Origin: a virus
Length of the DNA stretch: 64,000 bases
IMG/VR virus record: IMGVR_UViG_3300020445_000983
Location: 20,880-84,879 of that record
Strand: one strand, 5' to 3'
Below, piece after piece: positions 1 to 64,000 of this stretch. The translations under genes were made by a program, and so were the position numbers. The notes beneath the pieces are model-generated. The model did no database searches, was not told the DNA's origin, and saw only the letters and a program-made list of their open reading frames with translations. Each line of letters starts with the position of its first letter. Position 1 is the stretch's first letter.

Positions 1-3000
1 GCGTGATCTGTAGCATAATCATCTTTACCACAACTGAATGTGATAGATCCGTCTGCCATCTTGATCTTATCATTTGCCTTCTCAATACCATCTGTTGTAG
101 CAGATACGAATGTATGAGTTGTGGTATTAGAGATTGGACCTTGACCGAAGAAGTAACCTACATTGACATCAAATTCATCGGTACCATTCTGATTCATTAC
201 AGTCAACCACTTATTACTTGCAGGGTCGGTTGTACGTGGATAAGAATGATTACCACCTGCCTGTGTGCAAGTAAAGGTTAATCCATTATCAGCAATCTTA
301 ATCTTGTCACCATTAACGAATCCGTGGTTATTGGTTGTCTTAATAGTAAGAATACCAGTAGTAGGATTGTAAGAGGTACCTGTAGTTGCAGTCTTCTTAG
401 TAGTAGCACTGAATCCGTGACTTGGGATGGTGAGAGTCATCACACCAGTCTCAGGTCTGTAGATAGCGTTAGTTAATGTGTGTGAACTAGTTCCAACATT
501 AGTAATTCTTTGTCCTTTCTCGAAGGATGGGTCTCTCTTCTGCTTAACACAGTTAGTAGCAGCACCAACATAAGTGTGATTGTAAATACCACCACCCTTA
601 ATAGCTCCTCTACTAATACTATGAGCAACACCAGATTTGAATGTGTGTACTGTCTGGTTGGTAGAAGGAATAACATCTAGGACGTTAATATCAAATCCAC
701 TGGATGTTACGTTCTGAACCTTAATCCAGTTACCACTAACAGGGTCGTGTGCTCTAGGATATGTGTGATCAGTCTGATGACCATCCTGTGCACAAGTAAA
801 TGTAAGTGCATCGTTATCAATTCTAATATGATCTCCATTCTTAACCCAGTGGTTACCAACAGTCAGTGTCATAAATCCTGTTGTTGGATTGTACACTGCA
901 TTGGTTGGAGTCATCTTCTCATATCCAGGTTGGAATGTATGAGTATAACCAGCACCACCAGCTACAACTGCACCAGATACAGCACTCTGGAATACGTGAG
1001 TTGTTACGTTTGAAGAAGGTGCTTCCTTCAGTACATTAATAACAATCTGATTATTAGTAGGAACATCAACAATAGGAATTGATGTATCGTACATTGAGTC
1101 ACGCTTTTGCTTAATAGCGTTAGTTGCACCAGATATAAAGATGTGTGGAGTTGTATTAGACTGAGGTACAATCTTATTAACTACAACCTTAAAGGTGTCA
1201 GATGTTACATCAAATACCTGTATCCACTTACCTGCAAATGGGTCAGAAGGACGTGGATAAGTATGGTTTGTTTGATGATTATCTTGAGCACAAGTAAATG
1301 TTAATGCATTGTTATCAAACTTAACCCAGTCTCCATTACCCATTGCGTGAGCAGCAGATGTCTTAATCTGTAGTACACCTGTCTGTGGGTTATGGTAAGT
1401 ACCACCAGTGATTACTGCACCAGCATCAGCACTTGACCAAGTGTGAGTATAGTTACCACCAGTAATTACTGCACCAGCAGTTGCTGAAATAAAGTTGTGA
1501 GTTGTAAGGTCAGTAATAGGACCTTGACCACCGTTAACATTAATAGTAATTGTAGTATCAGTTGCTGCAATAATTGGTAGAGCAGTTCTGTATGCGTAGT
1601 CTTCACCATCTCCAGTAGCAGCACCAGAAGCACGTGGATAAGTCTTCTGAGTCTGATAGTTATTCAACTGATAGTCACAAGTGAATGTCAATGAATCATC
1701 AGCAAGTCTAATACTATCTCTGTTAGCAGTTAAAGTATGAGCACCAATAGTAAGTACTAAATTACCACCTTGAGGATCGTAAACTGCATTAGAAACGTTG
1801 TAACTTACAATAGGTGAAGTACCAACGAATACTGTTACTGTATTACCAGCCTTAGCAATAATTTCATACTCGTGACCGTAAGTTGGATCAGTAGAACGTG
1901 GATAAGACTTAATAGTACTATTACCATCCATCTCACAAGTAAACTTGATAGCCTCTTCATTAATTCTGATCCTATCTCCAATTGCTAAGGAGTTAGATCC
2001 AATATCAAGTACCAAGTTACCAGTTGTGGCATCATAAGAACCATCAGTAGGAGTGAAGGAAGTACCAACAACTGCAGTATGTGAATCCTCTAAGTTTCTA
2101 GGATATGAGTGATCTGAATTCTGTCCATCCTCATCACAACGGAATGTCAATGCATTAGGAAGTAACTTAATGCTATCAACTTCCTTCATAATACCGTTAG
2201 TGAGACCACTTACGAATGTATGGGCAGTAGTGTTAGTAGAAGGTATAGCAGGTAGAACTTGAACTTCAAAACTATTTGATAATACATTATGAACCTGCAT
2301 CCACTCACCGTGTACCCTATCTGTAGGTCTTGGGTAAGCGTGATTGGTTTGATGACTGTCCTTAGCACAAGTAAATGTTACTGCATAATCATCCATTTTA
2401 ATTCTGTCACCTGCAACCAAACCGTGTGTAACTGCAGTTTGAATCTTCATTACACCTGTAGTTGGGTCGTAAGTAGTGCCAGAAGATGCTGTAATTCTTG
2501 TACCACCAACTAAACCGTGTACACCACCAAGAGTAAGAGTCATATCACCCGTTGTAGGATCATATGCTGCATTAGTTACATCGTGTGAAACTGTAGGAGT
2601 TGACCCAACGTTCACAGTGATCGTACTATCAGTCTTAGCAATGATAGGTACTCTTGTGTTATGAACAGGATCAGTAGGACGTGGATATGAGTGTACACTA
2701 TAGTGATCATCCATTGAGCAAGTAAATGCTAAGGAATGATCTCCAATCCATACACTATCACCAACTTCCCAATCGTGAGCACCAATGGTCATTTCTAAGT
2801 AACCATTAGAGGGATTAAACGTAGCCGCTGACGGATCGAAAATTCTAGTAGGTGTTTTACCAACGAAGATATCGAATCCATTTGTACTTACATTCTGAAT
2901 CTGAATCCATCTGTCTGCGATAGGATCATCAGCACGAGGATAAGGATGGTTAGTAGCGTGACCGTCCATATCACAAGTAAATGTGATACATTCTTGGTTT

Positions 3001-6000
3001 AACTTAACCCAGTCACCTGTACCCATTCCGTGATTGGTAATGTTAAGACTTAATATACCTGTCTCACCATCATAAGAAGCACCAGTTGGTGTATGAGTTA
3101 ATAAAGCAGCACGAGGATAAGCGTGATCCGTTTGGTAGTTATCCATACCACAACGGAATACTAATGAATCAGGAGCAACTCTAATGTTGTCACCTTCATT
3201 TAACCAATGGTTACCAAGGGTTAACTGCATTACACCTGTGAGGGGAGTAAAGACTCCAGTGCTCGGAGTGTAATTTACTGTAGGAGTTGAACCAACGTTA
3301 ACAGTTACAGTACCTGTCTGTCTCTTAAGTCCATTAGCTGCGAATGCCTGATATGTATGTGTTCCTGTGTAAGAAGATATACCAACATCAACAGTGAATG
3401 TATTTGTATCAGCAGCTGCAACTTCTAACCATTCTCCAGAAGCAGGGTCAGTAGGACGAGGATATGTATGGTCACTACCGTAACTATCCTTAGCACATCT
3501 GAATGTTATAGCATTATCTTCGAATCTTACATAATCACCAGCAACAGTAATACCATTAGTGGTAGCACCATAGAATCTATGACTTGTAGTATTAGAAGAT
3601 GTACCAACATTAACTTCAAACTTATCTTGAGAAGCGTTAGTAACAACTAACCAGTTACCACTAGCAGGGTCTGATGCTCTTGGATATTGGTGATCGGTAG
3701 AGTACTGGTCTTGTGAACATCTGAATGTGATACCAGCATCTTGAATCTTAATACTTTGACCGTTCTGAAGACCGTGATTCTTAATGAAGATCTCCATTAC
3801 ACCACTAGTAGTGGTGAATCTTGCACCCTCAGGTGTCATATGAGACTTAGTTTTAAAGTCGTGTCCATTTAAGGTACAAACTAAGTGACCATTTGAAGGA
3901 TTATATGTTGCATCAGTTATACTATGCTGTGACTCAGATACATCTTTAATTACTAATGCTTCACCTGCAGATGGATCAGTAGCTCTAGGATAAGTATGCT
4001 CACTATTGTGATCATCCATATCACAGGTATAGATCAATGAATCATTTGCAATCTTGAGGGTGGTACCTTCCTTAAGATGGTGAGTACCAACAGTTAATGT
4101 TAAATCACCTGTAGCAGCATCATAAGTAGAATTTTGTACATTATAATGATTCTCTGGAGTAGTACCAACGTTGACAGTAACAGATCCGTTCTGTAGTTCT
4201 ACACCGTGATCAGCAGCACTAACAAATATATGATCATAATTACCACCAGTAATAACAGCACCTGGAGTTGCAGATACAAATGTATGCTGTGTCTCATTGG
4301 TAGATGGTATACGTCCTTCAGCAAGAACCTTAATACTAATAGTAGATAGTGTGGTACCGATTATTTCAAGAGGATAATCATATGCGATATCCTTCTTCCA
4401 AGTGATACCATTGGTAGATGATGAAACATATGTATGATCGTAGTTACCACCAGCCTTAATAGCACCAGAGGTAGCAGAAACAAATATATGTGGTGTGATA
4501 TTAGAAGCAATACCAACGTTAAGAGTTATTGTATTATCTTTTCTTATAATTCCGTTAGCTGTTCCAGAAACGAATGTATGAGCAGTTACGTTTGTGGAAG
4601 GAATGTTGTCTAGAACCTGAACTTGGAATGTTGTGTTAGTTACATTAGATACCTGTATCCACTCACCGTTAATTGGGTCAGAAAGACGAGGATAAGAATG
4701 ATTACCACCACCTTGAGTACAAGTAAAGGTTACTGAATCAGTTCTGAACTTGACGTAATCACCATCAACCATACCGTGATAACCACTGGTTGTAATGGAC
4801 ATAATACCTGTATTAGGATCATATGTTGTACCAGATACAGCAGTTAATGGAGTACCTTCATAAACAACATCAACTGATTGATCGAATGCTCTATCTTGCT
4901 TAGAACTTAATGAACCAGCAACAGCAGATACAAATGCGTGAGTATAGTCACCACCAGTCTGTACAGCGTTAGCAGTAGCAGAAACGAATGTATGAGCAGT
5001 AGTATTAGTAGAAGGAATCGAGTTAAGAACCTGTACACTGATTGTCGTTGCAGTTACAGCAGTGATTGGACAAGCAGTATCATAGAATGGGTCAGTAGCA
5101 CGAGGATATGTATGGTTAGTCTGATGATCGTCCTCTGCACAAGTGAATGTTAATCCGTTTGCAGCAAACTTAATGCTATCACCAATAATATGGTTATGAG
5201 CACCAATGGTCATCTCCATAATACCTGTAGTAGGATTATAGTTAATACCAGTTGGTTGATAGTTTACTATAGGTGAAGTACCTACATTTACATCAAATGT
5301 TGTAGAACCTACGTTAGAAATCTCAAGATACTTACCACTAACAGGGTCAGTAGATCTTGGATATGTCTTATTAGCTGTACCACCATCCATCGTACAAGTC
5401 ATTGTGATGGCACCATCAGCAAACTTGACGTAATCTCCTGCTAATAAGCTGTGAGCAGCAGTAGTTGTAACAGATAAGACACCAGTTGTTGCTGTATAGG
5501 AAGCAGTCTGAATATCGTGTGTATTAATCTGATTTCTAGGATATGGGTGTAGAGTCTGATGACTATCCTGATTACAAGTAAATGTTAATCCACCTTCCTC
5601 AATCTTAACGTTATCACCCTCTGTCAAATGGTGTGGTCCAATTGTAAGCTTCAATTCACCTGTTGTAGGCTCATAAGCAGCATCAGTTGGAGTAAATGGT
5701 ACTATAGGTGAAGTACCAACATTAACTTTAAACTGATCTGTACCCACCCAAGTAATTGGTAACCAAGCACCAGATGCAGGGTCAGATGATCTTGGATATG
5801 CGTGATCAGTTGCGTGACCATCCATAGCACAAGAGAAGGTCATTGAGTTATCAGCGAACTTAACGTGATCGCCTTTAACGAATGTGTGACCAGGTACCCA
5901 TACGGTCATTAGACCAGTAGCAGCATCATAGTCACCACCAGTAGCAGTATGTTGTGTTGTAGTAGTTCTAGGATAGGAGTGATTAGTTTGGTTATCGTCC

Positions 6001-6720
6001 TCTTCACAAGTAAATGTGACAGCGTTGGGTAGTAAACGAATCTTCGCTCCAGAATTTAAACTATGAGATCCTATAGTAAGAATCATAGTACCCGTAGTTG
6101 GGTTGTATGATGCATTACTTACTGCATAGTTAGAGATAGGAGTTGATCCTACGTCAATAGTAAATGAATTATGAGTTACATTAGTAGCAGTTAACCAAGT
6201 ACCAGATGCATCATCAGTTGATCTTGGATAAGAATGTAAGGTATAGTTACTATCCATACCACAACTGAATACAAGAGAATTATCAATAAGTCTTACTTTG
6301 TCACCATTAGCGAATCCGTGATCAGGAACAGTAACAGTCAAACGACCATTAACAGGATTATAATCAGCGTGAGTAGCTGTATGGGACGTAGCACCAATAC
6401 TTACAATATCTAATGCTTGTTGTGAAGCAGGGTCAGTTGCTCTTGGATAAGAGTGAATAGTACGATAGTTATCTTGTGAACATCTGTATAGTAATGAATG
6501 ATCTGAGATGTTTAGAGTTGTACCTGTTTTCAACTTATGGGATCCAACATCTAATGTTAGAAGACCTGTAGCAGGATCATAGGTAGAATTAGAAACACTG
6601 AATGGTACTGTTTCAGTAGGTCCAACGTTAACCTTGAAGTTATTAGCATCAATTACCTGTGTAACTGGTAGTATTGCTGTAGATGCAGGGTCACTAGCAC
6701 GAGGATATGCGTGAGTAGTT
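1..6720 (-). repeat. Tandem YPR repeats in the giant protein
   Basis: The C-terminal visible part is made of repeats carrying a (T/R)CxxDxxxTxHxYPRxxDP core, followed by a segment like WLxVxNV and FxVNVG or THTFVSAT. I count 22 complete YPR cores between about 6710 and 230, and one more is cut by the window edge. Spacing is roughly 200-450 bases. The Cys and the His-x-Tyr-Pro-Arg are highly conserved although the DNA has diverged, which argues for old duplication under protein-level selection. Confidence 0.85.
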
Positions 6721-9700
6721 TGATGTTGGTCTTGACTACAAGTAAAGATTAATGAATTGGTAGCAATTCTAATAGTATCGTTAGTAGACAAGTTATGCTG
6801 AGGTACATTGATTATCAAATCACCTGTAGCAGGATCATAGGTAGCACCACTAGGAGTATACTGTACACTAGCAGTTTGTTGATCGATAGTAATTGTCTGA
6901 TCGTAATCAGCATCACCTTCTGTATAACCGTTCTTAGTAATAAGTAACTGTCTAACTACCTCAATAGCAATGTCTCTTGCTTGCTCAAAGATGTACTTAA
7001 CCTCTGCAGATTGACCAGATACGTGCTGTACAGCATTAGCATCGGTAACATAAAGTTCAGTTGCATATAAAGTCTTATTATTACCACCGTGCTTAAGGTT
7101 GAATGCCATTGCTTCAAGCATATCAACAACGTCATCAACACAAGACTGATAACCATATCCAGCAAATGCTAGTGAAGGATACTGTGAAACACCACGTCCA
7201 ACAGCAGTGGTAGCAATGAATCTTAGGTTATTAAGGATTTCATTACCAGCATCATAGAACTTGTTACCAGAAGCATTATCATAGTAATCAGGTCTGAATG
7301 TTTGCTGTCCTTGACCAGTTTGTCCCTCATCTTCGTAGGGTAGGAAACCAAATTTGTTCTTGACGGCGAGTTGTGACATATCTCTTGCTACCTTGAAGGC
7401 ATAGAGAGTCTCAGCAGATTGGTCAGTAACGTGCTTCAAACCAGCAGTAGTATTAAGGTACAATGCAGAAGCATCCCACATTGAACTGTTACCACCAAAA
7501 CGAAGGTCGTGAGCAATAGATTCGAGCAAATCTACTATGTCATCTTCACAATTATGCTTACCACCTTTAACTCTAAAGTTATAATGCTGGAATGCACTAA
7601 GTTTTGTGGTTAGATCAACTGCTTCACCAGCAATTGCACGAGCATTTGTAACAAGAAGATCAGCAGCATCTAGTGCTTTATCAGTACCAGTGTATGCTTT
7701 AGGATCTTTAACGATCTGATCATCACGATGAACTGCCTCATCAGACCACTGCATCTGATAATAATCAGAGAAATCAGCAGCAACATCAGCAGGGTTCTCG
7801 TTTCTAGAGATTAAGAGGTTACTAATTGCCTTTTCAGCCAACATTCTGGCAAACTCGATAGCATCGAGCATAGGAAGTAACTCATCTTCAACGTGATTGA
7901 TATTATCTTGATTATCAATATAGTAATCAATCTGAGCATTTGTCTGATTGTTACCACCAGTTAGCAAGTCACCAGAAATAGCAGGTAAAATATGATCCCT
8001 AAGGTCTCTTACACACTTATTTCTATCAGGGATTTGTAGCTTCTGATCCTGACTGAATCCAACAGTAATGTTATATTTGTTTTCGATATGGTAAACTGCT
8101 TCATCAGCAATTACCTTTCTGTTAAAGTATATTAAATCAGCACCATCTCTGAATCTTTGTCCTGTAGGACCGAGAAGATCTAATAGATCAGAAATCAGAT
8201 TATTAATAAAATCTTGTACAGGTTGTGATGCAGGAGTTGCGAAGTAGTTAGGAACACGTACTCTAGTCGAATATGTACCACTTAGAGTAGTCTCATCCTG
8301 TGTAATAACATCAATACAGAGTTTTGCAACCTCACCCCAAGTGTAAATTGATTGTAGAACTTCACCATTAATATGCTGTAGAGCACCAGATCCTGTTAGA
8401 TATGCTCTTGCCTGTACAACAGTGTTATAGTTACCACCATCAATAAGGTCTTGAATAATAGCAGGAATAATATACTCTCTAGTATCACGTAAACATACGT
8501 TAGTACCATAATTAGATTGTCCACCATCACCAGGGATGATAAAGTCTGGATATCTAACCTTCAGACGACCAACTGCTTCTTCAGCAATCCAGTCACGGTT
8601 CTTATAGATGATATCGGCACAATCTCTATATTCTGCTCTACCTAAGTCAACACCCTCACATTGTAATTCTTGTTCGAATAGTTCAACGTAATCAACGTCT
8701 GCACTAGAAATAGTAGTAGCAACCCAGTTAGCATAGATAGCACCAACTTCTAAAGGCATTGGTGCGTCACCAAGAAGTGCCCAAGAGATAGTATTATCAT
8801 TAGTAGGATAAACTACGGGGGCATTAAAGGTTCCAGAGTACTGGGCGATTCCTTTGCGGATAATGATACTATCAATGTTACCTGCGAAAGTATCACCAGC
8901 ATTCCAAGAAGAACCTATTCTAATAGTACTATCAGTGTAATTATTAGTATCAGTGTAGTTAGCACCAACCTGAACACCACCAACGAACAGTTTAGTTACG
9001 CTGGAGGAACGAGATAGTGCAAAATGATACCAAGTATCAGCAGCACCTATTTGAGCAGAACTGATTTGATCGGTTCCTGCAATAGCAAGCTTGATACTAG
9101 TACCAGAAAGTAAAACTTGTACCTTGGTATCAGAAGTAGATCCACGAAGATCTATTAAAGTCTGAGTACCAGCAATTGTTGAAGGTCTAAACCAACCTTC
9201 AATTGTATAATCACCTGTACCAAAAGCGACCTTATCACTTGATGGATATAGTAAATTGGTAGCAGTTCCACTAAATGCTAGTGATCCAGTACCAGTTCTA
9301 AAGATTAATGAGTCTGCTACAACGTTAGAGTTGGTAATCTTAGAGTTAGTGATGTATTCATCAGCTTGGAAGACACCAGTAACATCCTTAGAGTAGATCC
9401 ACTTGTTACCAGCATTAGATCCAATAACATCGAATGATGCACCAGATGTTACACCCTTAACGTTATCTTCAAATACGAAGAATCCACCAGATGACTTACC
9501 CTTATAAGCGTGCTTAGTACAACGAATTGTCTCTTCTTGGAACGCATAAGGAGGTTCAACACGAGATACATTACCAATAGACCACTGATAAGTAGCAGGA
9601 TCAGCGAATGTAGGATCTTGTAGAGTATCTGTAATTATGTTAATGAAACCTGTAATTGCAGATGACTGGTTCATACATCCATTTACATATCCAGTCTTAG

Positions 9701-12700
9701 CAGTAGATGGAACAGTATTTGTATAAGCAGCTTCAAATGTTGCAACGGTTCCAGGAGATGCAGTAGTACCAAGTCCAGCGATAATAATATCGCACAAAGT
9801 ACCAATAGTTGATGCTACACCGTTACAAACAGGTGATCCAGTATCAACAGTGATTCCACTATCAGTTACCTGAACCCAACCGTGTGAAGCATCTGCTTTA
9901 GCAACAGCAACGTTCTTCATAATATCGAGTGCCATAGCCTTCGCTTTAGTGTAAGCGTCAACCATAGTATCAATATCACCAGTTACAGTACCGTACTGTA
10001 CAATCCTATGACCAGCTTCATAGATGAAGTTATTACCACCGTGAGCAGTGTTATATGCTAATGCTTCAATAACATCTACTATGTCACTTAAACAATGAAC
10101 ATCACCACCAGTTACTGTATAACCTGGGTTCTGCTGCTTGGCATAGTATAAAGATTCGTGAGCAATATACCACTTGTTAGCAAGAAGTAAAGATCTAGCA
10201 TCAGCGTGACTATTATCTACAGGATCATACTCATTAGTAACAGTAGGATCTCTATATTGCTGTATTCCAGTGTATAGTGCAGTATGTACTTCATTACGGA
10301 TACACTTAATCATTAGATCACGTGCAGCATTCATTGTATAGACAACTTGAGGTACTTCACCATCAATATGGTAAATTACTCCACTTTGAACATACTTGTA
10401 TGCAGTATCCCAAACTTCAGAGTTACCATCGTACTCTAACTGCCAAGCAATAACATTACAGATATCAACGATGTCATCGTGGCAATCTTTGTCGTGGTTT
10501 AGACCAGGAACGGTAAATGAAGGATAGTAATTCTTCATAATACCTACTGCTTCCTCAGCAATGAATAAAGCATTCTTACGTAGAAGAACAGCAGCATCAT
10601 AGGAACGGTTATCGTGTACCGTTCTCATTGAAGAGTTAGCAAAGTAAAGCTTCTTATTTCTAATTGAGTCGCCAATAACGAACTGGGAACCCTGTAAGTT
10701 CTTATATCTGATTTCTTGGTTCCTTACTTCCTCAAAGTCAAGGAAATCTTGGTTATTTGCTGTATCACTGTATAGTTCAGTTGGATTAACAACAGTTTCA
10801 GAGATATTATCAAGAATCTTATTAGGGAAGGTAATTGAAGGTACTCTCTGGAATACTAGACCAAAGAAGAATGATGGAGGTGATAAGTCAACAGTATCAA
10901 TGATTTGCTGTGTATTATCATCTTGATAAGGTGCAATAGTAGTAATTCTTGCACATATCTTAGAACGTGCAGAATATACAATGTCATTGAACTTAAGATC
11001 AAACTCACCAGTTTCAAACTCAGAAGTACCAGATGTACGAGAAACAACTAAGTCAGTAGTTACAGTACCATCTATTAGGTTAGTTTCTTCAATAACTGCG
11101 AAATCAGGGACAGTATCAAGGTTTGTGATTGTTTCACCCTGTTCAAAGATAGTATTGCTAGTAAGTGGAGTTACAGAAGCTAAAACACCATCAAAACCAG
11201 TTGCAGAAGATAAAACATTGTCATTTGTCAAGAATGAACCTGATATATCAACAACATCAATAGAATCTACAAGTGAGTCAATTACAATAGCTGTACCTTC
11301 ATTCTGAAGACTACGTACAATCTTACCTGCAGGAGGGAAGATACCACTAGTAGAACTAAAGGTAAAACGAGTAATATTAATCTGACTGAATCCTATTTCA
11401 CGGAATTTGATCCTAGAAGGTGCTTTAGGTGGTTCATCAAATACAATACTAGGTCCAGAAGTAGTAAATGATACTCCAGGAGACTGTGCAATACCATTAA
11501 TCAGAATCATCATCTGATCATCAGTTGCTGTGATTGATTCACCCTCAACAGTTAGAGGGAACTGGGTTTTAATTCCATCAAAGTCATCAGAGATATTATC
11601 AAGTTTCTTAACGATAGAAGTTAAGATTTCCTCTGAGTTAGTCAGTCTCTTCTGTCTGAACAGTACCTCAGTATTGTTGAACTGAGTGTATATTGGTTGT
11701 GCGTTAGCAAAAGAGGTAATCTTATTAATATTAGTTGCACTAAAGATATTAACTTCCTTAACTAGGTCAGAAACGACCTTTCTTCCTGAAATATCCTTAC
11801 CACCAGTAAGTGCTAGTTCACCAAACATATTGAAACCAACTGGGTGGTTAGTTTCAAGGATTGACTTCCTCCAACTATTAATAGGTGTCTGAGACTTAAT
11901 AACGTAAGAGAAGTTCTGATAGAAGTAAGAGTCTTGGATCTTCTGTACAATTTCAGATGGTTTACCAACGTCATCGATAAATTGACCAGTAGTTGTTGTT
12001 AAAGCATCAATATTCAGTGTACCCTTAGCGATTGATAGATTATCAATCAAACCAGATGCACGAGATACCTCACCAGTTACCCTCTCACCAATAGTCCAAT
12101 TACCTGTATAGTTCTCAAGTTTAAGAATTCTAGGTCCAATCTGCCATCCTTGGTTCTCAGAAACATATCCTACAGCAGATGCAGTTTCAATAAAACTTCC
12201 TTGATAAACCTTTTCACCTTGTAAGAAACGAGAAGTTTCTACAACAGCTGTTGCTTTACCACCGAATACCTCGGTTAGTAGTACCTGTCTACCATCACCC
12301 TGTGTTAAGAAGGTAATGAAGCTACCAGATTCAGCATCAACAGGGGTTAGTGCGATCCTTAACTGGTCTGGTTCAAGTGAATTTGCCTCACCAGCGATAG
12401 CATAATAAGTAGTGTTCTCACTTAAACTGATCAAACCTGCAGAAGCTGGTTTTGGTAGGATACCAATTGTAGATCCAAGGTCTTCTGCACGTAAATTAAC
12501 AGCAGCACCGTTTGTGATACCGTGTGGGAAGTTAAACTGTAAATATCCTAAGTCAATGTTAACAACGTAGTTAAATTCTGATTTAAGGGTAACTATTGGT
12601 TCAGAACTGTATCCTGAGCCTGGTTCCTTAACTTGAATCTCAGAAAGACGATTATTCTTAACAATCGCTAATGCTTCAGCACCTATACCTCCACCACCTT

Positions 12701-15700
12701 CAATTACAACACGAGGAACGCTAGTATATCCAGAACCTGGGTCAGTTATTTTAATTTCTGTTAGAATAGCGGTATTAAATAACTGAAGGTTCACAGGGAA
12801 AGTTATTTCAGGTCTCAACGTATAGTCGTGAGAGTACCCGAAACCAAATTCGTTGTTCTTCAGTTTCTTAATCTTACCAATGCTTAGACCTTGTAAGAAT
12901 ACAGATGCACCTGATCCTTCAGCAGGAATGATAACATCTAATACTCCACCAGAACCTTGTAGTAAACTACCTAATATTCCAGGAATACCATCAATATCTA
13001 CAGATGCAAAGGTATATCCCTTACCAGCAGATATAAGTTCTACTCCAGTAATAACACCTTCTAGGTCACCATCATCAGCAACTGTGATGTTACATAGAGC
13101 ACCTTCACCGTCTCCATCGATAGGAACGTTGAAATAGGTACCATTTACATACTCAGTACCACCAGAAGTTATCTTAATCTTCTCAATTTCTCTGTTTGAA
13201 GCAATATCAGTAACAATTGGTAGTTTCTGATAGAATCCACCTGGGTTTACCAGTTTAATAGATGAAATAGGACCAACTGCCTTAACAGAAGTGGTAGAGT
13301 ATGATGATCTTGGAATACCAACCTCAGTGTTACCTAATGGTGCAGTTGTATTCTCTGGCTCACGAAGTAATGGGAATTTAAACTCCTTATCGTCTGGTAT
13401 ACTAGAAATTGTAAATATACCCTTATATGGAGTCTGAACAACGTCAATAAAGGAATCTATACCAACTGGATTATCATTAGCACTTGTTCTTGAAGGGTCA
13501 AAGTAGTAAGAAATATTAGTTACAGCGTCTGTAACCAAGAATTTAACCAATGGAGTAGGTGAACTCTCATCAGTCATACCTGGTGTACCTTCTCTAATGA
13601 TGTTTGTGAATGGATATTCTAGTTTATACTGATTATCCTTAGAGAAACTCAAGAAATATCCTGCGTTTGAAGTGTCATCAAGGTCAAATACGTACTGATG
13701 ACCTCTTACAAAGAGTAATTTAGGATGTTTTGCGTAAATATTGACACTAGCAATCACACCTTGACTGAATACAGGGTCTTGAATCGCTGTAGATCTCAAT
13801 CTATAGGTAAATTGCCTTGAATTGAACAGTTCTTCAACAAAGAATGAACCATTATACTCATTTGTGGAGAATCCTTCGACAAATATGATCTCATTTGTTT
13901 CAAAATTGTTCTTAGTAGTAGCATTAGCAAATACTAAGTCGGTATATGTTAGTGCACCTGTAGGAATAATGTCCTTATCAAGGTTAGCAGTCAGTTTAAA
14001 CTCTTTAACACCAACTAAATTACCAAATGTTGCTATATTTCCTGTCGCATCAACACTAAATGTTAGACCAACAGCATCAGCATCGATGATATCACCCTTG
14101 ATATAGGAAGAATCTTCATAAATCTCCTCAATCTTGATGATATAGTCAGATCCAGAGAAGGTTTTCCACCTAGCAAACTGATCTAATGTACCACCACTAT
14201 AGGAAGTATTGACTAAATCAACATCAAATGATCCAGCAACTCTGGTATATACCCAGTTTACGGTACCATCAGAGACAGTTCCTACATTATGTACAGGAGC
14301 AGTAGCACCAGAAGTACCAGCACTAGATGCTGTATAGATCTTTCCAGCGTTATATACTTCATCACTGACAGCATATACAGTATTTGTAGTCCACTGAGGA
14401 ATAGTGGTTGTTACTGTAAAGTCATATGCAATGACATTGATGTCATTTCCAGTAGATTTAATTAGTTTTGCAGTATCAAATGTACCAACAATATTACCAA
14501 TCTTACAATTATTAGTTCCAGCTTCAACAATGGTACCGTATGCACTAATAACATCAGCTCCACCAATTACAGAATATTGTTGTAATCTATCACCTTTAGT
14601 GAAGGTAGCATTCTGATTGAATGTAATAGTCTTAACAGCGTCAATAGTAGTATACTTGGCATCTCTTAGGTAGAACTTAGGAATAACTGTTGTTGACATC
14701 AACAGTTTCTTACCATTTGGAGTAGGAATGGTTGCTGTTCTAGTAGCATAAGGTTCATCAGTAGAAGTGAACGTATATGAACCTTCAACGTTGTTTGAGA
14801 TAACATCAGCATAATCAAGGATCTGAATACCAGCAGGACCCAATACCCAATCATTTGATGTGGTAGCAAGGGTATTAAAGGTGAAATCGTTGATGGCAGC
14901 GGCGTTTGTTACCTGAATACCTGTCTCTACGTCATTGAGAGTAAAGGTTCCAAGTTTTGTCTGATCCTTATCAATCTTGTAAGTAAATGCGTGAGTAATC
15001 TTTGTGCTACCAACTGCCTGAGCAGGAGTGAAGTTAGCATCATATTTGGTGACAGTAGATATTGAAAGGTTATCTAACCATCCACCAACAGATGTTGTTG
15101 TAGCAGGAGTCTCTAAACCAAGAACAATTGCTTTCTTAATAGCAGTGTTAACTGTTGTACTGGTATGAGAAATCTCTTCGTTACCGTTAATATACACTTT
15201 ATAAGTGTAATTACCAACACCAATGTTCTGCTTAACGTATGCTACGTGTACAAATGCTTCTGCAGCAAATCTAGTCCAGTTAGTAGTTGTAGTGGAGAAA
15301 TATGTACCTGATCCAACATCTATACTTAACTTTCCAAAGTTAGGACTTGTAGAATCACCATCTACAGACAATACAGTTGCATCACCAGTATTAGGTGTAA
15401 TTTTGAATAGAGTTGGTTTGGAAGACTGTGCATTGTACTGTGACTGTCCAATAGCAATATATCCTTCAATTGTCCAATCTGTACCTTGATCAGCAGCCCA
15501 ATCAATCTCTAAAGCGTTGGCAGCAGCAGTTGTTGTAACTGAACTGTTACCAAACTTGGGTTTTGCATTATCAATTGCTTCACCTGTACCTTTCCAAGCA
15601 ATAGTTGAAATATCGTTATATGTGTCATCACCACTAACATCTGTATCAAAGTTTAGGATTGCAATCTCATTTGCTTCTACTTTGTTACCAACAACTATAG

Positions 15701-18700
15701 TATCAGCAGAACTATCATTAGTAATAGCAATAGGATGGAATCCAATACCAGAAGTCTCCTTAACAGAAGCTGCTGTTATAACATTATCGGTATTCCAAGA
15801 AACCTTCCAAGAAATAATACGGTTATCATTGAATGCATATCTAACATAAGCACCAACATCAATGTTACCAAAGATGTCAAATTTAACTCCAGTAGATTGA
15901 ATTTCTTCAAATGCTGTATTTGGAGCAAATAATTTCTGTGCAGCAGGTGTTTGTAAGTTAGATGAAAGGAATTTCCAATATGCAACACCAGCAGTCTTAC
16001 CAGTAGCTACAGTAGTAGCAGTAGCTGTAATGTATACAGTACCATAATCATCTACAGTTAATTTTGGATTAGAGTACCTATAGGCAGTATTGGAGAATTT
16101 ACGAGTCCAATTAACCTCAATAGTGGCACTATCATAGTATGTTTCACCAAATATGATATTACCAGAACCAGTAGGATCCTCAATACCAACAAACAATACC
16201 TTATTATTACCAATAAATTTAATATCATTTAACTGCTCATCACCAGCAGCAGAAGCAATCTTACGTTTTTCTTCTAAAGCACCATCAGTATTCAACAAAC
16301 CAATCCACATATCACTTGGATTTGGAGAGTTTGTATCAGTAGTACCAGCAATATATAAGTATCCGTTAGAATCTAAATCAACTGAAGAAATATAGTCTCT
16401 ACGAGTAGATCCAGATATACCAGCAAGTTCTCTCTGCCACTTAATTACAGCAGTTGGATTGTTGTTTGCATCAAATCCTGACTCAAACTTAGCAACAACA
16501 AGATCTGGGTTGTAAGCAAGGTTTGCTGTATGAGGAATAGTTTCACCAACAACGTATATTGTATGAGGATTAGTATTAGCAACGTGAATACTATTAAATA
16601 CACACCTCTTATCACCTGCAGCAGGTTGAATAGGTAACATTGTACGTGTCCACAGCAATCTACCATCACTGTTAAACTTAGCAATCATACCTGCTGAATC
16701 ACCAGTAGAATCATCTGCTTCACCTACAACGTAGAAAGTACGATCATCAGCAATGGCGACATCTTTAATTTTTGTTACAGTGGTATTCTCTTTCAAGAAT
16801 GACAGTGCATATGCAGCTTTCTTATACCTTTGTGGGTGACTGACGCGAATCTCTGGTGGAGAATCCTTATCATATGCAGAACCTGAGTTTATAATGTTAA
16901 CCTTATTAACCGCACCAGACTCTTCTCTTACAATATTAAGTTTGAAATCTTGACCTTGACCACTAATAATCTCGTATGTAGGTGGAATATCCTCTGAATA
17001 TCCTAATCCTTGCTGTAAAACATCAATTCTTTCAACACCAGCAACAACCTTTACCTTAAATGTCTTATTAGTTGAATCGATTTGAGGTATACTTTCAACA
17101 ATAACCTCATCACCAGCTCTAAGATCGTGTTCTTCAGTAGTTGTTATTGTACCGAAAGATACGTCATTTTCTAATGTGGAACTGTAAGATAGGACATCTT
17201 GTCCCTTAACTGACTCAACTTTAGCAGAAGCACCATATCCACCAGTGTCTGTATTGTCAAAATATAGTTTATCAGTAACTTTATAAGAGGTACCTGGGTT
17301 CTCAACAACAAATCCACTAACTTTAGCGTCTTCAAACTTGGTAGTAGTCTCAACTTCAATATCAACCTGTGATCTAGTAGAAACTTTAGGGTAGTAATCA
17401 AATAATTGCAGTACAGGTTCTTCCGAGATGTATGTTAAAGCAACCGCCTCTTCTGCATCTAAGATACCATCTTTGTTTAAATCTTCAAGTTCAAATACAA
17501 ATTCTTCACCGAACTCAGTTACAAGAGTATCAGTTGCCTTATTTGGTTGACGCTCAATATCAATGTCAACATCCTCATAAGGATCACGGAATCTAACAAC
17601 ACCTGAAGGAATATTAGTCTGTATAGCATCTTGACTATAGTTCCACTTATCAGGTACTGAGTATAGTTGAGGACCACAAACATAAGGGAATACAGGTAAA
17701 CCTGCTTCAGATGCATCAATAGAAACGAAATAAGCATACACACCTTCTGGGTATTCAGGTGTCTTACAATATCTACCGTTATATTGGTCTAAATCACCAT
17801 TTTGGAAGACATATTCATAGTCTTCAATGAATGTACCAGCAGCATACTCACTTAACAAAGGACCATCAGCACGAATTGGAGTTGGGTTCGTTGCTTCGTC
17901 ATATATCAATGCTAATTTAATTCTATAAGAAGATACAATCCTTTTAATACCAGAAGACTGATCATCTGCTTTAATGTACCCATAAGGACCGTAAATTGGG
18001 TTTCCATCAAATGACCAACCTATAATTGGTGAGTGTGATAATCCAGCATCCAATTCTCTAAGATTGCCTGTAGCAGGATCTCTATAGACATTATCACCAA
18101 GAACAAATCTTAATTGTTTAGGATCGGATACGTGTGCGTATTCACCACCATACTGAGTGTTATATCCAGCAAATACGTATCCTCTAGCAGGGTCTAAGTT
18201 ACCATATTGCTCTGTTTCTAAGTTCTTAGTCCACTCAAATACATTTGCAGTAAATGTGGCAAGTTCACCAACTGCTTCTAATCTAATAGTTGTTGTACCA
18301 GTATTATATCCAACACCACGGTTTTCAACGGAAACAGTAAGTACCTTACCTTTATCTTCTCCACTAGTACCAATAGTTGCTTTACCAACAGCACCATATC
18401 CTTCACCATTAATAATAACTTTTGGAGGTGAAGTATATCCATCACCAGAAGCAATAACAGCGATTGAAACAATACGACCGTTAATAACGATTGGTTGTGC
18501 AACAGCACCTTCACCAGAGTTCAGTTTGATTGTTGGTGAAGAAGTATATGATTGTCCTGCATTAGTGACTGCAATGCTCTTAATAGGACCACGTACAGCA
18601 GCACTTGCAGTTGCACCTGCTCCATCACCACCAGATATAGAAACTAGTGGTTCTGAAGTATACTCTTGACCAGGATCTCCGACAAGAATCTTAGTTACTA

Positions 18701-21700
18701 CACCATTAGTAATAACAGCAGTAGCAGTAGCACCAAATCCACCACCACCTACAATACTAACAAGAGGACTAGAAGTGTACCCAGTACCACCTGAGGTGAC
18801 ATCAATTTCATATAGTGAACCATTTACTACAACAGAAGCAGCAGCACCAGCTCCACCACCACCTGTAATTTCGATAGCAGGAGTCGCTGCAGCGTCATAT
18901 CCTTTACCAACATTGGTAATATCGATACCTGTAACACCACCATACTTAATCTTGCTCTCAGACTTATAAGACCAAGCAGCAACACCATTAACCCAGGTAC
19001 CTATAGGTCCAAATTCAGTTAAGGGACGTTCTGATACAGTTTCTACTATTCTTGGAATTCTACTTAATTTTCTTTGGTTACCTGGAATTAGGGCAGATCC
19101 TATGAAAGGTCCAACCTTATAGTTTGGTATACCAGTCGTTGCAACATAAGAATAGTTGTCATTGAAGAAAACATTCTGTATATTGGTAGTAAAGTCTTTT
19201 ATAGTACCACTAATACTCTCAACATCAGACTTACCTCTGTTCAAGTCAACTGACATCAAGATATTACCCTGTGGAGGGTTCGGTGAAGGAGCCTCTATCT
19301 GATAGGAGAACGTAGTAGCATTAATACGTGATGTTACTTCAAACGTACCATTGAAGATCGTTGGGTTAGCACCATAGATGGTTACAGCATCTCCAACTAA
19401 CAAACCGTGATTATTAACGCTATAAACGGTTGCAGTCTGATTATTCAGACCACCTGGCTCAATATTAGTAACTGAGATCAGTTTCTTGACGTTATAAAGC
19501 CAAGATGTTATCTTTTTATCAGTAGTAGAAGAACCAAGCGATGCAACGTTTAGTTTATCACCAGCCAAGTAATAAGAACCAGTGTCAGACAGAACGGTTC
19601 CAGTTGCTTCAGCAATACCCAAAATACGAAGTTTTACTTCAGTATCAAGCCCTCGATCAACATAACAGAAAATATCTGAGTAAATCGTCGTACCACTATC
19701 CCAATCCTCAACAATACCGTTCTTAGAACGTGTACACTCAATAAACTGGTTTAATGATTTCTCTTTGTACTGTACATACTCACTATCACCCATTATGATA
19801 AGACCATTTCTCTCTGGCCAACCAATAGTAGAGTCAACAGTAATGATTGAATCTATTGTATCAATTGGTTCTACAAGAGTAGTTTTGTAGGGTATGGTGA
19901 ATTTACCAAGTAAAGTTTCTTCAGATATGGATAATTCGTATATTGTACCTACACCAGTATTGATTGCAATTACGTTTTCAACCAAACAACTAGCATCTTT
20001 TACGCTAGTGTCTACAGCATCAGCAAATTGGAATAACTGAGAATCCTGGATATTTCTTGAATCACCACTAATAAGTTCAACACGAATAATTGTGTCTACA
20101 CTCCAAGTAGCAGCAGATGGAGTAATTAACTCATTTTTAGGATAAGATACATCAACTGTCTCAGAAAATAGTATTTTAAAGAGATACTCTGTAGCAGTTT
20201 TGGTACCTTTTGAGATATAAAAGTCCTTGATCGTTTTAATGATCTGAGGAGCATTTACCTTAGTATAATCAATTGGAGCATTAGGTAAAAACTGATTTAC
20301 AAAACGCTGATACAATTCCTTAGAGAATAAAGAATCTAAGTTAGTAATTGCAGTATCTTTAGTATGAGAAGACTGAGTACTATCAACTTCTTTAGTGAAT
20401 ATCTGATTTCCTCTCTGATCAAACTCAGTTACACCAGAAACCCCTCTCTTACAGTCTCTAAACTGAGATGGTTCGTATTCTTCACCTGGGTTATGAATAG
20501 TAAATCCTGTTACTTCACCAAATCCAACATCACAAGATGCTGCAGCAGATTTTGGTTCAGCAATAACAACTGTTGGAGGCTCAGTAGATGAATATCCACT
20601 TCCAAAACTGGTTATATTAATATCAGTAATCTCACCATTAAAGATGGTAGCAACAGCAGTTGCACCTATACCACCTACAGGATTTCCAGAAAGATCCTTT
20701 CTATTATCAACAATATAAACAGAAGGAGGATCAGTGTACCCTCTACCACCAAATAATAATTCGATATCAACTAATTTACCACCACTTACTGATACATCAA
20801 GAATTTGAGCACCAACAGGGTCGATTATACGGCATCTAGGAGGAGTTGTATAACCTTTACCTGGAGCAACGATAGTTACACCATTTACCCTACCAACAGC
20901 GTCTAGAGTCGATATAGCAGATGCCTGGATAGAGTTAACAGCAGTAGGAGCTTCAATCCAAACTGTAGGAGCAGTCTTATAATTTAAACCACCTTCATTT
21001 ACAGTAATAGACCCAGGATTTACTGATCCTTCAGCATCAATAGTTGCATCAGATATCTTTGCACCTGATGGGTTTGTAAATGAGATAGATGGAATAGTAT
21101 CATATCCAGAACCTGAAGAAGTTACATTTATTGTAGATACTTGTCCAGTTTCAGAATCAACAACTACAGTTGCTTTTGCTAAAACTCCTGAACTGTCTGC
21201 AGGAGGGTCAAATATTACTATAGGAGGGTTATCTGGTGTATAACCTTGTCCACCATCAATTAAACTAATATCCTTAATACCATTAACAAGTGCTTCAGCA
21301 GTTCCTAAAGTACCTTTTGTACCAGCAGGAGATAGAATAGTCGTCTTTGGAGTGAAGTTTAACCTATATCCACTACCACCTTTCTTTACAATTATATCGT
21401 TTATCTTACCATCTTCAACTTTAGTGATTGCAGCAGCACCTTTACCGAATTCTGGAGCAATTAGTTCTACAGCACGTACTGTAATCTTATCTTCTAGATC
21501 TAATCCTGTATTGAAGATTATTTGATCTTCATAAACAGTAAAATCAATAAATGGATTTTTTGGAACTCCATTTATAGCAACTAAACAAGAAACAGTAGAA
21601 AGTGGAGTATATTTTGATGTATTCTCCTTTAAATGGAATATCTTCTGATATGCTGTATCTACTGTAATGGTATCCAGTACTATTACAGGTACACTGGTAT

Positions 21701-22334
21701 AACCAATCAAGTATTCTATAGTAGTTGGAGCACTAGACCCTTGAGGGATGCTTGGAGCGGTGTCTCCTATGAACCGTATAGTAGCACCTTCTACCACATA
21801 CTGTGTGGTAGGCTCATACTGAATACCATTAATAATTACACGAAGATATTCAGGAGCAGATGGCGATATTGGAGTACCAAGAAGATTCAGATTGAATTGT
21901 GTCTTTACACCATCAACTTGAGTTGCAATACTCTCAAGTAATTGAATCTTTCTATTAAATTCTAAGTTATTAACACCAGGAGTGAAAACTACCTCTGGTG
22001 ACTTTGTTGTGGTCTCATAATATATGATCTCATCGTCAATCTTTATAGTACCATCTCTGTCTAAGAAATAGTCAACAGTTTCTACGGTTATATTGTTATC
22101 AGTCGGTGTTATATCCGATAATACTACCGATGATGAAGATATGAAATTAGGATCATATTCATCGGAACTGATATCAGTATAACTGAGAATATTGTTCAGA
22201 ACATCATAAGGTCTACCAGACTTTTCTTGCGATTTGTAGTATTGAACCATCAAATCGACAAAAGCCTGATCCTCCTCCTTTATAAATGCAGGAATCTGAT
22301 CCTGGAGTCTTTGGGAAACCTTAACTGCCTTCAT
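1..22334 (-). CDS. Giant modular virion structural protein, 3' end outside the window
   Basis: One open frame runs from an ATG at 22334 to base 1 with no stop (7,444 complete codons), and the frame is the same at both ends. It follows gp6 directly, so a baseplate or fibre-associated virion role is likely. N to C: a start of the type MKAVKVSQRLQDQ that I associate with cyanophage baseplate-proximal proteins; GSGY/GGxGYTSxP beta repeats; a YHYH domain; a single EF-hand loop; a beta-propeller-like segment (about 16800-15630); a LamG-like domain (about 15560-15040); more GSGY repeats; six helical modules interrupted by a second LamG-like domain (about 9345-8825); then YPR repeats to the edge. The ILINGIAQSPG-type motif also occurs in the protein at 58852. 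I read the whole frame by eye and spot-checked it, without a mechanical check of every codon. Attachment to host polysaccharide is inference from the LamG and YHYH modules. Confidence 0.85.
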   Translation of the reverse strand, partial: MKAVKVSQRLQDQIPAFIKEEDQAFVDLMVQYYKSQEKSGRPYDVLNNILSYTDISSDEYDPNFISSSSVVLSDITPTDNNITVETVDYFLDRDGTIKIDDEIIYYETTTKSPEVVFTPGVNNLEFNRKIQLLESIATQVDGVKTQFNLNLLGTPISPSAPEYLRVIINGIQYEPTTQYVVEGATIRFIGDTAPSIPQGSSAPTTIEYLIGYTSVPVIVLDTITVDTAYQKIFHLKENTSKYTPLSTVSCLVAINGVPKNPFIDFTVYEDQIIFNTGLDLEDKITVRAVELIAPEFGKGAAAITKVEDGKINDIIVKKGGSGYRLNFTPKTTILSPAGTKGTLGTAEALVNGIKDISLIDGGQGYTPDNPPIVIFDPPADSSGVLAKATVVVDSETGQVSTINVTSSGSGYDTIPSISFTNPSGAKISDATIDAEGSVNPGSITVNEGGLNYKTAPTVWIEAPTAVNSIQASAISTLDAVGRVNGVTIVAPGKGYTTPPRCRIIDPVGAQILDVSVSGGKLVDIELLFGGRGYTDPPSVYIVDNRKDLSGNPVGGIGATAVATIFNGEITDINITSFGSGYSSTEPPTVVIAEPKSAAASCDVGFGEVTGFTIHNPGEEYEPSQFRDCKRGVSGVTEFDQRGNQIFTKEVDSTQSSHTKDTAITNLDSLFSKELYQRFVNQFLPNAPIDYTKVNAPQIIKTIKDFYISKGTKTATEYLFKILFSETVDVSYPKNELITPSAATWSVDTIIRVELISGDSRNIQDSQLFQFADAVDTSVKDASCLVENVIAINTGVGTIYELSISEETLLGKFTIPYKTTLVEPIDTIDSIITVDSTIGWPERNGLIIMGDSEYVQYKEKSLNQFIECTRSKNGIVEDWDSGTTIYSDIFCYVDRGLDTEVKLRILGIAEATGTVLSDTGSYYLAGDKLNVASLGSSTTDKKITSWLYNVKKLISVTNIEPGGLNNQTATVYSVNNHGLLVGDAVTIYGANPTIFNGTFEVTSRINATTFSYQIEAPSPNPPQGNILMSVDLNRGKSDVESISGTIKDFTTNIQNVFFNDNYSYVATTGIPNYKVGPFIGSALIPGNQRKLSRIPRIVETVSERPLTEFGPIGTWVNGVAAWSYKSESKIKYGGVTGIDITNVGKGYDAAATPAIEITGGGGAGAAASVVVNGSLYEIDVTSGGTGYTSSPLVSIVGGGGFGATATAVITNGVVTKILVGDPGQEYTSEPLVSISGGDGAGATASAAVRGPIKSIAVTNAGQSYTSSPTIKLNSGEGAVAQPIVINGRIVSIAVIASGDGYTSPPKVIINGEGYGAVGKATIGTSGEDKGKVLTVSVENRGVGYNTGTTTIRLEAVGELATFTANVFEWTKNLETEQYGNLDPARGYVFAGYNTQYGGEYAHVSDPKQLRFVLGDNVYRDPATGNLRELDAGLSHSPIIGWSFDGNPIYGPYGYIKADDQSSGIKRIVSSYRIKLALIYDEATNPTPIRADGPLLSEYAAGTFIEDYEYVFQNGDLDQYNGRYCKTPEYPEGVYAYFVSIDASEAGLPVFPYVCGPQLYSVPDKWNYSQDAIQTNIPSGVVRFRDPYEDVDIDIERQPNKATDTLVTEFGEEFVFELEDLNKDGILDAEEAVALTYISEEPVLQLFDYYPKVSTRSQVDIEVETTTKFEDAKVSGFVVENPGTSYKVTDKLYFDNTDTGGYGASAKVESVKGQDVLSYSSTLENDVSFGTITTTEEHDLRAGDEVIVESIPQIDSTNKTFKVKVVAGVERIDVLQQGLGYSEDIPPTYEIISGQGQDFKLNIVREESGAVNKVNIINSGSAYDKDSPPEIRVSHPQRYKKAAYALSFLKENTTVTKIKDVAIADDRTFYVVGEADDSTGDSAGMIAKFNSDGRLLWTRTMLPIQPAAGDKRCVFNSIHVANTNPHTIYVVGETIPHTANLAYNPDLVVAKFESGFDANNNPTAVIKWQRELAGISGSTRRDYISSVDLDSNGYLYIAGTTDTNSPNPSDMWIGLLNTDGALEEKRKIASAAGDEQLNDIKFIGNNKVLFVGIEDPTGSGNIIFGETYYDSATIEVNWTRKFSNTAYRYSNPKLTVDDYGTVYITATATTVATGKTAGVAYWKFLSSNLQTPAAQKLFAPNTAFEEIQSTGVKFDIFGNIDVGAYVRYAFNDNRIISWKVSWNTDNVITAASVKETSGIGFHPIAITNDSSADTIVVGNKVEANEIAILNFDTDVSGDDTYNDISTIAWKGTGEAIDNAKPKFGNSSVTTTAAANALEIDWAADQGTDWTIEGYIAIGQSQYNAQSSKPTLFKITPNTGDATVLSVDGDSTSPNFGKLSIDVGSGTYFSTTTTNWTRFAAEAFVHVAYVKQNIGVGNYTYKVYINGNEEISHTSTTVNTAIKKAIVLGLETPATTTSVGGWLDNLSISTVTKYDANFTPAQAVGSTKITHAFTYKIDKDQTKLGTFTLNDVETGIQVTNAAAINDFTFNTLATTSNDWVLGPAGIQILDYADVISNNVEGSYTFTSTDEPYATRTATIPTPNGKKLLMSTTVIPKFYLRDAKYTTIDAVKTITFNQNATFTKGDRLQQYSVIGGADVISAYGTIVEAGTNNCKIGNIVGTFDTAKLIKSTGNDINVIAYDFTVTTTIPQWTTNTVYAVSDEVYNAGKIYTASSAGTSGATAPVHNVGTVSDGTVNWVYTRVAGSFDVDLVNTSYSGGTLDQFARWKTFSGSDYIIKIEEIYEDSSYIKGDIIDADAVGLTFSVDATGNIATFGNLVGVKEFKLTANLDKDIIPTGALTYTDLVFANATTKNNFETNEIIFVEGFSTNEYNGSFFVEELFNSRQFTYRLRSTAIQDPVFSQGVIASVNIYAKHPKLLFVRGHQYVFDLDDTSNAGYFLSFSKDNQYKLEYPFTNIIREGTPGMTDESSPTPLVKFLVTDAVTNISYYFDPSRTSANDNPVGIDSFIDVVQTPYKGIFTISSIPDDKEFKFPLLREPENTTAPLGNTEVGIPRSSYSTTSVKAVGPISSIKLVNPGGFYQKLPIVTDIASNREIEKIKITSGGTEYVNGTYFNVPIDGDGEGALCNITVADDGDLEGVITGVELISAGKGYTFASVDIDGIPGILGSLLQGSGGVLDVIIPAEGSGASVFLQGLSIGKIKKLKNNEFGFGYSHDYTLRPEITFPVNLQLFNTAILTEIKITDPGSGYTSVPRVVIEGGGGIGAEALAIVKNNRLSEIQVKEPGSGYSSEPIVTLKSEFNYVVNIDLGYLQFNFPHGITNGAAVNLRAEDLGSTIGILPKPASAGLISLSENTTYYAIAGEANSLEPDQLRIALTPVDAESGSFITFLTQGDGRQVLLTEVFGGKATAVVETSRFLQGEKVYQGSFIETASAVGYVSENQGWQIGPRILKLENYTGNWTIGERVTGEVSRASGLIDNLSIAKGTLNIDALTTTTGQFIDDVGKPSEIVQKIQDSYFYQNFSYVIKSQTPINSWRKSILETNHPVGFNMFGELALTGGKDISGRKVVSDLVKEVNIFSATNINKITSFANAQPIYTQFNNTEVLFRQKRLTNSEEILTSIVKKLDNISDDFDGIKTQFPLTVEGESITATDDQMMILINGIAQSPGVSFTTSGPSIVFDEPPKAPSRIKFREIGFSQINITRFTFSSTSGIFPPAGKIVRSLQNEGTAIVIDSLVDSIDVVDISGSFLTNDNVLSSATGFDGVLASVTPLTSNTIFEQGETITNLDTVPDFAVIEETNLIDGTVTTDLVVSRTSGTSEFETGEFDLKFNDIVYSARSKICARITTIAPYQDDNTQQIIDTVDLSPPSFFFGLVFQRVPSITFPNKILDNISETVVNPTELYSDTANNQDFLDFEEVRNQEIRYKNLQGSQFVIGDSIRNKKLYFANSSMRTVHDNRSYDAAVLLRKNALFIAEEAVGIMKNYYPSFTVPGLNHDKDCHDDIVDICNVIAWQLEYDGNSEVWDTAYKYVQSGVIYHIDGEVPQVVYTMNAARDLMIKCIRNEVHTALYTGIQQYRDPTVTNEYDPVDNSHADARSLLLANKWYIAHESLYYAKQQNPGYTVTGGDVHCLSDIVDVIEALAYNTAHGGNNFIYEAGHRIVQYGTVTGDIDTMVDAYTKAKAMALDIMKNVAVAKADASHGWVQVTDSGITVDTGSPVCNGVASTIGTLCDIIIAGLGTTASPGTVATFEAAYTNTVPSTAKTGYVNGCMNQSSAITGFINIITDTLQDPTFADPATYQWSIGNVSRVEPPYAFQEETIRCTKHAYKGKSSGGFFVFEDNVKGVTSGASFDVIGSNAGNKWIYSKDVTGVFQADEYITNSKITNSNVVADSLIFRTGTGSLAFSGTATNLLYPSSDKVAFGTGDYTIEGWFRPSTIAGTQTLIDLRGSTSDTKVQVLLSGTSIKLAIAGTDQISSAQIGAADTWYHFALSRSSSVTKLFVGGVQVGANYTDTNNYTDSTIRIGSSWNAGDTFAGNIDSIIIRKGIAQYSGTFNAPVVYPTNDNTISWALLGDAPMPLEVGAIYANWVATTISSADVDYVELFEQELQCEGVDLGRAEYRDCADIIYKNRDWIAEEAVGRLKVRYPDFIIPGDGGQSNYGTNVCLRDTREYIIPAIIQDLIDGGNYNTVVQARAYLTGSGALQHINGEVLQSIYTWGEVAKLCIDVITQDETTLSGTYSTRVRVPNYFATPASQPVQDFINNLISDLLDLLGPTGQRFRDGADLIYFNRKVIADEAVYHIENKYNITVGFSQDQKLQIPDRNKCVRDLRDHILPAISGDLLTGGNNQTNAQIDYYIDNQDNINHVEDELLPMLDAIEFARMLAEKAISNLLISRNENPADVAADFSDYYQMQWSDEAVHRDDQIVKDPKAYTGTDKALDAADLLVTNARAIAGEAVDLTTKLSAFQHYNFRVKGGKHNCEDDIVDLLESIAHDLRFGGNSSMWDASALYLNTTAGLKHVTDQSAETLYAFKVARDMSQLAVKNKFGFLPYEDEGQTGQGQQTFRPDYYDNASGNKFYDAGNEILNNLRFIATTAVGRGVSQYPSLAFAGYGYQSCVDDVVDMLEAMAFNLKHGGNNKTLYATELYVTDANAVQHVSGQSAEVKYIFEQARDIAIEVVRQLLITKNGYTEGDADYDQTITIDQQTASVQYTPSGATYDPATGDLIINVPQHNLSTNDTIRIATNSLIFTCSQDQHQTTHAYPRASDPASTAILPVTQVIDANNFKVNVGPTETVPFSVSNSTYDPATGLLTLDVGSHKLKTGTTLNISDHSLLYRCSQDNYRTIHSYPRATDPASQQALDIVSIGATSHTATHADYNPVNGRLTVTVPDHGFANGDKVRLIDNSLVFSCGMDSNYTLHSYPRSTDDASGTWLTATNVTHNSFTIDVGSTPISNYAVSNASYNPTTGTMILTIGSHSLNSGAKIRLLPNAVTFTCEEDDNQTNHSYPRTTTTQHTATGGDYDAATGLMTVWVPGHTFVKGDHVKFADNSMTFSCAMDGHATDHAYPRSSDPASGAWLPITWVGTDQFKVNVGTSPIVPFTPTDAAYEPTTGELKLTIGPHHLTEGDNVKIEEGGLTFTCNQDSHQTLHPYPRNQINTHDIQTASYTATTGVLSVTTTAAHSLLAGDYVKFADGAITMTCTMDGGTANKTYPRSTDPVSGKYLEISNVGSTTFDVNVGTSPIVNYQPTGINYNPTTGIMEMTIGAHNHIIGDSIKFAANGLTFTCAEDDHQTNHTYPRATDPFYDTACPITAVTATTISVQVLNSIPSTNTTAHTFVSATANAVQTGGDYTHAFVSAVAGSLSSKQDRAFDQSVDVVYEGTPLTAVSGTTYDPNTGIMSITTSGYHGMVDGDYVKFRTDSVTFTCTQGGGNHSYPRLSDPINGEWIQVSNVTNTTFQVQVLDNIPSTNVTAHTFVSGTANGIIRKDNTITLNVGIASNITPHIFVSATSGAIKAGGNYDHTYVSSSTNGITWKKDIAYDYPLEIIGTTLSTISIKVLAEGRIPSTNETQHTFVSATPGAVITGGNYDHIFVSAADHGVELQNGSVTVNVGTTPENHYNVQNSTYDAATGDLTLTVGTHHLKEGTTLKIANDSLIYTCDMDDHNSEHTYPRATDPSAGEALVIKDVSESQHSITDATYNPSNGHLVCTLNGHDFKTKSHMTPEGARFTTTSGVMEIFIKNHGLQNGQSIKIQDAGITFRCSQDQYSTDHQYPRASDPASGNWLVVTNASQDKFEVNVGTSSNTTSHRFYGATTNGITVAGDYVRFEDNAITFRCAKDSYGSDHTYPRPTDPASGEWLEVAAADTNTFTVDVGISSYTGTHTYQAFAANGLKRQTGTVTVNVGSTPTVNYTPSTGVFTPLTGVMQLTLGNHWLNEGDNIRVAPDSLVFRCGMDNYQTDHAYPRAALLTHTPTGASYDGETGILSLNITNHGMGTGDWVKLNQECITFTCDMDGHATNHPYPRADDPIADRWIQIQNVSTNGFDIFVGKTPTRIFDPSAATFNPSNGYLEMTIGAHDWEVGDSVWIGDHSLAFTCSMDDHYSVHSYPRPTDPVHNTRVPIIAKTDSTITVNVGSTPTVSHDVTNAAYDPTTGDMTLTLGGVHGLVGGTRITASSGTTYDPTTGVMKIQTAVTHGLVAGDRIKMDDYAVTFTCAKDSHQTNHAYPRPTDRVHGEWMQVHNVLSNSFEVQVLPAIPSTNTTAHTFVSGLTNGIMKEVDSIKLLPNALTFRCDEDGQNSDHSYPRNLEDSHTAVVGTSFTPTDGSYDATTGNLVLDIGSNSLAIGDRIRINEEAIKFTCEMDGNSTIKSYPRSTDPTYGHEYEIIAKAGNTVTVFVGTSPIVSYNVSNAVYDPQGGNLVLTIGAHTLTANRDSIRLADDSLTFTCDYQLNNYQTQKTYPRASGAATGDGEDYAYRTALPIIAATDTTITINVNGGQGPITDLTTHNFISATAGAVITGGNYTHTWSSADAGAVITGGTYHNPQTGVLQIKTSAAHAMGNGDWVKFDNNALTFTCAQDNHQTNHTYPRPSDPFAGKWIQVFDVTSDTFKVVVNKIVPQSNTTPHIFISGATNAIKQKRDSMYDTSIPIVDVPTNNQIVINVLKEAPSSNVTTHVFQSAVSGAVVAGGAGYTHTFQPGYEKMTPTNAVYNPTTGFMTLTVGNHWVKNGDHIRIDNDALTFTCAQDGHQTDHTYPRAHDPVSGNWIKVQNVTSSGFDINVLDVIPSTNQTVHTFKSGVAHSISRGAIKGGGIYNHTYVGAATNCVKQKRDPSFEKGQRITNVGTSSHTLTNAIYRPETGVMTLTIPSHGFSATTKKTATTGTSYNPTTGILTIKTTNNHGFVNGDKIKIADNGLTFTCTQAGGNHSYPRTTDPASNKWLTVMNQNGTDEFDVNVGYFFGQGPISNTTTHTFVSATTDGIEKANDKIKMADGSITFSCGKDDYATDH
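6945..10660 (-). repeat. Six helical modules in the giant protein
   Basis: Six copies of an about 100-residue, probably alpha-helical unit with a core like CxDDIVDxxxxxAxxLxxGGN, then xxxxHVxxExxxxxYxxxxARD. They lie near 10300-10490, 9910-10110, 8295-8505, 7815-8020, 7350-7560 and 6950-7160. A LamG-like domain is inserted between copies two and three. The Cys, the DD(I/V)VD or RDxR acidic patch and the GGN turn are the best conserved positions. I do not recognise the module. Confidence 0.7.
17448..17483 (-). other. EF-hand calcium-binding loop inside the giant protein
   Basis: The encoded 12 residues DLNKDGILDAEE match the canonical EF-hand loop: Asp1, Asn3, Asp5, Gly6, a hydrophobic residue at 8, Asp9 and Glu12. 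Only one loop is seen, in dockerin style, so it may be a structural calcium site in the virion. Confidence 0.65.
17976..18046 (-). other. YHYH-type domain core in the giant protein
   Basis: The encoded segment has the HSPIIGWSFDG and NPIYGPYGY pieces typical of the YHYH domain, found in marine bacterial and cyanophage surface or virion proteins. Its function is not established. Confidence 0.7.
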
Positions 22335-22348
22335 TTGTTGTTATCGTC

Positions 22349-24442
22349 TTAGAAGCAGGTATCGAAGTCTGGATATTCGAATACCGTGGTTGGATAATCA
22401 ATGATATTTATCGAGGTTCCATCGAAGTTAATTGCGGTAAAGTCGAATGGATCGAATGTTGGAATATTACTTCCATCAATTGTGTAATCAATAGTAATTA
22501 CTTGTGGGTTAAAGATAGTAGGATCGACACCTGTACCGATGTTGACATTACCAGCAGAAAGAATTACTGTAATGGGAATACGATCTGTACCATCTGGAGT
22601 TTGCTGTACACTTATAGGACCCAAACAAACTTGTCCAGTCTTATAGTTAACTGTTCCAACCCCTTGCTTCAAAACAACTTCTGCCTCATCCAGTTTAGTA
22701 ACCATAATCAAAGAACCTTTACCGTCATCGCGAACGTTGACAGGTAAAAGTGCTGAAGTATCATTCTCAATGAATGTACTTGTACTTAAAACAGAATTGG
22801 TAGTAAGTTGTTGACTCTGTACGGCAAGATTAAGTAAATTCTCCGTATATCCTGTAGAATAGAAAATACCTGATTTAACAGCCGAGAATTTGGGTTCACA
22901 GGTAGATCCTGTACCACCTGCACCAGTAGTACCACCTGAAACATCACTAGGATTCAAAATTTCATTACCAAAGTCAACGCACTGAGTAAATGTTGACCCA
23001 AATGGGAACCCAGTAACGTTCATACCCAATGTCATCGTAGTAGTATTACCACTGATAGCATTATCAGAAGAATCAACCATAGTCTGAAATGCAGAACCAT
23101 CGATTCTTCCATTAAATCTATTCGCTGACCCTTGAGAATTGTATTGATCTATAGCACCCAGTACCTTCGTAGCAACTTCGTTATTGGATTGTGCTGTCTT
23201 AGTTCCGTCAAAGAAGACATAAGACTTAGGACGAATGTACAATGTTGTAGGATCAATGATGACTGGCTCAATAGCAGCCATTGAATACTTCAAAAGATCT
23301 GTTTTTATGCGCTTCTTGGTAGTTTCGTTTAAATTTGCACCGCTCTTAGTTCTTATGGCAATGTAAACCTTCCCATATACGGGTGGATATACACGCTCAC
23401 CACCATATGCCGTTACAGACTTTGCTGATGGATAAACGTTTTTAGTGATATATTCGTAGTCAGACTCTGTGACTGCCCTATTCTGGGATGAATATGCCCT
23501 TGGAGCGTTATACTTGATGCTTATAATATCTTCTCCTTCTTCACCAGACTGTGACGCATCTACAGTTGCCAATGATATGTTACCAGCTGGTACTAAGCGT
23601 CCTGTATTGTCAACTACGCGCCCAATAAAGTTAAATTTCTTACATCCGTTTGCTGCTGAACCATCTGTGCGTACATAGCGCATCTTAATGACTTCACCTG
23701 CAATCAGTTCGCGGCAAATAATACCATCTCCGAAAATAACCTGATATCTAAGGTCATCAGTTTCCTCAAGGAAGTAACCACGAGTAGTTCCATCGACATT
23801 AACAATGTTGGTAACACGATTATAAGTGTCGATCTCCTCTGACTGTGCGTTAGGTGAGATAGAAACATACAGTAACTCTGTATCAACATTATCAACAGGA
23901 ATCTCATACTTACGTTGTTTTACATCAGTTACGGTATACTTGTATTCTAATAGGTTACCTTGATATATTACTGTCTTCTTGAAATTAGCAATACCACTAG
24001 ATTGATCTACAGCAGCACTAATATCATTAGGTACAGTAAAGATGTATGATTGACCATCTACCGCAGACATAAAGACATCTCCTTTAGGGAGTGTACACTG
24101 TGCGGGATATATGGCACTATCACCAACAAATGTTGTTTGTACAGAGAAATTGATACACGCTTTAGATGCTTTAATAGATCTTGGTGTGTAATTTAACTGC
24201 TTTGCTATCTTAACTACGTTATCACGAATAGTGGCAGACTCAAGGAATGCCTCGTTCATACTCATATTCGCGTTAAACGAAGAGTAGTATGTGTTATATG
24301 CTAAAACATCTAATAGGTATGAAGCGGCTGAACCATCAAAGTCGTAATCGGTAAACTCTGTTCTAGTTCGAAGGTACGACCTAATAGACTCTTTAATTTC
24401 ACTAAAGTCTAGGGATGTTAAATTGGATGGTATCGCAGCCAT
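22349..24442 (-). CDS. gp6: Baseplate wedge subunit gp6
   Basis: 697 residues, recognisable as T4-like gp6, a wedge protein that forms the continuous inner ring of the contractile-tail baseplate. The N-terminal part carries the family pattern FSEIKESIRSYL, FDGSAASYLLDVLAYNT and NEAFLESATIRDNVVKIAKQ. The central and C-terminal part is longer than I would expect for T4 and includes a Gly/Thr-rich linker around residues 505-515. The ATG lies four bases after the gp25 stop, and the giant gene starts 14 bases beyond its own stop, so the three are very likely one transcript. Confidence 0.93.
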   Translation of the reverse strand: MAAIPSNLTSLDFSEIKESIRSYLRTRTEFTDYDFDGSAASYLLDVLAYNTYYSSFNANMSMNEAFLESATIRDNVVKIAKQLNYTPRSIKASKACINFSVQTTFVGDSAIYPAQCTLPKGDVFMSAVDGQSYIFTVPNDISAAVDQSSGIANFKKTVIYQGNLLEYKYTVTDVKQRKYEIPVDNVDTELLYVSISPNAQSEEIDTYNRVTNIVNVDGTTRGYFLEETDDLRYQVIFGDGIICRELIAGEVIKMRYVRTDGSAANGCKKFNFIGRVVDNTGRLVPAGNISLATVDASQSGEEGEDIISIKYNAPRAYSSQNRAVTESDYEYITKNVYPSAKSVTAYGGERVYPPVYGKVYIAIRTKSGANLNETTKKRIKTDLLKYSMAAIEPVIIDPTTLYIRPKSYVFFDGTKTAQSNNEVATKVLGAIDQYNSQGSANRFNGRIDGSAFQTMVDSSDNAISGNTTTMTLGMNVTGFPFGSTFTQCVDFGNEILNPSDVSGGTTGAGGTGSTCEPKFSAVKSGIFYSTGYTENLLNLAVQSQQLTTNSVLSTSTFIENDTSALLPVNVRDDGKGSLIMVTKLDEAEVVLKQGVGTVNYKTGQVCLGPISVQQTPDGTDRIPITVILSAGNVNIGTGVDPTIFNPQVITIDYTIDGSNIPTFDPFDFTAINFDGTSINIIDYPTTVFEYPDFDTCF
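22405..22412 (-). promoter_or_regulatory. Candidate late promoter before the giant gene
   Basis: GATAAATA on the minus strand, inside the 3' end of gp6 and about 70 bases upstream of the giant gene's ATG. It extends as GATAAATATC, the same decamer as the gp25 promoter. It also encodes part of gp6, so chance is possible. Confidence 0.4.
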
Positions 24443-24445
24443 TGA

Positions 24446-24859
24446 TTATGCACGTTCTAGTAGGAATTCAACAGATTGTACGAGAGTTTCACCTATAATT
24501 GTATAATCAATCTCTATATGTAGTGTGTTTTCGTCTGACTTGTCTGGAAATAGTCTGACCTGATTTAAACCTACTCTTGGTTCGAATCTAGTGACAACGT
24601 TCTTGATTTCCTCTTTAATTTCTTCAGCTACGAAGACATCAAAGGGTTCAAACAACATTTCTCTTAGACGAGAACCTTTCTTAGGTTGAAAAGGTCTTTC
24701 TGTATATCCTGTACTGACAAGATTACGAATAGACTGTTTTATGGCATTCTCGTTTTTCACCATAGAGAAGTCTTCGGTATTAGGGTTTGGTTTGAAACCA
24801 ATGCTAAAATCCCGAAATGCTCTGCTGAGAGATCTATCTGCCCTAAAGCGATATGCCAT
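24446..24859 (-). CDS. gp25: Baseplate wedge subunit gp25
   Basis: 137 residues, the usual size of the gp25/GPW sheath-initiator family. It shows the family features: an N-terminal SIGFKPNP segment, a central NLVSTGYTERPFQPKKGS block and LREMLFEPFD, then a beta-rich C-terminus ending VQSVEFLLERA. In T4 and related contractile systems this protein links the baseplate wedge to the tail sheath. The late promoter GATAAATA lies 26 bases upstream, inside the end of the preceding small gene. Confidence 0.95.
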   Translation of the reverse strand: MAYRFRADRSLSRAFRDFSIGFKPNPNTEDFSMVKNENAIKQSIRNLVSTGYTERPFQPKKGSRLREMLFEPFDVFVAEEIKEEIKNVVTRFEPRVGLNQVRLFPDKSDENTLHIEIDYTIIGETLVQSVEFLLERA

Positions 24860-25024
24860 TTAGTCTTTGTTATGTTTTTGCAGATATTTATCTGATCTTG
24901 GATCAGTTATTAGATACTTGCAATGTTCCCACCCATTCTCCTTGAATTCCTCACTCATATCGACAGGTCGCCTTACGGGACCTTTTGTCCATTCTGGAGG
25001 TACTTCTGGTTTAGAATTCGTCAT
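24860..25024 (-). CDS. Small conserved hypothetical protein before gp25
   Basis: 54 residues starting MTNSKPEVPPEW. The open frame extends six residues upstream, but the internal ATG at 25024 is preferred because a late-promoter motif ends 18 bases before it. Its stop touches the gp25 start. No domain is recognised. It is hydrophilic, with a Pro-rich N-terminus and a Lys/Asp-rich tail (SDKYLQKHNKD). Confidence 0.6.
   Translation of the reverse strand: MTNSKPEVPPEWTKGPVRRPVDMSEEFKENGWEHCKYLITDPRSDKYLQKHNKD
24885..24892 (-). promoter_or_regulatory. Late promoter for gp25-gp6
   Basis: GATAAATA on the minus strand, 26 bases before the gp25 ATG, matching the T4 late consensus TATAAATA at seven of eight positions. 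Confidence 0.65.
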
Positions 25025-25041
25025 AATTACCACACTCCACA

Positions 25042-25049
25042 CTATTTAG
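25042..25049 (-). promoter_or_regulatory. Candidate late promoter CTAAATAG
   Basis: CTAAATAG on the minus strand, 18 bases before the ATG at 25024, in the short divergent space between this gene and the plus-strand gene at 25089. The same variant occurs before other structural genes here (55273, and 42716 with a final C). Confidence 0.5.
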
Positions 25050-25088
25050 CGAGTTCTGTGCTATAGTACCTATAGTTAGTTAGAGAAA

Positions 25089-25241
25089 ATGCCAGTTAAG
25101 TCAAAAGCAGGATCTTGGGGTTCAAACATTTACATTGATCCACCAGCCAAAAAGACCAGACAAGGAAATAGCAAAAATACAAAATATGCTGCTACTAGCC
25201 GAAATAGTGCTAGAAAAGCATATAAAGGGCAGGGACATTAA
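25089..25241 (+). CDS. Small basic conserved cyanophage protein
   Basis: 50 residues, MPVKSKAGSWG, then NIYIDPPAKKTRQGN and a Lys/Arg/Ser-rich end (SARKAYKGQGH). I recognise it as a small protein that recurs in T4-like cyanophages next to baseplate genes; its function is unknown. It is one of very few plus-strand genes. Its stop overlaps the stop of the convergent PAAR-like gene by three bases. Confidence 0.75.
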   Translation: MPVKSKAGSWGSNIYIDPPAKKTRQGNSKNTKYAATSRNSARKAYKGQGH

Positions 25242-25771
25242 CCTGCCAGTACTGTAGCAGAGCCAAAAGCAACTACAGAACTACAAGGCCAACTCAATTT
25301 AGGTTTACCTGCTCCCAGAGGGTCGATTATTCGTATCACACGCCTCTTTAAGGCGAATACGGTAAAAGTAGTCGATTCAGCTACTCGGACGTGTCCTACG
25401 CCTCCCATATCCTCCATTGTGAGCAATCCACATAGTATAGGTGTTGGAATGATACAAGTTAACTTACCACAAGGACACAGATAGTTAATAATATTAGTTG
25501 TAACCGAAATGTGAGGTGTAAACGTATCCATTTCGAGCATAATCGGTAGTCTATGGACTAAAACCGTTGCTCGGAGTGGATTCATTGCTTCTAGAGGTAT
25601 TAGTGGTTGTGGTGGCCACCAACAAGTCTTATCTTTTATCGTAATACTATATGGAATCGGTGGAGATCCACAAGGTTGTGTACTATGAATAGTCGCAGGA
25701 ATAGGTATCCCGTGTCCCGAACACGGAAGTCCATTATGAAATGAAACTGGTCGTAAAACTCCTAATGCCAT
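25238..25771 (-). CDS. PAAR-like baseplate spike-tip candidate
   Basis: 177 residues. Three stretches look like PAAR repeats: NGLPCSGHG near the N-terminus; a middle ATVLVHRLPIMLEMDTFTPH block, resembling VxVNGxPAxRxGDxxTPH; and a C-terminal RIIDPLGAG followed by CSSVVAFGSATVLAG, resembling the family's GDP...CGSVVxxGSxTVxxG. PAAR proteins such as T4 gp5.4 sharpen and close the central spike of contractile machines. The start overlaps the stop of the upstream tail gene (TAATG), and gp25-gp6 follow, which fits a baseplate role. Cys-rich positions near residues 17, 33 and 98-105 could bind metal. A search is needed to confirm the family. Confidence 0.6.
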   Translation of the reverse strand: MALGVLRPVSFHNGLPCSGHGIPIPATIHSTQPCGSPPIPYSITIKDKTCWWPPQPLIPLEAMNPLRATVLVHRLPIMLEMDTFTPHISVTTNIINYLCPCGKLTCIIPTPILCGLLTMEDMGGVGHVRVAESTTFTVFALKRRVIRIIDPLGAGKPKLSWPCSSVVAFGSATVLAG

Positions 25772-28700
25772 TACTTAACGTCAAATGTTAAATCGCACTC
25801 ATCAAAATATGGGTTACCAAAAGTATTTAGTGAATCGTCTAATAATGTTGCACCTGCGCCGCCCCAGTTCCTATAGTTGAGAGACCCCTCATAAGGTCCC
25901 ATTTCCATATGGTTCTCTGCATTAACCAATTTAGGGGGAACAGCAATTGCAGCGTGTGTAACCTCTTCTAGTGCCTTTCCACAAGGTGATGCTACAACAG
26001 GTGGTGAAGAACAAGGATTATCTGCTGCTATTGCATTACCATCGCTATCATAACCTGCATTTACATCCAAAACACCATCTACAACAAAATTGTGCCAGCA
26101 CGGATTAGGGAATTTACCACCAGAACAACTTGATAAGGTTACACTATTGTAGGTTACAGTGTTAGTTTGTCCTGTAGGTTGACCGTTACCATCAACTTGT
26201 TGCTGTACTATAGTCTGTGTAGCCCATCCAGTGTAATTTCCAGCACCAGCCCACGTTTCAAACTGCTCAAGTTCGGTCATATTTGAAAGTCCGTAATCAT
26301 ATGTCTGCTCATCCCCTCCAATTGGAGCAAAAGTGTACTGTCCTGGAGAAGATTCGTAACATCTTCCCTTTGCTTGACCATTACTACAAGGGTGTGAGTT
26401 CTTAATATCACCTGAAATCTCGGTAACACGTGGTCTTAATGTGGCAGGATCACCCATACTCTTCAAGAAATTGAGAAATTCCGTGTTTGCAGTTGCTCCA
26501 GCACCAGAGACATCACCTTCAAATTGTATACTAACTCGAATTCTTGCCATTTCTCGCTTAGAACCGCAATATTTAAAGGGCATATACCCAAATACCTTCT
26601 CAACTCCGTTTTCATCTAATGAAGTATACGGACAAGGTATGTCAAAAAAGCGTCTAACCTGATACATTTTAGGTTGTCCCACCTCTACACATCCGCTAGG
26701 GTAGATTCCTGCCATCCCAGAAGACATTTTTTTCTCTACGGTACCTGAAACTGGTGCAGATTGCTTCCAAGTATTGCTAATCCACTCATTATTGGTGTTC
26801 CAATCTGGCGCAAGTGTCCTTAGTTGTCCAAAAACTGCCTCTTCATCCCAATTTCTAGCCCAATCTGTCCAACCTACACCTGAATCTGGCTGAAAACAGT
26901 TATTTGGAATAACTTCACCACAGAATTTCGTCTTTTCTTCTGTATCAACATCCGTCATTGTCAAATATCCACGCTTTACACTCGTTTCTTTGTTCTTATT
27001 GTACTCTTCGAACATACCTTGCATATCTTTTCTGTTCGATTCTAGTTTTTGGTTGGCTTCAGGAGCATCTCCACCAAATTTTTCAGTAGATTTAGCAAAT
27101 TCGTTCTCATATGGTAGGTTTCCTTCACCCACAAAGGTATCAACACGAGTATCTGACTCTCTATCAACCACAACAATACGAGGTACAAAGTTGGGAGGGT
27201 ACCCATCACCAGCATCCGTAATTATAACTTGATCAATACAACCTAATTCATCCACTGTTGCTCTAACTTTAGCTTGTTTTAGCACTCCAGTGAAGTCTGA
27301 CTCAGTAGTGTACTGTTGATTACTAATATCTGCAGCAGTTTGACGGAAATTATCTTCAGAACGTCCGTAATCAAGTGTATTAGTCATCTCTAACTGCACT
27401 TCTGTCGAAGTATCGCTAGTAAAAGACTCATTTACGTTTTTTGCGGGATCTATGAACCCCTGATCACGTAAAACTTCGGGAATTTCAATAGAAATCTCTG
27501 GAGACTTGTATCCAGACCCCGCATTAATGATTTGTATACTCGCTAACTTACCCTGAGCATTTGTAATTCCGTGCATTTCTGCTACATCAATAGATCTTTG
27601 AGGAATTAGTGCATCTGGGTCAACATTGACTCTAGTATATGCTACTTTCTTCGGAAATTCATATACACCAAATACTGCACCTTTATCTTGTATACCAAAA
27701 CCAGCTAGCGCAATAATAGTACCACTATTTTGTGAGGTATACGTATTATTGTACACAAATGCGCCACCATTGCCTTCTGCTTGTAATTGTGTCAATTCCA
27801 TATACCCACAATTCATCTCATCACCAAAATATCGCACTGCAGTAATCATCCATCCGTTAATACGCTCTCCTATAGCAAAGAATCCCGTAGATGAAGTATA
27901 TCTGAAGAATAAACGATGATCATCAGTACCAGCAGTCCAAAATGACTCTGCTCCACCTGGAGTTTGGTCGGGAACGTCCACAAATAGCCTTGTTTTCTTC
28001 GTTACCCACGCAGATTCCTTAATTTGGTAATTATATGAGTGAAAATCACGTGTTACTGTACAAGGATCGTTTTGATAGTCTTGTTGGCAACAATTTGCAT
28101 CAGAAGTAACCATATTAATGCCATATATGGGTCCATTCCACGGATATGACGCATCATAGAGGTAATATACGAATTGACCCTCAAAAGCGTCGTGAAAACC
28201 GAGGAATTTGGGCACAGCTGCCTTAACTGCCCCATTTTTGCCATAAAACCACTCAAAATGGGCAGAATCGGTCAATATTTCGGCATTATCGGGGTCTCCC
28301 CACCCTTTTACGCAAGGAACGTCCCCTTTTTCGAGCAAATAGTCGTCTGTAGTGAAGGTTCCGTTCTGTTGGTAGTCCCAATCGTACCATCCACTCCTAT
28401 CAACTTCACCAGTGTCGTGTGGTTTTCCAACTTCTATGATTCTTGCACTCTTTCTTGGTCCAGTTGAAGTCATCACATAACCCACTATCCCAACATATTG
28501 GTACTCTTCATTCATAGGGTCTTTGGGGTCAGGGAGACCAGGAACACCTGTCTGAAGGTTAACCTCGAATTGTGGTCTTAGAGTATAGAGGTGATCTGGT
28601 CCTTTGTAGTTGGCAGGAGCAAGGTACTCTAGTAATGGTAGGACTTGTTCTCCTGGTACCAGTGTCCCAGATGCTACTGCTGCTGCTTCAGATGTGAAAA

Positions 28701-29547
28701 TATATCCTAGTAGTTCTTGTCCTGATCCTGTGGTCATATATGTGTCATTGCCTGTACTATTCCAATTATTGTATAACGGTGTAGTACCGCCTATTGGTTC
28801 ATCCTCTACAGTAAAATAGAATTTACTCTTTTGTCTGGGTTCTCTATTGTATGATCTCCACTCGTGTTTGACCTCTCTTACCTCCTTCTCCTTATAGTAT
28901 GCGTGATCTCTTAGCAATCCACTGTAGTAACGGTATATTACTGTACGCTCTGTACCACACGTGTTACCAACACCTACGATCATTACTCGCGCATTACAAT
29001 CAGTGCCGTGGTTATCTTTGAAGCATAATTTCTTATTACTGTCCTGCACCAGAAGACCACCATAGCCTGTACCACCAGTTATAGTAGCATTGTATGTTGT
29101 ACCACCTACTACGTTCATAGTAGCCGAAGCAGAACCAGAGTAGTTACTGCCTTGGGTAAATGTTATATCTCCGACTTGATACGTACCTAAAGCGGTACCT
29201 GCTGTATTTGGGTTATCACTCCACGCGAAATCCAGTTGTATTGTACTATTACCAGTACCACCACATACAAGATTACCACTAGCATCAAATGTAGCGGTAA
29301 CGTTAGTAGCATTATTACCAGGTAAGGGTAAGCATATCTCTTCCTTCTCTCCAATATAAAACACTTCATCTTTACCTAGGCGATATCCTCCCTCACCTTC
29401 TCCATCAAAGGTAATCTTATAATTTGCGGGTACGTTCTTTAATCCGTCATTAGGACCACCGCCACCATCATTATAGGTGACTTTATAGTCCTGTGAATCA
29501 ATCGGGTTCTTGAAGCTCCTGCCCGTCTCTAGGATGTACGCTGGCAA
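25771..29547 (-). CDS. Large tail/baseplate virion protein, TTG start
   Basis: 1258 residues. The frame is closed by a stop three codons upstream, and the first usable codon is TTG at 29547 (MPAYILETGRSF), so a non-ATG start is likely. A CTAAATAC late-promoter motif lies about 24 bases upstream. Residues of roughly 210-360 carry Y/D/H-rich segments (YRYYSGLLRDHAYY, GPDHLYTL) reminiscent of the DUF5648 repeat, and a GSGY-type unit (IQIINAGSGYKSPEIS) occurs near residue 690. The C-terminal third has several Cys pairs. It sits between a small coiled-coil protein and the PAAR-like gene, with single-base overlap at the 3' end, so it is probably a baseplate or tail component. I do not recognise a T4 equivalent. 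Confidence 0.75.
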   Translation of the reverse strand: MPAYILETGRSFKNPIDSQDYKVTYNDGGGGPNDGLKNVPANYKITFDGEGEGGYRLGKDEVFYIGEKEEICLPLPGNNATNVTATFDASGNLVCGGTGNSTIQLDFAWSDNPNTAGTALGTYQVGDITFTQGSNYSGSASATMNVVGGTTYNATITGGTGYGGLLVQDSNKKLCFKDNHGTDCNARVMIVGVGNTCGTERTVIYRYYSGLLRDHAYYKEKEVREVKHEWRSYNREPRQKSKFYFTVEDEPIGGTTPLYNNWNSTGNDTYMTTGSGQELLGYIFTSEAAAVASGTLVPGEQVLPLLEYLAPANYKGPDHLYTLRPQFEVNLQTGVPGLPDPKDPMNEEYQYVGIVGYVMTSTGPRKSARIIEVGKPHDTGEVDRSGWYDWDYQQNGTFTTDDYLLEKGDVPCVKGWGDPDNAEILTDSAHFEWFYGKNGAVKAAVPKFLGFHDAFEGQFVYYLYDASYPWNGPIYGINMVTSDANCCQQDYQNDPCTVTRDFHSYNYQIKESAWVTKKTRLFVDVPDQTPGGAESFWTAGTDDHRLFFRYTSSTGFFAIGERINGWMITAVRYFGDEMNCGYMELTQLQAEGNGGAFVYNNTYTSQNSGTIIALAGFGIQDKGAVFGVYEFPKKVAYTRVNVDPDALIPQRSIDVAEMHGITNAQGKLASIQIINAGSGYKSPEISIEIPEVLRDQGFIDPAKNVNESFTSDTSTEVQLEMTNTLDYGRSEDNFRQTAADISNQQYTTESDFTGVLKQAKVRATVDELGCIDQVIITDAGDGYPPNFVPRIVVVDRESDTRVDTFVGEGNLPYENEFAKSTEKFGGDAPEANQKLESNRKDMQGMFEEYNKNKETSVKRGYLTMTDVDTEEKTKFCGEVIPNNCFQPDSGVGWTDWARNWDEEAVFGQLRTLAPDWNTNNEWISNTWKQSAPVSGTVEKKMSSGMAGIYPSGCVEVGQPKMYQVRRFFDIPCPYTSLDENGVEKVFGYMPFKYCGSKREMARIRVSIQFEGDVSGAGATANTEFLNFLKSMGDPATLRPRVTEISGDIKNSHPCSNGQAKGRCYESSPGQYTFAPIGGDEQTYDYGLSNMTELEQFETWAGAGNYTGWATQTIVQQQVDGNGQPTGQTNTVTYNSVTLSSCSGGKFPNPCWHNFVVDGVLDVNAGYDSDGNAIAADNPCSSPPVVASPCGKALEEVTHAAIAVPPKLVNAENHMEMGPYEGSLNYRNWGGAGATLLDDSLNTFGNPYFDECDLTFDVK

Positions 29548-29842
29548 GTTGGTCTATACGCTGTTCAAGAGTATTTAGTCTGTCGAATAGAGTATCAAAT
29601 AACTGAGTTAGGTTACTATGTTTATCATCTCCAGGTATCTTATACTGTATCATATCTGCACCACGTCCTAACATCTGCTCCATACCTGCTATACGTTCAG
29701 CTAGGTTAGTTGCAGTCTTTGCTATCATCTCAAATCTCCATTCGTTCTCTTCCTCTATATTAGCGAACTCAGGGATCTGTACCTGTGGTTTACCAGGTTG
29801 TTGGTAGTTTGGTTGTTGATCACTAGGATACTTTATGTCCAT
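29498..29842 (-). CDS. Small coiled-coil hypothetical protein
   Basis: 114 residues. The N-terminus is Gln/Pro-rich (MDIKYPSDQQPNYQQPGK). The rest has two probable helical stretches, NEWRFEMIAKTATNLAERI and LFDTLFDRLNTLEQRIDQLA, with heptad-like hydrophobic spacing. It starts on the stop of the 2OG oxygenase gene (TAATG) and overlaps the next gene by 50 bases, so the genes are translationally linked. Function unknown. Confidence 0.7.
   Translation of the reverse strand: MDIKYPSDQQPNYQQPGKPQVQIPEFANIEEENEWRFEMIAKTATNLAERIAGMEQMLGRGADMIQYKIPGDDKHSNLTQLFDTLFDRLNTLEQRIDQLASVHPRDGQELQEPD
29571..29578 (-). promoter_or_regulatory. Candidate late promoter CTAAATAC
   Basis: CTAAATAC on the minus strand, inside the preceding gene and about 24 bases before the TTG start of the large tail protein. 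Position and sequence match the other late-promoter candidates. Confidence 0.45.
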
Positions 29843-30414
29843 TAGAAATAATTAATGTTGAGTACAACACGGAATTTCTCATCCGTGCAAGATGTTCCAG
29901 CGTGCGGAGTACCTACGGGGAACTTAATCACCCTATTAGCAACCGACTCTACCTTGGGACCATCCTGGAAGAATGTATATCCGTTATTATCATTTAGGTA
30001 GAAGACTGCTGTTGTGGCACCATTAAACTGGTCCTCACCATACTCTCCACAGTCAGTATGATAATCATATTCTATCAGATTATCGGTATGGTGGTTTAGG
30101 TTTGCTTTTATTCTTATCAGTGCTCTGGGCTTCAATGCTTTAATTATAGGTAACAGGTATTCGTAGAACTCGTTCTGGGGTTGTCCTCCTGCATACAGAT
30201 AGTTTACCATCTGCCAATTATAGATCTCCTTCGCTTGTAACTCAGGGTCTACCATACGTGCTACGTGCATCACCTTCGCTTGGTTCACAAACCACGGAAA
30301 GTCCTGCCCACAGAAGCACGCTTGCATCTTAAGAAAGTCTTCCGTCTTAAGGAAGTTATCTTTCTTCAGGATAATATTATCCTTTACTATATCAACAGTT
30401 TCGAAAATTTCCAT
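29842..30414 (-). CDS. 2OG-Fe(II) oxygenase, HxD type
   Basis: 190 residues from the ATG at 30414; a GTG nine codons upstream is possible. The jelly-roll core has the iron triad His119-x-Asp121 (YDYHTD) and His171 (FPVGTPHAG), with Arg182 (KFRVVLNINYF) placed to bind 2-oxoglutarate. The family hydroxylates proteins or small molecules; the substrate here is unknown. It is the first gene of the baseplate transcript and overlaps the next gene by one base. It is separate from the oxygenase cluster at 42-48 kb and belongs to the HxD set, like those at 44020 and 47826. Confidence 0.8.
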   Translation of the reverse strand: MEIFETVDIVKDNIILKKDNFLKTEDFLKMQACFCGQDFPWFVNQAKVMHVARMVDPELQAKEIYNWQMVNYLYAGGQPQNEFYEYLLPIIKALKPRALIRIKANLNHHTDNLIEYDYHTDCGEYGEDQFNGATTAVFYLNDNNGYTFFQDGPKVESVANRVIKFPVGTPHAGTSCTDEKFRVVLNINYF

Positions 30415-30457
30415 AATAGTTACGACGCTCGCGGGGTACACTTCAAAGGGTATTAGT

Positions 30458-30643
30458 TTATTCTAAGAAATCATCGCCAGCCTCCAATTTCTCTCGTATA
30501 CTTCTCCACGTTGCTTGTACCTTTCTAAGGGGGTTTCCACCACAAACTTCAGCCTTATACAATAGACACCACTTGCCTGAATTGCAAATAAGCTGACGTT
30601 CTTCCTTTGTAAAAGTGGCTGTCCACTCAGTCTGGTCGGGCAT
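30458..30643 (-). CDS. Small hypothetical protein
   Basis: 61 residues, MPDQTEWTATFTKEERQL, with two central Cys and a basic C-terminal helix-like stretch (RKVQATWRSIREKLEAGDD). A competing frame at 30463-30654 is about as long, but its composition is less protein-like. AAAGG directly precedes this ATG. Function unknown. Confidence 0.5.
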   Translation of the reverse strand: MPDQTEWTATFTKEERQLICNSGKWCLLYKAEVCGGNPLRKVQATWRSIREKLEAGDDFLE

Positions 30644-30685
30644 CCTTTAAACAATCACAGAATCATTATAACACATAATTGAGTG

Positions 30686-30850
30686 TTAGTCAGTATCTTT
30701 GACAAATTTGGCAGTACTGTCATCAATCTCATATGTGAGGACATCAGATGGTAACCATCCCAAATCTTCGGTTAAGTCATCTGGTAGAATGATGTACAAT
30801 TCGCCTGTGTGATCGTTTTCTTGGATTGTAGTAGTAAATCTTCTAGACAT
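30686..30850 (-). CDS. Small acidic protein with AbrB-like N-terminus
   Basis: 54 residues, MSRRFTTTIQENDHTGELYI, then LPDDLTEDLGWLPSDVLTYEI. The order beta strand, GELYIxLPxxLxxxLGWxxxDxLxYxI resembles SpoVT/AbrB swapped-hairpin proteins. I recall similar short proteins in T4-like cyanophages. The ATG overlaps the 3' end of the upstream gene at 30843. Confidence 0.55.
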   Translation of the reverse strand: MSRRFTTTIQENDHTGELYIILPDDLTEDLGWLPSDVLTYEIDDSTAKFVKDTD

Positions 30851-31262
30851 TCTTTTTTCGTATTACATACCTGATCAAAGGTATATAGGTATCTATCTTT
30901 TCAACTTTACTGATATCATATGCTTTATGGTGTATCATATACCTGTCTCCGATATACGCTGCACCGTGTGAAACTCTTTTTCCTGTGAAGTCCATTAGCA
31001 ACAAATCTAAGACGTTGAGAGAAGATACGTCTAGGGTATCCTTCGAACTGTCATAGGTACACTCCCAGTCTTCGCCTTCCCACAACTCCTTCATAAAACT
31101 TCTAGCGGTGAAAGAGTAGTCTTCTTTACATTCGTGGTATCCGAGGTCTACACCCATATCGTACAATAGCGTGAAGCATCCCCCACCCTTCTGTTTCTTC
31201 CAAGGGCGACCAAGGTACTTCGAGTACTGCTCCTCATATTTTTTGATTAACTTATCTGACAT
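30843..31262 (-). CDS. Possible NlpC/P60-like cysteine peptidase
   Basis: 139 residues. A Gly-Gly-Cys helix start (KGGGCFTLLYDMGVDLGY), a strand with His (SHGAAYIGDRYMIHH) and the size are compatible with an NlpC/P60 fold, whose catalytic Cys begins a helix and whose His lies in an HxGxYxG strand. The classic DCSG motif is absent, so this is tentative. If right, it could cleave peptidoglycan stems. A GTAAAA spacer follows a CAGGG possible ribosome site before the ATG. Confidence 0.4.
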   Translation of the reverse strand: MSDKLIKKYEEQYSKYLGRPWKKQKGGGCFTLLYDMGVDLGYHECKEDYSFTARSFMKELWEGEDWECTYDSSKDTLDVSSLNVLDLLLMDFTGKRVSHGAAYIGDRYMIHHKAYDISKVEKIDTYIPLIRYVIRKKNV

Positions 31263-31439
31263 TTTTTACCCTGGGAAATTTTTTTGTATATAGGGGGACC
31301 CTAATCGCGATTTCGATAATATACTCGTCCCTATACTTTTGTAGGTTACACTAATGCAACTTTTTTAATATGTCAAAATGTTACTTAGTGCCTACACGAG
31401 TTTGTGTTACTTAGTGGGTGCAATCCTACTCCATTTGTG
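31263..31439. other. 177-base intergenic leader with short direct repeats
   Basis: No gene is seen. It contains TGTTACTTAGTG twice, 24 bases apart (about 31379 and 31403), and a TATATTAT sequence on the minus strand near 31316 that could be a -10 element for the gene at 31262. Its left part is T/A-rich. Confidence 0.4.
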
Positions 31440-31643
31440 TTACTCTGCCTCATCATATTGCACATCATAACATAACCCTTCCGCTATGAAATAATCACAC
31501 AGTTGTTGATACTGAAGGAGTTCATTATGTAGGTCACAATCTATTAAGAACTGTGCACACTCTATTTGTTCATCAGGTGGCAAATTACCCTCATCAAGTA
31601 ACTCTAACCACACTGCAATCTTACTGGGAATGTGTGTAGTCAA
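31440..31643 (-). CDS. Conserved small cyanophage protein
   Basis: 67 residues, MTTHIPSKIAVWLELLDEG, then NLPPDEQIECAQFLIDCDL. The IPSK-LPPDEQ-ECAQFLIDxxL pattern is one I associate with a short protein found across T4-like cyanophages; its role is unknown. It overlaps the preceding gene by 23 bases. Two Cys are near the middle, and the acidic C-terminus ends VQYDEAE. Confidence 0.75.
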   Translation of the reverse strand: MTTHIPSKIAVWLELLDEGNLPPDEQIECAQFLIDCDLHNELLQYQQLCDYFIAEGLCYDVQYDEAE

Positions 31644-31767
31644 GGTCTAAATCTCCATAGGATTGATCTTCATATTCTATCATAGATTGTCCATCTTCGC
31701 TATCATCTTCATCTAACATATTGTCGATCCAATCTTTACTATTAATAAGGCGTAATTTGTCATCCAT
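31621..31767 (-). CDS. Small acidic hypothetical protein
   Basis: 48 residues from the ATG at 31767 (MDDKLRLINSKDW). The frame extends 19 residues upstream through the end of the previous gene, but the internal ATG overlaps that stop by only eight bases and is preferred. It is strongly acidic (MLDEDDSEDGQ, EDQSYGDLDLDY). Function unknown. Confidence 0.5.
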   Translation of the reverse strand: MDDKLRLINSKDWIDNMLDEDDSEDGQSMIEYEDQSYGDLDLDYTHSQ

Positions 31768-31960
31768 TTGTGTTACCCTCAGTGTTGTAATTAGTGTTTG
31801 ATTGTTGATACTCACTGCTCTCATAATGCGTGGAGTTTGTGTTAGTAACTCGACCCTTATTACGGTTCGAATTGTTTCTCTTTTCCCTCAAAGATTTAGG
31901 TCTATTTGACTTATACGTGTCGTTACGTTTGTAAGTCCTTCCCATTGGAAATTGTGCCAC
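31760..31960 (-). CDS. Small Asn/Arg-rich hypothetical protein
   Basis: 66 residues, MAQFPMGRTYKRNDTYKSN, then a low-complexity Asn/Ser/Arg/Tyr-rich stretch (NNSNRNKGRVTNTNSTHY). It is probably unstructured; the basic first half could bind nucleic acid. It is the first gene behind the strong sigma70-type promoter at 31988-32016, so it is likely expressed early. Confidence 0.6.
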   Translation of the reverse strand: MAQFPMGRTYKRNDTYKSNRPKSLREKRNNSNRNKGRVTNTNSTHYESSEYQQSNTNYNTEGNTNG

Positions 31961-31987
31961 TATGTGACATTGTAGTGTACAACGCTA

Positions 31988-32016
31988 ATTATACAGAATT
32001 AAAGGCATATTGTAAA
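31988..32016 (-). promoter_or_regulatory. Sigma70-type promoter, probably early
   Basis: On the minus strand TTTACA, exactly 17 bases, then TATAAT. The -10 ends 28 bases before the ATG at 31960. It is the best consensus-like host promoter seen here and reads into the small-gene run at 31960-31440. Confidence 0.75.
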
Positions 32017-32163
32017 CCCTTTTGTGTCATTTTGTGTACATCCCCTATGTGTTGACAACTCGTGCGTTACTAGATAGACTCCTTAGGTTGCTAATCCTCC
32101 GCTAGTTTATAACATTTAGTATGACCTTATTGTAGTGCTTATTATATACTTAATAGTACATAG

Positions 32164-32260
32164 TTTTCCACATTAAAGTAATACTTTTCCACACATATTG
32201 TGGAAGAGATAAAATAACATAGTATATTTAATTTACCATTTATTTATTATAGCGGGGATA
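32164..32260. other. DnaA-box-like repeats next to AT-rich DNA
   Basis: TTTTCCACA occurs at 32164-32172 and again at 32185-32193, 21 bases apart. An inverted TTCCACA lies at 32199-32205, making a 7-base palindrome with the second copy around a 5-base loop. The stretch after it (32206-32260) is almost all A and T. As I recall, TTTTCCACA is the cyanobacterial DnaA box. An origin-like or DnaA-binding element is possible. This is the only gene-free stretch over 300 bases (31961-32283); apart from this element and the promoter at 31988 I see nothing else in it. Confidence 0.45.
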
Positions 32261-32283
32261 CTAATCTATGGGTCTATTTGATA

Positions 32284-32616
32284 CTAACTCCACTTGAGAT
32301 TGTTATAATTATCATTCAATTTATCACCGTCTATATGTAAAACATTCCTGCAATCGTTCGTAGTTGGTATAAATGCGGAAGCACATAATCGGGCAATTCT
32401 TCTTACTACGGTCTTACCATTTTGCCTTAATGTAACACGTCTATATCCATTTTCATTTAAATGTGTCTTTAATTGCCTCCATTTTCCATACTTAGCAGAA
32501 TAAACTGTACCATCGCTATCTATAAAATAGTCCTCGTAATCTGGTATCTGTTTGTATACATTACCATCAGCATCTTTGTAGGTGTTGTTATCAACTTTAG
32601 TGAATAAGTAAGTCAT
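32284..32616 (-). CDS. NUMOD4-HNH endonuclease, short C-terminus
   Basis: 110 residues. The N-terminal half is NUMOD4-like (IPDYEDYFIDSDGTVYSAK, then LKTHLNENGYRRVTL). The C-terminus has an HNH core, VLHIDGDKLNDNYNNLKW. The protein stops one residue after the Trp, where homologous homing endonucleases usually continue with a helix (xTxxEN), so it may be truncated and inactive. It is a typical free-standing phage homing endonuclease and adjoins the gene-free region. Confidence 0.75.
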   Translation of the reverse strand: MTYLFTKVDNNTYKDADGNVYKQIPDYEDYFIDSDGTVYSAKYGKWRQLKTHLNENGYRRVTLRQNGKTVVRRIARLCASAFIPTTNDCRNVLHIDGDKLNDNYNNLKWS

Positions 32617-32633
32617 TTAATTAATACCTCATT

Positions 32634-33272
32634 TCAAAAAGGGGCGACGTTAAATGTTAACGAAATACGATTAGGATGCCCATTTCCTTCATATCCGTGT
32701 TGCATATTTGGGGGGTGAATGATAACATCTCCCTCGTTATATGGTACAGTACAATCTAATTGATTGAACGCATTTTGTGCTGTGTTGTTAACAACAACTA
32801 CAGGGTAATGTGTGCTGCTACAATGTCTACGAAATTTCATCATTGCGTGCTTAGATGGATCGAAGTTCACGAAATATGTGCCACTATATAACACATTGCT
32901 GTGCTCGTGTGGTGCATACATAGACCCCTCATTACCCAATTCTAAGTATGAATCAGTGAGTTTAATTGTATCGCCTAAATCATATGCTAGTGCGTCCTTA
33001 TTAGTCTTACTAATTGCCTCTAATATCATTTCCTTGATATCACTTAGTTCAGGCAATTCTAGGACATTGTTAACACCTAACTGCGATACTTTATGACTGA
33101 TAGCATATCTTTTATTATCGCTAATTTCAGTTAATGATGATATGTAATCCAGGATGATTTGCTTATGTTCAGTATGATTTTGATTGGTAAATCGTCCCAC
33201 TGGTTGCATAAACAATCCATAGACAGTTGGGTTCGCTATTTGTTCTAAACTGTCACTTAATTCTTCGCTCAT
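32634..33272 (-). CDS. 2OG-Fe(II) oxygenase-like protein, HxH type
   Basis: 212 residues, of the family with the core PHEHSNVLYSGTYFVNFD and EGDVIIHPPNMQHGYEGN (PF13759-like). The probable iron ligands are His122-x-His124 and His192; Arg202 (NRISLTFNV) would bind 2-oxoglutarate. The proximal acidic ligand is thus a His here, as in the proteins at 43413, 48472 and 62923. A terminator hairpin lies just upstream (33302-33325), so the gene may be transcribed by readthrough or from its own weak promoter. Substrate unknown. Confidence 0.75.
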   Translation of the reverse strand: MSEELSDSLEQIANPTVYGLFMQPVGRFTNQNHTEHKQIILDYISSLTEISDNKRYAISHKVSQLGVNNVLELPELSDIKEMILEAISKTNKDALAYDLGDTIKLTDSYLELGNEGSMYAPHEHSNVLYSGTYFVNFDPSKHAMMKFRRHCSSTHYPVVVVNNTAQNAFNQLDCTVPYNEGDVIIHPPNMQHGYEGNGHPNRISLTFNVAPF

Positions 33273-33301
33273 TGTTGTTAATTATAAAAGGACAATAAAA
33301 A

Positions 33302-33325
33302 AGAGGGAAATATTTAATTCCCTCT
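33302..33325 (-). terminator. Intrinsic terminator
   Basis: On the minus strand an 8-base perfect stem AGAGGGAA/TTCCCTCT with an 8-base loop, followed directly by TTTTTT. It lies downstream of the gene at 33363. Confidence 0.8.
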
Positions 33326-33362
33326 ATTATATAGTACTGATTGATACCTTGTCAACTGTAAT

Positions 33363-33506
33363 TTAATCAACAATAATGTTAGTTACCAATTCAAATACTT
33401 CAGGTTGAATATTTGCTTGCCTAGAAAGTGCATCTAGGAAAATGTTAGTAACTGTATCTAATTCGTCACCAGTTAGTGATTCATAGATGTCGAAAGTTTG
33501 TGCCAT
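33363..33506 (-). CDS. Small acidic conserved hypothetical protein
   Basis: 47 residues, MAQTFDIYESLTGDELDTV, then a Leu/Val-rich helix-like rest (TNIFLDALSRQANIQPEV). It is the last gene before the terminator at 33302. I recall similar short proteins in cyanophage early regions; function unknown. Confidence 0.6.
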   Translation of the reverse strand: MAQTFDIYESLTGDELDTVTNIFLDALSRQANIQPEVFELVTNIIVD

Positions 33507-33531
33507 TTGATTAATAACGAAGGTTTGCAAT

Positions 33532-33849
33532 TTAGTCTAGTAACATACCACTAACAAATGGGATTGATGTCTTATCTGATAGTCTGAAGTACCAAGTCCA
33601 GTCTTTCTGATATACACCTTCACCCCATTTTCCGACCGCTTCGATAATAGCGTTAAGGCGGGATTTAGTGGTGTTTGATTGCCAACCTCCGTCAAATAGG
33701 CGGAAATCGATTCTACTTACCTCAGCAATTTTGTTGCCGTGTAAGTATACACTAGCGTTGTTAGTCTCAGGATCAATTTGTACACTTGTGTTGGAAGATT
33801 GCCAGTTAGTTCTGTTAAGAATTGCTTGGTTCATTTGGGATTCAATCTT
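33532..33849 (-). CDS. Conserved cyanophage early protein (MRKIESQM family)
   Basis: 105 residues from the ATG at 33849: MRKIESQMNQAILNRTNWQ, YLHGNKIAEV, LFDGGWQSNTTKSRLNAI, WTWYF. I recognise this as a short protein found repeatedly in T4-like cyanophages, of unknown function. The frame stays open upstream to 33954, but that extension translates the repeated promoter-like element A, so it is not coding. The ATG lies 36 bases downstream of element A. Confidence 0.8.
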   Translation of the reverse strand, partial: KIESQMNQAILNRTNWQSSNTSVQIDPETNNASVYLHGNKIAEVSRIDFRLFDGGWQSNTTKSRLNAIIEAVGKWGEGVYQKDWTWYFRLSDKTSIPFVSGMLLD

Positions 33850-33885
33850 TCTCATAAGTGTTTTAATTGCGTTGTTATTATTATA

Positions 33886-33940
33886 ATAGGCGATCAGAGG
33901 GGTAAATGGGGGAAATGTGTGTAGGTTATCTAATTGGCAC
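33886..33940 (-). promoter_or_regulatory. Repeated promoter-like element, copy A
   Basis: On the minus strand the box AACCTACACACA, then TTT and CCATTT, then 27 bases after the box a TATTATAAT -10-like sequence. Three more copies (B, C, D) share box and spacing. It precedes the gene at 33849. Confidence 0.7.
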
Positions 33941-33950
33941 ACTTCCCAGG

Positions 33951-34274
33951 TCAAATGGTGTCATCCTCTGCTAATTTCTTAAATGCCTGATCCATATGAA
34001 ATGTTGGGTTCATTGAATCAACCAAATGATCCACACATTCTCTATAATCAGTGCCATTTGTTATGCACTTCTGTACATCATTAGCAGTGTAATTACCCTC
34101 GTAATTATCACAAACTGATTCTAATGCTGAGAAGATGTTATCAACATCAAGAGAGAAATTGCCTCCTTGATTGTAATCATCATTGCCATCAATGTATCCT
34201 TCTAAACAGTAAAGAATTGTAGAGATTTCGTTACCTGTTAGTGTAACATTGTGGACTGAATCTTCAAAACTCAT
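33951..34274 (-). CDS. Small acidic hypothetical protein
   Basis: 107 residues, MSFEDSVHNVTLTGNEISTI, with about 20 Asp/Glu and two Cys in the middle (SVCDNYEGNYTANDVQKC). It starts on the last base of the upstream stop (TAATG), and its end reaches element A. Function unknown. Confidence 0.65.
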   Translation of the reverse strand: MSFEDSVHNVTLTGNEISTILYCLEGYIDGNDDYNQGGNFSLDVDNIFSALESVCDNYEGNYTANDVQKCITNGTDYRECVDHLVDSMNPTFHMDQAFKKLAEDDTI

Positions 34275-34492
34275 TAATACTCCTCCTGTGCAATAAATGG
34301 GGTAATGTTATCATTAGTGACCTTATATCCTGTCACCTCAGCATTAACGTAATCCTGGGAATCATCATCCCTAATTGAATGATTGGAGTTCAAATAGCAT
34401 TGAATTTCTTCTGCTAAGTGTACAGGATTGAGGGCATCTTCACTATCATATACTATACGAAATGTGAAGTCTTTAACTAATACTTTAGTCAT
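34274..34492 (-). CDS. Small hypothetical protein
   Basis: 72 residues, MTKVLVKDFTFRIVYDSED, predicted alpha/beta with an acidic middle (SIRDDDSQDYVNAEV). AGGAGG lies seven bases before the ATG, a strong ribosome site. It overlaps its upstream neighbour by eight bases. Function unknown. Confidence 0.7.
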   Translation of the reverse strand: MTKVLVKDFTFRIVYDSEDALNPVHLAEEIQCYLNSNHSIRDDDSQDYVNAEVTGYKVTNDNITPFIAQEEY

Positions 34493-34694
34493 CTAATTCC
34501 TCCTCTAATTGTGTTAAGTCGTTGAGGAATAACCACTCGTACTTATCACTTGGATCTTTGCCATCTACAACATATTCTGAATAGATAGCGTCCGCATCTT
34601 CGTACATATCGAAGTCAACAAAGGTGCGTAATTTGCACAAGTAATTATCTTCTAAGAGACGAATACTTGCTTCTCTGTGTGTTACCACGTCCAT
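34485..34694 (-). CDS. Small hypothetical protein
   Basis: 69 residues from the ATG at 34694 (MDVVTHREASIRLL). AAGGAG nine bases upstream decides this start over the ATG three codons earlier and over the longer open frame. It is acidic, ending LTQLEEELDD. Function unknown. Confidence 0.65.
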   Translation of the reverse strand: MDVVTHREASIRLLEDNYLCKLRTFVDFDMYEDADAIYSEYVVDGKDPSDKYEWLFLNDLTQLEEELDD

Positions 34695-34707
34695 TGAATT
34701 CATCTCC

Positions 34708-34980
34708 TTAATAGTTAGAAAGTGTACGATAGGGTTTGTGTACATATTGTACACAATTAGGGAATAGAGATAACATCATATCTCTTACTCTTTCACGGTC
34801 TACACTATCACCACCTCCCCAAGTATAGCGAGGATGGTTAATCTTAGCAGCACTGATTAGAGTCTTACGATATTGCCCATAAGCAGCAAATAAGCGTTCT
34901 TTAGTACATCCAGCGATAGGATATAACCCATCATCAGTGTTATAAAAAGAATAGCAATAATCAATGAATTCTTGGATCAT
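34708..34980 (-). CDS. Small hypothetical protein behind element B
   Basis: 90 residues, MIQEFIDYCYSFYNTDDGLY, then a basic, Tyr-rich C-terminus (QYVHKPYRTLSNY). It is the first gene after promoter-like element B and leads a run of four small genes down to 33951. No domain recognised. Confidence 0.65.
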   Translation of the reverse strand: MIQEFIDYCYSFYNTDDGLYPIAGCTKERLFAAYGQYRKTLISAAKINHPRYTWGGGDSVDRERVRDMMLSLFPNCVQYVHKPYRTLSNY

Positions 34981-35021
34981 AAGGTTTGAATTTCGTTGTT
35001 ATGTATACAATAGAGCATTTG

Positions 35022-35065
35022 ATAGGCAAATGGGGAAAATGTGTGTAGGTTAGTGTACTGTCACA
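35022..35065 (-). promoter_or_regulatory. Repeated promoter-like element, copy B
   Basis: Box AACCTACACACA on the minus strand at 35040-35051, followed by TTTTCCCCATTT and, 27 bases from the box, TATTGTATA. It overlaps the stop of the zinc-ribbon gene and lies 41 bases before the ATG at 34980. Confidence 0.65.
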
Positions 35066-35217
35066 CCCCACTCGTATTTGTCTATACTTTTGTGGCAGAC
35101 TTGACAGGTTAATGCACACCAAGCAAAATGAAATACCCTTGCATTGTTATTACAATGTGGGCATACTATTTGTTTGCCGTTAACACCTGCACGAGTGAAT
35201 CTGTTAACTAAGTTCAT
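35050..35217 (-). CDS. Small zinc-ribbon protein
   Basis: 55 residues, MNLVNRFTRAGVNGKQIVC, with CPHCNNNARVFHF and LTCQVCHKSI giving two CxxC knuckles, a compact zinc ribbon. I recognise it as a small protein common in T4-like cyanophages. It may bind nucleic acid or a protein partner. Its last codons lie within promoter-like element B. Confidence 0.8.
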   Translation of the reverse strand: MNLVNRFTRAGVNGKQIVCPHCNNNARVFHFAWCALTCQVCHKSIDKYEWGVTVH

Positions 35218-35351
35218 AGAATTAATGCAAGTTTACGTTTGATAGTGTTCCAAAATTCATTCTCATTATCATCAATGAGATCAATTTGTTCGAGATTGAT
35301 TAATACATTGAGTGCATCAATCTCTTCAGTTGTTAGTATATTATCAGGCAT
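35214..35351 (-). CDS. Small hypothetical protein
   Basis: 45 residues from the ATG at 35351 (MPDNILTTEEIDALNVLINL), which sits on the upstream stop (TAATG). The longer frame overlaps the previous gene and is not preferred. Leu/Ile-rich, probably helical. Function unknown. Confidence 0.6.
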   Translation of the reverse strand: MPDNILTTEEIDALNVLINLEQIDLIDDNENEFWNTIKRKLALIL

Positions 35352-35581
35352 TATAGACCATCCTTGATTGTTAATGAGTTTGCGTGATTCCAGAGGTTGT
35401 TTAAACAAAATGAATGAATTGCGAAGAGATCATTCATATTAACCCCACTCAAATCGTCCCACTCTGAAACATAATCTTGATTGTCAAAATCACCTGTTCC
35501 ATTATCATATTGTGGGCAAGATCTGAAATCTTGGTTATCATCAACCCAGAATAGTCTTCCGAAAGATTTACTGTGAAACAT
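35351..35581 (-). CDS. Small conserved hypothetical protein
   Basis: 76 residues, MFHSKSFGRLFWVDDNQDF, acidic in the middle (YDNGTGDFDNQDYVSEWDD). AAGGAG lies eight bases before the ATG, a strong ribosome site. Function unknown. Confidence 0.7.
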   Translation of the reverse strand: MFHSKSFGRLFWVDDNQDFRSCPQYDNGTGDFDNQDYVSEWDDLSGVNMNDLFAIHSFCLNNLWNHANSLTIKDGL

Positions 35582-35603
35582 TGCTAATTCTCCTTAATAG
35601 TGT

Positions 35604-35765
35604 TTACTGATCTGCAATTATATCCCATACTGAGATATAATTTAATAACCAAGTTCTTTGGTCATTTGTGACATTTTGAGTGTACAATATGTCATCCGCA
35701 GATTGTAACTCAAGAGAGTTCAATTTGCAGTAGTCATATAATACATCTGAGAGGAAATTTAGCAT
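35604..35765 (-). CDS. Small hypothetical protein
   Basis: 53 residues from the ATG at 35765 (MLNFLSDVLYDYCKL). A longer frame begins at 35804, but its first codons are exactly the terminator hairpin at 35783-35804, so the internal ATG is preferred. There is no clear ribosome site. Function unknown. Confidence 0.5.
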   Translation of the reverse strand: MLNFLSDVLYDYCKLNSLELQSADDILYTQNVTNDQRTWLLNYISVWDIIADQ

Positions 35766-35782
35766 AATAAAAGTTATATAAA

Positions 35783-35804
35783 ATGGGGTGCAAAAGCACC
35801 CCAT
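35783..35804 (-). terminator. Intrinsic terminator
   Basis: On the minus strand a perfect 9-base stem ATGGGGTGC/GCACCCCAT with a 4-base loop, followed by TTTATATAACTTTTA. It ends the transcript of the small gene at 35813-35917. Confidence 0.75.
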
Positions 35805-35812
35805 AAGTGTAA

Positions 35813-35917
35813 TTAAACCTCGGTTTGTAGATACTCAAGATAACGATCAATTACTTGGAGTAATTCGTTACCATTTGAGGCATCTTCGAGTTGTGCAAAA
35901 AGTGATGGATTTGCCAT
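35813..35917 (-). CDS. Very small hypothetical protein
   Basis: 34 residues, MANPSLFAQLEDASNGNELL, then QVIDRYLEYLQTEV. It is followed nine bases later by a terminator hairpin. The composition is protein-like and I recall similar short cyanophage proteins, but the length makes the call uncertain. Confidence 0.6.
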   Translation of the reverse strand: MANPSLFAQLEDASNGNELLQVIDRYLEYLQTEV

Positions 35918-36069
35918 TTTAAATGAGCGAGGTTAACAGTTGAAAGAAGGACTTACACTCAATGATTGATGTTAGCACTCACACTAACCCATTGGATGCC
36001 TTTATTGTTGGGACTTACACGAATTGGCGTTTAGCAACTAAATGCTTGCGAGATCAATGCCCAACGAGA
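35918..36069. other. 150-base gene-free stretch with repeated GGACTTACAC
   Basis: No convincing gene. GGACTTACAC occurs at about 35949 and 36011, and GTTAGCACTCACACTAAC forms a 5-base hairpin around 35972. It could be a leader or a small RNA; nothing proves it. Confidence 0.3.
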
Positions 36070-36129
36070 TCAGAGAGGATAGTGTTTGATGTACTCTAGG
36101 ATCTCATCATAGTCAAATTCAAGTTGCAT
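36070..36129 (-). CDS. Possible 19-residue peptide
   Basis: MQLEFDYDEILEYIKHYPL, whose ATG overlaps the stop of the 50-residue gene upstream (GATGATG), suggesting translational coupling. Too short to be sure. Confidence 0.3.
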   Translation of the reverse strand: MQLEFDYDEILEYIKHYPL

Positions 36130-36281
36130 CATCTGGAATAGTATAGGGTGAACTCGGTGAGGATCTTGGGTGAAGGTCGGAAGATGACTGGTTGGAGTCG
36201 TTGAGCGATCCGATCAAAGAAGATATAGGAACGATCTTCCCATTTCTTGTAAGATCCCCATTTCTTGTCTTTGAAGGTCAT
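36129..36281 (-). CDS. Small basic hypothetical protein behind element C
   Basis: 50 residues, MTFKDKKWGSYKKWEDRSY, then IFFDRIAQRLQPVIFRPSP. Basic and aromatic. The ATG lies 30 bases after promoter-like element C, which supports it as a real gene. Function unknown. Confidence 0.55.
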   Translation of the reverse strand: MTFKDKKWGSYKKWEDRSYIFFDRIAQRLQPVIFRPSPKILTEFTLYYSR

Positions 36282-36311
36282 TTGGGTTGTTCCCTTGTTG
36301 ACTTCTTAATA

Positions 36312-36366
36312 ATAGGCGATCAGGTGGGTAAATGGTGAAACTGTGTGTAGGTTGTTCAACCGTCAC
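36312..36366 (-). promoter_or_regulatory. Repeated promoter-like element, copy C
   Basis: Box AACCTACACACA at 36342-36353 on the minus strand, then TTTCACCATTT and, 27 bases after the box, TATTATTAA. It also shares the segment TGATCGCCTATTAT with copy A. It lies directly after the gene ending at 36356. Confidence 0.7.
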
Positions 36367-36619
36367 AGTCTGGACAATCTCCAGAATCTTCTACAGTACC
36401 ATCATTACATCCTATGCAACGATTTTTATGTAGAATCCTCTGCTGCTCTAGTATCACTGACTCGTGATAATCGAACAGTCTTTCGATCTTATCCTGTATG
36501 CTCCTGAATAGGTCAGTATCCTCTTTATTGTCTGATACTGCTATGGCATCACTCAACAGTTGATCTATGGTCACATAGTCCTCGTCCGAGAACTCCACGA
36601 AATCTCTATAGGTCTTCAT
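36356..36619 (-). CDS. Small protein with C-terminal Cys knuckles
   Basis: 87 residues. Acidic helical N-terminal part (MKTYRDFVEFSDEDYVTI, RSIQDKIERLFDYHESVI), then CIGCNDGTVEDSGDCPDCDG, two CxxC pairs like a minimal zinc finger. It overlaps the nuclease gene by four bases (ATAG). Function unknown. Confidence 0.65.
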   Translation of the reverse strand: MKTYRDFVEFSDEDYVTIDQLLSDAIAVSDNKEDTDLFRSIQDKIERLFDYHESVILEQQRILHKNRCIGCNDGTVEDSGDCPDCDG

Positions 36620-37137
36620 AGCACTTGAACTCCGTACTGTCTGATTAGTTTGTTAGGGATAGTGTACCCTAGGCGAGGATCTTTTCTGTTGCTGGTGCTC
36701 TCAAATTGTCTCTTGAGATTTGGCACAAGGATATCAAGCACTTGTTGTGCGGTCATCCTGTACACTTCAACAACCTTGCCGAGGTGATAGCGTGCGAAGA
36801 AATGGTGATGATATTTACCAATTTTCTCCTCACGTAGGTATTTAACCTGCTTTTCCCAGGTCTCCTGTACACTGATACCATTATAGGTCGCTGTAAGTTT
36901 CTTGCCTATGGTTGACTTGTACTCTACAGGTCTATCATTCTCATCATAGGCATCTGCACCAGAATAGTCATCTGCTACGCTATGACCTAGCAGACCAGCA
37001 AGGTGTATTTCTCTACTGCGTGCATAACTGAAGGGATCACCCCAGTTCTGAGCATCACAGAGTTCATACATCTGCTCAAAGAGTTCTTGGTATTGTTGCT
37101 CTGGTGTGGTCACTGGAATTGTGAAAGAAGGGGACAT
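36616..37137 (-). CDS. PD-(D/E)XK-type endonuclease candidate
   Basis: 173 residues from the ATG at 37137. Residues 59-75 (SGADAYDENDRPVEYKS) give Asp62...Glu72-x-Lys74, the spacing of a PD-(D/E)XK nuclease active site, followed by a strand-rich core (YHHHFFARYHLGKVVEVYRM). Such folds are used by restriction enzymes and by phage nucleases that degrade host DNA. The longer frame up to 37320 overlaps another gene and is not preferred. It sits among small early genes. The specificity cannot be read from sequence. Confidence 0.55.
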   Translation of the reverse strand: MSPSFTIPVTTPEQQYQELFEQMYELCDAQNWGDPFSYARSREIHLAGLLGHSVADDYSGADAYDENDRPVEYKSTIGKKLTATYNGISVQETWEKQVKYLREEKIGKYHHHFFARYHLGKVVEVYRMTAQQVLDILVPNLKRQFESTSNRKDPRLGYTIPNKLIRQYGVQVL

Positions 37138-37165
37138 AATAAAATGTAGTAAAAAAGACCTGTGC

Positions 37166-37348
37166 CTACTGGCAGAGATCTTCAAATCGTTGTTGTGCTT
37201 CTTGGATGATGCACTCAAGTGTACCTGATTTGTTTCTCCAGCAAAGTTCGTTGAGTTGATCTTCGGTGAGTTCATTAGCGATTCTGAACTCTTCCCAGAC
37301 TTCATCGTGAAGTTGCTCAAGAATCATTTCATTCTGAAGGACTGACAT
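37166..37348 (-). CDS. Small acidic hypothetical protein
   Basis: 60 residues, MSVLQNEMILEQLHDEVWEE, helical and acidic, with two Cys near the end. It starts directly after the preceding stop. Its frame is chosen over the overlapping extension of the nuclease frame because of composition and position. Confidence 0.65.
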   Translation of the reverse strand: MSVLQNEMILEQLHDEVWEEFRIANELTEDQLNELCWRNKSGTLECIIQEAQQRFEDLCQ

Positions 37349-37507
37349 TTAAGCAACCTCCTTAGCGTCAAGAACTGCGTCCCATAGTTTGTCGAACTGG
37401 TCGCAGTGCTCGCTGGTCTCCTGAAGGTCAAGGTCAGCGATAGTTGAAAAGAGATCAGTGAGTAGTTCGTGCTGATCTTGAGAGAGTTGTAGTGTAACGT
37501 TGTTCAT
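37349..37507 (-). CDS. Small acidic hypothetical protein behind element D
   Basis: 52 residues from the ATG at 37507 (MNNVTLQLSQDQHELL), very acidic and probably helical (DLQETSEHCDQFDKLWDAVL). The frame continues upstream through element D, which is regulatory, so this start is preferred. First of a four-gene set with 37348, 37137 and 36619. Confidence 0.65.
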   Translation of the reverse strand: MNNVTLQLSQDQHELLTDLFSTIADLDLQETSEHCDQFDKLWDAVLDAKEVA

Positions 37508-37516
37508 ATTGTTAAT

Positions 37517-37571
37517 ATAGTCGATTTTAGGGTCAAATGGTAAAAGTGTGTGTAGGTTAGTCAACTGGCAC
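37517..37571 (-). promoter_or_regulatory. Repeated promoter-like element, copy D
   Basis: Box AACCTACACACA at 37547-37558 on the minus strand, followed by TTTTACCATTT and, 27 bases after the box, TATATTAAC. It begins one base after the stop of the gene at 37572 and ends nine bases before the next ATG. Confidence 0.65.
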
Positions 37572-37733
37572 CTACTGACCATTGGTGTATGATCCCATCA
37601 AGCAAGCACCATATCTTACCTCAGCATATCCATACTCTTCGGATAGGTCTAGGCAAAGACCCCAACAATCGTCAAGGTCAACAAATGAGGAATTCTCATA
37701 AGGTGCGGATGGGCAGTGAACTGAATATCTCAT
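37572..37733 (-). CDS. Small hypothetical protein
   Basis: 53 residues, MRYSVHCPSAPYENSSFVDL, with four Cys (residues 7, 23, 27 and 44) and an acidic middle. It lies between a terminator with a TATTAT -10 candidate upstream and element D downstream. Function unknown. Confidence 0.6.
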   Translation of the reverse strand: MRYSVHCPSAPYENSSFVDLDDCWGLCLDLSEEYGYAEVRYGACLMGSYTNGQ

Positions 37734-37751
37734 AGTTTTAATTTCGTTTGT

Positions 37752-37757
37752 ATAATA
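37752..37757 (-). promoter_or_regulatory. Possible extended -10 promoter
   Basis: TGGTATTAT on the minus strand, an extended -10 form, 19 bases before the ATG at 37733 and after the terminator at 37774. No clear -35. Confidence 0.35.
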
Positions 37758-37773
37758 CCATTATTGCATAAAA

Positions 37774-37793
37774 AAATGCCCTTGTGGGCATTT
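37774..37793 (-). terminator. Intrinsic terminator
   Basis: On the minus strand AAATGCCC/GGGCATTT, an 8-base stem with a 4-base loop, then TTTTTTT minus one shared base. It ends the transcript of the gene at 37820. Confidence 0.8.
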
Positions 37794-37819
37794 AGTGGTC
37801 GATTTCTTTTTTGGCACAG

Positions 37820-38230
37820 TTACCAGTGGGTTCCTAGGTGAGTCATTGTATTTTTGAATGAGTCCTTAGTGCTGGTATTGGTTAGGTCAATAGTTGGTGT
37901 TACACTGGTGTCTTTTGCTATCTTGCCATCCTTGTCAATGTATCCCCAAGTTTTGCTATACCCTCCACGATCACTAGGTGCTACTGCTGTTATGAGTAGA
38001 CCGTCATTAACGTCAGTTGTATTAAATGCCCAGACTGTACTAGCGTTATCTCCAGAGATTTTCGCTTTCTTCGCTTCCAGTAGGTAGTTCGCACCATTGG
38101 TGCCACCTGCTGTCGTCTTTGCTGCTGCAATGCGTGCATTGATAGCGTTCAAGCGGTAAGTCTTCGCCTTTGCCACTAACGCATCACATATCTCTGTGCC
38201 TAGAGATGTAACTGTGCTACTAACTGCCAT
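37820..38230 (-). CDS. Late-expressed hypothetical protein, possibly virion
   Basis: 136 residues. Helical Ala/Lys-rich N-terminus (EICDALVAKAKTYRLNAINA), then a Gly/Thr/Asp-rich, probably beta part (VWAFNTTDVNDGLLITAV, TWGYIDKDGKIAKD). TATAAATA lies 27 bases upstream and a terminator follows, so it is a single-gene late unit. The composition fits a structural protein; not recognised. Confidence 0.65.
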   Translation of the reverse strand: MAVSSTVTSLGTEICDALVAKAKTYRLNAINARIAAAKTTAGGTNGANYLLEAKKAKISGDNASTVWAFNTTDVNDGLLITAVAPSDRGGYSKTWGYIDKDGKIAKDTSVTPTIDLTNTSTKDSFKNTMTHLGTHW

Positions 38231-38256
38231 TATCCTTAAAGTAACTTGTCCATATC

Positions 38257-38264
38257 TATTTATA
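38257..38264 (-). promoter_or_regulatory. Late promoter TATAAATA
   Basis: Perfect T4-type late motif on the minus strand, 27 bases before the ATG at 38230 and immediately after the helicase stop. Confidence 0.7.
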
Positions 38265-39506
38265 CTATCTACGAACTACTCTAGGTGGGATACCATCAAC
38301 AAAGATATTGTCAATTACTTTCTGCAACCTATTAATAGTTCTTGTACCATATTCTTTATGAATTGGTACAGTAACATAACCAGTAGGTTTGGCATAGAAT
38401 TTCATCTCACCTGCTTTTATCCTTCCCTCATTGATACTTTGCCTATCTCTTTTATCCATACGAATAACACGACCTACAGTCTGTGCCATTTCAACTAGAT
38501 TTAAGGTGCGTAATAATATGCAGTGAGTAAGACCTGGGACAGAGATACCCTCACTAAGTATACTATAATGAAAGACAATAAACTTGCGGTTAATGTCACT
38601 ACCATAGTCTCTAAGTGTGTTGAAAAATATATCTCTCTTAACTTTCTTATCATTGACATAAGCACCGAACTTACTGGTAATATGTAGTACATCATACCCT
38701 CTACTTCTTAACTCATTGAGTATAGTAGTATGACCGAGGATATTACTTAGCACCTTAGAAGATGGTACACTAACTAACACCTTACCAGACTTATCTTTAG
38801 GTAGGTTGTTAAGTATATCTTGAATAGTAATGCTATGATGTATATGCTGTCTTTCTTTTACAAAATGTAAATCAGTCTCAAAAGGTACAATAGTAGGTGA
38901 TACTATGCTACCGTTGTTAATTAACTCTTTTGCCTGTACATTCTCTAATACATTACCATAAACTAAACTGTTATTCATCCCCCTATTATTACCAGAAGAA
39001 AGAACAGGAGTAGCAGTAAAGTAATAGGATTGAACAGCAACATCAGACATAGAAGCAACACTAGGAAAGAAATTGCGTTTCGTAGAGTTATGTGCCTCGT
39101 CAAAATAGCAGCAATCAATATTAATATTAGCAGATAGAATACGTCCAAGTGAGTGATATGTAGCGAAGATCAATTTAGGTCTCTTCCAGTTATTAACAGC
39201 AAAGTCATATATCTCAGTTGAGTTAGTAGTTTGCTGGTGTTTTGTATCTCCTGAGTGTACGTGAAGCACACCAGAATATGTCTTAATAACTGATAAGAAT
39301 TCCTCACATAGTTGTTGTGCTAATAATATTCTAGGTGCAACAACTACAATAGTTCTAGTATTATCGTGCTCTAGTAATTGCTTGGCGTGCTGTATCATAA
39401 TCATAGTCTTTCCACCACCAGTGGGAACTATGACCTGACCCTTGTCAGCGTCAAACATACTATTTAAAGCACGTTGTTGATGTGGACGTAAGACGATCAA
39501 TTTCAA
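38265..39506 (-). CDS. Superfamily 2 DNA/RNA helicase
   Basis: 413 residues. Walker A PTGGGKT at 28-34, DEAH box at 136-139 (YFDEAHN), motif III FTATP at 163-167, and motif VI QTVGRVIR at 342-349 give a full SF2 helicase core. T4-like phages use such enzymes (UvsW type) for branched-DNA processing; I cannot say whether this is the UvsW orthologue. An in-frame TGA lies two codons upstream, so the first possible start is TTG at 39506, or another TTG two codons later; no ATG fits. An 8-base inverted repeat AATAGTCT/AGACTATT (39526-39547) sits just before the start and may be an operator. Confidence 0.88.
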   Translation of the reverse strand: MKLIVLRPHQQRALNSMFDADKGQVIVPTGGGKTMIMIQHAKQLLEHDNTRTIVVVAPRILLAQQLCEEFLSVIKTYSGVLHVHSGDTKHQQTTNSTEIYDFAVNNWKRPKLIFATYHSLGRILSANINIDCCYFDEAHNSTKRNFFPSVASMSDVAVQSYYFTATPVLSSGNNRGMNNSLVYGNVLENVQAKELINNGSIVSPTIVPFETDLHFVKERQHIHHSITIQDILNNLPKDKSGKVLVSVPSSKVLSNILGHTTILNELRSRGYDVLHITSKFGAYVNDKKVKRDIFFNTLRDYGSDINRKFIVFHYSILSEGISVPGLTHCILLRTLNLVEMAQTVGRVIRMDKRDRQSINEGRIKAGEMKFYAKPTGYVTVPIHKEYGTRTINRLQKVIDNIFVDGIPPRVVRR

Positions 39507-39566
39507 ATCTCATTAATATAAGTACAATAGTCTATTTTAAGACTATTTCACGATTTGATGTGACAG

Positions 39567-39632
39567 TTAGTCGATTGTCTTCCTTCTCAGGTGGTACCGC
39601 ATCAACAACTCATATATTTTATCAAGGATCAT
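39567..39632 (-). CDS. Possible 21-residue basic peptide
   Basis: MILDKIYELLMRYHLRRKTI plus one residue. Its ATG overlaps the stop of the gene upstream (CTATGA). The composition is protein-like but very short. Confidence 0.4.
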   Translation of the reverse strand: MILDKIYELLMRYHLRRKTID

Positions 39633-39769
39633 AGTTTTGCTGTTACTCCAACAACTTGAGCATTTGGGTTGCGTGCTAGTGCTACCTCTCTTGCCTCTTG
39701 ATAGTTGCGTGCTATGACATTCTCACAGAATACCTTACCAGCAACATAGAGTTTTACTTCAATGTTCAA
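39629..39769 (-). CDS. Small conserved cyanophage protein, TTG start
   Basis: 46 residues, (M)NIEVKLYVAGKVFCENVIA, then RNYQEAREVALARNPNAQVV and GVTAKL. A beta-beta-alpha-beta-like small fold that I recall from other T4-like cyanophages. GGAGG seven bases before TTG at 39769 supports that start; the nearby ATG is in another frame and runs into a stop. Function unknown. Confidence 0.65.
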   Translation of the reverse strand: MNIEVKLYVAGKVFCENVIARNYQEAREVALARNPNAQVVGVTAKL

Positions 39770-39772
39770 TGG

Positions 39773-39973
39773 TCATCCTCCATATAGGTTGGGTTCATTA
39801 TAGTCTACTATAATCTTCTCAATGTCCTTCTGTGATAAATTGTTAAACATTGCCCACCTAGGGTCGTCATCATCCCAACTCATTGCAAAAGATCCATCCT
39901 CATTCTGCTTAATGGTTAGACCATCATCAGGATCAGATTCAGGATCAACTGGTTTAATAGTGCGTTCATTCAT
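39773..39973 (-). CDS. Small acidic hypothetical protein
   Basis: 66 residues from the ATG at 39973, which overlaps the upstream stop (ATGA). MNERTIKPVDPESDPDDG, then GSFAMSWDDDDPRWAMFNNL. The SWDxxDPxWxxxxxLxxxxI segment is familiar from cyanophage small proteins. Function unknown. Confidence 0.65.
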   Translation of the reverse strand: MNERTIKPVDPESDPDDGLTIKQNEDGSFAMSWDDDDPRWAMFNNLSQKDIEKIIVDYNEPNLYGG

Positions 39974-40176
39974 AGTTCTAGTATTCTCCAATGCTGGTCA
40001 TCTGGTGGATCAACCCAAAACCAAAAATCGGGTTGTGATTGAGAAGATAGGAAAACTCTTCCATCCTCTCTCTTATTCTCTATTCTAGCATACGGGTTGT
40101 TATTCATATACCAAGCGAGTTTTTGCTTTGCTGCCTCACTCTGCGGTACTACCTTAACAAAATCTTTCAATGACAT
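39970..40176 (-). CDS. Small hypothetical protein
   Basis: 68 residues, MSLKDFVKVVPQSEAAKQKL, with an aromatic C-terminus (PDFWFWVDPPDDQHWRIL). The ATG directly abuts the T-run of the upstream terminator, so expression needs readthrough or a promoter overlapping the hairpin. Function unknown. Confidence 0.6.
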   Translation of the reverse strand: MSLKDFVKVVPQSEAAKQKLAWYMNNNPYARIENKREDGRVFLSSQSQPDFWFWVDPPDDQHWRILEL

Positions 40177-40182
40177 AAAAAA

Positions 40183-40202
40183 AGAGGGTCGTGTGACCCT
40201 CT
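40183..40202 (-). terminator. Intrinsic terminator abutting a start codon
   Basis: Perfect 8-base stem AGAGGGTC/GACCCTCT with a 4-base loop, then a run of T residues ending at the ATG at 40176. AATAAATA just upstream of the hairpin could be a late promoter that would put the hairpin in the leader. Confidence 0.75.
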
Positions 40203-40208
40203 ATTTAT

Positions 40209-40532
40209 TTAATTAGCAGCAAATGCTCGATTGTAAGATTCTTTGACGTATTCGTAAGCAACCGTTGAGTGCTTGACTACGAACTGATAAGCGACCTTGA
40301 GATCTTTACCTAGTTCTTGTATCTCGTACTCGTGGATGCTCCAGCGAATTTTTGCGTCTTCACGATAGTCTTTAAGACTGAGGTGAGTAGATTCTGGTCG
40401 AGTCTTTGCCTTAATTTCTTCAGTCATAGTCATTGCAACAGGTTTTGTGTATTTAGCAGTGGTGACCTTAGAAGTTGTCTTGCGTGCTCTCCTCTTGCGT
40501 GGTGCCTTTGGAGTAGTAGCAGCAGTTGGCAT
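40209..40532 (-). CDS. Conserved hypothetical protein with basic tail
   Basis: 107 residues. Residues 1-30 are Lys/Arg/Thr/Pro-rich (TPKAPRKRRARKTTSKVTTA), like a disordered nucleic-acid-binding tail. The rest is probably helical (YEIQELGKDLKVAYQFVVKH). It ends seven bases before a terminator. I recall similar cyanophage proteins; function unknown. Confidence 0.65.
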   Translation of the reverse strand: MPTAATTPKAPRKRRARKTTSKVTTAKYTKPVAMTMTEEIKAKTRPESTHLSLKDYREDAKIRWSIHEYEIQELGKDLKVAYQFVVKHSTVAYEYVKESYNRAFAAN

Positions 40533-40623
40533 AATGTCGTGAATCTTTTGGACTCCTCCATAATAATGGTGAGGTACTCAATTCCCAGGTGAAATGTAAC
40601 AAATGTTAACTAAAAAGGACAGT

Positions 40624-41562
40624 TTATCCACTGGCATAACTGAGCACTCCAAGTCTCTTTTGAATCAGGTTACCATAATTCTCGTGCAACTCACAACCCA
40701 GATAATGCCTATTCAACTCCTTAGCAACCAGTGCAGTGGTGCCTGATCCTATAAATGGATCTAGTACCACGTCATCTTCACGTGATCCTGCCAGTATGCA
40801 AGGTTTAACCAAATCAGGTGGGAACGTAGCAAAGTGTGCACCCTTGTAAGGTCTATTTGTTATCTTCCATACACTACGTTTGTTCCTCTTATCATACACC
40901 ATTTTACGTGGTCTAGTTAACCCTGAGAAGGTGTTATTAGTGTCTTTAGTGTTATCCATATTGATGGGGTTATTGCCTCCCCAACGCTCTCCTACTGCCT
41001 TCTCCTTGATACTCTCGTGGTCATAATAATAGTTCTTATTCTTACTTAAGAGGAACAAATACTCGTGAGATTTAGTGCACCTATCTTTGACACTTTCAGG
41101 CATAGGGTTAGGTTTGTGCCATATTATATCCTGACGTAAATACCAACCATCTGCACGTAGTGCAAATGCTAACATCCAAGGGATGCCAATTAGATCCTTT
41201 TCTTTATATCCTTCTAACTTATTACCTCTCTTATTTGTATACTCTGGTAAGTCTTGGTTATTACTAGCAATAGTTTGTTGAGGATATGTTCTACTGCCTT
41301 TCCCAGGTCTATAATTATAGTAACTATCACCAATATTCAACCATAATGTGCCATCATCAGTAAGACAATCTCTCACTAATCTAAATGTTTTTACCATCTC
41401 TTGAATATACTCTTCTGGAGTAGATTCCTGTCCTATTTGTGATGCTTCGCCACCATAATCTCTTAGACCATAATAAGGTGGAGAAGTCACACACATTTGA
41501 CATTTAGTGGTGATATTCTTCAATGATTCTCTACAATCACCATAGAGAATTGTGTCTTTCAT
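40624..41562 (-). CDS. DNA methyltransferase, TSPPY type (beta class)
   Basis: 312 residues. Motif IV TSPPY at 26-30 lies before the S-adenosylmethionine motif DPFIGSGTT at about 268-276, the beta-class order of amino-methyltransferases; TSPPY favours N4-cytosine, although N6-adenine enzymes of this type exist. It modifies DNA and may protect phage genomes from host or self nucleases. No adjacent cognate restriction gene is present, though a PD-(D/E)XK candidate lies at 36616. It is the last clearly enzymatic gene of the oxidative cluster's apparent transcript. Confidence 0.88.
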   Translation of the reverse strand: MKDTILYGDCRESLKNITTKCQMCVTSPPYYGLRDYGGEASQIGQESTPEEYIQEMVKTFRLVRDCLTDDGTLWLNIGDSYYNYRPGKGSRTYPQQTIASNNQDLPEYTNKRGNKLEGYKEKDLIGIPWMLAFALRADGWYLRQDIIWHKPNPMPESVKDRCTKSHEYLFLLSKNKNYYYDHESIKEKAVGERWGGNNPINMDNTKDTNNTFSGLTRPRKMVYDKRNKRSVWKITNRPYKGAHFATFPPDLVKPCILAGSREDDVVLDPFIGSGTTALVAKELNRHYLGCELHENYGNLIQKRLGVLSYASG

Positions 41563-41567
41563 AATAA

Positions 41568-41897
41568 TTAGCGTTCATCAATAGGTGGTAACATATCATT
41601 ACCAGGATGTTCAACTATCTTGCCGTGATAGTTTCTGACGTTGCGAGGATAAAGAGATTCATCTATCTCAATATCTAACCAGTCACTTGCATATATTAGC
41701 ACATTACAGAACGTTTTGCCGTGTAATGCTTCAGGTGCATCAGTTTCGTGGGTGCAAATAGTAATATAATCATCACCAACAAATGATATGTATCCAGTGT
41801 GATCTTGGAATTTAATGTATGTACCAAGTTCGAGAGATTTAAGGATGTTTCTCATTTCTATTTGGATAGCGTTGGCAAGGAAAAGATTAATCGTCAC
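41568..41897 (-). CDS. Small hypothetical protein, GTG start
   Basis: 109 residues if started at GTG (41897), which overlaps the upstream TGA as GTGA; an ATG 14 codons later is the alternative. The sequence LGTYIKFQDHTGYISFVGDDYITICTH suggests a small beta barrel, seen in other cyanophage short proteins. The C-terminus is NYHGKIVEHPGNDMLPP. Function unknown. Confidence 0.6.
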   Translation of the reverse strand: MTINLFLANAIQIEMRNILKSLELGTYIKFQDHTGYISFVGDDYITICTHETDAPEALHGKTFCNVLIYASDWLDIEIDESLYPRNVRNYHGKIVEHPGNDMLPPIDER

Positions 41898-42466
41898 AAC
41901 ACATAGAATTGTAGCATATAACCATCCTGCTCACAATTATTATTACTTAATGAACAATTAATTGTTGATGGATAGATCATAAATGACCCTTCTTCTGGTT
42001 GATAACTAAACTTATTAGAATTAAGAGGATTATCAGATAAAAACTTCCATTTAGGTGACACTGAGTGCCAACTATTCCAAGGTGTTTCAAATGTTATTGT
42101 ACAATCAGGTTTGTGCATAAAATATAAACCAGTCAACAGAGTATGAGATATATTCTGTTGAAAATCAATAGTTTGATTAGGTTTAACTTTACGACAATAA
42201 TTATGTCCTAATTTATACTCAAACGCATCAATATCACAAGCAAGAAAATTAGATAAAAAATATTCTAGTTGTTGATGTATTAATACGTGCCAAGCACGAT
42301 ATATTTCAGCAACATCACGTTGAATAGTCTTACCAGTTTCACTATCATAAACTAATGTCCTACAGTGTTGTTTAAAACCATTTGAAACTTCGCTGTTAGT
42401 TATATACAACGGAGTGGCAAATGCTGGTACTATATCAATAGCATTAAATTGGATTCGGTTTGTCAT
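41894..42466 (-). CDS. Degenerate 2OG-oxygenase-like protein without metal ligands
   Basis: 190 residues. The C-terminal half aligns by pattern with the HxH-type oxygenases: QTIDFQQNISHTLLTGLYFM against QEKHLHPGWELAGVYYH of the protein at 62923, then EEGSFMIYPSTINCSL against the FPGWLEHS segment. At the two proximal His positions this protein has Gln and Ile, and at the distal His it has Cys. It therefore probably cannot bind iron and may be a pseudoenzyme or binding partner. It overlaps the neighbouring 82-residue gene by 23 bases and is coupled to the next gene. Confidence 0.55.
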   Translation of the reverse strand: MTNRIQFNAIDIVPAFATPLYITNSEVSNGFKQHCRTLVYDSETGKTIQRDVAEIYRAWHVLIHQQLEYFLSNFLACDIDAFEYKLGHNYCRKVKPNQTIDFQQNISHTLLTGLYFMHKPDCTITFETPWNSWHSVSPKWKFLSDNPLNSNKFSYQPEEGSFMIYPSTINCSLSNNNCEQDGYMLQFYVL

Positions 42467-42692
42467 AATGATGTTGTCTTAGGTGAAGTTCATCTACTAT
42501 CTCATCAATAATGTGTAGTTTCTCGTGTAATTCATTATCATCTATTCTGTTATCGCTATTTTGTTGATACAAACTACCGATATACATTGTAACTGCTTTA
42601 CGCAAGATTGCGATCTGTTCGTTGTTAAGAATACGAGACCTAATACCGTGCATTTGGGGTGCTACTGCGGGATGAATTGATAAGGGAGACAT
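42444..42692 (-). CDS. Small hypothetical protein
   Basis: 82 residues, MSPLSIHPAVAPQMHGIRSR, then helical (AILRKAVTMYIGSLYQQNSD, LHIIDEIVDELHLRQHHYD). A CTAAATAC late motif lies 24 bases upstream, so it may start a late sub-transcript with the genes that follow. Function unknown. Confidence 0.6.
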   Translation of the reverse strand: MSPLSIHPAVAPQMHGIRSRILNNEQIAILRKAVTMYIGSLYQQNSDNRIDDNELHEKLHIIDEIVDELHLRQHHYDKPNPI

Positions 42693-42715
42693 TGCAAATT
42701 ACCTGACCTGATAAT

Positions 42716-42723
42716 GTATTTAG
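42716..42723 (-). promoter_or_regulatory. Candidate late promoter CTAAATAC
   Basis: CTAAATAC on the minus strand between the genes at 42739 and 42692. A TATAAT also lies about 10 bases further upstream (GGGTATAATTTG). Confidence 0.45.
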
Positions 42724-42738
42724 TACTCAAATTATACC

Positions 42739-43413
42739 CTAAAGTAGAGGAATAAGCGAGAATTGGTCATCTGGGAGTGTAGGTTCTGTTAGAATATCAA
42801 AACCCAATGTTATCCTAGGTGAATCATCATAGTCTTCATTAACAACAACTCTGTGCATCCTTTCCCATCCTGGTCCAAAATATATGTTACCAACTACGTT
42901 CTCTATGTTATATTTAAGAGACCCTTGTTTGAATTCTGTTGTACTATTTTTAGGATCAATACTTACATATCCGTGATAAGGAAAATGATGATCGTGCCAT
43001 TTCAATACTTCATTTTGCTTATGAAAGTTCATCCAACATTGCATCCACAATGGTTGATTGTTGCCTAAAGTATCACGAACTACTTGTTTTATATTCTTAA
43101 ATAAGAACCAATATAATGGTGAGGGTGATGTTAAATTAAATACATTATAAAATCTATATCCAGACATATCTGCCTCTGCCATTTCTTTTATGGTACCCTT
43201 ATCTTCTGCTGATGTATCACTGAACAGCGTAGGTAATGCTGATAATGTAAAATTATCACTCTTTAAACTACTATCACATCCTGTAAATGTGTTTTTAAAT
43301 AGTCTATAACTACGTCCTAATTGTGTAATCATTTCTTGTTGCTCACGTTGAACAACTTCAGCACGATACAGTACCCAGTCGTCACCCTTTTCAATTAGAT
43401 TTAAATCAGACAT
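42739..43413 (-). CDS. 2OG-Fe(II) oxygenase-like protein, HxH type
   Basis: 224 residues. LKWHDHHFPYHGYVSID puts His140-x-His142 in the iron-binding turn; the distal His is probably His187 (WERMHRVVV) and the 2OG-binding Arg is Arg200 (SPRITLGFDI). The N-terminal half is helical and unlike the neighbours. It overlaps the upstream oxygenase gene by eight bases. Family PF13759-like; substrate unknown. Confidence 0.65.
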   Translation of the reverse strand: MSDLNLIEKGDDWVLYRAEVVQREQQEMITQLGRSYRLFKNTFTGCDSSLKSDNFTLSALPTLFSDTSAEDKGTIKEMAEADMSGYRFYNVFNLTSPSPLYWFLFKNIKQVVRDTLGNNQPLWMQCWMNFHKQNEVLKWHDHHFPYHGYVSIDPKNSTTEFKQGSLKYNIENVVGNIYFGPGWERMHRVVVNEDYDDSPRITLGFDILTEPTLPDDQFSLIPLL

Positions 43414-44020
43414 TACTATATGCTCCGTTGGTTGGTGGTGTATCTTTTGAAAGATTTATATTAACAACTGGTCTCCATTTTGTTGATGGAGTTGTTGATG
43501 AGTGGAATAAATCACCTTGAAATATGACAGCACGTCCTTTCTTTGGTGGTATTCTAGTCATTTCAGTGAACTCACCCTTGCTAAGAATAGATTGATATTC
43601 TTGATCGCTTAAGGTACGCTCGTTGTAAATAACTGTATCGCCATCACTGTCATCAATATAATATACCACATTCCAAGAATCCTTAACATAACTATCAATA
43701 TGGGGTAATTGTATATGATTAGCGAACATATTGGGGACACAATTTATTCGCATACGCATCAAATTGTAGCATTTAACTTGCTCCATTGCCATAAGAGATA
43801 AGGGAGTGAAAGCATTACATAAGGGTGACAGATTCCCTCCTTTATCCATTTCAAATAGATAATGAAAATTACAGAAACCATTGCGAGGATCTCCCTCCAG
43901 TTCCTCCATAATGGCACTGTCCTTCCTATGCCACGTTAGATTCTCATCTTTAATTAATGCTATCAACCATTCTTGATAGATTGGTGGTATGAGATCATCC
44001 ACCACATAAAAGTCATTCAT
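43406..44020 (-). CDS. 2OG-Fe(II) oxygenase, HxD type
   Basis: 204 residues with a complete triad: His107-x-Asp109 (LPHIDSY), distal His173 (FQGDLFHSSTTP) and Arg183 (KWRPVVNINL). The ILxYYxNDSDGDTxxY-type strand (VYYIDDSDGDTVIYNE) matches the proline-hydroxylase-like group. Its ATG overlaps the stop of the upstream oxygenase (ATGA). Clearly related in pattern to the gene at 47826. Substrate unknown. Confidence 0.8.
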   Translation of the reverse strand: MNDFYVVDDLIPPIYQEWLIALIKDENLTWHRKDSAIMEELEGDPRNGFCNFHYLFEMDKGGNLSPLCNAFTPLSLMAMEQVKCYNLMRMRINCVPNMFANHIQLPHIDSYVKDSWNVVYYIDDSDGDTVIYNERTLSDQEYQSILSKGEFTEMTRIPPKKGRAVIFQGDLFHSSTTPSTKWRPVVNINLSKDTPPTNGAYSNV

Positions 44021-44730
44021 AAGAGTTCAACCTCAGCAAGATCATCTTCATAATTTTCTTCAATTTGTCCAGGTCCCTCAGCAGGTCCATAGTACACGTC
44101 ATTATTTTGTCTTCGTTGACAAGTAATGACCTCCTCACTTGCTGACTCCCAAGGTGCTGCAAGCATTGGTCTACCATCATATTTTAGTCTAGCATACTCT
44201 CCATTTTGCTCTACGTATGAAACAAAGCACTGTATCTGTGACCCCTTCCCTTCATACTTCTCTCTCCAATGTAAATCCTCGTGTCCTCTGAATATACAAG
44301 AATCACCCTCATTTAGAAATATCTCATATTTTTTATTCTGTACTATTATTTGCATTGCCCAAGGATAGTCTGGATCTTCACTAACACATATATTACCAAC
44401 CCATTCACCTGACATTCTATCTCTATGTTTGACGCAAGATGTACCCTCAACATATAATCTACCATAACAAAATGTCTGCCATAATGGTATGTTACCTATA
44501 ATCTTCTCAACTATTGGTTGTTGATATTGTCCTAGTGCTTCAAAACATACAGGGCAGTACATACTCCAAGCACCAGGCATTGTGGGATCTCCCAGGTCAG
44601 CATTGGGATATTGCCATTTAATTACATCCTTCATCATATGATATTCCATTGCTACGTGTTTACATAGTTCTTTTGGTATCATATTACGAACGATCCACAT
44701 TCGTCCTTCGATAATAGTTTCTATATTCAT
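44017..44730 (-). CDS. 2OG-Fe(II) oxygenase-like protein
   Basis: 237 residues. His102-x-Asp104 (CVKHRDRMSGEW), and a GDSCIFRGHEDLHW segment whose His150 or His154 would be the distal ligand. The usual Arg is not obvious (GKGSQIQCFVSYV). The C-terminal 40 residues are polar and acidic (GPGQIEENYEDDLAEVE). ATGA overlaps at both ends show tight coupling in the operon. Confidence 0.65.
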   Translation of the reverse strand: MNIETIIEGRMWIVRNMIPKELCKHVAMEYHMMKDVIKWQYPNADLGDPTMPGAWSMYCPVCFEALGQYQQPIVEKIIGNIPLWQTFCYGRLYVEGTSCVKHRDRMSGEWVGNICVSEDPDYPWAMQIIVQNKKYEIFLNEGDSCIFRGHEDLHWREKYEGKGSQIQCFVSYVEQNGEYARLKYDGRPMLAAPWESASEEVITCQRRQNNDVYYGPAEGPGQIEENYEDDLAEVELL

Positions 44731-45356
44731 ATTGCCTTCGCAAAGAATACTAAGGTGAGTCTACCAGTAGTTATATTATCACCAAAGAAGTCACCAGCAG
44801 AGTGATACTTTTGACCATCAAATAACAGGCATCTATTATATCTTGCCTCACATATAGTATTTGAAGTAAATGGTCTATTCTTCTCTCTTATCATCTTATT
44901 ACCTTCAGCACGCACATCTTCATCATCAGTTAATACATTAGATTTGAAGTCCTCAGTATACCCTACTCGGTCATCATTCTCTGGTACATCATATAATATA
45001 GTACCACACCCATTTGTATAAGTTTCGTTCAAATATATCATTCCACCTACACCAAACTGTGCAGAGTCTCGATGTACCCAACCACAGTCGTAATTACCAG
45101 TACAAAGATGAAACGTAGACTCTAATCTTTCGAATTGAGTATATCCAGGTAGATAATCTATGAGTTTAGAACATAATCTTTGATGGAAATGATAGTCTAA
45201 TTCGTGTAACAAATGACTTGATCTTTTCCCTGGCCAATTACCTTTAGCAGGGTGATCTTTGCACACTAAGTAATCTAAACTAAGTGCCCAGTTCCTAATC
45301 ACAGAGGGCGTTTCAAAGAAATTGTCTATTATTACTGTAGGAATTTGATTGGGCAT
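44727..45356 (-). CDS. 2OG-Fe(II) oxygenase-like protein (DUF6445-like)
   Basis: 209 residues. His95-x-Asp97 (GWVHRDSAQ), His185 (FDGQKYHSAGDFFG) and Arg199 (TGRLTLVFFAK) complete the facial triad and the 2OG-binding site. The N-terminus VIIDNFFETPSVIRNWAL resembles the DUF6445 group, which I have seen next to halogenases. It overlaps its upstream neighbour by 25 bases. Substrate unknown. Confidence 0.72.
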   Translation of the reverse strand: MPNQIPTVIIDNFFETPSVIRNWALSLDYLVCKDHPAKGNWPGKRSSHLLHELDYHFHQRLCSKLIDYLPGYTQFERLESTFHLCTGNYDCGWVHRDSAQFGVGGMIYLNETYTNGCGTILYDVPENDDRVGYTEDFKSNVLTDDEDVRAEGNKMIREKNRPFTSNTICEARYNRCLLFDGQKYHSAGDFFGDNITTGRLTLVFFAKAI

Positions 45357-46033
45357 TGTGGTCGGTCACCAAACATTAGGGTCTTAGATAGATGAGGGAT
45401 GAGATTCTTGAGGTTAACTCGCTTCTCACCCATATCTATTCGTTCTTGTGTAGGTTTAGATTTCACTAAACGGTACTCTTGCATCATATTATTCTCTTGA
45501 TAAAATGCAACACGATAGATAGGATCACCTCTCTTAATTATAAGAGGTTTAGTTCTATCTATTATATCAACTGCAAATGACAGTGGTCTCTCCCATTGAG
45601 ATAAGTTCCACCTCCCAGAGATCAGATTGAAATTATTATTGAGTGCTGTGAGTCCTGTATCCTTCTGCTCTACCCATATATTCTTTGCCTTTGTCCACAT
45701 CATAATCTTAGGGATGAACATTTGTATTGAAGGATGTATATGCCAATCCTTAATTGGTAATACAAATCTATCAAATAGTCCTACAAGATTAGGTGAGTTG
45801 ATACTCTGATTCTCATAATCAAACTCTAATGTTAAATCTCTAGGTGCATAGACAGTGAACTCTCTCTTTGTTAAATGTGACCAAGCAGGGCATTTATAGT
45901 ACTTTAATTCATTAGTCTTCTCATCAATATGTCTTGTTGGTTCAATCCCAACACCATCTATCTCTAATGATGACTTGAGAGCATCATAAGCACCACCTTC
46001 GAATTGATAATAATATATGTCAACCATTGCCAT
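45332..46033 (-). CDS. Unknown protein, paralogue 1 of three (DUF6065-like, tentative)
   Basis: 233 residues, beta-rich. The pattern YYQFEGGAYDA, KCPAWSHL, REFTVYAPRDL, NNNFNLISGRWNLSQW, IIKRGDPIYRVAFYQ is shared with the gene at 47300, and more distantly with 49525. No catalytic motif is seen; the ending VxKRGDPIYxxxFYQ looks like a cupin-like or jelly-roll strand pair. DUF6065 is my best recollection of the family and needs a search. The HNH gene overlaps its start by 14 bases. Confidence 0.6.
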   Translation of the reverse strand: MAMVDIYYYQFEGGAYDALKSSLEIDGVGIEPTRHIDEKTNELKYYKCPAWSHLTKREFTVYAPRDLTLEFDYENQSINSPNLVGLFDRFVLPIKDWHIHPSIQMFIPKIMMWTKAKNIWVEQKDTGLTALNNNFNLISGRWNLSQWERPLSFAVDIIDRTKPLIIKRGDPIYRVAFYQENNMMQEYRLVKSKPTQERIDMGEKRVNLKNLIPHLSKTLMFGDRPQCPIKFLQ

Positions 46034-46544
46034 TCTTTTTCCTTTGACTGGAATTACCTAATGGTGATGTCCATCTTAAATTATCAATATGATTATTTGA
46101 CGTGTCTGCGTCAATATGGTCAACATAAGCAGATTCTCTTACAAATTGCTTCATTGATTCAGGTGACTTATCCCAATCTGCTTTAGGAACAGGTGGATGC
46201 TCATCAATAGGTTCCCAGGTCTCCTTTACCGCTCTATGATATCTAATATTAACTTTACTGTGTTTTGAACTAACTTGTCCTGCACCATTGGTGGATGCAA
46301 CATAATCATATTCCTTAAAGAATCCTATAGGAACACTCAAATTAACAGCAAGAGGTCTAGCATATGTTCCTTTTACCCCACGCTCTTCAACTAACTGTTT
46401 TCTTGTATGATCTAACATTTTGGGAGTACCTCTTCCCTTTGTTCGTTTGTTGCTAAGAATTTTACCACACTTACTCACATAATAATCTGGTATTTCCCTT
46501 CCCTTATGAATGAGTGGTTTGAACTCGATGTTGTTAAAAAGCAT
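46020..46544 (-). CDS. NUMOD4-HNH homing endonuclease
   Basis: 174 residues from the ATG at 46544. NUMOD4-like N-terminus (IPDYYVSKCGKILSNKR) and a C-terminal HNH core, VDHIDADTSNNHIDNLRW followed by TSPLGNSSQRKKN. It is free-standing and lies exactly between two paralogous genes (47300 and 46033), overlapping the second, which looks like an insertion into the cluster. Such enzymes spread by cutting homologous loci that lack them. Confidence 0.85.
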   Translation of the reverse strand: MLFNNIEFKPLIHKGREIPDYYVSKCGKILSNKRTKGRGTPKMLDHTRKQLVEERGVKGTYARPLAVNLSVPIGFFKEYDYVASTNGAGQVSSKHSKVNIRYHRAVKETWEPIDEHPPVPKADWDKSPESMKQFVRESAYVDHIDADTSNNHIDNLRWTSPLGNSSQRKKNGNG

Positions 46545-46580
46545 TTTCAAATTGCAAACTATAGTAATTGTACCATAAAA

Positions 46581-47300
46581 TCAACCATTGAACAACCACC
46601 CGAAGGGACATTTCTCTTCCTTGTCTTTAAAGATGAGATCATCAGCAAGATGAGATTGAAAATGTTTCACCTTCATTCTCTTATACACATCTAATAGTAA
46701 TTCAGTATGTGGTCGTGCCTTCTCCATTTTAAATGTCTGGTCAAGATTGTCCTCTTGATAAAATGCTAATTTATAAATCGGATCTCCACGTTTAATAACA
46801 ACAGGTTCATTTGGATCACATATATTAAATCCAAATGATATTGGTCTACACCAAGATGATAAATTAAACCAACCATTTGTTAGTGTGAAATTATTATTAC
46901 GTGATGTCATTGGGTGATCTTTAACTTCAACCCATACTCTCTTTGATTCAGTCCAACATAGTACCATTGGACACATTATTTGAATTGTTGTTATCGGTGG
47001 TTTTTTATTTTCTACCTTAACATAATTATTAACCTCTTCATTGGTCATACTAGGTGAACCAACTGCACCTCTTTCATTATCAATATGCAATATTATTTCA
47101 CGAGGTGCATAAACTATAAACTCTCTTGAGTTCTTATGCCTCCAAGCAGGACATTCCCAATTGGGTGTATTCCCAGGTGAGTAAGTTTCGAGAACTTTTT
47201 TTGGTTCAAGACCAACTCCATCCACATCTATACAAGAATCCCAAGCATCAAGAGTATTATGTACTCCTTCATATTGATAGTAATTAATCTTGACAGACAT
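46581..47300 (-). CDS. Unknown protein, paralogue 2 of three (DUF6065-like, tentative)
   Basis: 239 residues. It aligns by eye with the gene at 46033 over its whole length: YYQYEGVHNTLDAWDS, ECPAWRHKNSREFIVYAPRE, NNNFTLTNGWFNLSSWCRP, VVIKRGDPIYKLAFYQED. The C-terminus ends KEEKCPFGWLFNG, close to RPQCPIKFLQ of the paralogue. It overlaps the upstream oxygenase by 17 bases. It probably arose by tandem duplication before the HNH insertion. Function unknown. Confidence 0.6.
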   Translation of the reverse strand: MSVKINYYQYEGVHNTLDAWDSCIDVDGVGLEPKKVLETYSPGNTPNWECPAWRHKNSREFIVYAPREIILHIDNERGAVGSPSMTNEEVNNYVKVENKKPPITTIQIMCPMVLCWTESKRVWVEVKDHPMTSRNNNFTLTNGWFNLSSWCRPISFGFNICDPNEPVVIKRGDPIYKLAFYQEDNLDQTFKMEKARPHTELLLDVYKRMKVKHFQSHLADDLIFKDKEEKCPFGWLFNG

Positions 47301-47826
47301 AGTTGAAATTAATGACGATTCTATTTGTAGCGAGGGTAGGACAGGACGATGCGTGCATTTTTAAACCATCAAAAATAACGAGTTTCCCCTTCTCTGGTTT
47401 AATGGTTTGCTCAATCTCACCATTCTTTGCAAAAAAGTGAGTATCACCGTCAGAATCATTCACATAATACAGTGCTGTAGTATGTGGAATCTCTGCATCT
47501 ATATGTGGCATATTATAACCTATCCTTGTAGGTAATAGCAACCCTCCCTTAACTCTCAGTAGTTCGTGTTTAGGAGTTGGGACAAACGAGAGAAAAAGTG
47601 GAAATAAAAAATCCCAATATTGATCCTCTATCTTATTATCTCTATCGTAGAACATATGTGCAAATCCTGGAGTGCTCTGAGCATTAGGATACCTGCTCCT
47701 CATCTCACTGGTGTAAGCATATGTTACATCACTCAATAGATGCCAATCAAATCTAACATTGGACATCATTGAATGAATCTTGTCCTGATATAGTTCAGGT
47801 ATAATATCTCTTCTTACTTCAATCAT
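47284..47826 (-). CDS. 2OG-Fe(II) oxygenase, HxD type
   Basis: 180 residues from the ATG at 47826 (MIEVRRDIIPELY); the open frame extends 13 residues further into the upstream gene. Triad His108-x-Asp110 (MPHIDAEIPH), His158 (FDGLKMHASSCP) and Arg169 (TNRIVINFNY). The strand ALYYVNDSDGDTHFF matches the gene at 44020, so these two are probably sister genes. Substrate unknown. Confidence 0.8.
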   Translation of the reverse strand: MIEVRRDIIPELYQDKIHSMMSNVRFDWHLLSDVTYAYTSEMRSRYPNAQSTPGFAHMFYDRDNKIEDQYWDFLFPLFLSFVPTPKHELLRVKGGLLLPTRIGYNMPHIDAEIPHTTALYYVNDSDGDTHFFAKNGEIEQTIKPEKGKLVIFDGLKMHASSCPTLATNRIVINFNYVCQD

Positions 47827-48472
47827 TGCCACCGTACATAATTGCAAGACAGACTCTATCATCATCTGACTGTGATGGTTCTGTTCTATGTTTCAACCAA
47901 CCAGGAAATACCAGGACATCACCCGTTTCAACGGGTATAGTTTTCCACAGATCTAACTGTGGTTCTCCAGGTGATCCCCATCTATGATATTCATAAGGAT
48001 CTCTAAATTGAAAGTGCCCTGAATTAGTAGAGTGCTTAAGATATGCAGAGATAACTAAAGGACAACCATTGTGGTGGTGCTCCATAGTCATTCCACTTCT
48101 CTTGTGTGTATTAACCCAAGATCTAATAGGTACAGGTTGACCACTACCATAATCCCAGTGATTCCACAATGCGTGGAGATATGGTTGCATATGATTTATA
48201 AATGGTTGCAGTATCTCCCAGTAATGTGGTTGATGCTCAACATTATATGCAGTTGAGAAAGCATTACCAGTTTCTAATGCTGCACCAGTACCAGTATTTT
48301 GAATGGTATGGTCAATTAGTTTTCCACAATGCTCTTGCAATGATGTACCATCATATTTAAAATCATATTTAAATCTCCACAACCAGTGTGGAGATACAGG
48401 AATAGTTTCTTGCTCTTTTAATATGTCAAGCAGATGTCCCACCAATAACCTCCATTTCTTCGGTACCTCCAC
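47819..48472 (-). CDS. 2OG-Fe(II) oxygenase-like protein, HxH type
   Basis: 217 residues if started at GTG (48472), which overlaps the upstream gene by 47 bases; no ATG start exists in the N-terminal part, so the start is uncertain. GMTMEHHHNGCPLVISAYL places His132-x-His134 in the iron turn; the distal His is His195 (FPGWLKHRTEP) and Arg206 follows (DDDRVCLAIMYGG). The FPGWLxHxTxP segment is shared with the gene at 62923. Confidence 0.7.
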   Translation of the reverse strand: MEVPKKWRLLVGHLLDILKEQETIPVSPHWLWRFKYDFKYDGTSLQEHCGKLIDHTIQNTGTGAALETGNAFSTAYNVEHQPHYWEILQPFINHMQPYLHALWNHWDYGSGQPVPIRSWVNTHKRSGMTMEHHHNGCPLVISAYLKHSTNSGHFQFRDPYEYHRWGSPGEPQLDLWKTIPVETGDVLVFPGWLKHRTEPSQSDDDRVCLAIMYGGND

Positions 48473-48737
48473 CAGTCTGGTCGAGATCAGTTAATGATGG
48501 CATTGCAGTATCAGAGTCATCACCTAATACATCTCTCTTACATATTAACAGTGCATCAATAGCACCTTCAAGTTGTGACTTACGTTTAAATGCGTCACTA
48601 CGCTTCTCAAATTCGATAGTGGTAACACCATAAGGATTTAGTTTCTTATCACTAAACTCCTTATCATAATTTTCAATATCTACATCACACTGTTGCTTCT
48701 GTAGATAGAAGTTTTGTATAAGTTCATCAATAGTCAT
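48426..48737 (-). CDS. Small hypothetical protein
   Basis: 103 residues, MTIDELIQNFYLQKQQCDVD, helical, with a polar acidic C-terminus (DLDQTGGGTEEMEVIGGT). A GTG start for the next gene lies inside it. Function unknown. Confidence 0.6.
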   Translation of the reverse strand: MTIDELIQNFYLQKQQCDVDIENYDKEFSDKKLNPYGVTTIEFEKRSDAFKRKSQLEGAIDALLICKRDVLGDDSDTAMPSLTDLDQTGGGTEEMEVIGGTSA

Positions 48738-49525
48738 AGTTTTTCTCCGTCAGAGTGGTACTTAATGGTTTTCATTGCACGTGATATTCTACCTTGTACA
48801 TTGTCGTGAATCATATATTCCGACTTGATAGAATAATTAAATGCTGCTTCTAACTCCCAGTCTTTAGCATTAGCAGGTTCTTGAACTACATCATACCAAT
48901 CTCTTTCGAGGTAAGTTCTGGGTATTGGTATATATTGTGCTATAGGTGTACCTGCTTTAACAAGTGTACCTTCTGGACCTGTGTCCATTTCGTGCCACAT
49001 TAACTGCACATTCATTTGTAGTGCAAAGCGTGGATCGAATACACCAGTAACTGCTTCAAAGCGTGATTCATTATTCCAATGAACTGGTGATTGTAGCATC
49101 ACAATATCATCAGATGCTCTAACCCTCCAAGGTAATTCCATCTTAATAATATGTGCAAGAGTATCTCTTGGACTATCTATCAATGGCATTACTTGTTCAG
49201 GTGCGTGATCTGAAATGTAGTTGCTGTGTCTCTGGAATGTATTTGGTACTTCATATTGAAATGACATACCATCACCATTAGTAATTATAATGAAATCCAT
49301 TGGTGCAACAACTGTCCAACCAAGTCGGGCAATCTGCTTAATACCAGGACAATTTGAAGAGTTCTGTGATCCTTGTAATGGGCACCTTCTCTTCTTGACA
49401 GCAGGATCTAACCACTGTCTCTTAACTTTGCTGGTTGGTATCAGTGGATAGCACTCAGCAAGACCAGGTTCTAATGAATAGAATCTAACCCAAGGTTTCT
49501 TCTTTTTGAAGAAGTTAAAATTCAT
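48734..49525 (-). CDS. Unknown protein, divergent paralogue 3 (DUF6065-like, tentative)
   Basis: 263 residues. Same order of motifs as the genes at 47300 and 46033, but diverged: a Cys-containing KRRCPLQGSQNSSNCPG, TVVAPMDFIIITNGDG, SRFEAVTGVFDPRFALQMNV, LVKAGTPIAQYIPIPRTYL. The last resembles the VxKRGDPIYxxxFYQ strand of the paralogues. Its start overlaps the preceding stop. The xKxGxPIxQxxP motif is the best reason for the DUF6065 idea. Function unknown. Confidence 0.55.
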   Translation of the reverse strand: MNFNFFKKKKPWVRFYSLEPGLAECYPLIPTSKVKRQWLDPAVKKRRCPLQGSQNSSNCPGIKQIARLGWTVVAPMDFIIITNGDGMSFQYEVPNTFQRHSNYISDHAPEQVMPLIDSPRDTLAHIIKMELPWRVRASDDIVMLQSPVHWNNESRFEAVTGVFDPRFALQMNVQLMWHEMDTGPEGTLVKAGTPIAQYIPIPRTYLERDWYDVVQEPANAKDWELEAAFNYSIKSEYMIHDNVQGRISRAMKTIKYHSDGEKL

Positions 49526-49713
49526 CTTTCTAACTTCTCCTCTACTATATCCATAAGATGCTCAAACTCTTTAAGATGCTCTAAATCATATAGTAACTTA
49601 GATATTTGAGTTACAACCAATGGTTTTTCATTAGTAGCAGCAGACTTAATTGCTGATCTGATACTCCCTTCTGCTTCAAGTAAGTAGTCTAATGTTTGTT
49701 TAGATAGTGCCAT
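49522..49713 (-). CDS. Small helical hypothetical protein
   Basis: 63 residues, MALSKQTLDYLLEAEGSIRS, continuing as amphipathic helices (LLYDLEHLKEFEHLMDIVEE). It lies two bases after the halogenase stop, clearly in the same transcript. I recall similar short cyanophage proteins; no function is known. Confidence 0.65.
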   Translation of the reverse strand: MALSKQTLDYLLEAEGSIRSAIKSAATNEKPLVVTQISKLLYDLEHLKEFEHLMDIVEEKLER

Positions 49714-49715
49714 AA

Positions 49716-51359
49716 TTAATCAATAAGTTCAGGTCTGATGTCATCTCCCTTGTAGATGTTATCACGTAGGTATTCATAATGAGATGGACATTCATCACTG
49801 GTAACGAAATCCTCCACCTCTTTAGTATACTCTAGATGCTTCTGTTCGAGATATTCTAATTCTTTAGGATCACGTGGATTATAATAATCCTTGCCTAATA
49901 TCATACCATTTCCTGCTGCCACATAATTCATCCCACCCATTCCTGTGTCCAAACCGTGATCCAGATCTAGTGCACTTCCCAGGCGTTCATAATTGTCATT
50001 GATACGTATAAGTCCATCCATCTCTTTCCATAGGTACTCATTAATTTGAGTACACCATCTCCAATATGGATTATCATCACGTCCACTAAGTGCATAGTGC
50101 ATAGCAACGAACTTATTGAATCCTATTACCTCACGTTGAGCAGAATAGTTAAACCATTGCCGTTCAAGTCTGGTAATATATCCTCTTCTTCTGTTGAGTA
50201 CATCAACAAGTCTAAGGATATTCTCGTGTGTGGTTAATAGTCCTGTTGACTCTAATGGTTCAACAAAACCGTATGATAACCCAATACCAACAACATTCAA
50301 GTTCCACGCTTTCTCGTGATATCCATTCTTAACATCAACCTCCTTCACTTCATACTCGTCAGGAGTGACACCAAACTTGTTCTGTATCCAAGTTTCAAAC
50401 TCAGGTATTACCTCAGTGCTCATTGCAAATCGTGATGACCAACAATAACCAACTCCTACTCTATCCCATAGAGGTATAGTCCACGCCCAACCATTTGACA
50501 TTGCCTGGCAATCAGTCACGCAGTGCATTATCTCTTCACGTTCTTCCTGTGTCTTATAAGGAATACGTGCATATAATGCTCTATCATTAGCAAGGTCATC
50601 AAACTTATTAAACCTAGTACCTAACTGTTGTTCTAATAGTACACTAGAGAATCCAGTGCAATCAACAAATAGGTCACCAACAACACCAACTGTTCTCTTA
50701 TCTTCAATCAAACGAACAGCAAGTTGTTTAATAGTTCTATTAGACTCAGCAGGTGATCCACCTCTTACAATATCTTTAACGGTACCACGTACTTCACCTA
50801 CAATATGTGTGAATCTACCTTCATATTGATAGCATACATTCTCACGTAAATACTGACCAAACTTCTCAGCATCTAAATGATATGCTACCTCAGTTCTCCA
50901 ATCAAAACTTCTAAACCTATTGTCTCTATTATCCCACTGTTTGTTATGTTTAACTAATGCACTCTGCTCTGTATTATAGAACTCAGCGAATGTCCCAGGT
51001 GTCCATTTTTCAGGGTCATTACGTGCTAAATCAAACCAGTCATTAAGTCCTTTAATCTTATCTATAAAATCAAACTCTCCAAATGGATACTGGAATGTTT
51101 CCCCTATTTGACTGAAATCAGTGAACTGAATACTATTTTTATATGTTGCATTACAGTATGGCATCCAGTCCTCATCTTTGAGTCCTAATGCAATCAAATA
51201 CTTATTAAAATGTCCTAGTGTACTCTCACCTACACCTATTGGTGGTTTATCACTTTCGATTAATACTACATTAACCCACGGACACAACTTCAGTAATGCA
51301 GCAGCAGTCATCCATCCAGATGATCCACCACCAACAATAACAACATTTTCAACCTTCAT
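49716..51359 (-). CDS. Flavin-dependent tryptophan-halogenase homologue
   Basis: 547 residues, full length for the family. FAD-binding GGGSSG at 10-15 (VIVGGGSSGWMTAAAL), the catalytic-type Lys74 in NATYKNSIQF (equivalent by pattern to Lys79 of PrnA), WAWTIP at 291-296 and FVEPLESTGL at 365-374, whose Glu367 matches the active-site Glu, are all present. These enzymes use FADH2 and O2 to make a hypohalous acid that halogenates an aromatic substrate; a flavin reductase partner is not visible in the window. The cyanophage Syn10 homologue VirX1 prefers iodide. It is preceded by a terminator and three TATAAT hexamers, so it probably starts its own transcript with the oxygenase genes behind it. Substrate unknown. 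Confidence 0.9.
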   Translation of the reverse strand: MKVENVVIVGGGSSGWMTAAALLKLCPWVNVVLIESDKPPIGVGESTLGHFNKYLIALGLKDEDWMPYCNATYKNSIQFTDFSQIGETFQYPFGEFDFIDKIKGLNDWFDLARNDPEKWTPGTFAEFYNTEQSALVKHNKQWDNRDNRFRSFDWRTEVAYHLDAEKFGQYLRENVCYQYEGRFTHIVGEVRGTVKDIVRGGSPAESNRTIKQLAVRLIEDKRTVGVVGDLFVDCTGFSSVLLEQQLGTRFNKFDDLANDRALYARIPYKTQEEREEIMHCVTDCQAMSNGWAWTIPLWDRVGVGYCWSSRFAMSTEVIPEFETWIQNKFGVTPDEYEVKEVDVKNGYHEKAWNLNVVGIGLSYGFVEPLESTGLLTTHENILRLVDVLNRRRGYITRLERQWFNYSAQREVIGFNKFVAMHYALSGRDDNPYWRWCTQINEYLWKEMDGLIRINDNYERLGSALDLDHGLDTGMGGMNYVAAGNGMILGKDYYNPRDPKELEYLEQKHLEYTKEVEDFVTSDECPSHYEYLRDNIYKGDDIRPELID

Positions 51360-51376
51360 AAGAATTAATCCTCTTC

Positions 51377-51409
51377 ATTATATAGGGCATTATATAGATC
51401 CATATTATA
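51377..51409 (-). promoter_or_regulatory. Triple TATAAT region before the halogenase
   Basis: On the minus strand TATAAT occurs at 51404-51409, 51389-51394 and 51377-51382. The last two lie in a perfect 10-base direct repeat CTATATAATG with a 12-base period. No good -35 is visible. Confidence 0.5.
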
Positions 51410-51413
51410 CCAG

Positions 51414-51438
51414 AAAATCCCCCCATTGGGGAGATTTT
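51414..51438. terminator. Hairpin between fibre genes and halogenase
   Basis: AAAATC, a mismatch, CCCC, loop ATT, GGGG and GATTTT pair as a 6+4 stem, with T-rich flank on the minus strand. It lies after the stop of the gene at 51463 and could work in both directions. Confidence 0.55.
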
Positions 51439-51462
51439 GGTAATTAGATCAGATTGATATTT

Positions 51463-51987
51463 TTATGTGCCTAGTTCATCATAGGTACGACCCCATCCTG
51501 AGAAACGTTCCCAGATTGGTGCATCTATTGTAGCACGTTTTGCTGGTCTTGTCGTTGCTGGTTCAGCAGCATCACCCATAAAATCAGCAATTTCATCATC
51601 AGTCATCGTTGGATCCATTGGTTCCGCTACAGATGATGGTGATGTTGTGTTCTCTTTAATTGCTTTGATGTGATTAAACCACAGAGCATCTCCAGCATCT
51701 AATGCTTTACCTGCTGCTAGGTCTTTGTATAACATATCCAATTGTTCCCCGACCTCACCATAAGCAACTTTGCGAATGGTACCAGGATCTGAGTATGCGT
51801 CAGTACGCTTAACCCATATTGCATCATTAGCAGAAGGAGACCATTCTAGTGTCCAATCTTTTGTGATGTCATCAGGTGCATTAACCCACATTTGGGAACA
51901 ACCACGTCCTAAGAATAGTACGTACTCTTCACCAGGGTCTACGATGTCGGCAACTGCGCCGTTGAAATCCATTAATGCTTTCTTCAT
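51463..51987 (-). CDS. Fibre-associated protein with chaperone-like motif
   Basis: 174 residues. The segment IRKVAYGEVGEQLDMLYKDL followed by KALDAGDALWFNHIKAIKEN resembles a motif found near the end of many phage fibre or fibre-assembly proteins (YxxxGEQLDMLYxDL...W..HI..IK). The C-terminal part is Ala/Pro/Asp-rich. It is the last gene of the fibre block, before the terminator. Structural part or assembly factor cannot be decided here. Confidence 0.55.
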   Translation of the reverse strand: MKKALMDFNGAVADIVDPGEEYVLFLGRGCSQMWVNAPDDITKDWTLEWSPSANDAIWVKRTDAYSDPGTIRKVAYGEVGEQLDMLYKDLAAGKALDAGDALWFNHIKAIKENTTSPSSVAEPMDPTMTDDEIADFMGDAAEPATTRPAKRATIDAPIWERFSGWGRTYDELGT

Positions 51988-51994
51988 TGTTCCC

Positions 51995-52795
51995 CTATTT
52001 GTAGTTGATAACGCAGACTACACCATATTTACCGTTAGATCCACGGAAACTATGGAAGTGTCCACCTGATCCACCAGCACCATATGCAGCGTGGTCTTGA
52101 TGGTTATGACTGAAGTTACCACCATTTGGCCAACCACCAGCAACTGAACCACCGAAGTGAGATGTACCTCCGATTCCTCCACCACCACCGTGGTGAGATT
52201 GTCCACCTCCACCCCAGACATTCAAGTCTCCACCAGAACCATTACGTCCTAGTCCACCTGAGTGTCCACTGTTTCTATTAGCACCGTGTCCACCACCAGC
52301 AGATAGGTAAGGACCGAAAGATGATGAACCACCATCTCCACCGTGACCGAAGTACCAGGTACCTCCACCACCTCCACCGATTGATATACCAACGGAACCA
52401 ATACTATTAACGTCTAAAACTCTTTCAGAGTATCCACCAGCAGCACCTGATTCTCCGTGCCCTGACGCTCCTCCTCCACCTCCTTGTACTCGTACGTGTA
52501 TGTACTTGACACCAGATGGTTTGTTCCAGGTACCGTTACCTGTCCATACTTGTAGTGATTGAATGTTCTCTCCACCTCCAGCAGCCCATTGCATCGATGA
52601 ACCGTCGTTAGAAAGAAATTTACCACTCTGACCTGACACCGAAGGTACAATCTGACTAGAAGATCCAGACATCGTACCATTAATGGTGATGTTACTGACT
52701 GTCAGTGCTCCGTTCGCTGTTATGTTACCTGAAGCAAGGGAGAATCCGCCAATGCCTGAGAGGTCTCTAATAGATGCAACTTTAAGTGTACTCAT
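51995..52795 (-). CDS. His- and Gly-rich tail-fibre adhesin candidate
   Basis: 266 residues. N-terminal fibre-like part (IRDLSGIGGFSLASGNITAN), then VWTGNGTWNKPSGVKYIHVR, followed by about 130 residues of Gly-rich sequence with short GGGGGG runs, like the polyglycine sandwich of T-even gp38-type adhesins. At least 13 His lie in it (SHHGGGG, FSHNHQDHAAYG, GGHFHSFRG). It is probably a receptor-binding tip; the His may bind metal. Late promoter TATAAATA lies 25 bases upstream. Confidence 0.75.
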   Translation of the reverse strand: MSTLKVASIRDLSGIGGFSLASGNITANGALTVSNITINGTMSGSSSQIVPSVSGQSGKFLSNDGSSMQWAAGGGENIQSLQVWTGNGTWNKPSGVKYIHVRVQGGGGGASGHGESGAAGGYSERVLDVNSIGSVGISIGGGGGGTWYFGHGGDGGSSSFGPYLSAGGGHGANRNSGHSGGLGRNGSGGDLNVWGGGGQSHHGGGGGIGGTSHFGGSVAGGWPNGGNFSHNHQDHAAYGAGGSGGHFHSFRGSNGKYGVVCVINYK

Positions 52796-52819
52796 TTTGC
52801 TTTAGTTTTTCCTCAGTTT

Positions 52820-52827
52820 TATTTATA
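52820..52827 (-). promoter_or_regulatory. Late promoter TATAAATA
   Basis: Perfect late motif on the minus strand, 25 bases before the ATG at 52795. Confidence 0.7.
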
Positions 52828-52830
52828 CAA

Positions 52831-53409
52831 TTAGGTTGGGCGAGTATAACCTTCTGGTAGGAAGGGTTGATCTCTGTCCCATTGATCATCATCTGGTTTG
52901 TAACTATCGTGATAAGTTACTTGTTGTGTTTTTGGTGCTACAAATGAATCAGGAGTGTCATCATCAATACCAATAGTTATATTTAGGGTATCATTAATGA
53001 CTTCATTCTCCTCATTACACCAAAATAACATATCGTAGTTTTCACCTGATTCCAGATTTTTGATGTTGAAGTCTGTTAAAAATGCTTCATTAGACTTCTC
53101 TGGACCCACCCACTCGTTAGAGTAAACTACTTCTTTCACTTCTTTAGATTTATCAACGTTCTCAATGACTCGTTGAATTGTAATACCATACCTAAGATTA
53201 ACAAAGGTACAATCCATACTATGATTTTTTCTAAAACCTATTCTACACTGTACATCTGGATGAGTAACCTGATATCCACTGATCTCACATACATTACGTG
53301 CGAGATGAAAACATACAGTTATTAAATTAGGTCTGTCGTCATACTTAATCGGTTGACCTTCAATATAAACGTAATCGTCGTGATCTGTTGCGGGATTTTG
53401 TGTTGCCAT
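52831..53409 (-). CDS. Hypothetical virion-associated protein
   Basis: 192 residues, beta-rich (YVYIEGQPIKYDDRPNLITV, CRIGFRKNHSMDCTFVNLRY), acidic towards the end (NEENEVINDTLNITIGIDDD). It lies between the two glycine-rich fibre genes, six bases after the first. Probably structural; not recognised. Confidence 0.6.
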   Translation of the reverse strand: MATQNPATDHDDYVYIEGQPIKYDDRPNLITVCFHLARNVCEISGYQVTHPDVQCRIGFRKNHSMDCTFVNLRYGITIQRVIENVDKSKEVKEVVYSNEWVGPEKSNEAFLTDFNIKNLESGENYDMLFWCNEENEVINDTLNITIGIDDDTPDSFVAPKTQQVTYHDSYKPDDDQWDRDQPFLPEGYTRPT

Positions 53410-53415
53410 AATATC

Positions 53416-54387
53416 TTAAGGTAATTTGTAACCGAATACAATGACACCAGTTTCACCGTTACAGTCACCAGCACCATTGCGTCTACCATTAGGATCACTA
53501 CCTGGTGAACAGTTACTACCTGCCCAAGTACCTCCTCCTAATCCTTGTCCTGTGAGATCTCCCTCATCAGCACCTGCCCAATTGGATCCACCACCGCCAC
53601 CAGCAGCACCATTGCAGTCACAACCTGGATTACCACCGCAATTTCCTGCACGATATCCACCGCCACCGCCACCTCCTCCAGAGGCATCGTTACCTGGTCT
53701 TCCACACTCATCACCATTTGAGTCACCATTATTTCCAGTCGCTCCACCTTGAGATCCACACTGTCCGTTGGATCCTCTTTGACCACCAGCACCACCGTGA
53801 CCTGCACCACTACATCCTTCTCTACCTCCTCCACCGCCGCCACCAGCACCGACGAGTTTCACATTACCCATACCCCAACCATTTAGGAAGACCATAGAAG
53901 CAGCACCGCCTCCACCTCCTCCAGCAGAGCATCCACTACAAGAAGCGTGAGTACCATTACCACCTGTACCATATCCTGAACTATTAGAACCGCCGCCACC
54001 GCCGCCCCAACATCCATAACATCCATTACCTCCACCACCGCCTCTACCGACAGCAGTGTACAATATATTTCCTGCCTCTACAGTAATGGTAGTACGAGCA
54101 CTACCTCCACCGCCTCCATTATTTCCTCCTTGACCACCTCTTCCACCAGCAGCACCCCACGCCCAAATGGTAATAGCACCACCTGCACTAATATTTAACT
54201 GTGAGGTTCCACCTGATTGAAATCTATGAAATCTATAAGTTCCGTCTGCAAATCCTTCGTTCCACTCAGAACCACCAGATGCTTGTACATAACTGAATGA
54301 TGCTCCTCCACCCCCACCTTGACCACCTGTTGCACTAGGTCCAGAGGCAGTAGGAATGAATTTTGCACTCATACCAAAACGTCCCAT
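53416..54387 (-). CDS. Cys- and Gly-rich tail adhesin candidate
   Basis: 323 residues. After a short lead (MGRFGMSAKFIPTASGP) and a beta segment FADGTYRFHRFQSGGTSQLN, most of the protein is Gly-rich with runs of Gly and 12 Cys (NGCYGCWGG, HASCSGCSAGG, AGNCGGNPGCDCNG). The end GETGVIVFGYKLP matches the usual end of phage Gly-rich fibre proteins. AAGGAG precedes the ATG. It probably forms a polyglycine-type tip; the Cys could form disulfides or bind metal. Confidence 0.75.
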   Translation of the reverse strand: MGRFGMSAKFIPTASGPSATGGQGGGGGASFSYVQASGGSEWNEGFADGTYRFHRFQSGGTSQLNISAGGAITIWAWGAAGGRGGQGGNNGGGGGSARTTITVEAGNILYTAVGRGGGGGNGCYGCWGGGGGGSNSSGYGTGGNGTHASCSGCSAGGGGGGAASMVFLNGWGMGNVKLVGAGGGGGGGREGCSGAGHGGAGGQRGSNGQCGSQGGATGNNGDSNGDECGRPGNDASGGGGGGGGYRAGNCGGNPGCDCNGAAGGGGGSNWAGADEGDLTGQGLGGGTWAGSNCSPGSDPNGRRNGAGDCNGETGVIVFGYKLP

Positions 54388-54397
54388 ATTTTACTCC

Positions 54398-55252
54398 TTA
54401 AGGTACATCGTAATTACCACCCGATCCCAATACTGTGAAAGGTTGGGTGTCATACTGTTGGTTAATAATAGCAAGGGAACATACAGCAACTTTCTTGTCC
54501 TGACCAGGTTGTGAACCACCTGCCCAGAGTATAGTATGTCCGTTACCGTTGATATTTAGTCCACTAGGTAGTCCTGAACCACCCATATCATAAACAATTA
54601 CGGTGATACCGTAACCACAAGATTCATAAGGAACATTATTTAATGATAACGTAAAGTTACCACCACCTGTCTTATTGATCCAGATTACGTTATTATCGTT
54701 AAAGTCGTGTGTTACGTTACCACTAGAGTTATAATATGTTATCGATTCTTTTGTCTCACTGAAATGTAGTATTCCAGTTGATGTAATATGTCCTGACGTA
54801 ATATCTACAAATTGTGCGTATGATAGGTCATCGTCTCCAAGTAATGTCCAAGATGCGTCTGTCTCAATGGTTACTGTAAATCCGTTCGCAATTTCTATTG
54901 GACCAGCAGTAAAACCATTTGTAAATTCTGCTCCACCGTTAAAGACAGGACCAATTGTTATATTTTCTTGTATCGTTGTACCGTTGGTTCTAATGATTGA
55001 ACCTTCACCTAATGAAGGACCACCTCCACCAACGTCATCCCATCCTGGGTTACCAGCATTGGCATCTGCCTTATAGATCTGTGCCATATCCTCGGTACTG
55101 TTGTACACGAGAGTACCATAGGCAGGAGTTCCCAGAGCATTTATCTGAGACTGATTTAATGGTGGTAAGTTTAATTGTTCTGAGATTGACCAGGCAGTAA
55201 CTAGACCTCTAGTCGCTGCTTGTATCTGACCTTCTCTTATTTTAGTTGTCAT
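54398..55252 (-). CDS. Tail-fibre-like virion protein
   Basis: 284 residues. N-terminus MTTKIREGQIQAATRGLVTA, then a segment typical of cyanophage fibre proteins (YGTLVYNSTEDMAQIYKADA), a Gly hinge (DDVGGGGPSLGEG) and a beta-rich C-terminal half. CTAAATAG lies just upstream. Adjacent to the large structural gene at 58852 and the Gly-rich genes, so probably part of the fibre. Confidence 0.7.
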   Translation of the reverse strand: MTTKIREGQIQAATRGLVTAWSISEQLNLPPLNQSQINALGTPAYGTLVYNSTEDMAQIYKADANAGNPGWDDVGGGGPSLGEGSIIRTNGTTIQENITIGPVFNGGAEFTNGFTAGPIEIANGFTVTIETDASWTLLGDDDLSYAQFVDITSGHITSTGILHFSETKESITYYNSSGNVTHDFNDNNVIWINKTGGGNFTLSLNNVPYESCGYGITVIVYDMGGSGLPSGLNINGNGHTILWAGGSQPGQDKKVAVCSLAIINQQYDTQPFTVLGSGGNYDVP

Positions 55253-55272
55253 TCGTCAGATGCCTTTGTTAG

Positions 55273-55280
55273 CTATTTAG
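55273..55280 (-). promoter_or_regulatory. Candidate late promoter CTAAATAG
   Basis: CTAAATAG on the minus strand, overlapping the stop of the gene at 55277 and 21 bases before the ATG at 55252. Confidence 0.5.
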
Positions 55281-58200
55281 ATTACCAGTTCCCTAATCTG
55301 GATCACGTCGGTAGCAGCAGGTGCTGTACCAATACTAAAGTCAACGGCATTACCTGTAACTGTATAGTCCAGACCTGGAATCTGTGCTACACCATTAAGG
55401 AATACGAGTACTGAATATGCTGTGTGACCAGGAGATATGGCAAAAGATGCTGTTGATCCATTACCTTGATATGTCACACCGTTATTGCTGTTGGCAACAC
55501 CTGTTGCAAGAGTGTATTTGTCAGCAGCACCATAATTACCTGTAACGTCTATGTTACCAGTGATGGCAACGTTACCTGTAATTCTCATTCTATTAGAAGC
55601 ATCTGGTGCTTCACCAATACCGTAGTTGGTGACACCACCAAATCTACGTGAAGTAATAGGTGCAGTATCGGTCATACCGAACTTGTACCATATACCTGTC
55701 TCATAGATCCAACCTAATGAATCACCTGCTTCCCAGTCTATATTATAAACTAGGTCACCATCATTAAATGCTAGTGCAGAGTCAACGTCAGGATTACCAG
55801 AACCATCATCTGATGCTAAGAATGTCTGTCTTAATACAGTACCATCATTATTAGAGTATGTTAGTAATAGTGTCTGGATGTTCTCTTGTGCATTGATTCT
55901 CTTCTGGAAGGTAACAGGACCTGAGAATACTGATTCTAACTGGTTAGATGCACCACCAATTACAGTTAATTTGTCAGTCAGAACAACCTCAGAAAATGTC
56001 TGAATGGTTGTGTTCTCTTCACCCAACACGTTAAGTTGAGCAATATCCTCGTTAGTGATCTGACCTGTAACTGGGTTGATAACCTGGTTACCAACGAATA
56101 GTTCACCATCACTGTTAACACCAGAGTAGTATGCAACTCCTGCTGATTCTTTCAGTGACTGTGACAGTCTAACCTGTTGTGGTGTTAGCACCTCCACCTG
56201 TGTAGATGGGAATGCAGTACTATAGTTACCTGGTCCGAAACCTAGGTACTCAAACGTATGTCCAGATGCTCTAAGGATAGAGTATCTTCGCAGTTCACAT
56301 AATATAGGTGCAACTGAGTTGTCAGCATTTAGTTTGAGTGCAATCTTTCTCTCTTCCTCATCACCTAGTCTTGCTGTTACTACTATATTATTAAGAGTAT
56401 TAGCAGTAGTATTGTATCCTAGGTTGTTTTCTGTCTCTAGTAGGAAGAATTGAGTACTTTCTTTTGTAACTGATAGTTGCTTATCCTCGTTAGGATTAGG
56501 TGAAGCACCATCAGTAGTTGTAACTCTACCTAAAATTTCATTATCAGCAATAGAGATAGAAGGAGCAGGGTCTGCTAGTGGGTTATCTCTGTCAAATGTA
56601 GGATAAACATCTACTTGGTTCTGTGAGAATGCGAAATCATCAAAGTTTGATGTAGCAGGAGATACGGATGCGTTCAAGAATGTTAGATAATATATACCAT
56701 CCTTAACACCACGTTCAAACTCCTGATATGTTTCTACCTCATAGATGTAGTATGTTTTATCATAGGCAGGTGAGTTTGTTTCACTAGATCTTGGTTGTAC
56801 CACGAAACCTGTAATAGGTACTCTAGGTACTGGGAATGAATCCTTGTCTAGTACATATCTGAAACGATAAATTCTATCCTTAAGGTCTCTTGCGTCTGGA
56901 ACTCTTCGAACAAATGTCGTAGGAGTAAATCCAAGGTTATTATATTGTGAGTTAGCAATCAGTGTAGTATAGATATCGTTATTTGCACTATCTACCTGAA
57001 CATACCAGTTAGACTGGTTCTGATCAAACTTGATTGGTGAAGCATCATCTCCAGGAGATGTACCTGTAACTTCTTTTCCAGAAGGATCAAACTTTGCACT
57101 ATGTGTTGTAGGTTCTTGTGCACCAGCAGCAATCAATAATACGTTAAGATTATCTGGTACCGTTGGTGAATCTCTTCTAGCACCTACAGTATAACCCTGT
57201 ACCTTACTTGGTGGTTTCGCATTCTGGTTGGTATATCCATATAAGAATAGTTTTGTTGGGTCTGCTGCTGCCTTGATCTTCTGTATATCTAATGTTACCC
57301 AGTTAATTGATATCTCTGGGACATCACTTAATGACTTAGGTGGTATAACGTGAGTGAGTTGACCCGCTTTATCCTTAGTAAACGATGCTGACTTAAATCC
57401 TTTTGATCTAAGAGAAGTGTTTCCAAAGTTTGAGTTTGAGTTCGTGATTGAGAGGTCTCCTCCACTATCAGAGAAGAAGTGGTCACCGAATCCAACGGCG
57501 AACACCGAGACGACCTGGATAAATGCGTCGTTACTTGCGTATATGTGTCTATTTCTCCAACCCTTACGATACTTGGACAGTCCATCGATGTGTGCACCTG
57601 AACCTGCTGCTTGTGCTTCATAGTTTCCAGTAGATGCGTTGTATTTAACAAATGCTCTATCGTCTTTCTGTAGTGAGATACCAGTAAACTGGGCAACAAC
57701 CATTGATTTGAAACCAGTTGCTTGAGCACCATCAGCGTGCATACCATTTATACCCCAAACTGATCTTAGTGAACAGTTGAATACATATGGAGATGCTGAG
57801 TCAACAGTGTCAATCTCAACTTTAACCAGTACGTTACTACCAATAGCATTACCTGTTGGTTCCGAGGACATCTGATAGGTAAACTGGTTACCCTGTGCAG
57901 ATGTTACAAGGAATGATCCATTATAAAGATTAGAGTCTGCCTCAGTTGGACCAGTAACACCAGCAATATTAACTGCAACACCAACAGAGAAACCGTGGTT
58001 GATCGGGTTATCTTGAATGTCAACAGTAAATGCTGTAGCAGTTTGTCCATTTCTAATAATCTGAGATACTCTAAATTCATCAGAAATTGGACCAACGATT
58101 CTGTTCTCTTCAACTCTTGCTTGTAATTGGTCTTGAGCGATAGTACCTGAAGTATCAGGAATTGTAGCGTATGCCTTCGAAATCTTTTGATAGTACAGAT

Positions 58201-58852
58201 CTAGGTCTGTAATATTAGCGTACTCAAAACAAGTTAACTTATGATGAGAAAAGTTTGGAGCAATAGTGTCAACAATATCAGGACGATAGTAAACTCCATT
58301 ATTGTCACCGTCAAAGAAAGACTGTTGCCAGAAATAACATCCACCAGTTAGTTTGAATATACCAGAGGCAGATGGTTCGTTAGCAGTTGTAATACCAAGT
58401 GATGCTTGTGTTGTAGGATATGGTACATATTTCGGTACTATCTTAGTACGACGTAAGTCAGATCCAACAACAGAACAACCTCTGGGAACAATGATTCCAC
58501 CGTTAACTGAGTTAAACTTATGGAGAATATTGTTAGAAGAGGTTAGATCGAAATTTGTATTTTCATCAAATGGTGTAATTTCAGTGTACTGTGCAGTACC
58601 AGGTCTATTATCAATTACATACTCAGAAGGATAGAGGTATATACTAAATGCGTCAAATTCGTCATTACTAAGTCCAACTCTATATGAAAATCTAGATACT
58701 TCAAGAAAGGCACGTTGTAACGTCTTAAATGGACGCAAAGCAGAGTTACCTCGGTTGTCGTATGCATCCGATGCATCAAAATCGTCGGGGTTGACGTATA
58801 TAATACGACCAGTCCTCGACGTGATGATATTCTTAAGACGGGTTAATGCCAT
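55277..58852 (-). CDS. Large virion structural protein, tail/fibre
   Basis: 1191 residues. The N-terminus (MALTRLKNIITSRTGRIIYV, then NPDDFDASDAYDNRGNSALR and PFKTLQRAFLEVSRFSYRVG) is a familiar start of large cyanophage structural proteins and, with later beta repeats, suggests a right-handed beta-helix part. The C-terminus VLVFLNGVAQIPGLDYTV, then VDFSIGTAPAATDVIQI is a module also found in the giant protein. Late promoter GATAAATA lies 24 bases upstream. Location in tail or fibre is inferred from neighbours. Confidence 0.75.
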   Translation of the reverse strand: MALTRLKNIITSRTGRIIYVNPDDFDASDAYDNRGNSALRPFKTLQRAFLEVSRFSYRVGLSNDEFDAFSIYLYPSEYVIDNRPGTAQYTEITPFDENTNFDLTSSNNILHKFNSVNGGIIVPRGCSVVGSDLRRTKIVPKYVPYPTTQASLGITTANEPSASGIFKLTGGCYFWQQSFFDGDNNGVYYRPDIVDTIAPNFSHHKLTCFEYANITDLDLYYQKISKAYATIPDTSGTIAQDQLQARVEENRIVGPISDEFRVSQIIRNGQTATAFTVDIQDNPINHGFSVGVAVNIAGVTGPTEADSNLYNGSFLVTSAQGNQFTYQMSSEPTGNAIGSNVLVKVEIDTVDSASPYVFNCSLRSVWGINGMHADGAQATGFKSMVVAQFTGISLQKDDRAFVKYNASTGNYEAQAAGSGAHIDGLSKYRKGWRNRHIYASNDAFIQVVSVFAVGFGDHFFSDSGGDLSITNSNSNFGNTSLRSKGFKSASFTKDKAGQLTHVIPPKSLSDVPEISINWVTLDIQKIKAAADPTKLFLYGYTNQNAKPPSKVQGYTVGARRDSPTVPDNLNVLLIAAGAQEPTTHSAKFDPSGKEVTGTSPGDDASPIKFDQNQSNWYVQVDSANNDIYTTLIANSQYNNLGFTPTTFVRRVPDARDLKDRIYRFRYVLDKDSFPVPRVPITGFVVQPRSSETNSPAYDKTYYIYEVETYQEFERGVKDGIYYLTFLNASVSPATSNFDDFAFSQNQVDVYPTFDRDNPLADPAPSISIADNEILGRVTTTDGASPNPNEDKQLSVTKESTQFFLLETENNLGYNTTANTLNNIVVTARLGDEEERKIALKLNADNSVAPILCELRRYSILRASGHTFEYLGFGPGNYSTAFPSTQVEVLTPQQVRLSQSLKESAGVAYYSGVNSDGELFVGNQVINPVTGQITNEDIAQLNVLGEENTTIQTFSEVVLTDKLTVIGGASNQLESVFSGPVTFQKRINAQENIQTLLLTYSNNDGTVLRQTFLASDDGSGNPDVDSALAFNDGDLVYNIDWEAGDSLGWIYETGIWYKFGMTDTAPITSRRFGGVTNYGIGEAPDASNRMRITGNVAITGNIDVTGNYGAADKYTLATGVANSNNGVTYQGNGSTASFAISPGHTAYSVLVFLNGVAQIPGLDYTVTGNAVDFSIGTAPAATDVIQIRELVI

Positions 58853-58875
58853 TTACTTAATGAACCTTATGTTTA

Positions 58876-58883
58876 TATTTATC
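58876..58883 (-). promoter_or_regulatory. Late promoter GATAAATA
   Basis: GATAAATA on the minus strand, 24 bases before the ATG at 58852 and just after the stop of the upstream gene. Confidence 0.65.
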
Positions 58884-58888
58884 CCGCC

Positions 58889-60790
58889 TTAAGGAGTGCT
58901 ACCTGCAGGGGGTTGATATTGAGTTTGACTATAGTCACCAACTTGATTCTCAAATCCATTAAGTTGGAAAGTAGCATTAGTATCAGATGCGTACACAACT
59001 ATGTGTGAACCAGGTCCGATAACAATACCCTTGTGCTCATTAGTGTCATTTGCAGCACAAGTCTTATCATAAAATAGGTAATCTTCATTTACTAAAGCAT
59101 TAGCATCAGTAACAGAACTAACCGTTGCTACTTGTCTTGTACCTATACCTTGAATAGGTGGAGTATCAACAAAGGTGTCACTACCAGCAAAAGGTGTAGT
59201 GTTGCCACCCCAAGTAATCGTCAGATCAGCAGAAACACCTTTGTTCCATTTCTGAACATAACCCCAAGCACCAGGTGTTGGTGATCCTAAGGTTTGAGTT
59301 GCAGTACCAACAACAAATGTGTTACCAGTTACAGGTGTACCACCTTCAACGTCATAAACGTATATTGAGTCAAAGACTGGATCCTGTACTACATCAATGT
59401 TTCCTGCATATCCTGCAGTACCATCAGCATAGTAGTATAGAGGGTCAGGAGTATTAGCAGTTATTGAAATTTCAATATATGCTGTACCTCCAGATCCTGC
59501 GGTACCGACCTTCGTTACACCTGTAGTAAATTCTGTACCAGCAGTAGGTGTAGCGTTTGTACCTTCGTTAACATCAGAGAATCTAAATGCTAAGGAAGAG
59601 TTACTAGCGTCTGATATGTCCCATCGATAAGTTCTATCCTTATCAACAGTAAACTGAGTATCAGGTATTATTTCTTCTCCTGCTGTTTCAGACCAAATAA
59701 ATCTACTCTGGAATCCAATGTTAGAAGTAACAGTTAATGTGAGAGGTGTATCTATAGTTGCACCACCAGCACCAGTTAATGTTTCCTCAGCAGTAAACCA
59801 TTTTGCAGCACCAGTAGCACCAGCAGTAGCAACCAATGGTGTAACAGTAGCACCATCGTTATGGTTCGCTGCTGTGGTTCCCCACTGTGCACGCTCAACT
59901 GTAAGGTCATTACCAGCAACAGCAGTACAAAGTAGAACTTCGTTACCTATAAGTATATGCTGTCCTGATACTACAGTAGTACCATTAGTAACAGTCACTG
60001 TTAAGTCAGTAGACTGATATACCTGACCCTCGTTAATAGTAGTTGTTGTTCCAGATGGAGTATATGCCTGAAGGTATTGACCAGGTGTATGTGCTACAGC
60101 AGTAGTACCAAATGTACCACGAGTAACAGTTACGGTAGCACCTCCTGTATTAGTTGGTGAGTTATAGAATGCGATACCAGTAATGGTTGCGACTTCAGCA
60201 GCAGCATTATCAGCATCAAACACAATATAATCATTCACTGCCATATTATCAGCAGTTGTAAATTTAATAGCAGTATCTCCTGAAGCAATATCATCAAGTT
60301 CTAGTGATATTGTTGAAGTACCAATACCACGGAAAACTCCAGCTAGACCAGACGTACCAGCAGTAATAGCCTCGCCACCAACGAATGTTCCAGAACCAGT
60401 TGTGGAGTCAATAAATAAGTCTCCTGTTCTCTTTACCTTTGTAGAATATGTGGTAGTTGTGGTAGTACGTACAACATCCCCTATACGTGCACTCCAGTTA
60501 CCTTGATCCGATACAACTCCCAAACCTGGTGTCGCAGTAGATTGCGTCAATCCTGGATTGAGTGCTAATTTATACTTTGTGATAGGGTTACCTTTCTTAA
60601 AGTCATAGGTGTTAGCATCAAGTGTTAAAACTTGACTGTAATCCTTATGTCCCACTCTATAGGTAATACCAGAACCAGATCTGTTGGCTACGTGTAACAC
60701 ACCACTGGTGGTTATTCCAATGTGAGAACTGTATAGTACCGTATTTGTTGTTGCTGCGGGGGATACGGCAGCGAGTCTTCCTGCTGTCAT
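58889..60790 (-). CDS. Virion structural protein
   Basis: 633 residues, Thr/Gly/Ala-rich and beta-rich. N-terminus MTAGRLAAVSPAATTNTVLY, with repeated units of the type VTVTRGTFGTTAVAHTPG and LTVERAQWGTTAANHNDG. The pattern VxRGxxGTTAxAHxxG is common in cyanophage structural proteins. It lies eight bases after the fibre gene at 60798. A role in tail or fibre assembly is likely. Confidence 0.7.
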   Translation of the reverse strand: MTAGRLAAVSPAATTNTVLYSSHIGITTSGVLHVANRSGSGITYRVGHKDYSQVLTLDANTYDFKKGNPITKYKLALNPGLTQSTATPGLGVVSDQGNWSARIGDVVRTTTTTTYSTKVKRTGDLFIDSTTGSGTFVGGEAITAGTSGLAGVFRGIGTSTISLELDDIASGDTAIKFTTADNMAVNDYIVFDADNAAAEVATITGIAFYNSPTNTGGATVTVTRGTFGTTAVAHTPGQYLQAYTPSGTTTTINEGQVYQSTDLTVTVTNGTTVVSGQHILIGNEVLLCTAVAGNDLTVERAQWGTTAANHNDGATVTPLVATAGATGAAKWFTAEETLTGAGGATIDTPLTLTVTSNIGFQSRFIWSETAGEEIIPDTQFTVDKDRTYRWDISDASNSSLAFRFSDVNEGTNATPTAGTEFTTGVTKVGTAGSGGTAYIEISITANTPDPLYYYADGTAGYAGNIDVVQDPVFDSIYVYDVEGGTPVTGNTFVVGTATQTLGSPTPGAWGYVQKWNKGVSADLTITWGGNTTPFAGSDTFVDTPPIQGIGTRQVATVSSVTDANALVNEDYLFYDKTCAANDTNEHKGIVIGPGSHIVVYASDTNATFQLNGFENQVGDYSQTQYQPPAGSTP

Positions 60791-60797
60791 TTGTTAA

Positions 60798-62123
60798 TTA
60801 CCAACCTGCTATAAAGTGTTGTTGTATTCTGAGTCTGCCACCCAGATCTGGTGCCGAAATTGGACCTCCGAATGCAACACCAACACTACCAACGTTTTCT
60901 GTTGATAGGAGTGTAGCATCTGCATTAGGGAACTTAATAGTTCTTGTACCTTCAAGATTACCTAGATCCAGGAATACCTGTTTCGTTTCATCAACACCAT
61001 CAATTAACTTAAGTTCCTTAATACTCTTGTTTTCGAGTACCTGTGTCGCTTTAGTTGTTACAAGTGTGTTATTTGAAAGTATATTTGTATTTAGTGATGC
61101 AGTAGGGAAGTCATATCTAAGTGTCTGTGCACCTTGAACTTCCGTCAGGTCAAAATAAACACGAGCGGTAGCATCTGCTTCCTTACTAAAGTAAGGTCCA
61201 GAGTACGTCTTGTTCTTTAAAATTTGTGTAGATTCCGTACCAGCAATAGTAAGAGACTGGTCTGGGAATTTTACAATTCTGTTAGTGGTGAGATCACCAG
61301 CATCTAATAATACTTCAGGTGTCGGGTTATTTGGATCACCAGAAGCGATATCTGATACAGTAGGGTTAATTAAATTCTTATTACTTATGTCCTGTTCTGT
61401 AATAGTATCAAGTATTGTACTCTGAGATGCAGAAGTACCATAATCAGGGAGTCTGTAGATGTGAGTTACAGGTGCTTCCCAAGAGTCAGTTTCAAATAGT
61501 GCTATCTTACCAGCATTTGATGAACCCACAATCTGTAGGTTACCATCCTGAATGATGATAGTCTTATTACTAATAGTCTGTGCGGTATCATTACCGATCA
61601 AAGTAGTAGAAGTAAAACTTCCTGTACTTGGTAAAGCAAACGTACGAATACCAGCACCAGTAGATACAGCAGATACCTCAAACTTTGCTTTCTTATCAGG
61701 GTTCTGATCGTCAGCAATGTAAAAGTTCGTATCAATTAACTCTGTTGGACCATTAACAAGGAATTTACCAGAACCCTGCGGTCGTAAATCAATGTTAACG
61801 TTAGCAGAGGTTGTATCACTTGCAATCAATCTAATAGTGGCAGATCCATCTGCGTTTCCCTGCTTCCTATAGTACATTGATGATGTACCAAAAGCGAGAC
61901 CTATCTCATCATATGCGGATTGATAGAGACCTGTGTCCCTGTCCAAATCAAAACAAAGTCCAGGAGCCGTCTGGGATCCCGCACTCACTCCTTTAAATAA
62001 CTGATTAATCTTTGCTTTCCTATTTGGAATCAAAGGATCAGAGATAACGACTGGCATAATTGCTTCGCCAGTAAGTACCTCATCAGCCAGAGTATCTAAT
62101 TGTGAAATTCTTTTTGTTCCCAC
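60798..62123 (-). CDS. Tail-fibre-like structural protein
   Basis: 441 residues. MGTKRISQLDTLADEVLTGE, then a segment typical of fibre shafts (GLCFDLDRDTGLYQSAYDEI, GLAFGTSSMYY) and repeated AQTISNKTI, TEQDISNKNL, ESTQILKNKTY and ATQVLENKSI motifs, which are known from phage fibre proteins. It is the first gene of the fibre transcript, with TATAAATA 29 bases upstream. Confidence 0.75.
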   Translation of the reverse strand: MGTKRISQLDTLADEVLTGEAIMPVVISDPLIPNRKAKINQLFKGVSAGSQTAPGLCFDLDRDTGLYQSAYDEIGLAFGTSSMYYRKQGNADGSATIRLIASDTTSANVNIDLRPQGSGKFLVNGPTELIDTNFYIADDQNPDKKAKFEVSAVSTGAGIRTFALPSTGSFTSTTLIGNDTAQTISNKTIIIQDGNLQIVGSSNAGKIALFETDSWEAPVTHIYRLPDYGTSASQSTILDTITEQDISNKNLINPTVSDIASGDPNNPTPEVLLDAGDLTTNRIVKFPDQSLTIAGTESTQILKNKTYSGPYFSKEADATARVYFDLTEVQGAQTLRYDFPTASLNTNILSNNTLVTTKATQVLENKSIKELKLIDGVDETKQVFLDLGNLEGTRTIKFPNADATLLSTENVGSVGVAFGGPISAPDLGGRLRIQQHFIAGW

Positions 62124-62151
62124 TTAGCTCAGGCAGTAGTTCGTACAACTT

Positions 62152-62159
62152 TATTTATA
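62152..62159 (-). promoter_or_regulatory. Late promoter TATAAATA
   Basis: Perfect late motif on the minus strand, 29 bases before the ATG at 62123. Confidence 0.7.
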
Positions 62160-62166
62160 CACGGTA

Positions 62167-62388
62167 TCATTTGCCTAAACTGGCAGCAGGGTGTGTTTTA
62201 TTAGATACAAAATTAGTTCCACGAATTAAGCAGAGCAAAGCAATACATTTTTGCCTAACTTCTGGTTTGCGTGATCCGATATCTTCGATTCTAGAAATCA
62301 GATCATTGTAAATTTCTGTAGGTGATTTATCACCCTCTACCGCCACTGTGATGTGCTCGGTTTCATCAATAATAACTGGACTAGGCAT
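62167..62388 (-). CDS. Small conserved hypothetical protein
   Basis: 73 residues, MPSPVIIDETEHITVAVEGD, then helical (YNDLISRIEDIGSRKPEVRQ) with two Cys near residue 50. It precedes the late promoter of the fibre genes. I recall similar cyanophage proteins; function unknown. Confidence 0.6.
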   Translation of the reverse strand: MPSPVIIDETEHITVAVEGDKSPTEIYNDLISRIEDIGSRKPEVRQKCIALLCLIRGTNFVSNKTHPAASLGK

Positions 62389-62506
62389 AAATTTTTGTTA
62401 GCAAGTGAGGATATTGTAGCCTATATAGTGTAGCATAAGGAGAACAAGATGATTTGAAATTACTTTGTAATTTTTCAATTCAAACATTCAACGGAGGCTA
62501 AATTCA

Positions 62507-62668
62507 ATGCATAACCTGTTATCACATAACCAATTAGCAAATTGGAACGCTGTAGATGAAGATGGTTACGATAATGACGATCAAATAAATGACTACTTCG
62601 ACTGCCTAATTGAGTGTGACGACAATCAGAGTTACTGCAGACGACTATGTAAGGAAGTGTTAGTTTGA
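62507..62668 (+). CDS. Small conserved cyanophage protein
   Basis: 53 residues, MHNLLSHNQLANWNAVDEDG, then DYFDCLIECDDNQSYCRRLC with four Cys. GGAGG nine bases before the ATG supports it. I recognise the pattern (NLLSHxQL...DYFxCLIECDDxxxxCxRxCxxxL) as recurrent in marine cyanophages and picocyanobacteria; function unknown. Convergent with the membrane protein gene, overlapping by nine bases. Confidence 0.8.
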   Translation: MHNLLSHNQLANWNAVDEDGYDNDDQINDYFDCLIECDDNQSYCRRLCKEVLV

Positions 62669-62884
62669 CTTCCTAATTAATTCACTCAGAGAAAGTCCCA
62701 GTCTATCAACTGAATCTGCCATTTGTCTGTATCCCGTACCTACATAGACCTGACCACTTGTAACAGCAACGGCACAGATACCCCAGAACCAGTAATACCA
62801 CTTGGACTTTACCTGATGTTTTTTTAACCATTTTAAGGTGGGAGATTCGCTCCCATCTTTTTTTGTCTGTTGAAAAAGAGCCAT
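62660..62884 (-). CDS. Small membrane protein
   Basis: 74 residues. Basic N-terminal half (KWLKKHQVKSKWYYW), then one membrane segment, WYYWFWGICAVAVTSGQVYV, and a polar tail (DRLGLSLSELIRKSN). One-pass inner-membrane protein by appearance, N-terminus likely inside. Function unknown. Confidence 0.65.
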   Translation of the reverse strand: MALFQQTKKDGSESPTLKWLKKHQVKSKWYYWFWGICAVAVTSGQVYVGTGYRQMADSVDRLGLSLSELIRKSN

Positions 62885-62894
62885 TTCTAAAGGT

Positions 62895-62902
62895 AATAAA
62901 TA
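62895..62902 (+). promoter_or_regulatory. Plus-strand late promoter AATAAATA
   Basis: AATAAATA 20 bases before the ATG at 62923; the only late-type motif found on the plus strand in front of a gene. Confidence 0.45.
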
Positions 62903-62922
62903 ATTTTAGTAGATTCTATATT

Positions 62923-63687
62923 ATGGTACAGAATACAGGTGCAACCTCCTCACGTGGAGGGGAAGATATTGTAGCAAAAGCAAGAGCTGAAAAGCTAACA
63001 ATAGGTGGGATCAATGAGACCGTAATGGATCTGTTCCCTTCTACTGTGGTACGCTACGAACACAATTTTCCAGCGATTGATGATGAAGTAGAGGATGTAA
63101 TAAACTTCATTCGAGAAGAAGAACAGCAAGAAATAAACGTTGACGTTGATCCAGTATATGAAACTGGAGAAAGACGTAATTTTCTTGGTGGTTATGCCGA
63201 TAGGGTACCGAATTTAACGAACTTTATTAAGGAATGCTGTACGCATTACATAGGGCACGATAACTTCGAAATACCTCAGTCTTGGTTGAACCTGTATCCT
63301 AAAGGTACCTGTCAAGAGAAACATTTACATCCAGGATGGGAATTGGCTGGTGTCTATTATCATAGGACCAGACAACATAACGGTATTATAAACTTCCATT
63401 CCCCATTAAGTCAAGCATATTTAGAGTGTTTTGCAACACAGAGGGATATAGCAGTTGAATCTTTCCCAAATACATTATTACTATTTCCAGGTTGGTTAGA
63501 ACATTCTACTACACCAAATGGATCACACGAACAAAAGACATCAATAGGATTAAACATTAAAGTACACAAAACAGGTGAATACGCATTAGAAGGACAATGG
63601 GTAGGCAAGCATTCTCTTCTATGGGCACCTCCAAAATTTTTAAATCAAGACTGGCCAAACCCTAATGAAGGACAAAAAAGCAGCTAA
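62923..63687 (+). CDS. 2OG-Fe(II) oxygenase-like protein, HxH type
   Basis: 254 residues from the ATG at 62923 (MVQNTGATSSRGGEDI). The frame is open 20 residues further, but that would overlap the divergent gene and the late promoter. GTCQEKHLHPGWELAGVYYH gives His134-x-His136; the distal His is His194 (FPGWLEHSTTP). The usual Arg appears to be Lys205 (EQKTSIGLNIKV). Related by pattern to the genes at 48472 and 33272, but alone on the plus strand. Substrate unknown. Confidence 0.75.
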   Translation: MVQNTGATSSRGGEDIVAKARAEKLTIGGINETVMDLFPSTVVRYEHNFPAIDDEVEDVINFIREEEQQEINVDVDPVYETGERRNFLGGYADRVPNLTNFIKECCTHYIGHDNFEIPQSWLNLYPKGTCQEKHLHPGWELAGVYYHRTRQHNGIINFHSPLSQAYLECFATQRDIAVESFPNTLLLFPGWLEHSTTPNGSHEQKTSIGLNIKVHKTGEYALEGQWVGKHSLLWAPPKFLNQDWPNPNEGQKSS

Positions 63688-63811
63688 AAAAATTATTAAA
63701 CAAGCAAAAAAACACCCTGAATGGTATACCAAACAGGATGTAGCATATGCAAAAATGGTTAAAAGGAGAGAAAAGGCTAAGAAATCCGCTTCTCGTCAAC
63801 AATCCGACTAG
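63665..63811 (+). CDS. Small basic conserved cyanophage protein
   Basis: 48 residues, MKDKKAAKKIIKQAKKHPEW, then YTKQDVAYAKMVKRREKAKK. Lys-rich, probably helical. I recognise it as a short protein common in T4-like cyanophages. It overlaps the end of the oxygenase gene by 23 bases and the convergent gene at 63777. Confidence 0.75.
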   Translation: MKDKKAAKKIIKQAKKHPEWYTKQDVAYAKMVKRREKAKKSASRQQSD

Positions 63812-63917
63812 ATTGCTCTAATACTTTTAGAGCATCCAACAATTCTGGAGTTTCCTCCCACGACCATTCCTGGTTATGTTGGGGGTTTTTCTTTTCTATA
63901 GTGTAAGTTCTTTTCAT
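63777..63917 (-). CDS. Small hypothetical protein
   Basis: 46 residues, MKRTYTIEKKNPQHNQEWSW, then EETPELLDALKVLEQSSRIV. The ATG overlaps the stop of the upstream partial gene (ATGA). It overlaps the convergent gene by 35 bases. Function unknown. Confidence 0.55.
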   Translation of the reverse strand: MKRTYTIEKKNPQHNQEWSWEETPELLDALKVLEQSSRIVDEKRIS

Positions 63918-64000
63918 AGAGGAATCTCTCCAGTACATAGATCATCCATTGAAAATACAATAGGATGAAGTTCTTCCATTATAAGGTATTGACTGATCTT
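63914..64000 (-). CDS. Partial gene, C-terminus only
   Basis: 28 residues are visible before the stop (ending MEELHPIVFSMDDLCTGEIP and L). The frame is open to the window edge, so the start is outside. Too short to identify. Confidence 0.45.
   Translation of the reverse strand, partial: KISQYLIMEELHPIVFSMDDLCTGEIPL

Follow-up and report, generated by a model that had tools for sequence, protein, structure and literature searches.

In the window (the whole stretch of 64,000 nt of viral DNA analysed here), a VirX1-type halogenase and a block of 2OG-type oxygenase genes lie behind genes for Gly-rich fibres, in an order that recurs in other phages. This fixed order of halogenating and hydroxylating enzymes suggests that these phages chemically finish their host-binding fibres. 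Late oxidative tailoring of a Gly/His/Tyr-rich fibre, the presumed substrate, is our best reading of the locus, and we give it about an even chance of being right.

Gene content of the cluster

The content that a sequence-only reading had assigned to 40624-51359 (-), namely a halogenase, 2OG-type genes, paralogues of unknown function (PARs) and a DNA methylase, was borne out, as were its gene overlaps (4-47 bases, next to short gaps; Table 1). Its limits were not: the Gly-rich fibres and the YorD-like gene belong to the unit, which therefore starts further upstream, and the methylase, there counted as a member, was rejected as a core part, as it varies among the loci of relatives. Methylase, helicase and HNH genes are neighbours rather than constant parts of the module. 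The HNH gene inside the cluster had been missed earlier. The photosystem gene PF00124 is absent from the 84.9-kb record, which is incomplete.

Table 1. Features of the cluster and the adjoining fibre genes, in window coordinates
Feature	Position	Strand	Remark
Long tail fibre, 1191 aa	55277..58852	-	virion-detected homologue S-SZBM1 gp52
Fibre protein T284	54398..55252	-	virion-detected homologue S-SZBM1 gp51
Gly-rich fibre protein GR1	53416..54387	-	
192-aa protein of fibre cassette, variable member	52831..53409	-	
Putative T4-type late promoter TATAAATA	52820..52827	-	25 nt upstream of GR2
Gly-rich fibre/adhesin GR2, proposed substrate	51995..52795	-	PHROG tail fiber assembly
YorD-like small protein, candidate fibre-assembly factor	51463..51987	-	linkage to halogenase and fibres
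Hairpin, YorD/halogenase intergenic	51419..51434	-	
TATAAT hexamers (three), upstream of halogenase	51377..51409	-	
Flavin-dependent halogenase, VirX1-type	49716..51359	-	GxGxxG, K74, WxWxIP, E370 intact
63-aa ORF	49522..49713	-	phrog_1179
PAR1, predicted dUTPase-like fold	48734..49525	-	
103-aa ORF	48426..48737	-	
OX1, 2OG-Fe(II) oxygenase	47819..48472	-	PF13759
OX2, 2OG-Fe(II) oxygenase	47284..47865	-	PF13640
PAR2, remote PAR1 relative	46581..47300	-	phrog_17480
HNH endonuclease, probably inserted, outside module proper	46020..46550	-	
PAR3	45332..46033	-	40% identity to PAR2
OX3, 2OG-type oxygenase	44727..45356	-	DUF6445
Oxygenase-like protein, PHROG name 'ferrochelatase' (misnomer)	44017..44730	-	invariant H102xD104...H154
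OX4, 2OG-type oxygenase	43406..44020	-	DUF6445
OX5, 2OG-type oxygenase	42739..43413	-	PHROG 2OG E 5e-8
82-aa ORF	42444..42692	-	phrog_712
OX6, degenerate 2OG-oxygenase relative	41894..42466	-	iron ligands lost
109-aa ORF	41568..41897	-	
DNA N4/N6 methyltransferase, variable neighbour	40624..41562	-	

The halogenase homologue proved complete, matching PF04820 (profile search, E 1e-82) and having VirX1 as its closest solved structure (6QGM, E 5e-142). It holds GxGxxG, the catalytic Lys, WxWxIP and the active-site Glu, all (near-)invariant over 91 alignment rows, with the Lys and Glu conserved in 100%. Viral rows, including the copy of syn9, form a single clade (98/95) separate from the cellular ones; judged by tree and matches, the window enzyme belongs to the VirX1 clade of flavin-dependent (Trp-type) halogenases. 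Cellular halogenase loci gave no PAR1, YorD or Gly-rich match.

The count of six 2OG-oxygenase-like genes plus one degenerate relative also held: the HxD/H...H triad of Fe(II) ligands and the distal Arg are kept in 6/7 genes, while OX6 has Q103, N105, C171 and G182 in place of the H, H, H and R found in 98% of its relatives. Family profiles of Pfam or PHROG match OX1-OX5; only OX1, OX2, OX3 and OX4 pass Pfam cut-offs, the latter two via DUF6445, and OX5 is backed by a PHROG 2OG profile. The gene at 44017 is assigned by motif alone, its R standing two residues past the distal H. Profile comparison of this gene and of OX5 against OX2 was not significant, and a profile search found no PDB relatives of these three proteins. 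We took the PHROG names 'ferrochelatase', 'DNA endonuclease V' and 'minor coat protein' to be mis-annotations of oxygenase-like proteins. Genes of the 2OG type are also found amid replication genes, for example in P-SSM2.

The three paralogues are real, although PAR1 is only a distant relative (hhalign E 0.0024, probability 12%) of the mutually similar PAR2 and PAR3. The predicted fold of PAR1 best matches dUTPases (TM 0.64 by target), which has additional N- and C-terminal parts compared with that family. It carries a motif-3-like G161..D164 and a motif-4-like GTP..Q, and its sequence profile gave no significant dUTPase match (best E 0.57). A true dUTPase, with a significant match and five motifs, was rejected, the resemblance lying in the fold. 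The three PARs are here taken together as dUTPase-fold-like, the fold comparison being that of PAR1.

As for the fibres, the protein of S-SZBM1 at the same position in the same gene order as the 1191-aa fibre (gp52, 1192 aa) has been detected in virions (PMC9146016, table 1), as has its T284 homologue gp51 (PMC9146016). Besides its PHROG tail fiber assembly match, GR2 matches the C-terminus of a tail fiber family and has abundant conserved His and Tyr; conserved His, Tyr, Asn and Pro lie within the Gly-rich domains. The Gly-rich fibre had no match in the PDB, and the YorD-like protein matched neither a PDB fold nor a Pfam family.

Recurrence of the module in other phages

The isolates syn9, Syn10, S-CREM1, S-RIM44 and P-TIM40 share the arrangement [1.2-kaa fibre]-fibre-Gly-rich fibres (1-3)-YorD-like-halogenase(s)-PAR1-2OG block, as do IMG/VR contigs numbering well over 100, with YorD and halogenase keeping their order in 148 distinct pairs (median gap 37.5 nt). 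In locus searches covering the best 80 loci each, a halogenase was present, among the matches listed, in all YorD-anchored loci, in 80/80 PAR1-anchored loci and in all T284-anchored loci with sufficient downstream sequence; the listed OX3-anchored loci without one were truncated at contig ends. PAR1 was linked to a halogenase in every viral contig fetched. Among isolate records, the VirX1-type halogenase occurred in 20/20 bearing YorD and in 12/12 with a close Gly-rich-fibre match. For the halogenase, for PAR1 and YorD, and for one family each of fibre and 2OG genes, the scattering that would have told against a single system did not appear.

The module occupies at least two genomic sites, either after gp5 and tRNA genes (syn9, S-CREM1) or beside the neck genes gp13-15 (S-RIM44, Sf-CH11), and persists next to an inverted YorD-GR block in contigs L074/L078. 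Halogenases distant from fibres occur in S-B64, S-MbCM6, HTVC008M and a few contigs, and 2OG genes adjoin fibres even without a halogenase in S-TIM4, S-SM1 and the second fibre locus of S-RIM44. Much of the synteny may reflect common ancestry inside one phage family. Fibre regions are also hot spots for cargo genes, a counter-point to fibre tailoring.

Expression signals

The hairpin (fold z -2.5) and the three TATAAT hexamers that had been read as setting off the cluster are present, but with 80 copies observed against 86 expected TATAAT shows no enrichment in the window, so that the hexamers remain putative promoters. The nearest long-stem terminator-like site downstream lies at 40202-40183 (-), past the end of the cluster.

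Among relatives, the T4-type late promoter TATAAATA was found at most 60 nt upstream of 45/349 GR genes (2.2 expected), 33/148 YorD genes (1.9 expected) and 23/330 halogenase genes (3.6 expected), and upstream of none of about 950 2OG-type genes, which fits the expectation for a late operon. In the window it precedes GR2 only; a hairpin intervenes between YorD and the halogenase, which is preceded by this hairpin and the hexamers instead.

These promoters bear on the possibility that unrelated auxiliary genes, for DNA repair or 2-oxoglutarate/nitrogen signalling, gathered singly at a recombination hot spot beside the fibres. Earlier proposals for such genes (PMC3037559), the presence of 2OG genes in replication regions too, and the variable methyltransferase, helicase and HNH genes of the same region speak for it. 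We nevertheless consider it unlikely, given the absence of internal late promoters and a YorD-halogenase-PAR1 linkage that is strict across 35-45% identity, several sites and an inversion.

A proposed route to a modified fibre

That a coordinated oxidative system is tied to the fibres, as the sequence-only reading had it, is supported by co-occurrence; the modification of the fibre itself we infer from this linkage, and its place as substrate, the protein-level reaction, the part played by PAR1 and the gain to the phage are inferred likewise. The computed support consists of catalytic residues that are intact, a gene order that is kept, co-occurrence that holds in different genomic contexts, and promoters of the late type in relatives. 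Specifically, we tentatively propose, at somewhat less than an even chance, a phage-encoded late system for halogenating and hydroxylating the fibre with which the phage binds its receptor, the halogenase, several oxygenases and a dUTPase-fold adaptor all acting on one protein substrate. Late in infection, Gly-rich, His/Tyr-rich fibre-tip proteins and the small YorD-like fibre-associated protein would be made, and then the halogenase and the 2OG oxygenase set. On the new fibre, aromatic side chains would be the target of the halogenase and side chains would be hydroxylated by the oxygenases, which could change how the fibre adheres, how stable it is or which receptor it recognises. An adaptor role is conceivable for PAR1, whose dUTPase-like fold, usually a trimeric one, may serve to present the trimeric fibre to the enzymes.

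Alternatively, the cluster might make a small halogenated, hydroxylated compound (toxin, antibiotic or signal) during infection, in line with what has been proposed for the jumbo-cyanophage cluster and for prnA-like genes. A metabolite has been predicted for the halogenase/2OG/carbamoyltransferases of S-SSM6a (Iyer et al. 2021, PMC7824862), VirX1, assayed on small molecules, accepts diverse small aromatics (PMC8407142), and contig L017 has an extra luciferase-like monooxygenase and an ORF judged a carbamoyltransferase by eye only. However, carbamoyltransferases, ligases, carrier proteins and sugar enzymes are all missing from the matched families of the window cluster, and with fibre genes as constant partners and late promoters in relatives this product seems rather improbable. 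Least probable is that the enzymes alter the host cell surface, be it a receptor, a protein of the outer membrane or lipopolysaccharide, which might for instance block re-adsorption: this option, already raised before, would account for the fibre linkage because fibres and enzymes would concern the same receptor, but the late promoters of relatives come late for exclusion, and matching to Pfam and PHROG families found no transport gene in the module.

Tying a halogenase and 2OG oxygenases to one fibre type provides a concrete hypothesis, testable in cultured phages such as syn9, Syn10 and S-CREM1. Should it hold, abundant marine phages would recognise their hosts by way of chemically altered fibres, invisible from sequence alone. 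Cyanophage 2OG oxygenases are among the most multiplied auxiliary genes of these genomes. The roles suggested for them so far, DNA repair and nitrogen signalling, are speculative.

Comparison with known systems

The earlier statement that no phage system of this make-up was described needs correcting, as the layout is visible in the published genomes of syn9 and S-CREM1 and a related cluster is known from jumbo cyanophages. The parts and the published genomes are known. Of the module in its linkage to fibres, the literature searched seems to hold no description, and none of the papers found connected tail fibres with a halogenase or with prolyl hydroxylase.

The predicted halogenated-metabolite cluster of S-SSM6a and S-SSM7 (Iyer et al. 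2021, PMC7824862) likewise combines a halogenase with 2OG enzymes, near fibre genes in S-SSM7. Unlike the window cluster, it holds carbamoyltransferases and heptose/sugar genes, gives no YorD or PAR1 match, and its halogenase is just 29% identical. Equating the two was rejected, the carbamoyltransferase and HemK-like methylase core being unmatched in Pfam/PHROG among the genes searched. The T4-like cyanophages S-TIM4 and S-SM1 carry a 2OG-Fe(II) block of the same families behind their fibres, including the 'ferrochelatase'-named one, but without a halogenase or Gly-rich match (S-TIM4 has only a weak YorD-like match, at another locus); these blocks were published as auxiliary metabolic genes.

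The closest counterpart is VirX1 of cyanophage Syn10, a flavin-dependent iodinating halogenase with about 45% full-length identity to the window enzyme and identical catalytic residues. Work on VirX1 has dealt with the enzyme by itself, acting on small molecules, and the passages available report no native substrate. Syn10 has YorD, PAR1 and Gly-rich genes too, and the fibre linkage would give VirX1, an enzyme characterised but missing its native job, a natural and testable role.

A recurrent gene series behind the tail fibres

Within the window, taken from an 84,879-base IMG/VR virus record, the cluster genes and the fibre genes preceding them all lie on the minus strand. Downstream of the long fibre gene follow T284 (a fibre protein), GR1 (Gly-rich), a 192-aa protein, GR2 (Gly-rich), a YorD-like protein (174 aa) and the halogenase; then a 63-aa ORF, PAR1, a 103-aa ORF, OX1, OX2, PAR2, an HNH gene, PAR3, OX3, a protein named 'ferrochelatase', OX4, OX5, an 82-aa ORF, degenerate OX6, a 109-aa ORF and the methylase (OX, 2OG-type oxygenase; PAR, paralogue). 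The sequence-only reading counted six genes of 2OG-like type, a degenerate relative and three paralogues; motifs bear this count out, with reservations on individual members. The HNH gene (4 matches, very few relatives) is probably a homing-type insertion. Three more 2OG-oxygenase-like genes occur beyond the cluster, one of them upstream of the fibres and in the opposite orientation.

Positions of individual features in the window
Feature	Position	Strand	Remark
Long fibre gene	58852-55277	-	first in downstream order
HNH endonuclease gene	46020-46550	-	between PAR2 and PAR3
2OG-oxygenase-like gene	29842-30441	-	beyond cluster
2OG-oxygenase-like gene	32634-33272	-	beyond cluster
2OG-oxygenase-like gene	62863-63687	+	beyond cluster
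TATAAATA	52820		upstream of GR2
TATAAATA	38257-38264	-	136-aa ORF at 38230
TATAAATA	62152-62159	-	441-aa fibre-like ORF at 62123
8-pair hairpin + T tract	40183-40202	-

The same series was found in syn9, S-CREM1, S-RIM44 and P-TIM40. In viral contigs, four further anchors (PAR1, YorD, T284 and OX3; best 80 loci per search) each recovered the same neighbours: a halogenase was present in 80/80 of the best PAR1-anchored loci and, among the matches listed, at every YorD-anchored locus, while OX3-anchored loci without one were broken off at the contig end. Where a distinct halogenase-anchored locus had 4 kb or more of sequence on each side (38 loci), Gly-rich genes were present in 29, YorD in 27, PAR1 in 25 and two or more 2OG genes in 31; therefore most, not all, phage halogenases of the VirX1 type (VirX1 being the cyanophage Syn10 halogenase) are located at the fibre-linked unit.

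Some loci carry additional genes. L105, L115, L124, L145 and relatives, comprising many contigs, have one or two extra halogenases on the opposite strand after the 2OG block, and the human faecal phage contig L400 (MT835646) has two homologues, one per strand. In L037 (8165-9391) and its relatives L029, L034, L038, L039 and L045, another phage group, a 408-441-aa protein without a Pfam match lies between YorD and the halogenase.

Several placements bear on whether the linkage goes beyond shared ancestry. The unit is known from two or more genomic sites: it follows gp5 and tRNA genes in some genomes and adjoins neck genes gp13-gp15 in others, and in L074/L078 it adjoins an inverted YorD-GR-GR-GR block. 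Even deeply branching members of the phage halogenase clade (e.g. L039) keep GR-GR-GR-YorD neighbours, and at the fibres of S-B64 a weak Gly-rich/YorD pair remains, with the halogenase located elsewhere. Fibres are also flanked by 2OG genes in halogenase-less phages and at the second fibre locus of S-RIM44. Counter-examples are the 2OG genes in the replication region of P-SSM2 and the halogenases of S-MbCM6 and HTVC008M, which are sited elsewhere.

Catalytic residues and PAR1

The window halogenase, whose nearest relative is VirX1, keeps the dinucleotide motif, catalytic Lys, WxWxIP and active-site Glu (each ~100% or 100% in 91 homologues), and OX1-OX5 retain the iron ligands and distal Arg. 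By these residues the cluster enzymes look functional. The 'ferrochelatase'-named family retains H102xD104...H154 and, on this motif alone, would be a 2OG oxygenase. PHROGs 274, 1644 and 2954 are named 'DNA endonuclease V', 'minor coat protein' and 'ferrochelatase', names also present in GenBank/RefSeq records; their proteins bear oxygenase motifs.

The confident AlphaFold model of PAR1 (pLDDT 91.5) resembles dUTPases, with similar motif-3-like and motif-4-like patterns; its sequence profile gave no significant dUTPase match. Trimers are the common state of both dUTPases and tail fibres. VirX1 likewise is a trimer (PMC8407142), and because of this shared state PAR1 might, as a guess by analogy, be an adaptor.

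Late promoters and putative transcript limits

The T4-type late promoter TATAAATA was enriched upstream of halogenase (mostly 28-39 nt from the start), GR and YorD genes, and occurred upstream of 0 among about 950 2OG-type genes, a distribution that fits a putative late operon with fibre or halogenase genes at its head. In the window cluster TATAAATA lies upstream of GR2, and the halogenase is preceded by three TATAAT hexamers and a hairpin; on these signals we infer the cluster's transcription. The 8-pair hairpin with T tract at 40183-40202 is a likelier operon end than 40624, where the sequence-only reading had placed it. Just two other exact TATAAATA sites exist in the window, 27-29 nt upstream of ORFs.

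The Gly-rich fibre as candidate substrate

The Gly-rich proteins (24% Gly) have a C-terminal domain with conserved His, Tyr, Asn and Pro, and GR2 matches PHROG tail-fibre families, one match being at the C-terminus of a long fibre. In S-SZBM1 virions, gp51-gp54 (gp51 a homologue of T284, gp52 in the long fibre's place in the same gene order) were found; Gly-rich proteins, YorD and halogenase were not detected (PMC9146016). Absence of the enzymes from these virions fits a catalyst. The Gly-rich proteins may have gone undetected because they have few tryptic sites or are modified, or may truly be missing from the virions. Of the earlier proposal of an oxidative tailoring system perhaps acting on these fibres, the underlying gene series is real and recurrent, and its reading as a fibre-linked system now has support beyond the sequence-only view; that it tailors fibres we regard as about as likely as not.

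Comparison with known systems

No link of these halogenases or 2OG enzymes to tail fibres was found in the literature searched. The kinds of member genes are already known, the gene order is present in public genomes, and lists of auxiliary metabolic genes include halogenases and 2OG genes (PMC3037559, PMC2984593, PMC10452541, PMC9964418). Experimental evolution of S-TIM4 yielded 20 mutated genes, mostly structural, including the 2OG gene ORF23 (PMC6224464), which adjoins tail fibre ORF24 and YorD-like ORF25. For a halogenase/2OG/carbamoyltransferase cluster of jumbo cyanophages, the predicted role is metabolite synthesis or polysaccharide decoration (PMC7824862).

Follow-up and report, generated by a model that had tools for sequence, protein, structure and literature searches.

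A VirX1-type flavin-dependent halogenase in a T4-like cyanophage and its gene coupling to a small tail-fibre-locus protein with a conserved C-terminal tryptophan

In flavin-dependent halogenases (FDHs), FADH2 and O2 form a hydroperoxide; this oxidises halide to HOX, which moves on to a lysine, and lysine and glutamate then direct attack on an aromatic ring. Annotations of such enzymes in cyanophages go back to the earliest genomes of the T4-like group: prnA is listed in several T4-like cyanophages and a tryptophan halogenase in 20 of 153 cyanophages. VirX1 of cyanophage Syn10 (CPUG_00131, PDB 6QGM) has been put to use as a biocatalyst. It is a trimer with a preference for iodide, properties known for VirX1 only, and according to reviews it is without the helical lid that narrows tryptophan halogenases and accepts bulky substrates. 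A different arrangement is found in SrpI, which brominates a C-terminal tryptophan of its substrate guided by an N-terminal leader, and leaders of this kind can be structured proteins. In the open-licence literature we found no paper that names a natural substrate of VirX1 or of the cyanophage halogenases. Here, we describe a halogenase gene in a 64,000-nucleotide stretch of a viral genome from IMG/VR (the window) and its coupling to a small protein with a tryptophan-bearing tail, a coupling that as far as our searches show is undescribed in the open-licence literature. The conserved tail tryptophan and the strict coupling make the natural substrate of VirX1-type enzymes directly testable.

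The gene lies at 49716..51359 on the minus strand (ATG at 51359, stop at 49716) and encodes a protein of 547 aa that is almost certainly an FDH of the active type. The initial annotation had called it a phage-encoded flavin halogenase related to VirX1, and family membership is far beyond chance: the Pfam family Trp_halogenase (PF04820) matches with an E value of 1.3e-82 (278.5 bits against a cut-off of 21 bits), PHROGs assigns phrog_2928 ‘tryptophan halogenase’ (E 3.7e-127) and the best PDB sequence match by phmmer is VirX1 (E 4.8e-142, residues 1–537 of 547 aligned), with 45% identity over the full length. No other Trp_halogenase match occurs in the whole 84,879-base IMG/VR record. The structural comparison with VirX1 that had been proposed alongside the annotation gave the same answer. 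An AlphaFold2 model built from 38 sequences (the window and viral contigs; mean pLDDT 88.8) superposes on 6QGM with TM 0.89/0.93, and the top six Foldseek matches are the six VirX1 chains of that entry (TM 0.88–0.89 by query, 0.92–0.93 by target). Tryptophan halogenases follow, at 25–28% identity in the structural alignment; the sequence alignment with most of them ends at around residue 435–440, and residues 445–453 of the model are of low confidence. Purifying selection acts on the gene, as judged from its substitutions: comparison with a 99% identical contig gives dS 0.059 and dN 0.004, and in the comparison with a 73% relative, for which dN is 0.22, synonymous sites are close to saturated.

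Every sequence hallmark of an FDH (PF04820, variant A) was found in the protein. The GxGxxG dinucleotide (FAD) motif is GGGSSG (residues 10–15, 51315..51332, minus strand), in which G10, G12 and G15 are invariant in 33 phage halogenases, and WxWxIP is present as WAWTIP (residues 291–296, 50472..50489, minus strand). The catalytic lysine, equivalent to PrnA K79, is Lys74 (51138..51140, minus strand); its column is lysine in 34/34 phage halogenases aligned. The catalytic glutamate before serine in Fx.Px.SxG falls within FVEPLESTG (residues 365–373, 50241..50267, minus strand). In the alignment with PyrH, residues 74 and 370 correspond to residues 75 and 354; Lys75 and Glu354 form the catalytic pair of that enzyme. 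The claim of an intact active site is thus borne out for the FAD motif, Lys74, WAWTIP and FVEPLEST, but the glutamate had been misnumbered. Glu367, the residue named, is the first glutamate of the motif and is ruled out as the catalytic one by the PyrH alignment and by the residue order in PrnA, where catalytic Glu346 is flanked by Leu345 and Ser347; the catalytic residue is Glu370 (codon 50250–50252). Lys74 and Glu370 are invariant in 38 viral VirX1-type proteins, and VirX1 has the same catalytic pair. GenBank numbering of Syn10 puts the VirX1 lysine at position 75 and a review calls it K79, a difference that we take as a numbering offset.

Glu370 is kept in all 34 aligned phage halogenases except those of S-PM2 (L026:7995-9470) and Syn1 (L027:7995-9431), which read FLEPLQATS and so have glutamine in its place. 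The E346Q mutation makes PrnA approximately 100-fold slower, hence these two enzymes may, by analogy, be impaired or have a different role. They also lend some substance to the idea that the window protein is a flavoprotein that no longer halogenates and has a binding or other monooxygenase role. We give this very little credence, given that all motifs are intact, Lys74 and Glu370 are invariant among close relatives, selection on the gene is purifying and VirX1, the closest enzyme that has been characterised, is active. Catalysis by the window enzyme is predicted on these grounds, and any preference for iodide would be inherited from VirX1 by homology only.

The initial annotation had seen no flavin reductase and assigned FADH2 supply to the host. 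Profile searches for three reductase families (PF01613, PF03358 and PF00175) agree, finding none in the record of the window or in 18 complete or near-complete genomes of halogenase-carrying phages; the same searches were positive in most of 14 control genomes, including Synechococcus elongatus. Because the three families are absent from all 19 phage records, the FADH2 for the halogenase probably comes from the host. PrnA, PyrH, RebH and Thal share the superfamily and motifs with the window enzyme but differ in this setting, as the window has neither a biosynthetic cluster nor a reductase gene of the three families.

By gene content the source genome is a T4-like cyanomyovirus; its baseplate wedge protein shares 57% identity with the one from Synechococcus phage S-SZBM1 and 56% with the P-RSM6 protein. 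Relatives of the halogenase were found in 64 phage records, mostly of Synechococcus and Prochlorococcus phages, and in at least 587 viral-contig stretches. A tree that included 26 cellular relatives puts the VirX1-type enzymes, together with their tandem paralogues, in a single group (33 viral rows and one metagenome bin, support 100) separate from the cellular FDHs; the window halogenase belongs to a starred set of seven viral rows that also contains Syn10 VirX1 and S-CREM1. From sequence, the enzyme is an orthologue of VirX1 and ordinary among cyanophages; since such halogenases are common there, it only adds a member to a known type. The best cellular match has 34% identity and comes from a Deltaproteobacteria MAG (JABDFK010000005.1; L244) that falls inside the viral clade, and this contig may be misbinned or an integrated phage. 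Many relatives carry a tandem halogenase pair, an A copy of approximately 490–507 aa followed by a B copy of the VirX1 type; in the window, as in its 99% relative, B stands alone. In Syn10 (L003:6488-9593, HQ634191), VirX1 itself (CPUG_00131) is labelled ‘hypothetical protein’ and its tandem paralogue CPUG_00132 bears the halogenase name; we found no report on the A copy in the literature.

The genes around the halogenase are all on the minus strand and begin, in transcriptional order, with two tail-fibre genes at 55277..60790 (phrog_693 at 58889–60790 and phrog_529 at 55277–58852), a glycine-rich tail-fibre-like protein (53416..54387; by composition and a weak match to phrog_1589) and an ORF at 52831..53409 with no family match in Pfam or PHROG searches. 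A T4-type late-promoter-like sequence found by motif search, TATAAATA (52820..52827, minus strand), then stands just upstream of the first gene of a late unit, a glycine-rich tail-fibre tip protein (51995..52795; phrog_863 ‘tail fiber assembly’, E 2.4e-51). A search of the 64-kb window for the extended form of the motif TATAAATA gave only three copies, each of them on the minus strand. The tip gene is followed by a gene for a protein of 174 aa, the halogenase, a 63-aa ORF that begins 2 bp after it (49522..49713, phrog_1179) and a 263-aa protein (48734..49525, phrog_7084). The phrog_7084 family is found almost exclusively alongside VirX1-type halogenases: it matches 15 phage records, 14 of which have the halogenase adjoining, and the remaining match, in S-RIM4, is weak. 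Its product could be a second partner of the halogenase.

Downstream of phrog_7084 is an array of 2OG-Fe(II) oxygenase genes on the same strand, starting with 47819..48472 (PF13759, E 4.5e-14) and 47284..47865 (PF13640, E 2.1e-6). The second also matches phrog_274, for which the label ‘DNA endonuclease V’ is misleading in view of the Pfam match. In PHROG and Pfam searches the rest of the array (42739..47300) contains two phrog_17480 genes, an HNH endonuclease (46020–46550), a DUF6445/2OG-like gene (44727–45356), a ‘ferrochelatase’-like phrog_2954 gene (44017–44730) and two 2OG-like genes (43406–44020 and 42739–43413), and most genes of the array overlap by 4–47 bp. The HNH endonuclease sits between the two related phrog_17480 genes, like a homing-type insertion.

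The order of tail fibres, glycine-rich fibre genes, fibre tip, 174-aa protein, halogenase, phrog_1179, phrog_7084 and 2OG-Fe(II) array recurs in S-CREM1, Syn10, Sf-FR1, S-RIM44, P-TIM40 and many viral contigs, and without phrog_7084 in S-SZBM1, S-WAM1 and P-RSM6. The window therefore matches the locus of VirX1 itself, where CPUG_00133 is the small protein, from fibre tip to 2OG array and differs in having a single halogenase in place of the tandem pair and a 103-bp gap with a terminator-like hairpin. A general rule that the halogenase always stands beside fibre and 2OG genes was considered and fails in S-B64, S-MbCM6, S-PM2, Syn1 and P-SSM2.

Such surroundings invite the proposal that halogenase and 2OG-Fe(II) array form a fibre-maturation cassette whose targets are the glycine-rich fibre or adhesin proteins. 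The small protein would then serve as a chaperone or adaptor to present the fibre, its tail tryptophan being where the enzyme docks. A phrog_863 fibre tip lies no more than 0.7 kb upstream of the halogenase in 9 of 19 records searched (8 complete phage genomes and the record of the window), and 8 of the 10 2OG genes in the S-CREM1 genome are just downstream of its halogenase. In the freshwater cyanophage S-SRM01 (L031:8007-10588), a distant halogenase has a tail fibre on one side and an annotated gp37-gp38 adhesin tip on the other, which is a second, divergent link between halogenase and adhesin. In addition, a version of the small protein without the tail follows the fibre tip in halogenase-free phages, suggestive of a basic role with the fibre. 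We nevertheless regard modification of the fibre as rather improbable: 2OG and fibre genes occur together without a halogenase too, and they accompany the halogenase less strictly than the small protein does. We know of no halogenated fibre.

The small protein is encoded at 51463..51987 (minus strand) and consists of a phrog_1787 domain (about residues 1–115; E 2.6e-21) and a halogenase-associated tail. A tblastn search with it found 20 phage records, 20/20 of which also carry a VirX1-type halogenase. With the 174-aa protein as the sole query, viral contigs gave at least 90 loci, and in 90/90 of these, the best matches to the window protein among the matches listed, the halogenase is the next gene downstream at a gap of 371 bp or less. 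The coupling is less tight when loci are collected from the halogenase side: five have one or more genes between partner and halogenase, and in locus L079 the partner gene is on the opposite strand. Furthermore, the halogenases of S-B64, S-MbCM6, S-PM2, Syn1, P-SSM2 and HTVC008M have no partner alongside, which suggests that it is dispensable for some phage FDHs. The partner has no PDB match at an E value below 1, and its homologues in BFVD come from phages only, with syn9 Gp40 the best.

This coupling bears on the usual literature proposal for cyanophage PrnA, in which the halogenase is an auxiliary metabolic gene that acts on free tryptophan, indoles or other small aromatics in an antibiotic-like or signalling role. 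VirX1 does halogenate many small heterocycles in vitro, some other phage FDHs have metabolic genes, psbA and talC for example, around them, and a published annotation proposes protection by chlorotryptophan or a pyrrolnitrin-like compound, which it calls speculative itself. VirX1-type genes, however, are in the tail-fibre locus, tied to one small protein in all 90 best-match loci, other pyrrolnitrin genes were not seen in the annotated neighbourhoods and VirX1 was identified outside any biosynthetic cluster. A small-molecule substrate is for these reasons unlikely.

The tail of the partner provides a more specific indication. In an alignment of 54 representatives (halogenase loci, <85% similarity), the phrog_1787 domain ends in a [VI]K motif, after which the tail extends for 19–116 residues (median 56); in the window it covers residues 112–174 (51466..51654, minus strand). 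The tail is poorly conserved, with a mean pairwise identity of 24% versus 44% for the domain. Even so, it contains a tryptophan in 53/54 representatives, with L079 as the sole exception, and one tail column is tryptophan in 96% of the 54 rows, compared with 76% for the next best. This column is Trp159 in the window (codon 51511–51513). Its context varies by subgroup (PCWERYSNW, PAWKRYPGW, DPAWNHLP, GRASWDPW and PAWLG). The block around it is fairly ordered in the AlphaFold2 model (pLDDT about 87), and given this fair confidence the residue may instead be structural (packed) or a docking site.

Where no halogenase is adjacent, phrog_1787 proteins (from S-RIM2, S-RIM4, S-B64, S-ShM2, Syn33, P-RSM1, P-RSM4, Syn1 and viral contigs) end 5–10 residues past the [VI]K motif and have no tryptophan there in 18/19 cases, the exception being a weak homologue in S-CAM4. 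Those of halogenase-free phages such as S-RIM2, Syn33 and P-RSM1 have the same domain in the same place after a glycine-rich fibre tip as the window protein, but neither its tail nor the tail tryptophan. Such tail-less proteins follow a glycine-rich or annotated fibre-tip gene in S-RIM2, S-RIM4, S-B64, Syn33 and P-RSM1. As the domain still follows the fibre tip in halogenase-free phages, it probably serves the fibre in the first place, and the tail is an extra that accompanies the halogenase. On the domain tree, ‘tail + halogenase’ is a single change, hence the contrast between presence and absence of the tail represents one evolutionary event followed by long joint retention. Independent gains of tail and halogenase are unsupported, given that one change suffices.

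The pairing of a halogenase gene with one for a small protein that has a domain at its N-terminus and a conserved tryptophan near its C-terminus is the arrangement of leader-guided halogenation. SrpI and the RiPP halogenases MibH and ChlH are likewise FDHs, coupled to a small ribosomal protein whose N-terminal part serves for recognition and which has a C-terminal tryptophan, although the likeness is by arrangement only and the window protein comes from a phage tail-fibre operon and is not a known RiPP precursor. Taken together, the lidless structure of VirX1, the gene coupling and the tryptophan tail point to the partner, or to a complex that it presents, as the substrate. We therefore propose that FADH2 made by a host reductase would bind at GGGSSG and react with O2 and halide to HOX, which would reach Lys74, and that Lys74 would deliver X+ to an aromatic substrate with Glu370 assisting. 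The substrate would be a phage protein from the late tail-fibre unit to which the halogenase belongs, and the W159 tail of the 174-aa protein is the most likely candidate; recognition would fall to the phrog_1787 domain, by analogy with leader-guided RiPP brominases. Alternatively, the substrate would be a complex presented by the 174-aa partner.

We consider it an even call whether the substrate is a phage protein at all. For the explanation as a whole, an intact VirX1-type FDH that modifies the tail of its co-encoded partner, the chance is slightly less than even, and W159 as the halogenated residue is a tentative assignment that we would put a little lower. Extending it to the VirX1-type phage halogenases in general, as protein-modifying enzymes that each have a dedicated small protein of the fibre locus as target and halogenate the conserved tryptophan of its tail, is a similarly tentative generalisation. 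The initial annotation had suggested assays on peptides from the fibre proteins, which is a good direction, and the genomic evidence points first to the protein at 51463–51987. If true, the proposal would give the first case, to our knowledge, of a phage protein that is halogenated, and would identify the natural substrate of VirX1. Halogenation of the partner would also mean that phages are producers of halogenated proteins in sea water. For site-specific protein halogenation, the enzyme would then bring along a useful recognition domain that is genetically encoded.

In the window, the 103 bp between partner and halogenase (51360..51462, minus strand) contain the terminator-like hairpin at 51418–51434 (fold z −2.47; such sites number 5 in the region versus 1.8 expected), and co-transcription of the two genes may be interrupted there. 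The hairpin stands where many relatives have the A-copy halogenase and may mark the site of its loss. At the other side of the window, a giant ORF (3–22334, minus strand) of at least 7,444 aa fills the left third. It is repetitive-looking and continues beyond the left edge, so that the left 22 kb is not gene-poor but a single giant ORF running off the end of the window.
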